The notes beneath the pieces are model-generated. The model was given only the letters and a program-made list of their open reading frames with translations. It had not been told where the DNA came from and made no database searches. The translations under genes were made by a program, and so were the position numbers. A DNA stretch of 41,339 nucleotides from an uncultured Roseobacter sp. (GTDB lineage Bacteria > Pseudomonadota > Alphaproteobacteria > Rhodobacterales > Rhodobacteraceae): contig CAJXIL010000015.1 in NCBI GenBank assembly GCA_913054455.1, positions 1 through 41,339 of the forward strand. The letters run 5' to 3'. Of the stretch, positions 1 through 41,339 are shown piece by piece (within the stretch, counting starts at the first letter, position 1; every line of letters begins with the position of its first letter).

Positions 1-2
1 TG

Positions 3-887
3 CAAGGTGCCCAGGGGTTTGTGCCCCATTGCGGTGGCGCGGTCATGAATACGGCTGTGGCCCTGGGGCGTCTGGGGGCGCCAACCGGGCTGTTTACGGG
101 GCTGTCCGACGACATGTTTGGCCAGCAACTGGCCGCGCACCTGCGTGCATCACATGTCGATCTTTCTCTGGTGGCGGTGTCGAGCCGCCCCTCGACATTG
201 GCATTTGTTCAGCTGGAGGATGGCCAGGCCAGCTACAGTTTCCTGGATGAAAACTCAGCCGGTCGCATGCTGCAGCTCGCCGATTTGCCAAGAGTGCCTG
301 CGCATGTCAGTGCGCTGTTTTTTGGCGGCATCAGCCTTGCCGTAGAGCCCGCCGCCGAGACCTATGCCACCCTGTTAGAGCGGGAAAAGCGTGATCGCGT
401 GGTCATGTTGGATCCCAATATCCGCGAGGCTTTCATAGCCGACCAGGAAGGTTACCGTACGCGCCTGAACCGAATGCTAGCACAGACCGATATCATCAAG
501 GTTTCCAACGAGGATCTGGACTGGTTGATCCCGCAGACCATACCGCCCGCGGAAAAAGCCGCGATGTTGATGAACCGCGGCCCCAACCTTGTGATCGTAA
601 CGCGCGGATCCGCTGGTGTGCTTGCCTATCTTCCCAATCGCACAGAGGTCGCAGTACCCGTCAAACCTGTTGATGTAGTCGATACTGTTGGCGCAGGCGA
701 CACCTTCAACGCTGGTTTCCTGTTCAAACTCAGGGAACTCGGGAAGTTAGAGGTTCAAACACTGCTGCACCTTGCTCCTGAGGTATTGAGGTCAGCTTTG
801 ACCTTTGCGTCAGAAGTCGCTGGAATTTCGGTATCCAGTAAGGGAGCAAACCCACCTTTGGCGCGAGACGTCTTTGGGTTGGTCTAG
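3..887 (+). CDS. PfkB-family carbohydrate kinase (fructokinase-like), 5' end outside window
   Basis: ATP-dependent sugar kinase of the ribokinase/PfkB family, cytoplasmic. The reading frame is open to the left edge, and the residues just before the first GTG (position 21) continue the family's N-terminal substrate-binding region (GGAVMNTAVALGRLG), so the true start lies upstream and about 290 C-terminal residues are seen. The C-terminal PfkB signature is intact: DTVGAGDTFNAGF, with the catalytic Asp in GAGD and the anion hole around it. The order GLSDDMFG, then the lid region, then the signature fits fructokinases, but the exact sugar cannot be read from sequence. It ends 49 bases before insertion-sequence debris, so any downstream operon partner has been lost. 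Confidence 0.9.
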   Translation, partial: QGAQGFVPHCGGAVMNTAVALGRLGAPTGLFTGLSDDMFGQQLAAHLRASHVDLSLVAVSSRPSTLAFVQLEDGQASYSFLDENSAGRMLQLADLPRVPAHVSALFFGGISLAVEPAAETYATLLEREKRDRVVMLDPNIREAFIADQEGYRTRLNRMLAQTDIIKVSNEDLDWLIPQTIPPAEKAAMLMNRGPNLVIVTRGSAGVLAYLPNRTEVAVPVKPVDVVDTVGAGDTFNAGFLFKLRELGKLEVQTLLHLAPEVLRSALTFASEVAGISVSSKGANPPLARDVFGLV

Positions 888-935
888 GGATTGGGGTCTC
901 GTAGGAAAGTAGGATTTCTCTGTATTCAATGATGA

Positions 936-1298
936 CCGCCCACACCTGAGGCTGACCAAGAGGCTGAAGTCAAATGGCTTGAAAAGGAGCTGGCGCGCCT
1001 CGCTGAGGGACGCGACATCTTAAATACCGCCACCGCCTACTGCGCCAGAGATTCAAAGTGAGATACGCGTTTATCCATTGCCCGGCAGGTGATTTGCACA
1101 GCAAATCTGCAGAGAGGGGACGCGCATCCTCAGCGACATCCTGTCCGGGTTCTTTGCAAAATGCTCAGCGTTCACCCGACCGGTTTCTATAACCCAAAAC
1201 GTAAGCACAGGGACGACGGCATGCTGTCGCCCATCGACTATGAGAACAGGCCGCGCATACTGAAAAAGGCTGGTGTATCGTAAACGAAGGACACCTCA
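936..1298 (+). pseudogene. Relic of an IS3-family insertion sequence (orfA tail, internally deleted orfB, one terminal repeat)
   Basis: Three pieces of one IS3-family element can be read in order. At 936-1061 is the orfA C-terminus (ELARLAEGRDILNTATAY, then a stop). At about 1060-1190 is the orfB N-terminus, frameshifted (RYAFIH, later SVHPTGFY). From about 1189 to 1283 is the orfB C-terminus (YNPKRKHRDDGMLSPIDYE and the final AGVS). The DDE catalytic core between GFY and FYN is missing. GGACACCTCA at 1289-1298 matches the terminal repeat of the intact IS3 element at 28253-29493 (GGGGCACCTCA) and marks the outer end of the relic. It cannot encode a working transposase. Confidence 0.85.
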
Positions 1299-1440
1299 GG
1301 GGGTCGCTGCCCGCTGCGCAACCACGCCGTAATACCCATTCAATTCCAGCAACTCAGTTTCAGTGTAACCAGTGCGTTTGATGTCTCGGCAGATCGTCGA
1401 CCTGTGCCAAAACCTCCACGCGGCTCAGCGCGCGCGTTCC
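1299..1440 (-). pseudogene. Fragment of an IS30-like transposase gene
   Basis: The minus strand reads RSTICRDIKRTGYTETELL followed by ELNGYYGVVAQRAA. This resembles the N-terminal HTH region and the following ElnGYYgv.AQ segment of IS30-family transposases (usual form RSTIyREikRN). An in-frame stop lies upstream and the fragment ends abruptly against the terminal repeat of the IS3 relic at 1298, so it is a decayed piece of about 45 codons. Assignment rests on remembered family patterns. Confidence 0.5.
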
Positions 1441-1489
1441 TCATGACCCATCCCATGTCCACGCGTCCTCGCTACCTTATGCAAGGAGA

Positions 1490-1531
1490 GTGACACTTCT
1501 GCTTTGCCGTTGGGTGACATTACTGCTTTGC
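1490..1531. repeat. Tandem 18-bp repeats resembling an IS21-family terminus
   Basis: GTGACACTTCTGCTTTGC (1490-1507) and GTGACATTACTGCTTTGC (1514-1531) match at 16 of 18 positions and are spaced by 24 bp. Multiple GTGACA-type repeats of this length are typical of the ends of IS21-family elements, where they bind IstA. No istA or istB gene is adjacent. The only IS21-type gene debris in the window is the istB relic at 29846-30415. The call as an orphan IS21 end is an inference. Confidence 0.45.
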
Positions 1532-1610
1532 GGCTACACGTAAGGCACCCATAATCAGTCTTATGTTAAATTTGTTGGTTGGCAGAGCGTTTATTCCTTG
1601 AGTGCAACCA

Positions 1611-2477
1611 TTAAGATTTTTTGTCTTCAGGGCGCATCAGTGTCCTGGGGTCGATATAGTCAAAATCGTCTTTCTTCAACGTAGCCGCATCAACCGGGGC
1701 ATCCAAAGCCTCGATTGATGTTGGCTTTGGCCTGCGAAGCTGGGCAGCGGGTCGCTGCAACAGCCGTGAGCAAATTGCCGTCATCAGTTCAATTCCAGCT
1801 TCTGATGGCTTGGGAAGCGTCAGCCGCCGATCTTCGGGGTTCCGAGTCAGCTCTATCAGTCCGAGACCCTTTCTTTTGGGAGTACCTTCCGAGAGGAACG
1901 AAATATGCCTTGGGACATTGGATATGCCAATCGACGAGGAAACCTCATGCAAAGGTCGGCCTTCGAATGCAATCTCGAACTGTTTCAGGGTTACATGCAA
2001 CAAAACGCAAAAGGAGCCCAAAGACAGCCCCTGTGTCCGCGAAGTGACCTCGTTAAACGCCGGCAAAATTGATTGTTTCAAATGTTTAGCTAGCATTTCA
2101 GATCGCTTGACCCCGTCTAACGTTAGGGCTGGGTCTCTTTCCTCAGGTAACGCATAACAACATGCGATCGCTTTGCCAGTCCGCGAGGGCTTTACAAAGC
2201 TTGAGCGACGCCCCTCCGCCTTCTGCCGGACAAGTAACTTCAGGCCAAGATCAGAGCCCTTACCGTCTGCCAACTGCGCGATTTGGTGTGTAGCTTGCCC
2301 ATATTTGATTTCAGCAGAGTTGGCGACTTCGCGAAACCCCATGGGTCTAGTGGAGGCAGAGACGGTAAGCGCAGTCCGAAGTTGGGCAATGGTCAAAGTT
2401 GGCTTGAACCGGCGGACAGCAAAGCAAGCATGGCAAAAATTGGAGAATTCCGGCGACTCGAAGTCAGGAGACTGCAT
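1611..2477 (-). CDS. Putative regulator with two MarR-like winged-helix halves
   Basis: A 288-residue protein. Residues about 130-235 carry a MarR-type winged helix; the wing signature GLIELTRNPEDRRLTL and the following helix with E..I are typical of that family. Residues about 28-105 look like a second, diverged copy: LTIAQLRTALTVSASTRP, then a recognition-helix-like stretch and a basic wing (KAEGRRSSFVKPSRTGKAI). MarR proteins are normally about 150 residues and dimeric, so this would be a tandem or pseudo-dimeric form. It is divergent from the rep gene and shares an intergenic region containing direct repeats, so regulation of rep or of plasmid functions is plausible. The C-terminal 45 residues are charged and unassigned. 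The start is the first ATG; no strong ribosome-binding site was seen. Confidence 0.65.
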   Translation of the reverse strand: MQSPDFESPEFSNFCHACFAVRRFKPTLTIAQLRTALTVSASTRPMGFREVANSAEIKYGQATHQIAQLADGKGSDLGLKLLVRQKAEGRRSSFVKPSRTGKAIACCYALPEERDPALTLDGVKRSEMLAKHLKQSILPAFNEVTSRTQGLSLGSFCVLLHVTLKQFEIAFEGRPLHEVSSSIGISNVPRHISFLSEGTPKRKGLGLIELTRNPEDRRLTLPKPSEAGIELMTAICSRLLQRPAAQLRRPKPTSIEALDAPVDAATLKKDDFDYIDPRTLMRPEDKKS

Positions 2478-2825
2478 CGGGAGAAAGAAAAAAAAGAAAG
2501 CTGAATCTCCCTGTCACAATTTCCTTGGACCAACTTTAGGACGCTAGCAGGCATTTTTAACGGATGAAAGACATTTTTCTTGACTAATTTTTACGGACTA
2601 AATACATTAAAGTCAATCGACCGCAAAGGGGCAAGAAATTGCCGCGAACCGGGCTCATCGCCTCATCAAAAACGCACAACCGAACAGCAAAAACTCGACG
2701 TGAAAAAAGGAAAGAATGACAAACTTCGACTGCTTCAGGAATTTACTCGTTGAGCTCTCAGCGGACCCGAAGATGGCCTGGTTCTCCGATCTCAGGATCC
2801 GAACGGAGACACTCGCAGCCGCCAC
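2478..2825. promoter_or_regulatory. Divergent intergenic region between the MarR-like gene and rep
   Basis: AT-rich stretch of about 350 bp. A candidate sigma-70-type promoter toward rep has TTGACT (2580-2585), a 17-bp spacer and TACATT (2603-2608). It overlaps two imperfect direct repeats, 2554-2575 (TTTTTAACGGATGAAAGACATT with one extra A) and 2588-2608, which share the pattern TTTTTACGGAnnAAAnACATT. Repeats over a promoter could be operator sites for the divergent MarR-like protein or Rep-binding iterons. Neither role is shown by sequence alone. The 200 bp between 2610 and rep hold no other feature I can support. Confidence 0.4.
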
Positions 2826-4850
2826 ATGAAACATTTCCAATCTGCAAACCTTCAAGATCTAAACCAGATTGCAAGACCAGAACCTCAGCAGCAGGAGTGC
2901 CCATCGGTCTCGAACGCGCAGGCAAACTGCACGTGCCAATACCAAGCCCGCATCTGGTGCCGCCTGAAGCGCGGTTTGATCAGCTGGAAAGATCTGAGCC
3001 TCCCTGAACTTCTTTGTCTCGGAACCCAACAACCCGATCACCCGGCCCTGTCTGAAGCGAAACGCACAAAGGTCTTAGGACAATACTGGGAGCAAATCCG
3101 GACGCGTGAGGCTCACGCCCACAAGGGGTGGAAAACGGTCTATACGAACCGCTTGCCGCCTAAAAACACACTGCTCCGCGAAGAACGGCTGCCACACGTT
3201 GGTCAGTACGCTATTATCGACGAGAATAACAAAATTCAGGGACGCATAGACGCTGAGCGCTTTGTTCTCATGCAGATGGCCTACCTACCACTGGATAGAA
3301 AGGGTCGTTTCGATGTTCTAGTTGTCGACGTAGACTGCAACTTCGATCTCAACTTGTTGAAAACGGCCGGGCTGCCTATCCCGAGGTACTTCGTCTCGCG
3401 TCGGAAAGAAGCGGTCGACGCCCCGTCATTCCTGCGCAGACCCCATTTGGTTTACTGGCTTCGCACGCCGGTCAAACGAAGCATGAATGGCAAACAAACA
3501 AAAGAAGAGCTATTCTATCATGCAATCCGCAATACCCTGATCAAGCGACTTCAAGACCTTGGTTTGACTGTCGACCAGAAACTGATTGATCTCAGCAAAA
3601 ACCCCCATGCGGACAATTGGGATCATCTCCAGGGTGACTACCGTGATTGGTCACTGGGTGAACTCCGGGAGGCGATTGGCCCCCTGGAGCCTGCCAAAAA
3701 ATACTACGGGCGCACCCTTGGTAAACAGAACACCTTGGCTTCAGGGACGCAAACCAACAAATTGGCCGAATCTCTCCCTGCCCTGTCAGAAGCTCGCTTA
3801 AGCCAAGATAAGCAGCTTTTGCAGGGTTACGCTGGACGAAACGAGTTCATTTTCAATCGAACACGGCTAGCTGCTTACAGGAAGAAAACACGCAGCCCAG
3901 AGGGTTTCGATATGCGCGCCTGGATCGAAACCCGCGCACACCAACTGAACCAGGATCAGTTTGCTCAATTCAGTAAAGGACCTCTTCCACGCTCCGAGAT
4001 CAACGTGATCGTCAATTCGGTTTCCAATTTCGTCATTCATATATACGCGCCAAGCAGCGACAGCAAAGATCGGGGCGCGTGCCACCGGGCCCACTTGATC
4101 GACGCAGGCATGACTCAGAGTTTCAAACAGGGAGTGGGGGGCAGGTATGGAGCCAGGAAAAACGCTGAGAAAACACGTCAACGGGTTCTGGACGCCCTGG
4201 AAGCACTTAGCCGACACGAAGGTCAGCCCACCATTTCAGCCGTTTCAAAACAAGCAGGAATCTCCCGGCCAACAGCCCGCAAATGGATGACTCAGATTGC
4301 GGCTGAACTGATAAAAAGCACCGAGCAGACAGTGGAAAATACAGTGCATATCAGAAAGAGGCATAAAAAACATGTCTATACGCAGCGGTGGGTCAACTTG
4401 GACGGCGCATATGGCATCAGCACCTTGGGACCAATCCTTGGCTTGATAGAAGTGTTTGGTGATACGGCTGCTGTAACATCAGCTCTTGGGCCTGCGAATA
4501 TACCTTATCAACCGCTTAGAAAGAGGGGACACGCAACAGATAGTGATAAGGTATATCGGCATCCCTTTAATGCAAGGTTGGTGCTGACCCAGGAAGGCAA
4601 AGCGATTGGGATTCATAACATTGCACCTGGAATCCATTCGGTAGAGTGCGCACCCATTACAGTTCTGGACAGGGGAGGTTTCCTTGACGATCCCGCCGAC
4701 GAATACGCGCCGCCCATTGGCGAAACAGATCACGATGGATCTGTCAGATATGCAGAGGACTACTACGCCCCTACCCGGGTTGGCCTGGCGACCAAAGAGT
4801 GGACCGCTGAAGAAGTAGACAAGTACCTCGATGAGGTTCTGAGTGCATGA
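2826..4850 (+). CDS. ColE2-type plasmid replication initiator (AEP/replicase core, PriCT and HTH)
   Basis: A 674-residue replication protein. Residues about 120-285 match the pattern of ColE2-type Rep/replicase proteins with an archaeo-eukaryotic primase fold: the metal-binding DVD (168-170), then PRYFVSRRK, RPHLVYWLRTPV with a conserved His (207), and the late signature SKNPHADNW (257-265). Residues about 330-402 look like a primase C-terminal (PriCT) domain (GRNEFIFNRTRLAAYRK through PLPRSEINVIVNSV). Residues about 445-490 form a helix-turn-helix (TISAVSKQAGISRPTARKWM). Such proteins prime at their own plasmid origin. Together with mobA/mobC this implies a small replicon. The first 100 residues are unlike the family and the ATG at 2826 has no clear ribosome-binding site, so a later start is possible. 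The last 170 residues are unassigned. Confidence 0.78.
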   Translation: MKHFQSANLQDLNQIARPEPQQQECPSVSNAQANCTCQYQARIWCRLKRGLISWKDLSLPELLCLGTQQPDHPALSEAKRTKVLGQYWEQIRTREAHAHKGWKTVYTNRLPPKNTLLREERLPHVGQYAIIDENNKIQGRIDAERFVLMQMAYLPLDRKGRFDVLVVDVDCNFDLNLLKTAGLPIPRYFVSRRKEAVDAPSFLRRPHLVYWLRTPVKRSMNGKQTKEELFYHAIRNTLIKRLQDLGLTVDQKLIDLSKNPHADNWDHLQGDYRDWSLGELREAIGPLEPAKKYYGRTLGKQNTLASGTQTNKLAESLPALSEARLSQDKQLLQGYAGRNEFIFNRTRLAAYRKKTRSPEGFDMRAWIETRAHQLNQDQFAQFSKGPLPRSEINVIVNSVSNFVIHIYAPSSDSKDRGACHRAHLIDAGMTQSFKQGVGGRYGARKNAEKTRQRVLDALEALSRHEGQPTISAVSKQAGISRPTARKWMTQIAAELIKSTEQTVENTVHIRKRHKKHVYTQRWVNLDGAYGISTLGPILGLIEVFGDTAAVTSALGPANIPYQPLRKRGHATDSDKVYRHPFNARLVLTQEGKAIGIHNIAPGIHSVECAPITVLDRGGFLDDPADEYAPPIGETDHDGSVRYAEDYYAPTRVGLATKEWTAEEVDKYLDEVLSA

Positions 4851-5535
4851 CTCTTTCTGCATAGCGGCTGAACTTCTGCGGGCACCGGATCTCGTTCACT
4901 TCAAAGTGAATGCTGGGAAATGTGCCTATATTTCAGGCGAAATGAAAACACTCCCTGAAGGCTAGCAAACACCCTTTTTGGGTCAATTTCACATTTAGGA
5001 TCAAATCACTTCAAGCTGACAGAAATTGAAGTCCAGAAGGGTTCGCAAATGGCTTCTAAAGACACCTAATTACCATAAGGCCGCGCCATTTGCAAAATGC
5101 ATAACGATTTTATTTGCTTGGCAGATTCTTGCCTATTTTCACAAAACATTAACTAAAATCAGGACGCGTTATAAATAGTTTGATATTTATTTGATTATCG
5201 CAAAGGCGATTTATGGCTGGAAAATCCATTCCAACCATAAAAATAAAAATTGAGTCGAGTAGAGAATGACAGAACAATACATAAATAAATCGAACACAGG
5301 CCAGAGAGCAATACGGGCGCAGGCGCGAGCAACTGGAGTCAATACTCCTCAAGCCACGGAAATAGGGGTCAGAGCTACCTTTCATTTCTGCCTGATAGTC
5401 AGTCGGAAGAGTGCCTGACTATACCCACCAAGACCCTCAACATCCAAAACCGCACCACGCCCAGAAACCCTGGGACGGTAAGAAGAAAAGTGCGTTCAAA
5501 ATATAGATTACTTTCCAACAGAAACGGAAAACCGA
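4851..5535. other. Non-coding, dyad-rich region downstream of rep (candidate origin)
   Basis: About 685 bp with no convincing gene and marked AT richness between 5080 and 5290. It holds several inverted repeats: TTCACTT-CA-AAGTGAA (4895-4910), ACCC-T5-GGGT (4971-4983), ACTTCAA...TTGAAGT (5008-5032), and a 12-bp arm pair with one mismatch at 5211-5222/5229-5240 with a 6-nt loop. ColE2-type origins lie just downstream of rep, so position supports an origin here, but no iteron set or known origin core was recognised. The stem at 5211-5240 lacks a T run on either strand and is not a standard terminator. Confidence 0.35.
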
Positions 5536-6213
5536 ATGGCAAGAACCAAAGTCACCAGCCGCAAGATCGACGGTCAAATTGCGAAACTTCAAAATCAGAT
5601 CAATAAGCTAAGTATGAAGAGGAGCGATATCATACGGCGCATTGAACACTTGGAACAAAAATTTCAAGAATGCCCAAATGACAACCAACCCCGGGATCCA
5701 AAATTTCAAGCTGATCTAAAGTCCGCTTTGCGAAGCCGGTCTCTCCTAGACGATCAACTTGAAAATTTCCGGGAGCAACAGCGCCATCTCGAAACCTCGT
5801 TGATGAACCCTCTAGTTGAGAAACTCGACTTGGTGAATGGAAAAGCGCAAGCTCATACACTTTCGGCTTCCAATGTTGTCTTTCTTGCACGTGAGACGGA
5901 GGAACTTCTTATGAATAAGGGGGTTACACAAAAAAATATAATTGGTGCAGAGGTTTCTCTCCGGCCGGCCGGAAAGAAAGCATCAAATGCGTATGCAGCA
6001 AAAGCTAGCTCAAGCATTACGACCCGAGTGAGACTACGGCGTGTGACAGACGGTTGGCGTCTCATCGAAGCAAAGCGCGATCATTGCTATGTGAATCAGT
6101 CAGAAGCCAAAAGCGTTCACGTGCACCCAGCAGCCCATGCGGACATTCTCAGAACTGCAACGCGGGGAATACTAGTGTCTCCCCAGCCCGAGCAGGGCAC
6201 CTCAGTGAGCTAA
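5536..6213 (+). CDS. Hypothetical coiled-coil protein
   Basis: A 225-residue protein I do not recognise. Residues about 8-95 are rich in Lys, Gln, Glu and Leu with heptad-like spacing (IDGQIAKLQNQINKLSMKR, later LLDDQLENFREQQRHLETSL) and should form a coiled coil. Residues about 145-185 are basic (RPAGKKASN, TTRVRLRRVTDGWRLIEAKR) and end in a small beta-like segment. There is no signal peptide or membrane segment. It starts at ATG 5536 after a purine-rich stretch and is followed 15 bases downstream by an 11-bp perfect hairpin. It lies between rep and the FtsH-like protease gene, so it belongs to the same mobile block. A DNA-binding or scaffold role would be a guess. Confidence 0.6.
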   Translation: MARTKVTSRKIDGQIAKLQNQINKLSMKRSDIIRRIEHLEQKFQECPNDNQPRDPKFQADLKSALRSRSLLDDQLENFREQQRHLETSLMNPLVEKLDLVNGKAQAHTLSASNVVFLARETEELLMNKGVTQKNIIGAEVSLRPAGKKASNAYAAKASSSITTRVRLRRVTDGWRLIEAKRDHCYVNQSEAKSVHVHPAAHADILRTATRGILVSPQPEQGTSVS

Positions 6214-6227
6214 GCGAGAAGGCCGTT

Positions 6228-6260
6228 CCTCCCTCAATCTTCGTGGCCAATTGAGGGAGG
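6228..6260 (+). terminator. Perfect 11-bp hairpin after the coiled-coil gene
   Basis: CCTCCCTCAAT (6228-6238) pairs perfectly with ATTGAGGGAGG (6250-6260) across an 11-nt loop. It begins 15 bases after the stop at 6213 and is GC-rich at the base. No T run follows, so a classical intrinsic terminator is not proved, but position and stability favour transcript termination or 3'-end protection. Confidence 0.55.
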
Positions 6261-6308
6261 CTCAACCACCCCACCAAATTTAATTTGCACCTCACTTCAT
6301 TTAACATA

Positions 6309-6336
6309 TTGATTTAATTATATTTATTTATATAGT
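6309..6336 (+). promoter_or_regulatory. Candidate sigma-70-type promoter
   Basis: TTGATT (6309-6314), a 16-bp AT-only spacer, and TATAGT (6331-6336). It lies just upstream of a well-placed ribosome-binding site and short ORF at 6365, and upstream of the AAA+/M41 gene at 6701, so it may drive both. Confidence 0.45.
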
Positions 6337-6364
6337 TGGGTTTCAACACGAAAGGAAGCCCTCT

Positions 6365-6472
6365 ATGCTCAGTAAAATTCAGACTCAATTTCACCGGATT
6401 CATGAAATCGCAGTTGTGATCTATGTGGCAAAATTTGTGACCGAAGTCGTTGGGGGCTCATATTTTTCCTAG
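6365..6472 (+). CDS. Possible 35-residue peptide
   Basis: ATG at 6365 follows AAGGAAG (6352-6358) with a 6-nt spacer and lies 28 bp downstream of the candidate -10 box. The 35-codon frame ends at TAG 6470-6472. It encodes a basic N-terminal half (MLSKIQTQFHRIHEI) and a hydrophobic second half (AVVIYVAKFVTEVV). It is too short for homology reasoning. It could be a real small protein (membrane-active or a toxin), a leader peptide for the protease gene 230 bp downstream, or chance. From 6473 to 6700 I see no other supportable gene. Confidence 0.35.
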   Translation: MLSKIQTQFHRIHEIAVVIYVAKFVTEVVGGSYFS

Positions 6473-6700
6473 AAGCCAAAAAACATAATATTTCCAATAC
6501 TTGATACACCTTGAGCAGCCCTCTGCACTCTTTGAAACCCTTAAACCAGAAACGACAGAAATGACCTTCTCCGGATCAAAACCTGAATTCAACGCGATCA
6601 CCGCCTGGCGGCTGATATCGAAAGCCTAACCCTTCCGCCTCTGCCGCAGCAGGGCACGAAGCTTTCTCCGCATTTTCAGATTACCCCGAAAGGTTCCAAA

Positions 6701-8821
6701 ATGGTTCGCATGAGCCCCAGCCGTCCCGCTTTTACGCCCATTCTAAATGACTGGTTTCCTGACGCTCTCACGCGCTTGAACACCCTGTGGGAACTGCCAG
6801 ATTTCGACCCAGATGAAGCAGTAGATCAAGGGCCTAGTTCCGCTTGGCGCGAAATCACCGCAAACTACGATATTCCTACTGTAGCTGCCCTCATCCGGCT
6901 CTGTTCTGCCTTACCACAGTCAAATAACGCGCTCGTCAGTGAAATCTATAACCCATTCAAGATCACTGTAATCACAACGCAAGATACACGCTTGATCGAA
7001 CCAACAGTCGATGCGATCAAACGAGGTTTACTTCCTGCGATTGAAAGCAAGCACGATCACCTTCCCAAAATGAAAGTTCATTATGAGAAGACCCTTGGCG
7101 CTCGGTCAAATCCGGTCAAAAATAAGGATGACTTCAAAAAAGAGCTGTTTCAAGTACTCCAAAACCAATCTCCAGCAGTGATTGTTGTTGATACCATCAA
7201 TCAGTTACCTGCCAACATCAGGCAAGCCATTTCAAATGAAATTGTCCTTGCCCCACTGTGCCGCAAGAGCTTGTTGAAACTACACGCAGTCATTCACAAC
7301 TCTGCATCAACTGGACAGTTCGCGCGTACCTTTCAAGAATTGCCGTTTGATACCGCACTTGGACGCCTAGATCCACAGGACGTTTCTATTGCTACCCGTC
7401 ACAGAGAACCTCTAGAAATGGCTAGAGCTGTCTCTCTATTAATCGAACAAAACAACACATCAGCAAATCCTGAGGCTCTAAACCAAGTTAAAGGGCTCGG
7501 GCCTACTAGCTCTCCAATCAAACAGTTGGCTCAGGATATGCGCGCCTGGAGAGCAAATGAGCTAGAATGGTCAGAAATCCCCCGTGGCGTCTTGTTGTAC
7601 GGTCCGCCAGGCACCGGAAAAACATTCACAGCAAGTAAGCTAGCAGAAGCAGTGGGTGGATATTTCATTGCAACAAGCTACGCAGACTGGCAGCGGGAAG
7701 GCCATCTTGGGGATTTTCTAGCCGCAATGTATCGCTGTTTCCAGGAAGCACGCGACAACGCTCCGTCAGTCCTGTTCATCGACGAAATTGACAGTTTCAC
7801 TGACCGCGCAAAAGCATCAGGTGACAACGCTACATATATTCGGAGTACGGTAAACGCCCTCTTGGAGCAGCTCGACGGCACAGCAAAATCAGCGGGTGTA
7901 TTGGTGGTAGGCGCTTGCAACGACATCAGTGCCCTCGACCCGGCGCTCACAAGATCGGGCAGATTTGACCAGAAGGTATCGCTACACTTACCGGACAAAC
8001 AGGCCATTGCTGAGATTCTAAAATCTCATGTTCCGGATTCTGTATCTGTGGCAGACATCGAAAGAACAGCTGCCCATCTGGTTGGACAAAGCGGTGCAGA
8101 TGCCGCAGCCGTCGTTCGACAGGCCCAAAGCCTCTCGCGCTACCACCGCCGCTCCATCACAGGTGAAGACCTGTGGACTGCGGCACAGAAAACTACCCCA
8201 ACCGCGTCTGTTGAAGACTTAAAAAGGGCAGCGACCCATGAGGCCGGTCACGCCGTTGTTGGCTTTCTGCTCGGTAAAGGCGTTCCGCTCAACGCAGAAA
8301 TTGGGAGCACCGGAGGATTTGTACAATTTCGCCAATTGACTGCTTTTCCAACCCAGAAACAACTACAGAGAGATCTGGCAACCTTGCTAGCGGGGCGGGC
8401 GGCGGAAAGTCTATATTGCGAAGCCCCCTCAGCGGCGGCTGGCGGCGGTATGACAAGTGACCTTGCCCAGGCCACTTTGTTGGCAGCACGGCTTGAGTTT
8501 CAATTCGGGCTGGGAAGTGAAGGCCTCATCTGGCTGCACGTGACTGAAAGCTCTTTGCCTGAGCTGCTCAAAGACGTGGAAACCAGATCCCGCATGAATA
8601 AGTTCATGAAAGACGCGGAACAGACTGCAACCCGAATTTTAAAAGAGCACGGTCTTATGGTGAAATCTATCGCGGTAGATCTTCTATCAAAACGCCAGCT
8701 CACAGCTGCAGAGCTTGCAAGTCTTTTACAGACCCCTCCAGGTCCCGCTTCTCGACATCCCAAAGCAGCCGACGCACCTTCTTCTAAAGTTCCTGTTGCC
8801 TCGCTATGTCAGCCCGGTTAG
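6701..8821 (+). CDS. Soluble FtsH-like AAA+ ATPase/M41 zinc protease
   Basis: A 706-residue ATP-dependent protease. The AAA+ module has Walker A GPPGTGKT (301-308), Walker B LFIDEID (358-364), a sensor/SRH region (LDPALTRSGRFDQKV) and a lid. The M41 peptidase module has the zinc motif HEAGH (513-517) and a likely third ligand Asp in GMTSDLAQA (D587). FtsH itself is membrane-anchored, with two N-terminal helices and an F-V-G pore loop. This protein has no hydrophobic segment; its first about 250 residues are an unassigned soluble domain, and the pore-loop region reads ADWQREGHLGD. It is therefore a cytoplasmic FtsH-like enzyme, not housekeeping FtsH. ATG 6701 follows GAAAGG. It is convergent with mobA, 6 bases away, inside the rep/mob block. 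Substrates are unknown. Confidence 0.85.
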   Translation: MVRMSPSRPAFTPILNDWFPDALTRLNTLWELPDFDPDEAVDQGPSSAWREITANYDIPTVAALIRLCSALPQSNNALVSEIYNPFKITVITTQDTRLIEPTVDAIKRGLLPAIESKHDHLPKMKVHYEKTLGARSNPVKNKDDFKKELFQVLQNQSPAVIVVDTINQLPANIRQAISNEIVLAPLCRKSLLKLHAVIHNSASTGQFARTFQELPFDTALGRLDPQDVSIATRHREPLEMARAVSLLIEQNNTSANPEALNQVKGLGPTSSPIKQLAQDMRAWRANELEWSEIPRGVLLYGPPGTGKTFTASKLAEAVGGYFIATSYADWQREGHLGDFLAAMYRCFQEARDNAPSVLFIDEIDSFTDRAKASGDNATYIRSTVNALLEQLDGTAKSAGVLVVGACNDISALDPALTRSGRFDQKVSLHLPDKQAIAEILKSHVPDSVSVADIERTAAHLVGQSGADAAAVVRQAQSLSRYHRRSITGEDLWTAAQKTTPTASVEDLKRAATHEAGHAVVGFLLGKGVPLNAEIGSTGGFVQFRQLTAFPTQKQLQRDLATLLAGRAAESLYCEAPSAAAGGGMTSDLAQATLLAARLEFQFGLGSEGLIWLHVTESSLPELLKDVETRSRMNKFMKDAEQTATRILKEHGLMVKSIAVDLLSKRQLTAAELASLLQTPPGPASRHPKAADAPSSKVPVASLCQPG

Positions 8822-8827
8822 GCCGCC

Positions 8828-9526
8828 CTACAAAAATCGCGACATGTGCAGTCCATTGACGTCCTCCAAGAGCGCCATGCTCTTGGCATCCTTCCTCCGC
8901 GCCATCCAGCTTTTGGCTGGTGCGGGGGCCTTTGCCCGAAATGACAGCCAGTCTCGCGCCGACAGGCCTGCCTCGACAGACATCTGCTTCAAAGTTTGTT
9001 GAAATGGGATGAGACAGAGGCCCGGAAACTCTTCATGTAAGCCGCTATAGACCTCTTTATTGAATTGCCCTGCCCTGCTCGGATGCTCAAATCGCAACTC
9101 CAACATCCGGGAAAGTTTCTCATCACGCATACGCGTAAAACGACTGTCCATAACCCGCCCCGTTCCCATGTCATATTCCGGAAGCAGCAGGTGAAAATGA
9201 GGAATAGCCTTCACCTGACCTTCGTTCGCTTTCGCATGCTCGACAATGCAAGCTTGCCCACGTGCCAGGTGGGAAACGCCATACTCATCACAAACCGCTT
9301 TTGTGGCTGCAGCCAGGTCAGTCATCGACAGCTCCATTTCTGGGGCGATGATGACGTGGCGTACTTGAAAAACTTGACCTGTGATTTGGGCAGGTAAAGC
9401 CATCCAAGCGATGTCACTAACACCGCCATAACGCCAGCAGGCAGACTGGTTATCCCCCTCACTACTAAAGTAAGAGGTTAAAGCCTTCGTGCGCCCCCTT
9501 GAAATCCGGGAAGACTTAATGATCAT
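8828..9526 (-). CDS. mobA: MobA-like relaxase (HUH-type mobilization nuclease)
   Basis: A 232-residue protein resembling the nuclease domain of MobA/VirD2-type relaxases, which nick one strand at oriT to start conjugative transfer. The metal-binding HUH motif is seen as PHFHLLLPEYD (His110 and His112), preceded by CIVEHAK (His97) and RHVIIAPEMELS. Candidate catalytic tyrosines lie near the N-terminus (Tyr19 or Tyr33). No helicase or primase domain is fused, so this is a minimal form. Its ATG overlaps the mobC stop by 4 nt (ATGA, 9523-9526), giving translational coupling. It converges with the AAA+/M41 gene. Family assignment is good; the exact MOB type is uncertain. Confidence 0.72.
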   Translation of the reverse strand: MIIKSSRISRGRTKALTSYFSSEGDNQSACWRYGGVSDIAWMALPAQITGQVFQVRHVIIAPEMELSMTDLAAATKAVCDEYGVSHLARGQACIVEHAKANEGQVKAIPHFHLLLPEYDMGTGRVMDSRFTRMRDEKLSRMLELRFEHPSRAGQFNKEVYSGLHEEFPGLCLIPFQQTLKQMSVEAGLSARDWLSFRAKAPAPAKSWMARRKDAKSMALLEDVNGLHMSRFL

Positions 9527-9933
9527 TTATCGGCTTTCGACATCGAAGCCAAAACGCGACGAAAAAGGGCTTGTGCATCATGTAGTGTTTTTGCAATTTC
9601 TTCCGGATCCACTATAATCGCTGGAGTTTGCTTCCTCTTTTTTCTTGGAGGAGAAATCTGATCCAACCGCATTTTGATCAACTGGAGTTCCTGCAGCAAT
9701 GAAAGAGCGGCTCTATACTCGGTACTTAATGGCTTGATGACTTTTTTGCGGCGCGGACCACGAAAAACAACTTCACCTTCGTATCCAAGACGGTCAAGTA
9801 ACAACCATCTTGCAAAAGTGGTTGGCGACATGCCCCTATCCCGGGCTCGACCTTCTAAGACGCCATAAGCCGCCGTCGAGATCTTGATCCCTAGCTGACG
9901 TTTTGCAACTGAACCTACTTCTTTTGTCATCAT
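9523..9933 (-). CDS. mobC: MobC-like mobilization accessory protein
   Basis: 136 residues from ATG 9933, chosen because AAAGGAACG lies just upstream on the minus strand and the residues after it (KRQLGIKISTAAYGVLEGRA) begin the family's ribbon-helix-helix-like DNA-binding part. The middle RDRGMSPTTFARWLLLDRL fits the helix pair of MobC/NikA-type proteins that bind oriT and open it for the relaxase. A basic stretch (RGPRRKKVIKP) and a helical tail follow. A longer frame reaching 10053 exists but has no ribosome-binding site and runs through the inverted repeats, so it is rejected. It is the first gene of the mobC-mobA unit. Confidence 0.7.
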   Translation of the reverse strand: MMTKEVGSVAKRQLGIKISTAAYGVLEGRARDRGMSPTTFARWLLLDRLGYEGEVVFRGPRRKKVIKPLSTEYRAALSLLQELQLIKMRLDQISPPRKKRKQTPAIIVDPEEIAKTLHDAQALFRRVLASMSKADK

Positions 9934-9953
9934 TCGTTCCTTTGTGATTAGGC

Positions 9954-9974
9954 TACCAGCACAACTTGCTGGTA
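9954..9974. repeat. Inverted repeat upstream of mobC
   Basis: TACCAGC (9954-9960), 7-nt spacer, GCTGGTA (9968-9974), a perfect 7-bp dyad 21 bp upstream of the mobC start. Position suits a MobC autoregulatory operator or part of oriT. The function is inferred from position only. Confidence 0.5.
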
Positions 9975-10282
9975 AAAAACACTTTGGAAAAACGATGCAT
10001 GAAACAAACTTCAGCCAGGCTGAATGACCAACGGCTTGACCGTAGGAACCCATGCCGGGACGGTGAGGGGTTCAAACCTGGCTGGCAACAAGATGCAGCC
10101 ACCCATCTGAGCACGCCCAGATTTGATCGATAACATGGCGTGGCGGCGCCTTTGGTGAAGGCAACTGCATGTGCCGCAAGGTTTAGCCCTCCCATCCACG
10201 AGGAGGCTGGAGGGCCAAATCATCAAAGAATCTGCCCTCTCCCCTGTTGCCCTCAGTTTCCTATTTCGATAATGCATGAATT
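9975..10282. other. Gene-free region between mobC and the ars operon (candidate oriT and junction)
   Basis: It holds a second tight dyad, TTCAGCC-A-GGCTGAA (10010-10024), and the small palindromic motif GGTTCAAACC near 10070. Relaxase genes usually lie beside their oriT, so a nic site is expected here, but I recognise no known nic consensus. Base composition rises toward 10200, so the edge of the mobile block probably lies between about 10050 and 10250. Just before the ars start, GATAAT (10268-10273) could be a -10 box; it overlaps ATAAT-N6-ATTAT (10269-10284), a possible ArsR-type dyad. The ars start has no ribosome-binding site, so the message may be nearly leaderless. Confidence 0.35.
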
Positions 10283-11116
10283 ATGGAAGAATTGATTGCC
10301 CTCCGCCTGTCCATCCTTGGGCACCCCCAGCGCCTTGCGGTGTTTCGCCTCTTGATGCGCCGCTATCCCGATCAGGTTCCTGCCGGGGAAATCGGGGCTG
10401 CGCTGGACATAAAAGCCAGCACATTATCGTCATATCTTTCTGCTTTGATGCAGGCGGATCTGGTGAGCAAAACCCGGACTGGCACCTGGTTGCGGTATCA
10501 GATCAACATGAAAACGACTCGTGAAACACTGGACTCATTGTTTTTGGACTGCTGCCGGGGCCGTCCGGATCTCTGCAGGTCCTACCCAGACCCTGTTACG
10601 TCAGAGGAAAACCAAATGACTGACCGGAAATACAACGTACTTTTTATCTGCACCGGCAATTCGGCCCGTTCCATCTTTGCTGAGGCCATCTTGAACTCGA
10701 AAGGGCAAGACCGATTTCAAGTCTTCTCTGCGGGGACCCAACCTCAGTCCCACCTCAATCCCATTGCGATTGAGATGCTCAAGGCCAAAGGCCATGATAT
10801 CAGCGCATTGCGGTCCAAAAACGTCGCAGAATTTATCGGCGAGGGAGCCCCAGAGTTCGACTTTGTTTTCACGGTCTGTGATCAGGCCGCAAATGAGGAA
10901 TGTCCCACCTGGGATGGCCAACCAATCAGCGCCCATTGGGGCATGCCGGATCCGGTCAAGGCCACGGGCACCGAGGCCGAGAAAAGCCTCGCCTTCCAAC
11001 AGGCCTATGGGGTGCTGAACCACCGACTGCAGGGATTTGCCGCCCTTCCCATCGAACAATTGGATCGAATTTCTCTTCAAAGCGCCGTCGACGAGATCGC
11101 GCACACATCTGAGTAG
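10283..11116 (+). CDS. ArsR repressor fused to thioredoxin-type arsenate reductase ArsC
   Basis: A single 277-residue frame joins two arsenic proteins. Residues 1-105 are an ArsR/SmtB winged helix (AGEIGAALDIKASTLSSYLS is the HTH). It lacks the classical CVCDLC metal site but has Cys90, Cys91 and Cys98 (DCCRGRPDLC), an arrangement like the C-terminal As(III) sites of some other ArsR proteins. Residues 112-277 are a low-molecular-weight-phosphatase-fold ArsC with the P-loop CTGNSAR (Cys123-Arg129) and resolving-cysteine candidates Cys199 and Cys207 (TVCDQAANEECP), then HWGMPDP. It would sense arsenite and reduce arsenate with thioredoxin. An internal GAGG 8 nt before Met112 (10616) could give a free ArsC as well. 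It leads the operon with GAPDH and arsJ. Confidence 0.9.
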   Translation: MEELIALRLSILGHPQRLAVFRLLMRRYPDQVPAGEIGAALDIKASTLSSYLSALMQADLVSKTRTGTWLRYQINMKTTRETLDSLFLDCCRGRPDLCRSYPDPVTSEENQMTDRKYNVLFICTGNSARSIFAEAILNSKGQDRFQVFSAGTQPQSHLNPIAIEMLKAKGHDISALRSKNVAEFIGEGAPEFDFVFTVCDQAANEECPTWDGQPISAHWGMPDPVKATGTEAEKSLAFQQAYGVLNHRLQGFAALPIEQLDRISLQSAVDEIAHTSE

Positions 11117-11124
11117 GATAAGTC

Positions 11125-12126
11125 ATGACAACCTATGCATTGAACGGCCTTGGCCGAATGGGCAAGCTTGCGCTGAAACCACTGCTGGACAGCGGTGCTG
11201 AAATCGCTTGGATCAATGATGCAGTCGGCACACCAGAGATGCATGCGCATCTGCTGGAGTTTGACTCGGTGCATGGGCGTTGGAACGCAGAGTTCAGTCA
11301 TGACGACAAATCCATCACCATCAATGGCACCCACCTGCCCACCCATCGTGAGACGCGCCTGGAGGACCTGCCGCTTGAGGGCGTAGATGTGGTGATTGAT
11401 TGCACTGGTGTATTCAAAACGGAGGCCAAGCTGGCCCCCTATTTTGATGCAGGTGTCAAAAAAGTGGTGGTCTCGGCCCCCGTCAAGGATGGCGATGCAG
11501 CCAATATCGTTGTCGGCGTGAATGATGACATCTATCAGCCAGAGCAGCATCGTATTGTGACAGCCGCTAGTTGCACGACCAATTGTCTGGCCCCGGTGGT
11601 AAAGGTGATCCATGAAAACCTTGGCATCAAACATGGTTCAATCACCACGATCCATGACGTGACCAACACCCAGACCATCGTTGATCGGCCCGCCAAAGAT
11701 CTGCGCCGGGCGCGGTCAGCGCTTACCAATCTGATCCCGACTACCACTGGCAGCGCTACAGCTATTACGCTTATCTATCCGGAGCTTACAGGCAAGCTGA
11801 ACGGCCATGCCGTACGGGTGCCGTTGCTTAACGCCTCGATCACCGATTGTGTCTTTGAAGTTGAGCGAGAAACCAGCGCCGAAGAAGTGAATGCTCTGTT
11901 CAAAGCTGCATCTGAGACAGGTTCGCTCAAAGGAATCCTAGGCTATGAAACCCGGCCGCTGGTCTCGGCTGATTACACCAATGATCAACGTTCCAGCATT
12001 GTTGATGCGCCCTCCACCATGGTGGTGAACGGGACCCAGGTAAAGATCTATGCCTGGTATGATAACGAAATGGGCTATGCCTATCGCCTGGTGGATGTCG
12101 CTCGCATGGTTGGGGATCAGCTGTGA
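11125..12126 (+). CDS. ArsJ-associated glyceraldehyde-3-phosphate dehydrogenase
   Basis: A 333-residue type I GAPDH with the active-site [10 protein letters not shown] (Cys150) and the paired His177 ([10 protein letters not shown]), an N-terminal Rossmann fold (LNGLGRMG), and C-terminal [11 protein letters not shown]. In ars operons this enzyme uses arsenate in place of phosphate to make 1-arseno-3-phosphoglycerate, which ArsJ exports. Placement supports that role over central glycolysis: it begins 8 bases after arsR-arsC and overlaps the arsJ start by 3 bases. The missing residue in the usual NGFGRIGR motif (here NGLGRMGK) is typical of divergent paralogues. Confidence 0.9.
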
Positions 12127-13391
12127 CACAACAAGGCGGAATGGCAGCCTATATCGCGGTCACGGCCTCTTACTGGGCCTTCATGCTAACGGATGGCGCC
12201 CTGCGTATGTTGGTGCTGTTGCACTTTCACACGCTGGGGTTCTCCCCAGTGCAACTGGCCTATCTCTTTGTTTTGTATGAGATCGCCGGCATGGTGACCA
12301 ATCTTTCTGCAGGCTGGATTGCCGCGCGTTTTGGATTGACAGCAACGCTTTATGCCGGACTTTCGTTGCAGGTGGTTGCCCTGTTGTTGCTGACACAGCT
12401 GGATACCAGCTGGCAAATCAGTACCTCTGTTATCTTTGTGATGATGGTTCAGGGGTTGTCAGGAGTGGCCAAAGATCTGGCAAAGATGTCGTCAAAATCC
12501 GCAGTCAAGCTGCTGGCCCCTAACGAGGGGGACGGGTTGTTTCGCTGGGTTGCGGTTCTCACCGGTTCCAAAAACGCGGTCAAAGGCTTCGGCTTTTTGC
12601 TTGGCGCCGCCCTCCTCGCCTCAGTCGGTTTCACCTGGGCAGTCCTTGGTATGGCGTTGATCCTCGCGATTATTTTGGCAGCGGTTTTGCTGGCCATGCC
12701 CAAGGGGCTGCCAGTGGGTCGCAAGGGAGCCAAATTCTCCGAAGTGTTTTCAAAATCACGCAATGTGAACTGGCTGTCAGCGGCGCGGGTGTTTCTTTTT
12801 GGCGCCCGCGACATCTGGTTTGTGGTTGGCATTCCGGTCTATTTCTACGCGGCATTCTCGGATGGCAGCGAAGAGGGCAACCGAGCCGCGTTCTTTCTGA
12901 TTGGCAGTTTCATGGCAATTTGGACGATCTTTTACGGCGGCATTCAGGCCAGCGCGCCACGCATCCTAAAGGCTGCGACGCGCACCGAAGCCGAATTGAT
13001 TGCCGCTGCCCGAAATTGGGCCCTGCTGTTGGCGATCGTCCCTGCGGTCCTCGCCTTGGCAGTACTGCTCACAGGTGAACCGGCACTTTGGCTCACCGTA
13101 TCGCTCGTCGCCGGCTTGCTGGCCTTTGGGGCGATCTTTGCCGTCAATTCGTCACTGCACTCTTATCTGATCCTCGCCTTTACCAAGGCCGAACGGGTAA
13201 CGATGGATGTCGGGTTCTACTATATGGCCAATGCAGCTGGTCGCTTGATGGGTACTGTCCTGTCGGGGTTGACCTATCAACTGGGGGGCTTGGCCGCTTG
13301 CCTTGGCACGGCAGCTGTCATGGTGGCCCTCAGCGCCCTTGCAGCAGCTCGGTTACAGGACAAGACCGCAACAGCCCCAGCGATGTCCTGA
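12123..13391 (+). CDS. arsJ: ArsJ organoarsenical efflux permease (MFS)
   Basis: A 422-residue integral membrane protein of the major facilitator superfamily with about 11-12 hydrophobic segments. The early segment [20 protein letters not shown] and [20 protein letters not shown] are typical of the ArsJ group, which exports 1-arseno-3-phosphoglycerate made by the neighbouring GAPDH. The start is GTG 12123, overlapping the GAPDH stop (GTGA), so the two are translationally coupled. It is the last gene of the operon; a strong hairpin follows 9 bases after the stop. No arsB or acr3 arsenite pump is present in the window. Confidence 0.9.
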
Positions 13392-13400
13392 ACAGTCAGA

Positions 13401-13429
13401 CAGGTTTGGGGACTGAGTTCCCAAACCTG
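13401..13429. terminator. Bidirectional hairpin between convergent arsJ and the cyclodeaminase gene
   Basis: CAGGTTTGGG (13401-13410) pairs perfectly with CCCAAACCTG (13420-13429) across a 9-nt loop. It lies between the stops of two convergent genes (13391 and 13437), as expected for a shared terminator. No strong T run is present on either side. Confidence 0.65.
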
Positions 13430-13436
13430 GGCTGCA

Positions 13437-14396
13437 TCAATAGGAATGTGACTTCCGCCTGAGCACCTCATAGGCGGCAACCAGATCCTGAACGATCAGC
13501 CCGTGGGATTTATAAGCTGTGATCTCCGCATCCGACTGACGTCCCAGATGCGGGTCCAAAATGACCTGACCGATTTCCATCACGGCGTAATCTGCACGGA
13601 CAAGGCCCGCATGTTTGGCGCCCAGTATTTCGCCGGACTCACGACTGCTGCTTTCGCAAGAATCCGTGAACATTGACACGCGGGCAACGCCTGCATCGTC
13701 CAGCTCACGCGTGTCTGCGAGACTCGCGCCGACCAGATTGATGTGCTGACCGGCCTCTAACCATGCGCCGCGAAAGAACGCTTCTTTTGAGGCGGTGACT
13801 GTGTGAATGACATCGGCCCCCTGCACGGCCTCTGGCAGATCAGATATCGCGACAACCTGCAAAGGCTGATCGCAAAAGCGCTTCGCCAACTGCTGAGCCG
13901 CGTCAAAGCGCCGTGCCCATATGCGGATCTTGGCCTGCGGAAAGCAGGCCAAGGACCCACGGATATGCCACTCCGCCTGCTCGCCTGCGCCGCAAACTGT
14001 GATCACCCGAGGATCGGGATGCGCCAGGATCTGGGTCGCCAGCATAGACATGGCAGCGGTACGCAGCGCCGTAAGCGCATCGGCGTCACAAATCGCCAGA
14101 GGTCTACCGTTTTGGCTGTCAAACAGCATGACAAAGCCCTGATGGCTGGACAGGCCCATCGCGGGCGCGCCTGGAAACAGGCTCAACACCTTGGCACCGT
14201 GGACAGGTGGATCTTGCAGATGACCGTACATGACCCCCATGCGCCCCTGCGCATTGATCGGAGCCGCGAACCGGGGGGGATGGCCAGCGGTTTGATTTGA
14301 GACCGCTGTCATTGCAGCTTTGAGCGGGCCGAGCAGATCGGTGAGGTTGAGTGCTGCGTGAATATCGGCGGCTGAAAACATCGCAGGGCTGGTCAT
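13437..14396 (-). CDS. Ornithine cyclodeaminase/mu-crystallin family protein
   Basis: 319 residues from ATG 14396, chosen because it overlaps the dctQ stop by ATGA. NAD(P)-dependent enzymes of this family cyclise ornithine, reduce imines, or make unusual amino acids. Visible features are the substrate region (GRMGVMYGHL, then GAKVLSLFPG), the dinucleotide-binding Rossmann motif VCGAGEQAEWHI, and AVQGADVIHTVTASKEAFF. The true substrate cannot be read; membership in the TRAP transporter operon suggests it acts on the imported compound. It is the last gene of the minus-strand dctM-dctP-dctQ-ocd unit. Confidence 0.85.
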   Translation of the reverse strand: MTSPAMFSAADIHAALNLTDLLGPLKAAMTAVSNQTAGHPPRFAAPINAQGRMGVMYGHLQDPPVHGAKVLSLFPGAPAMGLSSHQGFVMLFDSQNGRPLAICDADALTALRTAAMSMLATQILAHPDPRVITVCGAGEQAEWHIRGSLACFPQAKIRIWARRFDAAQQLAKRFCDQPLQVVAISDLPEAVQGADVIHTVTASKEAFFRGAWLEAGQHINLVGASLADTRELDDAGVARVSMFTDSCESSSRESGEILGAKHAGLVRADYAVMEIGQVILDPHLGRQSDAEITAYKSHGLIVQDLVAAYEVLRRKSHSY

Positions 14397-14887
14397 GTAG
14401 CGGCCTTTTTCGTGGTCAAGAGCGCCGCAAGATGCAGCAATAATATGGAACAGCTGAGCGGGACAATCGCGCCGACCATTGCCATATTCACGCCCATCCC
14501 CTGTGACATGCGATTGCTGCTGCGCCACAGAAAACCACGCTCAAAATTCATATTCGGGCCAAAGAAGCAATAATACAGAATAGGGGACAGGAAGATTAGA
14601 ACCGTCAGGGCAAAAACCACTCTATGCCAAAGCCTTTGATCTTCAGGATTGACCTGCACAACCGTCGGGTCAAGGCGACGTTTGAAGGCACATGTAGCAC
14701 CCAGTAGCCCGGCCCAAATCATCAGATAGCGGGCCAGTTCCTCTGTCCAGCTGAACGGATAGTCAAAGCCGTAGCGCGCCCAGATCTGCAACAACACCGT
14801 CAGGGCCATGCCTACCAGGGCCACTTTCGCCAAGAGGAGGCAAGCGCGGTCAACCTGCGCGCTTGCCTGATGGAGAAAGCCGATCAC
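14393..14887 (-). CDS. dctQ: TRAP transporter small permease (DctQ family)
   Basis: A 164-residue inner-membrane protein with four predicted helices (for example VALVGMALTVLLQIWARYG and VVFALTVLIFLSPILYYCFF) and the family feature WTEELARYLMIWAGLLGATCA. It pairs with the large permease to bring in a solute delivered by the periplasmic protein, driven by a sodium gradient. It overlaps dctP upstream and the cyclodeaminase gene downstream by 4 nt each. Confidence 0.9.
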   Translation of the reverse strand: MIGFLHQASAQVDRACLLLAKVALVGMALTVLLQIWARYGFDYPFSWTEELARYLMIWAGLLGATCAFKRRLDPTVVQVNPEDQRLWHRVVFALTVLIFLSPILYYCFFGPNMNFERGFLWRSSNRMSQGMGVNMAMVGAIVPLSCSILLLHLAALLTTKKAAT

Positions 14888-15861
14888 CGCGTTTTTGCCG
14901 CCAAGGCGCGAAAGGCCTCGACTGAATCAGCCGGCATGAGACCGGCCCAGGCCTCTTCGCTACGGGCCTTCAGATCGGCCAGGGCCTCTGGCGACATGGT
15001 GGAAATAGTAACCCCTGATTTCTGCAGGCCTGCCAGCTCACCGGCAGCGGCCTTGGCGGTCCAGACACGGTTTTTAGCATTGGCCTGATCCACCGCCTGA
15101 TCCACTTTGGCCTTATCGGCGTCGTCAAGATCGCCATACCAGTCTGCAGACATCAAGGCCGAGCGGAACGGCGTGCCCGCTCCAATATCGGTATAATGTT
15201 TCAAGAACTCGGTATGGCGGAAGATCAGAGCCACCACGGGCGGGTTGTAATAGCCGTCCACGACCCCCTGCTGCACCGCGCCGGCAAATTCAGGCATATC
15301 GACCACAGCCCCCTGGACGCCCCAGTTTTTGAACAGTTCAATCTGGGTGGCATCAATCGCCCGCAGGCGCAGATCAGCCATGTCTTCGACCTTGGTCACC
15401 GGAGTTTTGGCGTTGAACACACCCATTGTGCCGCCCAAACCCGGCAGACCTGCGATCTTGACGCCCTGCCCCTCCATCGAGGCCTTGATCTCCTCCAGCA
15501 GGTCGCTTTCGGTATCCTGAGTCGCGCGGAAAAAATGTTCCATATCGTCGAACATATAGGGCGCAATAAAGCCCAAAATACGCGGATCCACTTCCTTGAT
15601 CATCACAAAGTTGGTCATGCCAAACTGTAACAGACCCTGGCTCAGCTGATCGACCACCTCTGGATCTTTGCCCAGGGCACCGCCTGCAAAGACGCTGGCC
15701 TCCAGGCCCTGTTCGCGCAGCCCCGCAGCCAGATCTTCAGCATAGACGTAGTCGGAACAGGCGTTCACTGGCGGGCAGCCAACGGCAATTTTGATCTCTT
15801 CCGCCCAAAGCGGCGCAGCGGTCAACAGCGTAGCGGCCGCAGCAAATAATGCGTGTTTCAT
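14884..15861 (-). CDS. dctP: TRAP transporter periplasmic solute-binding protein (DctP family)
   Basis: 325 residues with a signal peptide (MKHALFAAAATLLTAAPLWA, cleavage near residue 20). Family features include the early GGALGKDPEVVDQLSQGLLQ, the LRLRAIDA segment where DctP proteins usually carry the carboxylate-binding Arg, and VDGYYNPP in the C-terminal lobe. Two cysteines near the mature N-terminus (VGCPPVNACSDY) could form a disulfide and are less usual. The ligand is probably an organic or amino acid carboxylate. GGGAGA lies 6 nt before the ATG. It sits between dctM and dctQ, an uncommon gene order. Confidence 0.9.
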   Translation of the reverse strand: MKHALFAAAATLLTAAPLWAEEIKIAVGCPPVNACSDYVYAEDLAAGLREQGLEASVFAGGALGKDPEVVDQLSQGLLQFGMTNFVMIKEVDPRILGFIAPYMFDDMEHFFRATQDTESDLLEEIKASMEGQGVKIAGLPGLGGTMGVFNAKTPVTKVEDMADLRLRAIDATQIELFKNWGVQGAVVDMPEFAGAVQQGVVDGYYNPPVVALIFRHTEFLKHYTDIGAGTPFRSALMSADWYGDLDDADKAKVDQAVDQANAKNRVWTAKAAAGELAGLQKSGVTISTMSPEALADLKARSEEAWAGLMPADSVEAFRALAAKTR

Positions 15862-15883
15862 GGTGGTCTCCCTTATGTAGTCA

Positions 15884-17203
15884 TTATTGAATAAGCCCCA
15901 GTGCCCGAGGCAGGGTGAGGGTAATTTCAGGGTAGAAAATCAACAGGATCAGCAAGGCGATCTGAACCGCCAGAAAGGGCAGGATGGCCAGGCTCAGCCG
16001 CATATAATTCACACCACTGGCGCTGGAGATCACCATGAGACACCCCCCAAAAGGCGGCGAGATCAACCCCAGTGTCAGGTTCAGGCAGCTCACCACGCCC
16101 ACATGCACGGGGTCGGCTCCGCCAGCAATTGCAGCTGGAATCAGCACCGGCACCAGCAGCACGAGGGCCATGGAGATATCCATCACCATGCCTGCCAGAA
16201 ACATCACGCCACTGGCCAAAAGGAAATAGTAGGTACTGTTCAGACCGAGGCTCTGTACCGCCGCGCCAATCTGATCCGGTACTTTGAGGATACCCATCAG
16301 ATAGCCAAAGACTGCCGCCGCAAAGAGGATCATAAAGATTGACCCTGTCAGCATTACCGTGCGCTCCACGGCGCTTAAGGCAAGATTGGCAGAAATTTTG
16401 AAAGCGCCAACAAAACCCTGCCGGTCCCAATAGGCATATAAGAAGACGAGGCAGAGGGTGATGGCCACCGCGAGACCCGCGGCCTCTGTTGGGGTGACAA
16501 CGCCAAAGACAATTCCCGAAACGATGGTGATCGGGATCAACAGCGCAGGCAGAGCACGCAAGACTGTAGGCTTGACCGGCGGCAAAGTCTCTGAATTTCC
16601 ACCTGGATGGTCTTCCTTGCGGGCGATCCAGAAATTATAGGCCCCGAGGAAAACAGCCATCATAAGGCCCGGAACAATGCCCCCAGCAAAAAGCGCCGCG
16701 ACAGAAACATTCATCAGTGCGGCATAAAAAATCATGACGATGCTGGGCGGAATAATTGGGCCAATCACACAGCTTGCCGCCGTTAGGGCAGCGGCAAAAT
16801 CAGTGCGATAGCCCCGCTCGCGCATGGCAGGAACCAGCGTATTTGTGGTGGCAGCAGCATCAGCGACGGCTGAGCCAGAGATCCCCGCCAAAAAGACGCT
16901 GGATGCGATATTCACATAGCCAAGCCCGCCTTTCAGCCGCCCGACCAGCAGCATAGCGAGGTCAATCAACACCCGTGTCACTCCGCCTTTGGTCATAGTC
17001 TCGCCGGCCAGAATGAACAACGGCATTGCCAAAAAGGTAAAGACGTCAATCTGGCTGAAAATCCGCTGCGGCAGAATGCCAAGATAGGCCGCGTGATCCG
17101 TCAGAACAAAGGCCAGAACCGCAGCCGCCCCGGCAACGTAGCTGATAGCGACCCCAGACAGCACAGCCGCCAGCGCAAAAATGATAAGCAGTATCCAGAT
17201 CAT
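15884..17203 (-). CDS. dctM: TRAP transporter large permease (DctM family)
   Basis: A 439-residue membrane protein with about 12 hydrophobic helices. Family motifs include FLAMPLFILAGETMTKGGVT, GISGSAVADAAATTNTLVPAM, and IGPIIPPSIVMIFYAA. It forms the translocation channel with DctQ. It is the first gene of the unit, 22 bases before dctP, and its start lies 72 bases from the divergent XRE-cupin regulator, which probably controls it. Confidence 0.92.
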   Translation of the reverse strand: MIWILLIIFALAAVLSGVAISYVAGAAAVLAFVLTDHAAYLGILPQRIFSQIDVFTFLAMPLFILAGETMTKGGVTRVLIDLAMLLVGRLKGGLGYVNIASSVFLAGISGSAVADAAATTNTLVPAMRERGYRTDFAAALTAASCVIGPIIPPSIVMIFYAALMNVSVAALFAGGIVPGLMMAVFLGAYNFWIARKEDHPGGNSETLPPVKPTVLRALPALLIPITIVSGIVFGVVTPTEAAGLAVAITLCLVFLYAYWDRQGFVGAFKISANLALSAVERTVMLTGSIFMILFAAAVFGYLMGILKVPDQIGAAVQSLGLNSTYYFLLASGVMFLAGMVMDISMALVLLVPVLIPAAIAGGADPVHVGVVSCLNLTLGLISPPFGGCLMVISSASGVNYMRLSLAILPFLAVQIALLILLIFYPEITLTLPRALGLIQ

Positions 17204-17254
17204 TGGTTCTCCTTGTTTGGCAGAACATTTGATGATAGGAAAAAAGTCAAGAAA

Positions 17255-17272
17255 ATTTTCGTATCGGAAAAT
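17255..17272. promoter_or_regulatory. Dyad in the dctM/XRE divergent promoter region
   Basis: ATTTTC-GTATCG-GAAAAT (17255-17272) is an inverted repeat with perfect 6-bp arms, adjoining the self-complementary GAAAATTTTC (17251-17260). It sits 3 bases before the start of the XRE-cupin gene. It is a reasonable operator for that regulator, acting on itself and on the divergent transporter genes. No clear -35/-10 pair was identified. Confidence 0.45.
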
Positions 17273-17275
17273 ATC

Positions 17276-17914
17276 ATGTCCAAGACCGAAACGTCAGAAG
17301 AATTTCAAGACAAGCGTGCCGCCTTTGGCGCCATGGTCCAAAGCCTGAGGCGCGCGCAAAAGTTGACGTTAAAACAGGTGTCAGAAGCCTCTGGCTTGGC
17401 TCTGTCAACAATCTCCAAGATCGAGAATTCCAATCTGTCACCAACCTATGATGTGATGCTGAAACTCGCGGCTGGCCTGGATACGGACATCGTTTCTATT
17501 CTTGACGGGGCTTCTGCGCAGGTTCCTAAGACCTCGCCAACGGGTCGTCTGTCGGTGTCGCGACGATCGGAATTACCACGCCTTGAGGCTGCCAACTACA
17601 TCTTTGAGCCTATCGCCACGCAGCTGAAAAACCGCCTGATCGATGCCACCTATGCCACCGTAACCGCGCGCGACATTACCGAATTCTCGGCCCCAATTCG
17701 CCATGGTGGTGAGGAGCTGGTGATTGTTCTCTCCGGCGCGGTCGAGCTGCATTCTGACCTCTATGAACCCGTCCGGCTCGAGACTGGCGACAGCGTTTAT
17801 TACGACGCTGCCATGGCCCATGCCTATGTGTCGGTGAGCGAGGAAGACGCCGTTATCCTGAACATCGTGTCAGGTGCCAATATGACCCAGGAGTTTTTGA
17901 ATGCTAAATCGTGA
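17276..17914 (+). CDS. XRE-family regulator with C-terminal cupin domain
   Basis: 212 residues from ATG 17276. The first 55 upstream codons in frame overlap dctM and lack family similarity, so they are excluded. Residues about 14-70 hold an XRE-type HTH (TLKQVSEASGLALSTISKIE, then SPTYDVMLKLAAGL). Residues about 125-205 form a small cupin barrel (GGEELVIVLSGAVELHSDLY, LETGDSVYYDAAMAHAYV) that usually senses a small molecule. Such regulators commonly control nearby amine and amino-acid catabolic genes. It is divergent from the TRAP operon and overlaps the amidase by 14 nt, so it probably regulates both. Confidence 0.9.
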   Translation: MSKTETSEEFQDKRAAFGAMVQSLRRAQKLTLKQVSEASGLALSTISKIENSNLSPTYDVMLKLAAGLDTDIVSILDGASAQVPKTSPTGRLSVSRRSELPRLEAANYIFEPIATQLKNRLIDATYATVTARDITEFSAPIRHGGEELVIVLSGAVELHSDLYEPVRLETGDSVYYDAAMAHAYVSVSEEDAVILNIVSGANMTQEFLNAKS

Positions 17915-19325
17915 CGAATGGCTGAAACAGGATCTGGTTGGGCTGGCCGAACTGGCCGAAACGGGTGAAATCTCGCGCCGTGATATTTTGCTCTCTGCAA
18001 TCGCACAGATCGAGGCGCAGAACCCGACCATCAATGCCGTGGTCCTAACCCAATTCGAGGAAGCGCTGGATGCTCTGGATAAAACAGCCGAGACATCCCG
18101 ATTTACTGGCCTGCCCTATCTGTTGAAAGATCTGCATGCGCCGGCCAAGGGCATGCCCCTGTCCAATGGCAGCGAGATGTTCCGCGGCACCGATATGGGG
18201 TTTGATTCAACCACCGTTTCGCGTCTGCGCGCCGCCGGGTTTGGGCTACTGGGCCGCACGGCCTCACCTGAATTTGGCCTGACCATCACCACCGAAAGCA
18301 AAGCCTGGGGCAAAACCCGTAACCCCTGGAACACAGGGCTCAGCGCTGGCGGGTCAAGCGGTGGTGCTGCAGCTGCAGTTGCCAGTGGTATGGTGCCCGC
18401 CGCCCATGCCACCGATAGTGCGGGCTCCATCAGGATCCCTGCGGCCTATAACGGGCTGGTGGGTCTCAAACCCACCCGGGGCGTTAACGCAATTGGTCCG
18501 CATCGTGGGGACCCCAACTTTGGCATGAGCCATGAACATGCGGTCACCCGCACGGTGCGTGACTGTGCCGCCCTGTTGGACGTGACATCTGGCCCCGATC
18601 AGGGTTGCCCCTATTTCACTGCGACACCGGAAGGTGGCTTTGAAGCGCTGCTGCAACGCCCTCCTGGCAAACTGCGGATTGGCTTCCTCACCGATCGGTT
18701 TGACGGCAAGGCAATCCATCCAGCCAGCGCCGAGGCCGTCACACAGACCGCGCACCAGCTCAGCGCGCTTGGTCATACCGTCGAAGAAGCACGGCCTGAT
18801 TTTGATTTTGCCGAGCTGACCTCACAGGCCTTTCGCCTGCTGGTCGGATCACTCGCCGGGTTTTTCCCGCCCGAGTTCGCAGCCGGACCGATGCAGGGGT
18901 TTGAGCCAATGACCCAGCGCACCATGCGCTATGCAGCTGGGGTTTCATTACATGACTATCTGGCGCGTTATGCGGCGGTGAATAGCCAGGTGCGCAAAAT
19001 GTGCGCCTTCTTTGAAACCTACGATATCCTTTTGACAGCGGCCACAAATGGGCCTGCGCATCCGCTTGGCCTGACATCCCTTGATCAGGATCTAGAGTTT
19101 GATCCCTTTGTGGATCGCCTCCTGGATCTAAGCCCTTTCTCAGTCCCCTTTAATGCCTCTGGTCAGCCTGCAATGACCCTGCCCGTTCATCAAACCGCTG
19201 ACGGGCTGCCTATTGGGGTTCAGCTTGTCAGCGGCTTTGGCCAAGACGGCTGCCTGATACAACTGGCTGCCCAACTTGAAGAGGCCTCGGACTGGTGCAC
19301 CATAGCACCCGGAGCTCTGGGCTAA
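17901..19325 (+). CDS. Amidase-signature family amidohydrolase
   Basis: 474 residues with the full Ser-cisSer-Lys triad: Lys76 ([10 protein letters not shown]), Ser152 (GGSSGG) and nucleophile Ser176 ([10 protein letters not shown]). The glycine- and serine-rich signature covers about 147-182. It is cytoplasmic and hydrolyses an amide; the family is broad and the substrate cannot be read. The ATG lies inside the end of the XRE-cupin gene, so the two are co-transcribed. With the TRAP importer and the cyclodeaminase-family enzyme it suggests uptake and breakdown of an amide-bearing amino acid or related compound. Confidence 0.9.
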
Positions 19326-19348
19326 CTCGATTTTGCCACAAATGACGG

Positions 19349-19382
19349 GTTCGGCTGCACAGACTTTCTCTGTTGGCCGAAC
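19349..19382 (+). terminator. Hairpin after the amidase gene
   Basis: GTTCGGC (19349-19355) pairs perfectly with GCCGAAC (19376-19382), and the inner segments CACAGA/TCTGTT extend the stem with one mismatch. It begins 24 bases after the amidase stop. No T run follows. From 19383 to 19498 I see no further feature. Confidence 0.45.
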
Positions 19383-19498
19383 GCCGTCCTGCCCCGGTGT
19401 TCTTAAATTCCACCGCAAGATAGCCCTGACAATAAGTCGAAACTGGAACTGAGGCGCCCACGGGCCATCGGTGCTGTTGGAAGTTGCAGCATTATTTA

Positions 19499-19512
19499 CT
19501 TATCATGTTAAG
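19499..19512. promoter_or_regulatory. Upstream operator-like palindrome of the hpa operon
   Basis: CTTATCATGTTAAG is a palindrome apart from two central positions. It lies 7 bp upstream of the -35 box and is nearly the same as the site at 19555-19568 (CTTAACATGTAAAG). The pair shares the consensus CTTAnCATGTnAAG, with centres 56 bp apart. Confidence 0.55.
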
Positions 19513-19518
19513 CTTTTC

Positions 19519-19547
19519 TTGACAGCGCATTGAACCGCGGCTATGGT
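19519..19547 (+). promoter_or_regulatory. Promoter of the hpa operon
   Basis: TTGACA (19519-19524), a 17-bp spacer and TATGGT (19542-19547): a consensus -35 with a moderate -10. Transcription would start near 19554, inside the downstream palindrome, about 20 bases before hpaF. This is the only good promoter before the run hpaF-hpaI. Confidence 0.65.
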
Positions 19548-19548
19548 G

Positions 19549-19569
19549 CCTTTACTTAACATGTAAAGG
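19549..19569. promoter_or_regulatory. Downstream operator-like palindrome of the hpa operon
   Basis: CCTTTAC (19549-19555), 7 nt, GTAAAGG (19563-19569) are perfect arms. The inner 14 bp (19555-19568) repeat the upstream site. It covers the predicted transcription start, so a bound repressor would block initiation. Homoprotocatechuate operons are often controlled by a MarR-type repressor (HpaR/HpcR), but no such gene is adjacent here; the XRE-cupin protein or a distant regulator could bind. Confidence 0.55.
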
Positions 19570-19576
19570 TTTTGTG

Positions 19577-19981
19577 ATGCCCCATTTTCAGATCGAATAC
19601 TCAGGAAATCTGGACCAGATTGTCGACATCACTGCGCTATGCGAACATGTTCGCGCCACTGCGGTTGAAATAGACACATTTCCCCTGGCTGGTGTTCGGG
19701 TGCGGGCCACACGCGTCGACCACTATGCCATTGCGGATGGCGACCCAAAACATGGCTTTGTCGACATCTCTATCCGTCTGCGCGCTGGCCGCACGCCAGA
19801 GGTCAAACAGGAGGCAACACAGCGCATTTTTGACGCTGCACAGAGCTTTCTATCCCCCGCCATCGCCAAACATTCGATCGCCCTTTCCCTGGAAATGCGC
19901 GATATTGACCCCGATCTTTCCCCCAAAACCGGCTCAATTCGTGACCATCTTGGTCGCCCTTCGCAGGAGGTATCCTCATGA
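19577..19981 (+). CDS. hpaF: 5-carboxymethyl-2-hydroxymuconate delta-isomerase (HpaF/CHMI)
   Basis: 134 residues. ATG 19577 is preferred over the GTG immediately upstream because the mature protein then begins with Pro1, the catalytic base of the tautomerase superfamily (MPHFQIEYSGNL). Later family features are AVEIDTFPLAGVRVRA and HGFVDISIRLRAGR. It isomerises 5-carboxymethyl-2-hydroxymuconate in the homoprotocatechuate meta-cleavage pathway. It is the first gene of the operon and overlaps hpaE by ATGA. Confidence 0.92.
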   Translation: MPHFQIEYSGNLDQIVDITALCEHVRATAVEIDTFPLAGVRVRATRVDHYAIADGDPKHGFVDISIRLRAGRTPEVKQEATQRIFDAAQSFLSPAIAKHSIALSLEMRDIDPDLSPKTGSIRDHLGRPSQEVSS

Positions 19982-21486
19982 CTGCCCTGAACGACAATAT
20001 CACAAAGCTAAGCGGCTTTCTGGCCCGCTTACAGGAAACCGGAATCCAGAACCGTATCGCCGGAGAGGATCACCCCGGTTCGGCTGGTAAGTTCCAGTCG
20101 ATCTCGCCCGTAGACAAATCGGTCATCTGTGATGTGGCCCGTGGTTCTGAGTCGGATATCAACATGGCCGCAGAAGCCGCCAAGACTGCTTTCCCAACCT
20201 GGCGCGATATGCCCGCTATTGAGCGTAAAAAGATCTTGATCCGCGTCGCCGAAGGCATCGAAGCCCGCGCCGAAGAAATCGCTCTGTGCGAATGTTGGGA
20301 CACCGGCCAGACCCTGAAATTCATGTCCAAAGCCGCCCTGCGCGGCGCCGAAAACTTCCGCTATTTTGCCGATCAGGTGGTCCAGGCCCGCGATGGCCAG
20401 CACCTGCAGTCGCCGACCTTGATGAACATCACCACCCGCAAACCTATCGGCCCAGTCGGCGTCATCACCCCCTGGAACACCCCCTTCATGCTGTCGACCT
20501 GGAAGATTGCGCCCGCTCTTGCCGCTGGTTGCACCGTGGTTCACAAACCCGCGGAAGACAGCCCGCTGACAGCCCGCCTGTTGGTTGAAATCGCCGAAGA
20601 AGCCGGTCTGCCCCCTGGTGTGCTCAACACCGTCAACGGCTATGGCCACGACGCAGGCAAACGGCTGACCGAACACCCCGCGATCAAGGCCATTGCCTTT
20701 GTCGGCGAGAGCCGCACCGGATCGATCATCACCAAGCAGGGTGCCGATACCCTGAAGCGCATGCACTTGGAGCTGGGCGGCAAAAACCCAGTCATCGTCT
20801 TTGACGACGCCGATCTCGACCGGGCGCTGGATGCGGTGATCTTCATGATCTATTCCATCAACGGTGAACGCTGCACCTCCTCCTCGCGGCTGCTGGTGCA
20901 GGATACTATCCGCGCAGAGTTCGAGGCTCGGCTGGTGGAACGCGTCAATAATATCAGAGTCGGCCACCCGCTGGATCCCGCCAACGAAATTGGCCCCCTG
21001 ATCAGCGAGGAACACTACAACAAGGTGACCTCCTACTTTGACATCGCAGTGGCCGATGGGGCGACCGTGGCCGCTGGCGGAACCAAACTGGGCGATGAGG
21101 GCTACTTTGTCCGCCCCACCCTCTTCACAGAGGCCAACAATAAAATGCGCATCGCCCAGGAAGAAATCTTTGGCCCTGTCCTCACGTCCATCCCCTTCAG
21201 CACTGAGGAAGAAGCGCTTGAGCTGGCCAATGACACCCAATATGGCCTCACCGGCTATCTCTGGACCAGCGACCTCACCCGTGCCCTGCGTTTCACCGAC
21301 CAATTGGAGGCCGGCATGATCTGGGTGAACTCGGAAAACGTCCGCCACCTGCCCACCCCCTTTGGCGGGGTCAAGGCCAGCGGCATCGGCCGCGACGGCG
21401 GCGACTGGAGTTTTGATTTCTACATGGAACAAAAACACATCGGCTTTGCCACCGGGCAACACAAAATCACCCGCCTTGGCGCCTGA
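19978..21486 (+). CDS. hpaE: 5-carboxymethyl-2-hydroxymuconate semialdehyde dehydrogenase (HpaE)
   Basis: 502-residue NAD-dependent aldehyde dehydrogenase, full length. The general base Glu265 (LELGGKNP) and nucleophile Cys299 (GERCTSSSR) are present, with the cofactor motif ITPWNTPFMLSTWKIAPALA and the C-terminal PFGGVKASGIGRDGG. It oxidises the ring-cleavage semialdehyde to the dicarboxylic acid. Assignment to HpaE rather than another aldehyde dehydrogenase rests on overlap with hpaF and proximity to hpaD. Confidence 0.92.
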   Translation: MTALNDNITKLSGFLARLQETGIQNRIAGEDHPGSAGKFQSISPVDKSVICDVARGSESDINMAAEAAKTAFPTWRDMPAIERKKILIRVAEGIEARAEEIALCECWDTGQTLKFMSKAALRGAENFRYFADQVVQARDGQHLQSPTLMNITTRKPIGPVGVITPWNTPFMLSTWKIAPALAAGCTVVHKPAEDSPLTARLLVEIAEEAGLPPGVLNTVNGYGHDAGKRLTEHPAIKAIAFVGESRTGSIITKQGADTLKRMHLELGGKNPVIVFDDADLDRALDAVIFMIYSINGERCTSSSRLLVQDTIRAEFEARLVERVNNIRVGHPLDPANEIGPLISEEHYNKVTSYFDIAVADGATVAAGGTKLGDEGYFVRPTLFTEANNKMRIAQEEIFGPVLTSIPFSTEEEALELANDTQYGLTGYLWTSDLTRALRFTDQLEAGMIWVNSENVRHLPTPFGGVKASGIGRDGGDWSFDFYMEQKHIGFATGQHKITRLGA

Positions 21487-21536
21487 GGCCCAGAACCTGA
21501 ACCTGGCTTCATTTGGCCAAAAATATCCCGGGGTGA

Positions 21537-21560
21537 GATTTCAAATGCCAATTTGAAATC
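21537..21560. repeat. Perfect 10-bp hairpin between hpaE and hpaD, possible extragenic repeat
   Basis: GATTTCAAAT (21537-21546), loop GCCA, ATTTGAAATC (21551-21560). It is flanked by CCAAAAATATCCCGGGGTGA on the left and GAGGGTCTGGCCCCTCCC on the right, a layout that from memory recurs between genes in Rhodobacterales. Inside an operon it could terminate part of the transcripts or protect the upstream mRNA. Confidence 0.6.
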
Positions 21561-21604
21561 GAGGGTCTGGCCCCTCCCCGGTTATACATTAAGGAGAGAT
21601 CCCA

Positions 21605-22456
21605 ATGGGAGAAATCGTTCTCGCCGCCAAAATGACCCATGTCCCAACCATGCTCATGTCCGAGCAGGAGGGGCCCGTCAAAGGCAAACGTCAGGCGGCC
21701 ATTGATGGCCACCGCGAAATCGCGCGACGCGCCAAGGCACTCGGTGCCACTACCGTGGTGATCTGCGACACCCATTGGGTGATCAATGCAGGCTTCCACA
21801 TTAACGCCAACAAACATTTCGAGGGGCTGTTCACGTCGAATGAGTTCCCTCAATTCATTCAAAATTTGCCATACGCCTATGACGGCAACCCAGAACTGGG
21901 CGAAGCCATTGCCAAAGCCGCCACAGATCGTGGCGCCTATACGCTGTGCCACCAACTCGATAGTCTTGAGCTGGAGTATGGCACCCTGGTGCCCATGCGC
22001 TTCATGAGCCGTGAGCACGACATGAAGGTGGTCTCCGTCGCCGCCTGGGCCACGGTGCATGATCACGATGAAAGCCGCATCGTCGGCCAAGCCATCCGCG
22101 AAGCGATTGAAGCCTCAGATGAAAAGGTTCTGCTCGTCGCTTCGGGCAGTCTCAGCCACAAGATCTGGGCCAATAAAGACTATGCCGCCAACAATGGCAC
22201 CTTTACCATCTCATCTGAGTTCAACCGTCAAATGGACCTTCATGTGCTGGAGATGTGGAAGAACGGCGATCATGCCACCTTCCTCAAAATGCTCGCCGAA
22301 TATGCTCAATTCTGCTGTGGCGAAGGCTCAATGCATGACACGGCAATGCTTTATGGAGCCCTTGGCTGGGACAACTACGATGGCAAATGCGAAGTTCTGA
22401 CAGAATACTTCCCCTCATCGGGCACTGGTCAGACCAATGTGATCTTCCCGGTCTAG
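21605..22456 (+). CDS. hpaD: 3,4-dihydroxyphenylacetate 2,3-dioxygenase (HpaD, LigB-type extradiol)
   Basis: 283-residue class III extradiol dioxygenase that opens the homoprotocatechuate ring using Fe(II). Metal ligands of the LigB fold can be placed in AAKMTHVPTM, ICDTHWVINAGFHI and the Glu of SLELEYGTLVPM. The length matches bacterial HpaD of this class, not the unrelated vicinal-oxygen-chelate HpcB type. AAGGAGAG sits 6-8 nt before ATG 21605. It is separated from hpaE by 118 bp containing a strong hairpin. Confidence 0.92.
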   Translation: MGEIVLAAKMTHVPTMLMSEQEGPVKGKRQAAIDGHREIARRAKALGATTVVICDTHWVINAGFHINANKHFEGLFTSNEFPQFIQNLPYAYDGNPELGEAIAKAATDRGAYTLCHQLDSLELEYGTLVPMRFMSREHDMKVVSVAAWATVHDHDESRIVGQAIREAIEASDEKVLLVASGSLSHKIWANKDYAANNGTFTISSEFNRQMDLHVLEMWKNGDHATFLKMLAEYAQFCCGEGSMHDTAMLYGALGWDNYDGKCEVLTEYFPSSGTGQTNVIFPV

Positions 22457-22520
22457 CCGGGCATCTTAACAATAGCACCCAAGGGAGCGCCACAAGGCCT
22501 GCCTGTGGAGGAGGAACCAG

Positions 22521-23378
22521 ATGCGTTTTGCAACCTATACAGCCGAGGGGAAAACCTTCTTTGGCGCCGTCACTGACGCCGGCATGATCGCCCTGAATGA
22601 GGCCTGCCCTCAATGGGCAACGCTTTACGACGTGATTGCGGCAGATGGCCTGGCAGAGCTTGAGAAACTGGCGGCGGACAAGCCTGTCAGCCATACGGAT
22701 TTCATCTATGAGATGGTCCTGCCCAATGCCCCACGCATTCTCTGTGTTGGAGTGAACTTTCCAGATCGCAACGCCGAATATAAGGACGGCAGTGCACAGC
22801 CGAAATACATGTCGCTGTTCCCCCGCTTCGCCAGCGGCTTTACAGGCCACGAACGCAATCTGGTGCGCCCGCCGGAAAACCACACCCTGGATTATGAGGG
22901 CGAAGTTGCCATCGTCATCGGCAAAGGCGGCCGCCGCATCAGCCAGCAGGACGCCTATGACCATATTGCCGCGCTGACGCTCTGCAATGAGGGCACTATT
23001 CGCGACTGGGTACGTCATGCCAAATTCAACGTCACCCAAGGCAAGAACTGGGACAGCTCCGGCTCCATCGGCCCCTGGCTGGTGCCTTTTACTGATGCCA
23101 AACAGCTGGATGACGCGCGCATCATCACCCGGGTCAACGGCGAAGTCCGTCAGGACGATGTGTTGTCACGGATGATGTTCCCGATCCGCCGAGAGATTGA
23201 ATATATCTCCACATTCATGACCCTGCAGCCGGGCGATATCATCATCACCGGCACCCCCACCGGGGCCGGTGCCCGCTTTGATCCGCCGCGTTATTTGAAA
23301 CCCGGCGATGTGGTCGAGGTAGAGGTCGAAGGCATCGGCACCCTGCGCAATGGCGTCGAGGACGAGGTGGTAGCATGA
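22521..23378 (+). CDS. hpaG: Single-domain FAH-family decarboxylase/isomerase (HpaG)
   Basis: 285-residue member of the fumarylacetoacetate hydrolase fold. Metal-binding acidic residues lie in TLDYEGEVAIVIGK, with substrate residues in CVGVNFPDRNAEYK and FPRFASGFTGHE, and the family end motif IITGTPTGAGARF. In the pathway HpaG decarboxylates 5-oxo-pent-3-ene-1,2,5-tricarboxylate and isomerises the product. Enterobacterial HpaG has two fused FAH domains (about 430 residues); here only one is present. GGAGGAGG precedes the ATG and the gene overlaps hpaH by ATGA. Confidence 0.85.
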   Translation: MRFATYTAEGKTFFGAVTDAGMIALNEACPQWATLYDVIAADGLAELEKLAADKPVSHTDFIYEMVLPNAPRILCVGVNFPDRNAEYKDGSAQPKYMSLFPRFASGFTGHERNLVRPPENHTLDYEGEVAIVIGKGGRRISQQDAYDHIAALTLCNEGTIRDWVRHAKFNVTQGKNWDSSGSIGPWLVPFTDAKQLDDARIITRVNGEVRQDDVLSRMMFPIRREIEYISTFMTLQPGDIIITGTPTGAGARFDPPRYLKPGDVVEVEVEGIGTLRNGVEDEVVA

Positions 23379-24175
23379 CGCCACAGGATCACGCCCAGGC
23401 TGCTGCTGATCTGCTAAACGCGGAAACCACTGGCCAACAGATCGGTCTGCTGACCAAACGCCATCCAGAAATGGGCATGGATGATGCCTATGCAGTGCAA
23501 AACGCAATCTACCGCGCCAAACTGGCGGCCGGCCAAAAGGTGATCGGTTGGAAAATCGGCCTCACCTCAAAGGCGATGCAATATGCGCTCAATATCGATA
23601 TCCCCGACAGCGGCATCCTGTTTGATGACATGCTGTTTGAGACGGGTGCAACCGTTCCTGCTGGGCGGTTTATTCAGCCCCGCATTGAGGCTGAGATCGC
23701 CTTTGTGATGAAAGCCTCCATTGGCGGCGGGGATGTGTCCCGTGATGACGTCATTGCCGCCACCGACTACGTGACGCCTTCGATCGAGATCCTGGATACG
23801 CGCATTCAGCGGGCAGATCCTGAAACCGGTCAGACCCGCAGTGTCTTTGACACCATCAGCGACAACGCCGCCAATGCAGGGATCGTGCTGGGCCGCGAAC
23901 GCCACGCCGTTGACGCCCATGATCTGCGCTGGGTCGGAGCCATCACATCGCGCAACGGTGAAGTTGAAGAAACCGGTCTGGGTGCGGGCGTTCTGAATGA
24001 TCCGGTGGAGAGCGTTGTCTGGTTGGCGCGGCGCATGGCGCAGTATGGTCAGAGCATTGAGCCCGGTCAGGTGATCCTCTCTGGCAGTTTTATCCGCCCT
24101 GTTGAGTGCCCGTCAGGCGCGGATATTCACGCTGACTTTGGCGCCTTTGGTTCAGTTGACATTCGCTTCGCCTAA
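23375..24175 (+). CDS. hpaH: 2-oxo-hept-3-ene-1,7-dioate hydratase (HpaH)
   Basis: 266 residues, the usual length of the FAH-fold hydratases (MhpD/HpaH group). Features are GWKIGLTSKAMQYALNIDIP, the metal-binding IQPRIEAEIAFVM, and ILSGSFIRPVECPSGADIHA near the C-terminus. It adds water to the dienoate before the aldolase step. Start overlaps the hpaG stop (ATGA at 23375-23378). Confidence 0.92.
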   Translation: MTPQDHAQAAADLLNAETTGQQIGLLTKRHPEMGMDDAYAVQNAIYRAKLAAGQKVIGWKIGLTSKAMQYALNIDIPDSGILFDDMLFETGATVPAGRFIQPRIEAEIAFVMKASIGGGDVSRDDVIAATDYVTPSIEILDTRIQRADPETGQTRSVFDTISDNAANAGIVLGRERHAVDAHDLRWVGAITSRNGEVEETGLGAGVLNDPVESVVWLARRMAQYGQSIEPGQVILSGSFIRPVECPSGADIHADFGAFGSVDIRFA

Positions 24176-24218
24176 GGCTCCTGTGACATCACATCTTATC
24201 GCATAAGGACATAAGCCA

Positions 24219-25277
24219 ATGCCCGCACCCCACAACCCGTTCAAAGCCGCACTCAAAGCCGGAAAGCCTCAGATGGGCTGCTGGTTGGGCCTGGCAGATC
24301 CTTACGTGGCCCAGATCAGCGCTGGGGCAGGGTTTGACTGGCTGTTGATAGATGCGGAACATGCCCCCAATGATCTACGCTCAATCACCGCGCAAATGCA
24401 GGTTCTGGCGGGGTTTGACAGCCATGCCATCGTCCGCCCCACTATTGGTGAAACCTGGATGATCAAACAGTATCTTGATGCTGGCGCCCAGACCCTGCTG
24501 ATCCCCATGGTCGAAAGCGCCGACCAGGCACGAGAACTGGTTCGCGCTGTCACCTATCCACCCCATGGCGTGCGCGGCGTTGGTTCGGCACTGGCCCGCG
24601 CCTCCAACTTTTCAGCCATCCCAGACTATCTGCAAACCGCAGATGCAGAAATCTGCCTTCTGGTGCAGGTCGAAAACCGCGCAGGCATCAAAGCCCTGGA
24701 TGAAATCCTAGAAGTTGAAGGCGTAGATGGTGTCTTTATCGGCCCTTCAGATTTGGCGGCGGATATGGGGTTTATCGGCAATGCTGGTGCGCCTGAGGTA
24801 AAAACCGCCGTGATGGAAGCCATGGGCAAGATCGTCGCTTCCGGCAAGGCCGGCGGTATTTTGACCCTGGACCCGGAGATGCAGCGGGCCTGCCTTGATG
24901 CCGGCGCGACCTTTATCGCCACAAATATCGACGTCACTCTATTTGCCGCCGCAATGCGCAACACGGCAAAGGCGGCACTGGCCTTGCTGCCAGATCAGAT
25001 CGCCGCTGGCACGGCAAAAACAGAAAGCGCGAGCCGCTACCTGCAGCAGCTCTGCAAACACTGGTCCCACAAGGGATCGGCAGAGTTTGACGCCGATAAG
25101 GGCAGCGTCAGCTTCGCCACGGGCAACCGGATTGAAATGAACGCCTCGGGCGAAGAACTCAGCCTAATTGCCGCCACCGGGCCACGCGGCGATCTGGAGC
25201 GGTGGAAAAAAGTGATCTCTGATCACCTGGTCCGCTTTGCCTTCCGTGAAGAGTTTGAGGTCACATGGGCTGAATGA
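24219..25277 (+). CDS. hpaI: 4-hydroxy-2-oxoheptanedioate aldolase (HpaI) fused to DUF2218
   Basis: 352 residues. Residues 1-255 are a class II aldolase of the HpcH/HpaI family: LLIDAEHAPNDLRS with His48, AIVRP with Arg73, LLVQVENRAGI with the metal Glu and FIGPSDLAADMGF with the metal Asp. It splits the substrate into pyruvate and succinic semialdehyde. Residues about 270-352 are a DUF2218 domain (SRYLQQLCKHWSHKGSAEFD, later DHLVRFAFREEF), normally a free-standing protein of about 95 residues. The aldolase alone would be about 255 residues, so this is a true fusion without an intervening stop. It is the last gene of the hpa operon. Confidence 0.9.
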   Translation: MPAPHNPFKAALKAGKPQMGCWLGLADPYVAQISAGAGFDWLLIDAEHAPNDLRSITAQMQVLAGFDSHAIVRPTIGETWMIKQYLDAGAQTLLIPMVESADQARELVRAVTYPPHGVRGVGSALARASNFSAIPDYLQTADAEICLLVQVENRAGIKALDEILEVEGVDGVFIGPSDLAADMGFIGNAGAPEVKTAVMEAMGKIVASGKAGGILTLDPEMQRACLDAGATFIATNIDVTLFAAAMRNTAKAALALLPDQIAAGTAKTESASRYLQQLCKHWSHKGSAEFDADKGSVSFATGNRIEMNASGEELSLIAATGPRGDLERWKKVISDHLVRFAFREEFEVTWAE

Positions 25278-25355
25278 CGGGGCTGAACTTGGCCTGTTTC
25301 TGGGGCGTGAGAGCGCGTCCCAGTGCCCAGACCAATTCAGATTGCCACCGGGCTT

Positions 25356-26564
25356 TCACAATCTCGATGCGTCCCGTTTCATGGCGCGCCAAGCGGCCCG
25401 TGCACTCATGTTTCCATCCAAGACCTGTGCATAATGGGTCTTGAGTAACCGATCGAAAACCTTGGCTGCCGAATAAATGGTGTCTTTTCCGTCGTGGGAG
25501 CTTGAGATCTTGATGCGCTCGGCATTGGACAGTTCTCGGCGCAGTTTGTCCCATAAACCAAGAGCTTCTATCTTTTTGGGAACGTAGGCTCGTTTCAGGT
25601 TTTCTTCGGTTCCAGTTTTTGCAGCATAGGCTTGAAGCGCCCCATCCAATTCTGCTTTCCACTCATTGCTTTGGATGGGTTCCGTTTGCAGAATGTAGCG
25701 ATACCAATCTTCGTAGTTTGGATGCTCGGAAGTCTCGGGAAACCGGGCTCTGACAGTTTCCATTGTCGAAAACAGCACCCAGGGAATCGAGCGTCTCTGA
25801 GGCACGACATCACAGTAAGGATCGCTTTCATTGTCAGCGATAAAGCTCGTTGTGATGTCACTTTCTTTTTGGCGGTTATGTGCGGCTCCGTTACTTGCAT
25901 TGCTTTGCCCTGCAACAGAAAACGGATGAGCAGCCCGCAGCATGTTTCCACCTGCAAAAAGCGACCGGTAGCTAAAGTAGATGTCTGGGATACTGCCAGC
26001 AAAGCAGGTGCCATCAGGACAGGCAATCCGCTCCAGATAGCTGCGAGACGCAACCCCGTGATACACAGACGGGGCCCAATTCGTCTGTTCAATACGCGCC
26101 TCAAGCAGATTTTCACGGAAGACATCGGTATCTATTGCTTTTGGAAATCCGAATGCCGAGCGGCGTCGCAGTTTTACTGACCCACTTTCCCCTTCCGCGG
26201 GCCAAGTATAGGCGGGAAGATCCCAATACAGGCAATCAGGTTGGTGTTTCTCCAGGATCGAACGAAGCGCTGGGAACTGAGCGGGCAAATAGCCGTCATC
26301 GTCACCGATCATACTCACATAGTCACCGGTGCTGCTCCGCAAAGCAAACTCGAAGTTTGCACGCATGGATGTTCTTTCCGGCGTTCGAATATATTTGAGC
26401 CTCGGGTCGTTGAACGAGGCGACCACATCCGCTGTATCGTCCAAGCTGCAATTGTCGCTGACAATGATTTCCAACCTGTCGTCATCTATTTCTAGCGCAG
26501 TGCGAAGGCTCCAATACAGGAAGGGAGCCCTGTCACGCGTCGGGAAAAGCAGGGAAATCTTCAT
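25356..26564 (-). CDS. Family 2 glycosyltransferase
   Basis: 402-residue GT-A fold enzyme. The N-terminal MKISLLFPTRDRAPFLYWSL and IIVSDNCSLDDTADVV are the nucleotide-sugar binding start of GT2, and SMIGDDDGYLPAQF carries the DxD-type metal site. There is no membrane segment, so it works in the cytosol, probably on a cell-surface polysaccharide or LPS. It lies 31 bases downstream of the GT25 gene on the same strand. The sugar and acceptor are unknown. The gene converges with hpaI. Confidence 0.85.
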   Translation of the reverse strand: MKISLLFPTRDRAPFLYWSLRTALEIDDDRLEIIVSDNCSLDDTADVVASFNDPRLKYIRTPERTSMRANFEFALRSSTGDYVSMIGDDDGYLPAQFPALRSILEKHQPDCLYWDLPAYTWPAEGESGSVKLRRRSAFGFPKAIDTDVFRENLLEARIEQTNWAPSVYHGVASRSYLERIACPDGTCFAGSIPDIYFSYRSLFAGGNMLRAAHPFSVAGQSNASNGAAHNRQKESDITTSFIADNESDPYCDVVPQRRSIPWVLFSTMETVRARFPETSEHPNYEDWYRYILQTEPIQSNEWKAELDGALQAYAAKTGTEENLKRAYVPKKIEALGLWDKLRRELSNAERIKISSSHDGKDTIYSAAKVFDRLLKTHYAQVLDGNMSARAAWRAMKRDASRL

Positions 26565-26595
26565 ATTGGCATCACTAGGCTTATTGCGGTCCGCA

Positions 26596-27426
26596 TCAGT
26601 CTAACAGATCGGGAGCAAGCGGAACAAGACCGATGAAACCTCCTTTTTGTTTCAACAATTTATCATAGCCTGTCCGCCACTTCAGTCTGCGCGTGCCATT
26701 TATCAATTCTTTCTTCACCCGGAACAAAAACGGCCCTTTGCTGGGCTTTTGGTTTATCTTCGGATCAGACTCTCGCTCGCTGGAAAACAGCAGATTGGCC
26801 TCTTGCTGTTTTGCCTCTGCGGTCATCCACAGTTGCGTGGCAACAGCCGGAAAAACTTGAACCGCATGCCATCCAGGGCGCGGCATAAATACAAAATCAT
26901 CCAACCGATCAGAATAAACTGTGGACCAGTTTAGGAGCTTTTTGCACCCCTGTTGCGACAGAATATAGCCACCAGCACTGACCGCATTCGACAGCAACGG
27001 GCGAACGGAAACACCATTGATCTCCGTTGTCGGCCCAAACCGACTTACTGCCGGTGAGTAGTCCAACTTGGCCACATCAAAGTGTGCGGCTGCAGTCAGC
27101 AACTTGGCGATTACATCCTCAGCCATGCGGGACAGCAACATGTCATCTTCAAAAATCACGACTGCAGGCAAGTTGTTTTCAATAGCGTAAGCCCAAATCG
27201 CGCGATGACTTTCAAAACAAGCGATTTCACTTCTTGAAAGTGCCCATGTTTCCCCTGTCCCTTGCTTGTAACCTGAGCCTAGTGGCGCATCTGTATCGGC
27301 GGCATCTGTTGCGCTCCATCTTGAGACGGATCCCATCCCCTGTTCTTGGAAATGCGCCTCTACGAAAGCACGGCGCTCTGGAACGCGATCGAGGTTGATG
27401 TAATACATGTCGTTCCGCGTCATCAT
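26596..27426 (-). CDS. Family 25 glycosyltransferase (LPS-type)
   Basis: 276 residues from the ATG at 27426. The family N-terminus is clear (MYYINLDRVPERRAFVEAHF), followed by GEIACFESHRAIW-type sequence (SEIACFESHRAIWAYAIEN) and the acidic VVIFEDDMLL. GT25 enzymes add galactose or glucose to lipooligosaccharide. A further 32 upstream codons in frame lack family similarity and are excluded. The region upstream is IS debris, so the original promoter and neighbours may have been lost or replaced. Confidence 0.85.
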   Translation of the reverse strand: MMTRNDMYYINLDRVPERRAFVEAHFQEQGMGSVSRWSATDAADTDAPLGSGYKQGTGETWALSRSEIACFESHRAIWAYAIENNLPAVVIFEDDMLLSRMAEDVIAKLLTAAAHFDVAKLDYSPAVSRFGPTTEINGVSVRPLLSNAVSAGGYILSQQGCKKLLNWSTVYSDRLDDFVFMPRPGWHAVQVFPAVATQLWMTAEAKQQEANLLFSSERESDPKINQKPSKGPFLFRVKKELINGTRRLKWRTGYDKLLKQKGGFIGLVPLAPDLLD

Positions 27427-27563
27427 CGCCTCACCAATAAAGTTATTCGGTTCAATTTTGGTCCACCCTTCGCTAAGGATTCCCGCCTCGGACCTCTTGG
27501 GCCATTTTGCATGAATGAGCAAGTCGGCCGAAGCGTAGGGGAGTCAAGCCGTATTAGAAAGAC

Positions 27564-27830
27564 TGAGGTGCCACTCTGTACTGGTGAACCGAGACCCTTG
27601 ATCAGAATGGATCGTGACCTTGTGCTTTGGTTTGCGCCGCCAAACAGCACTCAACAATGCCTGCAAGCCAAGTCAGTCGTCATCCGAGATTGCATTGACC
27701 ACCCAACGACCCGTCTTGAGAAAAGATCGATCACAACAGCCAAATATGACCAGCCCTCATGGGTTCTGATGTACGTGATATCAGCCATCCAGAGGCGATC
27801 AGGCGCATTCTGGTCTTGTCCCGATTTAGG
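27564..27830 (-). pseudogene. Truncated IS3-family element (terminal repeat plus orfB core fragment)
   Basis: TGAGGTGCCACT (27564-27575) matches the terminal repeat of the intact IS3 element (TGAGGTGCCCCT). Directly inside it the minus strand reads orfB core sequence: a shortened HSDQGS region, then [20 protein letters not shown] and [20 protein letters not shown], almost the same as the intact copy. The C-terminal third of orfB is deleted between the repeat and the core. From 27427 to 27563 nothing else is recognised. Confidence 0.8.
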
Positions 27831-27872
27831 TCCGGTCTGTTTCGAGCGATGTTCGCAATGAAGGAGACAAGA

Positions 27873-27986
27873 TATGGCACCAAGGCACAGTGACGAATTC
27901 CGGCGTGATGCGGTTCGGATTGTCAACGCAAGCAGCCTGACGCGCCCGAAAATAGCTTCAGATTCCGTGCCTCATATCGTTATTCT
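27873..27986 (+). pseudogene. 5' fragment of another IS3-type orfA
   Basis: ATG 27873 follows AAGGAGACAAGAT and opens [20 protein letters not shown] and [10 protein letters not shown], the N-terminal HTH of an IS3-type orfA. It breaks off near 27960. A related fragment in opposite orientation lies at 29500-29790. Confidence 0.6.
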
Positions 27987-28065
27987 GAGCTACCCCCCGA
28001 AATCCGGACACTGACGTAAGCTGCAATTTGTTGTCTGTTGATCTTTAATACGAAGGAGATTGACG

Positions 28066-28257
28066 ATGTCGAAACGGAAGCAACATCACCCAGAGTTTAA
28101 GGCCAAGGTCGCGTTGGAAGCGCTGAAAGGCGAAGAAACGGTCTGCGAGCTGGCCAGTCGGTTCGGGGTTCATCCAACGATGATCCATCAATGGAAGCGG
28201 GCTCTGCTTGAAGGAGCGTCTGGTGTATTTGAGCGTGGTGGCCGGAAGGCACTTTGA
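28066..28257 (+). pseudogene. IS3-type orfA cut off by the intact IS3 element
   Basis: ATG 28066 after GAAGGAGAT encodes MSKRKQHHPEFKAKVALEAL and GVHPTMIHQWKRALLEGAS, the start of an IS3-group orfA. After about 62 codons the frame runs into the terminal repeat of the next element and stops at TGA inside it. Upstream, TGAGCTACCCCCCGAAATCC near 27988 may be this element's left terminus. The rest of the element is not found beyond the right end of the intact IS3. Confidence 0.7.
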
Positions 28258-28272
28258 GGTGCCCCTGATTTC

Positions 28273-29151
28273 CTAGACGCCTGCTTCGTTCATTTTCTGC
28301 TGTTTCACTTCATAGTCAACCGGTGACAGCATTCCGTTGTTGGTGTGCTTGCGTGTCGGGTTATAGAACATCTCGATGTAATCGAACACGTCCTGCCTTG
28401 CTTCGTCGCGTGTGATGTAGGTTCGCCGCCTGATGCGTTCCCGTTTCAGCAGATGAAAGAAGCTCTCTGCGACGGCATTGTCATGACAATTCCCACGGCG
28501 GCTCATGCTGGCGACCAGGTTGTGTTTGCCGAGGAACGATTGCCACTCCCTGCCGGTAAATTGGGAACCCTGGTCAGAGTGGATCATGACCTTTTGCTTT
28601 GGTTTGCGTCGCCAAACTGCAGCCAACAACGCCTGCAAAGCCAAGTCAGTCGTCATACGAGATTGCATTGACCATCCGACGACCCGCCTTGAGAACAGAT
28701 CAATCACAACGGCCAGATAAGACCAACCTTCGTGCGTTCTGATGTATGTGATGTCTGTTACCCAGACCCGATCAGGCGCATCGACTTCGAATTGACGATC
28801 CAATGTGTTGTCAGCAACGACAGCAGGCTTGCCGCCATAGCGACCAGGGCGGCGTTTATACCCAATCTGCGCGGCAATGCCTGCGAGACTGGCCAAGCGT
28901 GCCACACGGTTCTCAGAACAAGTCTCGCCAGCATCGCGCAGATCATCCGTTAATTTGCGATAGCCATAGACCTTGCCACTGTCCGCCCAAGCCTGTTGGA
29001 TCAGCTCTGTCTGGCGCGCATCTTCAAGCGCACGCTGACTTAACGGTTCTTTAAGCCATGCATAGAACCCGCTGAAATGCACCATCAGCACCCGGCACAT
29101 TGAGCGCACCGAAAACTCCGAACGGTGGGCCTCAATAAAAGCGTACCTCAC
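28273..29151 (-). CDS. IS3-family transposase OrfB (DDE catalytic part)
   Basis: 292 residues with an rve-type integrase core: first Asp in [20 protein letters not shown], second in MIHSDQGSQFTG, Glu in NAVAESFFHLLKRE. The N-terminus (RYAFIEAHRSEFSVRSMCRV) and the C-terminal FYNPTRKHTNNGMLSPVDYE are complete. It probably is made mainly as an OrfAB fusion by -1 frameshifting. Its GTG start overlaps the orfA stop. Confidence 0.92.
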   Translation of the reverse strand: MRYAFIEAHRSEFSVRSMCRVLMVHFSGFYAWLKEPLSQRALEDARQTELIQQAWADSGKVYGYRKLTDDLRDAGETCSENRVARLASLAGIAAQIGYKRRPGRYGGKPAVVADNTLDRQFEVDAPDRVWVTDITYIRTHEGWSYLAVVIDLFSRRVVGWSMQSRMTTDLALQALLAAVWRRKPKQKVMIHSDQGSQFTGREWQSFLGKHNLVASMSRRGNCHDNAVAESFFHLLKRERIRRRTYITRDEARQDVFDYIEMFYNPTRKHTNNGMLSPVDYEVKQQKMNEAGV

Positions 29152-29429
29152 TGAGACTCTCGCGCGAAGTACGCGGTCGCCTTTTTTAGAATAGTGCGCT
29201 CCTCAGTCACGCGGGCCAACTCGCGCTTCAATCGTCGGATCTCAGCGGCCTGATCCAAAACCTCCGCTCGTACATGCGGTGGCTTCGAAAACTGCGCCTT
29301 CCAAGTGTAAAGCGACTTAGTGCTGATACCAAGCCGCTCAGCAACCTCGCTGACTGCGTATCCACGCTCTACGACCTGTGCCACAGCGTCTCGCTTGAAC
29401 TCATCTGTAAACCGACTGCCCTTGGTCAT
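29148..29429 (-). CDS. IS3-family OrfA (HTH and leucine-zipper part)
   Basis: 93 residues: N-terminal helix-turn-helix (FTDEFKRDAVAQVVERGYAV, LGISTKSLYTWKAQF) that binds the terminal repeats, and a leucine-zipper-like helix (EIRRLKRELARVTEERTILK). GGAGAGAGA precedes ATG 29429. It ends one frame off from orfB, just past the slippery site. Confidence 0.92.
   Translation of the reverse strand: MTKGSRFTDEFKRDAVAQVVERGYAVSEVAERLGISTKSLYTWKAQFSKPPHVRAEVLDQAAEIRRLKRELARVTEERTILKKATAYFARESQ
29181..29187 (-). other. Programmed -1 frameshift site of the IS3 element
   Basis: The minus strand reads CTA AAA AAG in the orfA frame, a canonical A-AAA-AAG slippery heptamer, about 33 nt before the orfA stop. 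A -1 slip here joins OrfA to OrfB. The corresponding position in the relic at 936-1061 has decayed (CTTAAATACC). Confidence 0.75.
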
Positions 29430-29493
29430 ATCTCTCTCTCCTTGGTTCCAAAATTACCAAGCAAAGCGTCTACAAATCTAGGGGCACCTCAAA

Positions 29494-29800
29494 CCTCACG
29501 CCCTTTGCCCTGCCCATCAGTGGATCATCGCCCTTTTCGCACCTCCCTCTCCTCGCGCAGAAGGTGGTTTTCCCTACGAAGGCGAGCGTTTCTTTCTCCA
29601 CATCCTAATGCGGGCCAGGCATCAGGTCGTCATTTTGGCGTTGCTGACCCCACTTGTTCAGGGTCGAAACCCCTGCGCCCAATTCTGAAGCTATTTGCGG
29701 GCGCGTCAGACCGCTTGTCGTTGACAATCCGAACCGCATCACGACGAAATCGCTGTTTTGCGGGCCGTAGAATTGGCGTTGGAAACCGGGCCGAAGGCAA
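29494..29800 (-). pseudogene. Fragment of an IS3-type orfA (second copy, opposite orientation)
   Basis: The minus strand reads FRRDAVRIV near 29765, then, after a frame change, LTRPQIASELGAGVSTLNKW and, near the end, a decayed ENARLRRENHLL-like zipper (29560-29590). It is the same family as the 27873 fragment, with frameshifts and an in-frame stop. No orfB follows. Confidence 0.6.
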
Positions 29801-29845
29801 ACATAGATCGCTATGACGACCTCAGACAGACAAGGGAGAAGCGCA

Positions 29846-30415
29846 ATGCGTCATGATCCTGCAGGGGCTTCTATTATCATCATGCTGCGCAGTCTCAAGC
29901 TGCGTGGCATGGCGCACATGCAGTGGATGACTTGGTCGCAAAAGGCTCGTCCGCGTTTGAGGCTGCAACGCCGATGTGATTCCAAGTGCTCAAAGCGGAA
30001 ATGGCGCAACGGGAGATGCGTTCGATTGCTTACCACACAAAGGTTGCGCGCGTCCCTTCGTACAAGGATCTCGCAGGCTTTGACTTCGCCTAAAGCGACA
30101 TCAACGAGGCCACCGTACGGCAGCTCCATAGAGAATGCGGAAAACGTCATCCTAATTGGTGGACCTGGCACTGGCAAAAGCCATGTGGCCACGGTCATCG
30201 GCGTTCAGGCAATCGGGCATCATCGACGAGCGTGGCTACTTGCCGTTCAGCCTGTCCGGCAGCGCACTGCTGTTCCACCTTCTGAGCAAACTCTATGAGC
30301 GCACCAGCGTCGTCATAACGACCAACCTCAGTCTCAGCGAATGGGCGTAGGTCTTCGGCGACGCAAAGACGACAACAGCGTCCAAGACCAGCAGTTTCAA
30401 AGAGTAGCCTAAATG
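29846..30415 (+). pseudogene. istB: Decayed istB gene (IS21-family helper ATPase)
   Basis: From ATG 29846 the sequence follows IstB: MRHDPAGASIIIMLRSLKLR, later the AAA+ Walker A VILIGGPGTGKSHVAT, and IIDERGYLPFSLSGSALLFH followed by LLSKLYERTSVVITTNLSLS. There are several frameshifts, a deletion of about 40 codons between VQAIGHH and IIDERG, and a premature stop at SEWA. It is clearly inactive. No istA is present. Confidence 0.85.
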
Positions 30416-30435
30416 GACCCAGCTCCTGTCAACAA

Positions 30436-30795
30436 ATGAGGGGGGGGGTAGCTCAGGTGTTTCTAGCCCAGGCCCTGTTCCGCCAGCCCCGCGTGCTTTT
30501 GTTGGGCGAGCCTACTGCGGCCCTTGATCTTCGTCACCTACTGCTCGTCCTGGAACGGCTGCGGCTGATTGCCAGCCAAAATGGTACGATCATTGGCATG
30601 GCCATGCATGATCTCAACTTTGCTGCGCAGTATTCGGATCACGTTCTCGGGCTCGACGGCGGCCGCAAGATTGCCTCTGGCGCTCCGGCGAAGGTGCTCA
30701 CTCCAGAGACCCTCCGGATCATGTACAGAATTGAGGCTCAGGTCCCGCAGGACGCGGGGAGCCCGCAACAGATCTTACCTTTGCGGGCCATCTAA
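30436..30795 (+). pseudogene. 3' half of an iron-siderophore-type ABC transporter ATPase
   Basis: The frame begins abruptly at the ABC signature (GGVAQVFLAQALFRQPRVLL), then Walker B (LLLGEPTAALD), the H-loop (MAMHDLNFAAQYSD) and a C-terminus of the FepC/FecE type (VLTPETLRIMY). Walker A and the first 140 or so residues are missing; the break coincides with a 9-G run at 30440-30448 next to the istB relic. In FecE-like proteins Walker B reads LLLDEPT; here it is LLLGEPT, losing the Asp, so it would be inactive even if expressed. From 30796 to 31007 I see only the leader of the next gene. Confidence 0.85.
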
Positions 30796-31007
30796 TAGGC
30801 ACGGGACCTCTCTTCACGAAATCAATCGCGCACCAAAAACGTGACCGCAACAGACGGCTGGGCAGCCGCCGGATGGTAACATTTCGTCAATAATCCTTAT
30901 CAATTTGAAAACAAGAGCCCGCTTTTTGCCACATCTTGTTCCCAAGCTGCACATTCCACGGCCTTAGCCCTGATCTCCAACACAGTTATTTCTGCGAGGA
31001 GTAAGCT

Positions 31008-31532
31008 ATGCGCGATCTGCTGAAGGATGTGATCCAAACGGCAAAATCCCAAGTCGCACATCAGGTAAAAGAAAGTTACGACAGCCTAGCCAAAGCCCTC
31101 GTTACGGCCGCAGCCGTAACAGTGGCCCTGTTTAGCACAACCAGCTCAGTCACAGCGGCTGGTCAGGCCCCTTATGTGGTAGGAAGCGACCGAGGGGGTT
31201 TTGTCCGCGATCGTCTTATTGAACTGCGTGATCTGCGTTCCTCTGGGAGGCGCGTAGAGATCCGGGGGCGGGTATGCTATTCGACCTGCACCATGTTGCT
31301 GGGTCTGCCCAATACCTGTATCTCGCCCAGGACCACCTTTGGGTTTCATGGCCCTTCAAGGAGTGGTCAACGCCTGTCTGCTGAAAAGTTCGACCACTAC
31401 TCGCGCATCATTGCCTCCACCTACCCACAGAAACTGAACTCGTGGTACATGCAGACAGGTCGCATGCGGATCGACGGTGTCTACAAAATTAAGGGGAGCG
31501 AACTCATTCGGATGGGGGTCCGGGCCTGCTGA
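31008..31532 (+). CDS. Exported protein, possibly ClpP-like fold
   Basis: 174 residues after GAGGAG. An unusually long charged N-terminus (about 28 residues) precedes a hydrophobic segment (ALVTAAAVTVALFSTTSSVTA, residues 30-50 minus the last), which could be a signal peptide or a membrane anchor. The rest resembles periplasmic ClpP-like proteins: VEIRGRVCYSTCTMLLGLP (Ser92 flanked by Cys90 and Cys94, possible nucleophile), TCISPRTTFGFHGPS (His114), then a helix. The Cys pattern suggests disulfides. Proteolytic activity is not established. It stands alone between the IS debris and the T6SS genes. Confidence 0.6.
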   Translation: MRDLLKDVIQTAKSQVAHQVKESYDSLAKALVTAAAVTVALFSTTSSVTAAGQAPYVVGSDRGGFVRDRLIELRDLRSSGRRVEIRGRVCYSTCTMLLGLPNTCISPRTTFGFHGPSRSGQRLSAEKFDHYSRIIASTYPQKLNSWYMQTGRMRIDGVYKIKGSELIRMGVRAC

Positions 31533-31668
31533 GCAAAGTTTTCTCAAGCGGCAAGTTGGGCTATTCCAGAGTTCTTGAAACGATCACAGCGCACTGGAAA
31601 ACTGTGTGCAGACACCCACTCCGAGATCCACAGACAAATACTTGGCGCTCCAAACGGCGGCCAAGGCG

Positions 31669-32391
31669 TCAAATCACATCCACGACGATGTGGGAGATAT
31701 TATCAGCGCCGCCCCCGTCCAACGCGATCTGCAACAGCCGATCACCAACAGTTTCCAGCGGGGTATTTGAAAGCACATCCTGCAATATTGGAAAGGTAGC
31801 GTATTTGGTCAGCCCATCCGAGCAAATGAGAAACCGATCTCCGGTTTCAACTATGCCGCGCACCTTATCCAACTCCAGCTCCTCGCCAACCCCGACAGCG
31901 CGGGTGATGGCGTTCGAATGGGGATGTTGTTCTGCTTCGTCCCAGTCCATCTTTCCAGCCAGAACATAGTCAGCCACGGCCGAGTGATCACAGGTCAACA
32001 TTTCAATAATGCCATCTCTTAGCCTATAGATCCGACTGTCGCCGGCCCACAGACACAGAAAATGCCCATTTGCCAAGACAAGAACCGCAACCGTGGCACC
32101 GATCGTGCCCCCGCCCCGTGCGGCGGTCTCTGCCTGAATTGCCCGATGGGCGCCTTGAATTTTGTCGCGCAACCCATGCATTTTTTCAGTTGGATCTAGA
32201 GAAACAGGCAAAGAAGCGACACTGTCCACAATGAGAGAACTTGCAAAATCCCCTGCCTGGTGCCCGCCCATTCCGTCTGAGACCAACCAAATGTGATGCT
32301 CGGGAAGGGCAAGGATTGCGTCCTCGTTTACCTTCCGCTTCAAACCTACATGGGTCTGAGCCGCATATCGGTATGTCCTGACATCTGTCAT
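31669..32391 (-). CDS. pppA: PP2C-type Ser/Thr phosphatase of the T6SS (PppA)
   Basis: 240 residues from ATG 32391, chosen over an ATG 21 bp upstream because it gives an ATGA overlap with tagF and follows GGGAGG. PP2C motifs with metal Asp residues are complete: RKVNEDA, LVSDGMGGHQAGD, GATVAVL, AGDSRIYRLRDG, DRFLICSDGLT and GGGADNISHIVVDV. In HSI-I-like systems PppA dephosphorylates the FHA protein and turns secretion down, opposing the kinase PpkA, which is not in the window. Last gene of the visible minus-strand run. Confidence 0.92.
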   Translation of the reverse strand: MTDVRTYRYAAQTHVGLKRKVNEDAILALPEHHIWLVSDGMGGHQAGDFASSLIVDSVASLPVSLDPTEKMHGLRDKIQGAHRAIQAETAARGGGTIGATVAVLVLANGHFLCLWAGDSRIYRLRDGIIEMLTCDHSAVADYVLAGKMDWDEAEQHPHSNAITRAVGVGEELELDKVRGIVETGDRFLICSDGLTKYATFPILQDVLSNTPLETVGDRLLQIALDGGGADNISHIVVDVI

Positions 32392-33074
32392 ATCGGTTGG
32401 GCCTCCCGCCAAATAGGGGCTGCAAGATCAAACAACCCGGAACCCGCCCGCCCCAGCGGGAGATCCGCTGTGATCAGCATCCGCGGTCCACTGTCCAAAT
32501 AGGTGCTCCACAGGCAGCACCGAGGCGCTTGTTTTGCCAACAAGGCACCGGCCAGCTGGGGTGTAACCCCAGATCCGTCCTCTCGGCTTCCAATCAACAC
32601 CAGCGTATCCCCGTCCTGCCGCAAGGGGGCGCAATCCTCGGATCCAGCTATCGCAAGAGACTGAAGATCTTCTTCCAGCCTATCTTTGGTCATGCCATCT
32701 TCAAGCGTCGAAAGCGCAATGTTTTCCAGCGCTTCAAACAAACTCCCTTCGCGCAGATGGTCCAGCGCAGGGGGGCCAGGGGATTCAAGTGGCATCACCA
32801 GGGTCAGGGGGAACCGACGGCCCACGCGATCCACCGAAGGCATCAAGACCCCCATGATCTTGCTGGGCCCGGCGAGATCAGCCGCCAGAGTAAACCGCCA
32901 TAGGGGGGCTGACATGTAATGGGCGTCAAACCCCGCCCCGTAGAGGGCCTGCCCTTCCATGATCAATTGTTGCAACCAGTTGTCCCAGACCCGCACAAAA
33001 CTGCTTGCCACATTGAGCCGGAAGAAATCTCCGACCTCGGGCATCTTGCCGAAGGCTCCGCCACCTGCCGCCAT
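32388..33074 (-). CDS. tagF: T6SS accessory protein TagF (ImpM family)
   Basis: 228 residues. The N-terminal FGKMPEVGDFFRLNVASSFV matches the family's FGKLPsrGDF start, and DAHYMSAPLWRFTLAADLAG follows, ending with a conserved SxW..Y.D region. TagF is a post-translational repressor of T6SS that works with the FHA/threonine-phosphorylation switch. It overlaps tssM by 1 nt (TAATG) and pppA by 4 nt. In Agrobacterium tagF and pppA are one fused gene; here they are separate but coupled. Confidence 0.9.
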   Translation of the reverse strand: MAAGGGAFGKMPEVGDFFRLNVASSFVRVWDNWLQQLIMEGQALYGAGFDAHYMSAPLWRFTLAADLAGPSKIMGVLMPSVDRVGRRFPLTLVMPLESPGPPALDHLREGSLFEALENIALSTLEDGMTKDRLEEDLQSLAIAGSEDCAPLRQDGDTLVLIGSREDGSGVTPQLAGALLAKQAPRCCLWSTYLDSGPRMLITADLPLGRAGSGLFDLAAPIWREAQPI

Positions 33075-36000
33075 TACATCGACTTCGGGCAGCGGAATTT
33101 GGCCATTGCCGGCAGGGCAAAGGGATTCACCACCGATCCAGATTGCAGCTCGAACAGGGCCAAGCGGCCGCCGACCCGGAAATTCACCCGCCGCCGGTCG
33201 CTCACATTGGTGCGCCGCACCTCAGCCGCGTCCAGCAGCCGGAACCAAGCCCAGGGACCGTCACGAGACATGGTATTCTCATTGCCACGCCGCTGTGGCA
33301 AGAGAGTGATCCGCGCCAGACCAACCGACCCAGGCCAATTCACGGCGACCGGCGTCGGCTGCCCCATGCGGTGATTATAGCTCACCTTGGTACCGTCAAT
33401 TTCCAGCAATACTTCCTTGGCCTTGGGATCCAGCGCCTTGGGCGTGATCTGAAACTGCACCGAAGGCGTCGCAGCACCATTGAAGAATGCATCGCGGATT
33501 TCCGCAGCATATTGCATCTGCTGCAATACGGCTTGGCTGATGCCCAGGTCCACGTCATTGACCCTTTTCCAGGTCCAGGGCCGGGTGCGGGTATCGACAT
33601 ATTTCAGCAGGTTTTCGTCAAAGAACCCATCGATGAGCCCCCCTGGTGCAAAAAGCTTGGCAAAATCTACCATTGCCACATCAGCCCGTGCACGCCGGTT
33701 GAAGGGATAGCGGTTATCCAGCGCCTTTTGACAAAACGGCAGCACCGAAGATTGCCAACGCGCATTGATCGACGCCCGCGTACCTTCGGATGTAATGCCC
33801 GAGGAGCCCGCCGAAATCTGGGTTGCCCAGCGTTGAATTGGCCCGTCAATCCGCGAGGCTGTCTGCTGGAACTGCAATAGGGCCTGACCGCTCTCGCCAG
33901 AGGCCACACCGCTGAACGACATCTTGTTCAGCTCTTGATAAACCAGTTGCAAGGATCCCATCAGATCATCCAATCGCGAAGGCTGCCCTTCCAATCGGAC
34001 CACCAAATCATGCAGCCATTGAAAACGCTCCTGAACGTAAGAACCCGGTGGCTTGGGTGCTTCGCCGGGCGCATTAGCTGCGGATTTCATCAGCGCTTCC
34101 AAGAGGATCTGCCCCTGAATCGACAGGCCCGAACGGCTCTCAATACCGACGATCTGCGAGACCCCTTCGTTCAGCGATTCGGAGTCCAAAGCCGAACGGT
34201 CCTCAGCCAGACGGGTCTCGCGACTAATCTCAGTCAGAATGTTCATAATCGGAGAGGTTGGCCCGGACAGAACATTTGTCACCTCGACCGCGTGGCTGAG
34301 GGATTCTAGCGGAACAATATCCACATCGCCCAGGATCTGATCATAGCGGCTGATATAGTCGTTGTAATAGAGATCCAACACATCGCGGCTCAACGCCAAC
34401 AGCGCCGCATCGCTTTGGCCATCCCCCGCACGCTCACCTAAGACCCAGGCCTCATTCTGTACCCGCTCAGACACGCTGACGGCCTCGGGCAGGAACACAT
34501 TGTTAAAGCCATCATAGGTGAAAATGCCCTCTACACCTTCGTTCAACGGCTTGCCAGAACTGCGCACCAGAACACGTTTCACCGAAGGACCGCCGATCTC
34601 CGTCAAGCGCCACTTTGGCAGGCTGGTAGCCTGGTTCGAATTGACGATACCATTGTAGACCCGTTGCGCCAGCGGCATTTCAGACAGGATATTCTGCGCT
34701 TGTTCCACCAGGGGGCCGTTCAAGGCGATCTCTTCCATCGGCTGCGACAGCAGCGCCGACAAATGATCCGTCAAATCACTGCGCAACTGTCCCCGTGAAG
34801 CACCAGGATAAGCCACCAGCTCCCAATCGAGCCGCATCCACTCCTTAACCAGGTCCGGATTCATCGGTCCCTGCAAGCCCAGCATCAGATAGATCTTCAG
34901 CGCCTCATAGAGCACGTCTGGATTGTTCACGTTGCCGGCGATTTGCTCTTCCAAACGCACCAACAGACGTGGCAGCAGACGTTGATTGAGCGCGGCACGA
35001 TATGTCTGTGCTGTTTGGGTGCCGATCACCTCGCCCTGATAGAGCCCATAGGTCATGGCGCGTTCGGGCTTTGGATCTGACAGCACCGGATTGCCAGGCA
35101 TATCTCGCAACAGGTTGAGCGCCGCAGCCACAGGGACCAAATCAGTATCCCCCACCGGGCTGGGCGGCAGCGTGGCAGCACGGGCCTGATAGTCCACGAC
35201 CTTTGCCTCAGCCGCGCGGATAAATTCAGCGTTCTGGAAATAGGAATTCACCCAGAGCCCACCCATAGCAACGGCCACCAGGATCGTTGCCGTAATTGCC
35301 AGACGACGGGTCCAGCGGTAGCGACGCTCGACCTTGTCATCGGCAGAAACCAAACCGGCCTCAGGGAACAGCACACCTTCAAACAGCCGGGTCAGGAAAA
35401 AGGACCGCCCGGTCCCCTGCCCGGTGCCGATGGCCTGTCTGCCAATCCCAAAGGTCTGCGCCATACCCAACATCAGCCGGTCAATTGGCGTACCTTCCTG
35501 GGTGCCCGAGGTGAAATAGACACCACGCAGCATCTGACGTTGCTCGTAGCGGTTATCCTGAAAGACTTCGGTCAAAAACTCCTTGGCAACACTGCGCATC
35601 GAGGCCACCTGCGAGGGAAACCCAGCCACCAACGCCCGACGTTGGTGATCTGTCTCGCTTTGCATCTTTTCCAGCAATTGCGCATTCATCTGCCCCAGAA
35701 GCCCAGCAAATTCATCATCGAAATGTTCAATCGCGGCGGCTTCTTTTTTGCTTTTGACCAAGGGCAGGGTAAAGCCCCAGACCTGCTCGCGTTCCTCTTT
35801 CCCTAAGGCGTCAAAATATTCCTGAAAGCCTGCGATGAGATCCGCCTTGGTGAACAAAACATAGACCGGGAACCGCACGCCAAGCCGCTCGCGCAGCTCT
35901 GACAAGCGACGCCGAACCGCCTGCGCATGCGATTTCTGCGTCATCTCATCCTGCAATGACAGATCGGATAGCGAGATCGCCACCAAAGCCCCATTGATCG

Positions 36001-36646
36001 GCTGGCGCCTGCGGTACTTTTTCAACAGGCCCAAAAACCCGAGCCAAGCTGCATTATCGGCCTCAGCATCGCTTTCTTGCGTGGTGTAGCGCCCAGCGGT
36101 ATCGATCAGAACGGCCTCATTTGTGAACCACCAATCACAATTACGCGTGCCGCCCACACCGCCAATCGCGGCTTTGCCAAGCTTATCCGCCAATGGAAAC
36201 TGCAGGCCAGAATTGACAATGGCCGTGGTTTTCCCTGATCCGGGGGGGCCAATGATGACATACCAGGGCAGCACATTCAGGTGCCGCCGCCCGTTTTTGG
36301 ACTTGCGCAATTCTGCCATGGCTTGCTTGAACTTGCCCCGCAGCTCGCCGATTTCTTCGAGCGTCGCATCGTCGTCATCACCGGTATCGACGGCCTCAAC
36401 CATGTCGTCCGCCATGGCGCGGTCACGGCGACGTCTGAGGAAGAACACCAGTCCAATGACAAAGAGGATTATCACCCAGATCACCACGATGGTGATTACC
36501 CGCGCCTGAATACTGTCAAACGGCCGCCAGTCTGCGCCGCCGATATAGGGCGCAAAGAACCAGGTGCAGGCCGAAAGCGCGATCGCCAGAAGGATCAGCG
36601 CTGAATAGAGCGATTTAAACAGCGGCAAAAGATAACGGCGGATCAT
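33074..36646 (-). CDS. tssM: T6SS inner-membrane protein TssM (IcmF)
   Basis: 1190 residues. Two N-terminal membrane helices (about 10-32 and 48-70), a cytoplasmic NTPase-like domain with Walker A GPPGSGKT (133-140) and DTAGRYTTQ, a third helix near 440-460 (LAITATILVAVAMGGLWVNS), then a long periplasmic part typical of IcmF. With TssL it forms the envelope-spanning complex that docks the contractile sheath. It overlaps tssL by ATGA and tagF by 1 nt. Length and architecture are full. Confidence 0.95.
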   Translation of the reverse strand: MIRRYLLPLFKSLYSALILLAIALSACTWFFAPYIGGADWRPFDSIQARVITIVVIWVIILFVIGLVFFLRRRRDRAMADDMVEAVDTGDDDDATLEEIGELRGKFKQAMAELRKSKNGRRHLNVLPWYVIIGPPGSGKTTAIVNSGLQFPLADKLGKAAIGGVGGTRNCDWWFTNEAVLIDTAGRYTTQESDAEADNAAWLGFLGLLKKYRRRQPINGALVAISLSDLSLQDEMTQKSHAQAVRRRLSELRERLGVRFPVYVLFTKADLIAGFQEYFDALGKEEREQVWGFTLPLVKSKKEAAAIEHFDDEFAGLLGQMNAQLLEKMQSETDHQRRALVAGFPSQVASMRSVAKEFLTEVFQDNRYEQRQMLRGVYFTSGTQEGTPIDRLMLGMAQTFGIGRQAIGTGQGTGRSFFLTRLFEGVLFPEAGLVSADDKVERRYRWTRRLAITATILVAVAMGGLWVNSYFQNAEFIRAAEAKVVDYQARAATLPPSPVGDTDLVPVAAALNLLRDMPGNPVLSDPKPERAMTYGLYQGEVIGTQTAQTYRAALNQRLLPRLLVRLEEQIAGNVNNPDVLYEALKIYLMLGLQGPMNPDLVKEWMRLDWELVAYPGASRGQLRSDLTDHLSALLSQPMEEIALNGPLVEQAQNILSEMPLAQRVYNGIVNSNQATSLPKWRLTEIGGPSVKRVLVRSSGKPLNEGVEGIFTYDGFNNVFLPEAVSVSERVQNEAWVLGERAGDGQSDAALLALSRDVLDLYYNDYISRYDQILGDVDIVPLESLSHAVEVTNVLSGPTSPIMNILTEISRETRLAEDRSALDSESLNEGVSQIVGIESRSGLSIQGQILLEALMKSAANAPGEAPKPPGSYVQERFQWLHDLVVRLEGQPSRLDDLMGSLQLVYQELNKMSFSGVASGESGQALLQFQQTASRIDGPIQRWATQISAGSSGITSEGTRASINARWQSSVLPFCQKALDNRYPFNRRARADVAMVDFAKLFAPGGLIDGFFDENLLKYVDTRTRPWTWKRVNDVDLGISQAVLQQMQYAAEIRDAFFNGAATPSVQFQITPKALDPKAKEVLLEIDGTKVSYNHRMGQPTPVAVNWPGSVGLARITLLPQRRGNENTMSRDGPWAWFRLLDAAEVRRTNVSDRRRVNFRVGGRLALFELQSGSVVNPFALPAMAKFRCPKSM

Positions 36647-38076
36647 TGGTCAACCTCCTGCACCAGCAAGATCTCGATGCGACGGTTCTTGGCCCGCCCG
36701 GCTTTGGTGCCATTATCGGCAATCGGTTCTTTCTCCGCGCGGCCTTCGGCGGACAGCCGATCCGGGTCATCAAAAACCTGAGCCATGCCACTCATCACTG
36801 ATTTCGCCCGCGCCAAAGACAGCGCCATATTGGAGGGAAAGCGGGAGGAGCGGATTGGAACATTATCTGAATGACCGGCCACAATGACCTGTCCCTTTTC
36901 ATCGTTCAACGCCTCGGCGACACGGGCGACCGGCGTTTTAAACGCTTTGCTCAGCTGATCAGAACCAGAGCCAAACATCCCCGAACCCGCCAGCCGAATA
37001 ATCAAGGTATTGCCCTTCTGGAAAACCTGAACAATGCCTTCATCAATTTCAGGGCCCAGGAAATCTGCAACCTTTGCCACCTGTTCTTCGAGGGTCTGTA
37101 TGGGTGGCGGCGGTGGCGGTGGCGGTGCCCGACGCTCCAGCTCCACAGCCGGACCGGAATCCACGATGCTAAGTTGGCCCACTACATTTCCTGTTTGGTT
37201 GGACAATACCCAGCTGAGCCCCAAGAACTGCGCCACCAGTAAAACGGAGGTAACCACCAAGGCGATCCAAACCAGGCGCCACGCGGAGAGCACCTTGAAG
37301 GGTCTGACGACCCCCTCCCAATGGGGCGACAGATCCCGTTCTACCGGGCCACGCTGATTGCGCAGGATACGGGCCAGCGCTGCGCGGATTTGAAGATGCT
37401 TCTCCGGTCCGCCCTGTTCGATACGCAGGCGGCCCTCAAACCCCAGTGACATGCACATATAGAGAAACTCCAGCATGTCGATATTGGCGCCAGGTTCTTT
37501 TTCCAGCCGCGCCAAGAGATCATAAAACCGATCACCACCCACAGTTTCGCGGTGAAACGTCCCAACCATGGACTGCAAGCCCCAACTGGACTGCCCACCC
37601 CAAGGCGTGTTTAGCACCACATCATCTAGGGTCGCACAGAGCGCATAGCGGGCGACCTTGACGGTCTGTGCGGCAATACCCGCCTGCAAGGCGCGGTTCT
37701 CAAAGGCGCGCACCTCTGCCACCACGTTCTTTCGCAACCCGTCCGGGTCCATATGCTGGGCACGGTTGCGAATGCGGCTAATGAGGGCAAACAGGGTCGA
37801 GGCACAGGCCGCCAGAGGGTTCATTCCCGTCAGCGCCATAGGGGACGCTTTGCCAGCGGCACCACCAGCAGTCTGGTTGCTTTGACCCGTGGCACTGGCA
37901 GCCTGCGGCACCCCAAAGGCATCTTCCCCCAGACCAGCAGTCCCGCCTTGACCAGCTTCAGGTGCAGCAACAGAGGGCGAGGGCGGCGTCGCAGGGCGGC
38001 GTCCGCCAGGATTTGGGCGGATCACCGTTTTGTCGGTATCACCCGGTTCCGCAAAGGGATCGTCATAATCACCCAT
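36643..38076 (-). CDS. tssL: T6SS TssL (DotU) with fused OmpA-like peptidoglycan-binding domain
   Basis: 477 residues. An N-terminal disordered Pro/Gly/Ala stretch (1-80) leads into the DotU domain (about 85-255; MNPLAACASTLFALISRIRN, DDVVLNTPWGGQSSWG, LLEFLYMCMSLGFEGRLR-like). One membrane helix follows near 265-285 (WIALVVTSVLLVAQFLGLSW), then a proline run and a C-terminal OmpA-type domain (VAGHSDNVPI, LSLARAKSVM, GRAEKEPIADN, NRRIEILLVQ) that binds peptidoglycan. This is the specialised TssL form. First residues of tssM overlap its stop. About 69 bp separate it from tssK. Confidence 0.93.
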   Translation of the reverse strand: MGDYDDPFAEPGDTDKTVIRPNPGGRRPATPPSPSVAAPEAGQGGTAGLGEDAFGVPQAASATGQSNQTAGGAAGKASPMALTGMNPLAACASTLFALISRIRNRAQHMDPDGLRKNVVAEVRAFENRALQAGIAAQTVKVARYALCATLDDVVLNTPWGGQSSWGLQSMVGTFHRETVGGDRFYDLLARLEKEPGANIDMLEFLYMCMSLGFEGRLRIEQGGPEKHLQIRAALARILRNQRGPVERDLSPHWEGVVRPFKVLSAWRLVWIALVVTSVLLVAQFLGLSWVLSNQTGNVVGQLSIVDSGPAVELERRAPPPPPPPPIQTLEEQVAKVADFLGPEIDEGIVQVFQKGNTLIIRLAGSGMFGSGSDQLSKAFKTPVARVAEALNDEKGQVIVAGHSDNVPIRSSRFPSNMALSLARAKSVMSGMAQVFDDPDRLSAEGRAEKEPIADNGTKAGRAKNRRIEILLVQEVDQ

Positions 38077-38145
38077 GATCTCTTACCCACTCACCATATT
38101 ACTAAAACCACCCGCCGCAGCGGAGAGTTAATAAGCCTGTTTGTC

Positions 38146-39486
38146 TTAGCTGTTGCGGATGGCCCAAAGTTCCATCTTCAGCCCTGGGTACTGCCCAGAC
38201 ACATGCACCGCCACGCCACCAGAAGTGGTCATTTTGCGCCAATAGGGGCTGTCGGAATCCATCTCAAAATAGACCACACCAGAATGATAGGGGATCTGGC
38301 GCGGGGCCACTGGCAAGGGCCGCAGGGTGATCCCTGGCAGCGCCGAATTGACCAGCTGGCGGATTTCTTCCACCGGGCCAATCTTAGCCTGGCCTGCAAA
38401 ATGACGCCGTACATCTTCTGCAGGCAAATCCGCGCTGACCGCCAACACAAAACCGGCATTGCCCAGCAATTTGCGGTCGGCAATCACCCCAACCGAAATA
38501 CCATATTTGCGCTCTTCCAACTTGATCGCGATGGCCGTCTGTTCCAGCACTGAGCTGAGATACTGCCGCAACACGCGAATAAGCGGAGCAAAGCAGCCCA
38601 TCAGATCATCATGGGTATATGACGGCAGTTCCGGGGCCTGTTTGTCTGCCGCCATATAGCCAGACAGCTCTCCGGCCAGCCCGGCACAAAGCATATAAAG
38701 GCGCTCCGGGTGCAGGTTTTCGATCTGGCGTAAATGCCGGATCATTGGCAGCATCCGGTTCACCACTGACAGCAGCATGAAATCAGACACATCCGCCACT
38801 CCACGGGCAGTGCCTGCTTCTGCCAGACGGCCCGACAAAGCCTCCATCCGATGCGCCAGCAGCCCTTCTAACTCCCGCAGGAAATCCCGCAATACCGAGG
38901 CCGCTCGCGCATCCAGACAGGAAGGGATAAAGGCCTGATCCAGGATGATCTCTTTGTCCGAACGCACCTCGATGATACGGGCCACCGGGATTGCCAACAT
39001 ATCCGCCATGTCATCGACACCCAGGGCAAACTGCAGGCGCATTTTGCCCACATTAAGCGGCACCGGCTTACGCTCGGTGCTGGTTACATCGGTGACTTCC
39101 TGACTAGAGGGACGCAATCGGCTGGCGGAACGTTCAGCGCCGCTCAGATCCACCTCAACCGCGCCCTGGCGCCGTTGGGGAACCGTCAGGTAGACGACGC
39201 AATCCTTGATGGTGGTAGGCACCTCCAGCGCAGGGGGGTGCGGGTCGGCCATCGGCACCCGGAAAATGCACCCGTCCTGCGTCAATCCCTCGCAGGATTT
39301 AAGCGCAAACTGGCCAATTTTCAGCGCCTCATGGTCAATCTCCAAAGCATTGACCCCCCAGGCATAGGGGCCAAGACGGCGGGCCAGGCCTGTCACCAGG
39401 CCTTCGGTATAGCGATCTGATTGCTGGAAGTGATGCGGCTGTAAAAATAGCCCCTCCGTCCAAAGCACCTTGCTGTCCCAGGACAC
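38146..39486 (-). CDS. tssK: T6SS baseplate protein TssK
   Basis: 446 residues. The start KVLWTEGLFLQPHHFQQSDR is a hallmark of TssK, which links the baseplate to the TssL/TssM membrane complex. Later conserved segments are LYMLCAGLAGELSGYMA and a C-terminal domain ending KMELWAIRNS. It is cytoplasmic. It lies 41 bp after tagH, a gap too short for the tssJ lipoprotein gene found at this point in Pseudomonas HSI-I. Confidence 0.95.
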   Translation of the reverse strand: MSWDSKVLWTEGLFLQPHHFQQSDRYTEGLVTGLARRLGPYAWGVNALEIDHEALKIGQFALKSCEGLTQDGCIFRVPMADPHPPALEVPTTIKDCVVYLTVPQRRQGAVEVDLSGAERSASRLRPSSQEVTDVTSTERKPVPLNVGKMRLQFALGVDDMADMLAIPVARIIEVRSDKEIILDQAFIPSCLDARAASVLRDFLRELEGLLAHRMEALSGRLAEAGTARGVADVSDFMLLSVVNRMLPMIRHLRQIENLHPERLYMLCAGLAGELSGYMAADKQAPELPSYTHDDLMGCFAPLIRVLRQYLSSVLEQTAIAIKLEERKYGISVGVIADRKLLGNAGFVLAVSADLPAEDVRRHFAGQAKIGPVEEIRQLVNSALPGITLRPLPVAPRQIPYHSGVVYFEMDSDSPYWRKMTTSGGVAVHVSGQYPGLKMELWAIRNS

Positions 39487-39527
39487 CTGGTTCTCCCCTA
39501 TTAATTGCCCGCGCCGATCGGCACGGT

Positions 39528-41063
39528 TCAGTCTTTTAATTTGTCCAATTGCGCCTTGTAGGCCCGCGCAAATTCACGGCTGAACAAGTCATGAAAATCA
39601 TTCTCAGCCTGATCCGAAATCTCGGAAAACAGCCGCTCATAGACATCCCAATAGCGCGCCTTCTTGCCCCGCAAGAGACCGCTAAGCCCACCCTTGTCTT
39701 CGATCTGCGCCTCTAGCGCCTTAGGATCAAGCCGGGTCAGAACGCCCTTGAGCGCCGCCTCCATACCGGTCACCATAGCAACCTCATGGGCCTTGATGTC
39801 CTTCAAGGCCTCTGCCGCTGCCGTTTCCGGGCTAAGGTAGCCCTTGGTGGCAGGTTTCAGCATGGCCTCAATCGCCTGTTCCGGCGTGATCGAGAATTTC
39901 AACGGGTTGTTGCCCCCAGCCGAGATCATCGTCTGTTCGATACGGAACTCCGACTTGATCGAGGTCCGCGTCATCAGGATTTCACGGATGCCGGTTACCA
40001 GAGTCTGCAAAACCCGCCCCATGCGGCCCATGGATTTGGCGGGATCCTCATCCCCCAAAGCATCCTCTTCCACACCAAGCCCCCGCAAAAAAGCAGAAGT
40101 TGCGGCTGACGACGACCCTGGTTGAGCCGCAGGTTCCGGCTCTGGCTGGATTGGCGTTTCTTTTACCGCAGGTTGAGCGGCCGGGGCAGCAACAGGGGCC
40201 TCTAACGTGGTGGCCGCGGTATCGGAAGGCTCCGCAAATGGGTCGGAGGAGGCCGCATCAACAGTTGGACTGACGGGCGCAGTGCTTTGTACCGGAACGG
40301 GTTCAGGAGGCGCTGCGACGGGTTCAACCGGCACCGCAGCTGGTGTGGGCGCTGGCTCGGGCGCGGCAGGCTCACCTATGCCTGACAGAAAGTCATCGTC
40401 CCAATCATCCGGAATTGTCGAAATATGCGCGCTGGGGGCTGCAAAACTATCTGCCGCCGAAGCGGAGTGACTGGGCAAGCTGGCCCCTACCCCTTCGCGC
40501 CCATCGCTAGGCTTTTGGAAAAACGGATCTTCCTCTTCCCCCAGAGGGGGCAACAGATCATCAATGGGATCAACCGGGTTGAGCTGAGAGGGCCCGGTGG
40601 GACCCGAGGCCCCAAGCAGATCGTCCAGAAAATCCCCCGCAGGACCTGCATCATCCAGCAGCGCCAAAGGATCGGGCGCATTATCGGCGACACCATGCGA
40701 GGCCGGCGCATCGGACAGCGGGTCTGGGATCATATGCGCGGCGGACTTACTGTGGATTTCAACCAACAACTCATAGTTCCCAACACAGAGCACATCCCCA
40801 TTGTTGAGTGGCGTCGGTGTGCGACCCAGCGGTATTTTGGAATAGTTCAGAAAGGTGCCATTGGCGCTGAGATCCACCACCACAACATTGCCATTGTGGT
40901 CCTCAATGGCGCAGTGATTGCGCGACAACATCTGATCCGGATCTGGCAAGACCATATCATTGCTATCGCCGCGCCCGATGGTCAGGCTTGGGCCCAGCAT
41001 GGAAACCGGCGCAGCATTGCCAGGCATCGCGCCCGAATTCTGAAACTTGAGTGTCACCGCCAT
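39528..41063 (-). CDS. tagH: T6SS FHA-domain protein (TagH/Fha)
   Basis: 511 residues from ATG 41063, chosen because GGGAGG lies just upstream and the FHA domain begins at once. Residues about 20-100 are the phosphothreonine-binding FHA domain (SLTIGRGDSNDMVLPD, LSRNHCAIED, LSANGTFLNY). The middle, about 130-320, is low-complexity Pro/Ala/Glu/Asp-rich. The C-terminal 180 residues (LVTGIREILMTRTSIKSEFR, later KARYWDVYERLFSEI) match the T6SS-associated TagH region. In HSI-I-like systems it is activated by phosphorylation and reset by PppA, which is encoded downstream. Confidence 0.92.
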   Translation of the reverse strand: MAVTLKFQNSGAMPGNAAPVSMLGPSLTIGRGDSNDMVLPDPDQMLSRNHCAIEDHNGNVVVVDLSANGTFLNYSKIPLGRTPTPLNNGDVLCVGNYELLVEIHSKSAAHMIPDPLSDAPASHGVADNAPDPLALLDDAGPAGDFLDDLLGASGPTGPSQLNPVDPIDDLLPPLGEEEDPFFQKPSDGREGVGASLPSHSASAADSFAAPSAHISTIPDDWDDDFLSGIGEPAAPEPAPTPAAVPVEPVAAPPEPVPVQSTAPVSPTVDAASSDPFAEPSDTAATTLEAPVAAPAAQPAVKETPIQPEPEPAAQPGSSSAATSAFLRGLGVEEDALGDEDPAKSMGRMGRVLQTLVTGIREILMTRTSIKSEFRIEQTMISAGGNNPLKFSITPEQAIEAMLKPATKGYLSPETAAAEALKDIKAHEVAMVTGMEAALKGVLTRLDPKALEAQIEDKGGLSGLLRGKKARYWDVYERLFSEISDQAENDFHDLFSREFARAYKAQLDKLKD

Positions 41064-41070
41064 GGATCGC

Positions 41071-41339
41071 TTAACCTCCCACCAGCACGGTAAATTCACC
41101 CTTGATGATCAATCCGCCACAGGCGGCGTTATCCGTGATACGCGCTGCAGGCAGCTTATTGATCAACACCGTCGCAGAGCCCTTCACAATCGGATGCGGA
41201 GGCGCCGCCGTACACATATCGCTCAGTCGGGCTGCGGGCAGTTTGCCCACCAGAACCGTCACCGCGCAGGGTGGCATGATAGGAGTGGGAACCGGCAAGG
41301 CCGGTGGTGGAGGGATCGACGGCAGCATACATGCGTGCA
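41071..41339 (-). CDS. PAAR-domain spike-tip protein, 5' end outside window
   Basis: The frame is open past the right edge. An ATG at 41328 exists, but the codons before it read HAC, so HACM... continues the PAAR zinc motif (usual HxCP) and the true start is beyond 41339. About 88 residues are seen with repeated PAAR units: VTVLVGKLPAARLSDM, ATVLINKLPAARITDN and CGGLIIKGEFTVLVGG. PAAR proteins cap the VgrG spike and can carry effectors. It lies 7 bp before tagH, in the same operon. Confidence 0.88.
   Translation of the reverse strand, partial: HACMLPSIPPPPALPVPTPIMPPCAVTVLVGKLPAARLSDMCTAAPPHPIVKGSATVLINKLPAARITDNAACGGLIIKGEFTVLVGG

Follow-up and report, generated by a model that had tools for sequence, protein, structure and literature searches.

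A soluble M41 protease family of Alphaproteobacteria and viral contigs, probably with tandem AAA modules and with changing nuclease-type neighbours

Positions 6701 to 8821 of the window – the whole stretch of 41,339 nucleotides analysed here – encode a soluble M41 protease that belongs to a family represented on plasmids and viral contigs and in regions that also hold recombinase genes. We favour, at a probability of about 0.4, a reading in which the family constitutes a conflict module of mobile elements and the protease controls a nuclease, with the window copy as a derivative that lacks the nuclease. The first-pass annotation had singled the gene out as the best candidate in the window for an undescribed system with a selected function, a hunch that now looks largely right. 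The features on which the argument turns are as follows (coordinates in the window, strand, identity and basis).

1393..10261, no strand, inserted element, approximate extent: MED193 match from 1393, five genus genomes match from 10261/10262
1611..2477, minus strand, putative regulator P0006: PHROG transcriptional regulator (E 1e-5), no Pfam match
2826..4850, plus strand, replication initiator-like P0003: PF03090 (E 1e-4) and PriCT_1, both just below cutoffs
5536..6213, plus strand, coiled-coil protein P0002, 225 aa: conserved C-terminal part, plasmid relatives beside the protease
6365..6472, plus strand, 35-residue peptide ORF: Shimia relative at 51%, family not exclusive to the protease
6701..8821, plus strand, soluble tandem-AAA M41 protease, 706 aa: ORF, Pfam, motifs and model of the N-domain
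6836..7474, plus strand, predicted N-terminal degenerate AAA+ module: model, Walker A absent in 21 of 21 rows
8828..9526, minus strand, relaxase-like P0004 (MobA/VirD2-type): PF03432 at E 0.013, below cutoff; convergent with the protease gene
9523..10053, minus strand, presumed MobC-like small protein P0005: named by position, upstream of the relaxase-like gene

The protease can be divided into a probable degenerate AAA+ module (residues ~46–256), an active AAA+ module (~257–500) and an M41 zinc protease (~505–676). Its reading frame had been placed exactly, with 706 residues on the plus strand, and a chance ORF is ruled out by the 97% identity of the gene to its counterpart in Roseobacter sp. 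MED193 and by a dN/dS of ~0.30 between the two, a ratio that rests on the small numbers of 22 synonymous and 21 non-synonymous changes. Pfam places AAA at residues 297–428 (E 5e-32, 111.5 bits) and Peptidase_M41 at residues 506–674 (E 4e-13, 50.2 bits), both above cutoff. With Walker A (GPPGTGKT, 301–308), Walker B (FIDEID, 359–364), N407, R418/R421, and the zinc-protease residues HEAGH (513–517) and D587, the set of AAA+ and protease motifs is complete, as had been claimed from the letters alone. The family keeps them: the Walker A lysine, DE, HExxH and the Asp are all retained in 64 of 68 family rows. Three of the exceptions are without the Walker A lysine (L149, L155 and L158, the last two of which start at a contig edge and have no upstream sequence there), and the fourth, L086, holds just the AAA part of a protease divided over two genes. 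In this locus, from A. vaccinii, and in that of NT-25 (L188) the AAA part and the M41 part lie on two adjoining, overlapping genes, which looks like a genuine split. Protease genes that are frameshifted near Walker A (L153 and L156) or further on (L029 and L076), or that lie in pieces (L177), are treated as decayed.

The 250-residue N-terminal domain, first described as unique, was modelled separately because the full-length model mainly tested the AAA part. Folded alone from 21 rows it gave a pLDDT of 83.4 and a pTM of 0.82, and all 50 listed matches from both structure searches of this model were entries of AAA+ machines, including the proteasome, Bcs1, TRIP13, NSF, ORC and clamp loaders (for large complexes the match names the entry, not the subunit). 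Taken singly the matches are weak: the best Foldseek E is 4e-4 and three Foldseek matches reach E 0.001, the query-normalised TM-scores of the listed matches run from 0.28 to 0.48, and the best Z, 8.0, is at a level that the tool terms common. It is the uniformity of the match lists, together with coverage of nearly the whole domain, that leads us to an AAA+ assignment. No Walker A motif is present in the N-terminal domain of any of the 21 rows. In the full model one p97 chain aligned over residues 51–540 (rmsd 12.2), as expected for two successive AAA modules. The models make it most likely that the protein is a tandem AAA protein with an inactive first module. The domain, then, is predicted to be a degenerate AAA+ module conserved throughout the family; prediction returned an AAA+ fold without Walker A and nothing novel, and the candidate of a new fold was dropped on account of the AAA+-only structure matches.

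M41 proteases are textbook membrane enzymes. The window protein shares with FtsH the AAA and M41 domains, with the same motifs in the same order, but has no membrane helices, carries what the model suggests is an extra degenerate AAA module, and differs in its pore loop. Its highest 19-residue Kyte-Doolittle mean is 1.29, which indicates no membrane helix, against at least 2.44 in seven of seven outgroup proteins; across the family a value of 1.9 is reached in one of 68 rows (position 313). The absence of membrane helices was thus correctly seen at the outset, as was the unusual pore loop: WQREGHLGD is a variant of a common family pattern, [W/C]Q..GH.GD, which the outgroup rows do not have. 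The NCBIfam FtsH equivalog model TIGR01241 gives 180.2 bits against its cutoff of 600. These features bear on the idea that the protein is an accessory quality-control protease serving stress tolerance, in the manner of horizontally acquired membrane FtsH copies, for which a precedent exists: in Pseudomonas aeruginosa clone C an island-borne xenologous FtsH is reported, in the accessible part of one paper, to contribute to fitness (PMC6629908). For the window protein we find this idea distinctly improbable, given the missing membrane anchor, the additional AAA module and altered pore loop, and given a family that forms a separate clade (100% support), occurs sporadically and has recurring partner genes.

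The distribution of the family was approached at several depths. A scan of bacterial and archaeal genomes retained 79 loci, in which L002–L029 are alphaproteobacterial by their titles and have no membrane segments. Within the window's taxonomic family a 23-row profile returned 42 matches of at least 341 bits in 35 of 394 genomes, the next scoring 324; two candidates were scored per genome, and extra copies were missed (G216:C21 was found later). For the 39-locus sample (L120–L158) 40 of these 42 matches were taken, L119 being a duplicate of L003, and outside it stand the window itself and G396:C3, which has two internal stops. At the level of the genus three of 12 genomes match at 1e-40: the window's own, the MED193 record (G004) and G003. 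The match in G003 (L083) contains a membrane segment, was used as an outgroup and groups with the outgroup rows. When sampling was widened to the phylum, matches at 1e-98 came from 15 of 378 genomes, every one in the Alphaproteobacteria – a statement on placed members, the out-of-class share of the 378 genomes not being given. Among these 15, G503, with 337 bits across the AAA-M41 part, possibly has a common FtsH. Among viral contigs, taken by label and with true-phage status and hosts no part of the count, 10 of 80 returned loci score above 360 bits without a membrane segment; of 123 matching phage records none covered 80% of the protease.

A tree of the AAA-M41 part, built from 68 family rows and seven outgroup rows with eight incomplete or split rows excluded, and by a quick method with SH-aLRT support only, recovers the family as a single clade with 100% support. 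This separate clade, together with the gap in the 394 genomes between matches of at least 341 and at most 324 bits, rules out a duplicate of canonical FtsH. The cutoff of 340 bits fails beyond the 394-genome sample: in the 79-locus set 46 whole proteins reach it, including, besides L002–L029, two archaeal proteins matched over the AAA part only and 16 membrane-type proteins, from Omnitrophota/Elusimicrobiota-like genomes by their titles, with hydropathy of at least 2.48, three of which served as outgroup. In the accessible literature (few subscription papers, no preprints) we recognised no description of this protease family, and the accessible parts of PMC10924106, PMC10293859 and PMC9020784 contain none.

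Evidence that the protease has a partner comes from the genes directly upstream on the same strand. In the 39-locus sample these are A2 in 22 loci and A3 in six, making 28 of 39, the 39 including two loci without upstream sequence (L155 and L158); in L153 and L156, where the protease is broken, the distance to A2 was measured to the second half. When 85 loci are grouped into 77 clusters at 80% identity, 21 have A2 and 15 have A3 (36 of 77), three leave too little sequence for either, and in 38 no A2 or A3 lies within 300 bases; L153 and L156 are counted among these 38, yet in both A2 precedes the broken protease gene.

A2 is a protein of ~330 aa that contains several CxxC pairs; its C-terminal domain has features reminiscent of GIY-YIG proteins. 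Pfam matches are weak – T5orf172 in eight of 17 members and MUG113 in four of 17, best E 0.011 – and both models we take to belong to the GIY-YIG group; a search of the A2 profile against solved structures matched no GIY-YIG structure. We regard its identity as a zinc-ribbon/GIY-YIG-like protein as a weak assignment. Judged by sequence, A3 (~190 aa) is a PD-(D/E)XK protein: of two members scanned with Pfam one matches PDDEXK_5 (E 2e-5, narrowly under the cutoff), the putative endonuclease PDB 2ost is matched at E 0.0017, and two records carry the annotation 'group I intron-associated PD-(D/E)XK endonuclease'. An opposite-strand upstream 'gene' (cluster 9, alignment A4) was discarded as an antisense reading of the A2 gene.

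Since the A2 and A3 profiles were built from the upstream genes themselves, the association was also examined in reverse. A2 occurs at 33 places in the 394 genomes. At 22 it precedes a family gene (two of them broken) and at three more it precedes pieces of the protease (L167 and the weaker L172, N-terminus; L177, the gene in pieces). In L168, L169 and L171 it stands before a gene for an AAA protein that lacks M41 (Pfam was run on L171), in L170, L174 and L175 it stands at a contig end, and in L173 and L176 it has neither the protease nor such an AAA protein beside it. Because A2 also pairs with AAA proteins that lack M41, degradation may not be the essential step. For A3 seven of eight places adjoin the protease gene; the eighth, L178, a weak match, overlaps a gene that by eye is DNA methyltransferase-like, as a restriction enzyme would. 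Among 17 listed loci of the phylum-wide sample A2 precedes three and A3 a single locus, L204, which coincides with L129; the four all belong to the window's taxonomic family, and neither gene was found in the listed loci from other families. In these data A2 and A3 are a feature of the Rhodobacterales, and elsewhere the recognised partner differs, which slightly lessens our confidence in the conflict-module reading.

Outside A2 and A3 the upstream genes are diverse. A metallophosphoesterase gene lies directly upstream in six of the 10 viral-contig members, and a calcineurin-type phosphoesterase lies upstream in L024 and L028 and downstream in L088. The upstream gene of L029 matches GIY-YIG above the Pfam cutoff and that of L025 below it; those of L127 and L128 give weak CoiA-type matches; those of L157 (GIY-YIG) and L016 (nuclease-like) were recognised by eye, Pfam giving no match. 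An upstream gene of 201–214 aa has the same beginning, by eye, in L016, L191 and L196. The Azospirillum loci, among others, have no recognised nuclease-type partner, and the clade of L015, L019 and L087 has a downstream gene instead, without a Pfam match.

Mapped onto the protease tree, the A2 labels need 11 changes, at least seven of them forced by supported branches, and the A3 labels six, at least five of them forced; such changes may be gains, losses or exchanges, and the label 'none' includes loci cut by contig ends. L011 (with A2) and L133/L137 (with A3) share a branch of 100% support, so that close relatives have different partners. The several changes that the labels require amount to a turnover of partners, by repeated gain, loss or exchange.

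The survey of neighbourhoods showed recurring neighbours and, in many cases, mobility genes; homologues scattered with no link to mobile elements or to adjoining genes, which would have spoken against a dedicated system, are not what was found. A large serine recombinase cluster (Pfam on two members) lies downstream in 14 loci. This, and the resemblance of A3 to an intron-type PD-(D/E)XK endonuclease, is what would be expected of a selfish homing or insertion module, in which homing-type nucleases aid the entry of the element into DNA and the recombination complex is afterwards removed by the protease. Such a module would hardly call for a dedicated AAA+ protease, however; 18 of the 39 loci are without any counted mobility cluster, the metallophosphoesterase partners do not fit, and we consider the idea improbable. 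A scan of neighbours with PADLOC and Pfam found integrases and also defence genes, CRISPR and Lmu among them; it covered 110 ORFs of 123 selected, with antisense ORFs kept in, and among the 25 families listed we claim no enrichment.

The window copy itself belongs to a clade, with 99% support, comprising window, MED193, Shimia (L003) and G251 (L120). No A2 or A3 was found in this clade, and the nuclease logic is for that reason not directly applicable to the window copy. What the window and MED193 have in common with L003 and L120 are convergent relaxase-like and MobC-like genes near the protease gene, the relatives of P0005 in L003 and L120 being 30% identical over 93 aa. Such an arrangement is in keeping with control of transfer or copy number, the window-clade protease degrading the relaxase or Rep of the element that carries it and so timing mobilisation or replication, and it is echoed by an annotated relaxase gene within 3 kb in three of six Sulfitobacter loci. 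We treat this as a serious contender that is nonetheless unlikely, for the commonest neighbour in the 39-locus sample is a nuclease-type gene, and 13 of the 39 loci have a serine/tyrosine recombinase cluster but no relaxase cluster. The same orphan state – the clade has the protease, and the window also the coiled-coil gene, without A2 or A3 – and the presence of family members in viral contigs would suit an anti-defence role, in which an orphan protease destroys a nuclease system resident in the cell and the small element is thereby shielded. This appears highly improbable: no target is known, and six of the 10 copies on viral contigs have the phosphoesterase partner and hence are not orphans.

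Two upstream features had been proposed as possible partners, and one of them holds up. The coiled-coil protein P0002 (dN/dS 0.10 against MED193, from the small numbers of six synonymous and two non-synonymous changes) was found in one of the 394 genomes, the window's own, is present in MED193 too, and was not found in L003 or L120. Relatives occur in six of 72,556 plasmid records, all Sulfitobacter, and in all six a member of the protease family lies within 2.3 kb. In five the relative directly adjoins the protease gene, in convergent orientation; in the sixth (a weaker match with no annotated gene) it is 2.2 kb away behind an insertion sequence. A3 is upstream of the protease in every one of the six. 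Conservation is strong in the C-terminal half of P0002, for which a sequence search of solved structures gave no match (best E 0.45). The 35-residue peptide fared less well: a full-length relative (51%) lies upstream of the Shimia gene, weaker relatives, likewise of 35 residues (E 0.001–0.002), lie away from the protease in the window's own genome and in G010, matches were found in three of eight genomes searched, and none was found in plasmids. As relatives occur away from the protease, the peptide is not a dedicated partner.

Several known systems resemble parts of this arrangement. In the anti-phage system IetAS an AAA ATPase acts with a protease, and here too an AAA-type motor is tied to proteolysis, in what may be a defence setting; the PADLOC IetA model matches the AAA part of the window protein at 78 bits, and the NCBIfam anti-phage model NF042959 (IetA) gives 78 bits against a cutoff of 510. 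The window protease differs in being an M41 enzyme in the same chain, and no subtilisin-type IetS partner was seen beside the window gene; among the annotated loci an S8 peptidase is listed ~8 kb away in L084. In SocAB-type toxin-antitoxin systems the host ClpXP keeps the toxin down by proteolysis. A toxin restrained by proteolysis is the logic that we propose for the window family, with the difference that the protease would be encoded by the module rather than by the host.

A closer parallel in architecture is offered by the FtsH ternary (MoxR-vWA) systems, predicted conflict systems of deltaproteobacteria, actinobacteria and planctomycetes in which, according to the accessible text, two FtsH-type AAA modules, a first that is inactive and without a P-loop and a second that is active, occur with MoxR and vWA proteins (Kaur et al. 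2020, PMC7159879). The window family appears to have the same succession of an inactive and an active FtsH-type module; it differs in its M41 domain, which goes unmentioned in the accessible part of that paper, in its nuclease-type partners and in its occurrence in Alphaproteobacteria. Among the neighbour clusters listed neither MoxR nor vWA appears. McrBC, described in the accessible part of the source as an AAA+ GTPase with an endonuclease (PMC6624300), likewise joins an AAA+ motor and a nuclease in a two-gene pair, whereas the motor of the window family is of Cdc48/FtsH type with a protease domain and would be expected to pull on proteins.

A mechanism consistent with a conflict module can be outlined. 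The protease would act as a hexamer in which two AAA rings are stacked on a zinc-protease chamber: substrate would be recognised by the inactive ring, helped by adaptors of the kind of the coiled-coil protein, drawn in by the active ring and degraded by the M41 ring. In two-gene modules the protease could determine how much of the partner nuclease is present or how active it is; in the simplest form the nuclease would be degraded until the balance is upset by an invader or by loss of the element, and the pair would act as an anti-phage, anti-plasmid or addiction module. The window copy would be a nuclease-less derivative that keeps its coiled-coil partner, travels with a rep/mob element, and most likely acts either on a partner belonging to that element or on a nuclease, be it foreign or resident, the candidates being relaxase, Rep and a foreign nuclease. 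We put forward more tentatively the broader proposition of a new class of conflict systems on mobile elements, in which a cytosolic tandem-AAA M41 protease and its own adaptor gate interchangeable nucleases, and nuclease-less derivatives, the window copy among them, enable small rep/mob elements to control or survive them. Zinc-ribbon GIY-YIG-like, PD-(D/E)XK, metallophosphoesterase and CoiA-like proteins are the nucleases named in that proposition.

Were this reading true, a soluble double-AAA M41 branch with changing nuclease-type genes would represent a new architecture among conflict systems, and a function would be given to genes of alphaproteobacterial plasmids now annotated as 'AAA family ATPase' and 'hypothetical protein'. 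To the specialist the surprise would lie in an M41 protease that is soluble, has two AAA modules and changes its nuclease partners. The pairing lends itself to experiment, involving two genes, clear active-site mutants and many natural partner swaps.

There remains the element on which the gene travels. Over 1393–18812 the window aligns at 95% with the stretch fetched from MED193, and five other genomes of the genus (L159–L163) match from 10261/10262, as does L164, in pieces, from 10262. That MED193 shares the sequence from 1393 and the other genomes from 10261/10262 identifies ~8.9 kb as an insert, and its rep/mob-like genes agree with the original view of a protease carried by a mobile element. 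With the PF03090 and PF03432 matches below their cutoffs, a rep/mob type is likely rather than proven. Terminal repeats at the edges were sought and none was convincing, a 9-bp edge match being near chance. Within 4851–10300 no Rfam family reached its gathering score, and two peptide regions, folded as RNA, did not outperform shuffled sequences. Among plasmids no relatives of the Rep-like P0003 were found, a DNA search with 5500–6720 gave no match, and the relaxase-like P0004 has two relatives, both distant. The left edge of the element is disturbed, which we read as transposase remnants, and just past the right edge, at 10261/10262, lies a gene that by eye is ArsR-like.

A comparison of window positions 1393-11113 with their counterpart in MED193, a Roseobacter sp. 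carrying a 97% identical protease gene, gives synonymous divergences of 0.005-0.14 for the element genes and 0.054 for the adjoining ArsR-like gene, against 0.40 for the GAPDH-like gene that follows. On these figures the stretch looks as if it had been recently exchanged. Elsewhere among the relatives, 14 loci (L129-L142, L155 and others) have genes of one serine recombinase cluster, assigned by Pfam on two members, downstream of the protease gene, suggesting that these loci are integrative elements.

Upstream of the protease gene lies a member of a family of partly hydrophobic peptides, each exactly 35 residues long, found at several unrelated sites in roseobacter genomes:

Window 6365-6472 (+), 35-residue peptide family member
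G000:C105:7356-7433 (the window's own genome), family member
G010:C1:1489387-1489461, family member
L003:8774-8881 (Shimia), family member

The protease itself has relatives of differing architecture. On plasmids of A. vaccinii (L086) and NT-25 (L188) the AAA and M41 parts are encoded by separate, adjoining and overlapping genes, an arrangement that looks like a split FtsH-like enzyme. At L168, L169 and L171 the zinc-ribbon/GIY-YIG-like gene A2 is followed by an AAA protein lacking M41, preceded at L168 and L169 by a gene weakly resembling the degenerate N-terminal module. Membrane-segment proteins from Omnitrophota/Elusimicrobiota-like sources (L031, L033 and several of L052-L077), 750-1900 aa long, score up to 985 bits against the family profile and may contain extra AAA modules.

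On Thioclava plasmid p5 (L087) the protease gene has close by it genes for a nucleotidyltransferase and a SAVED-domain protein, a combination associated with CBASS. At L178:4941-6471 a distant relative of the PD-(D/E)XK nuclease gene A3 overlaps a DNA cytosine methyltransferase-like gene, the overlap suggesting a restriction-modification pair.
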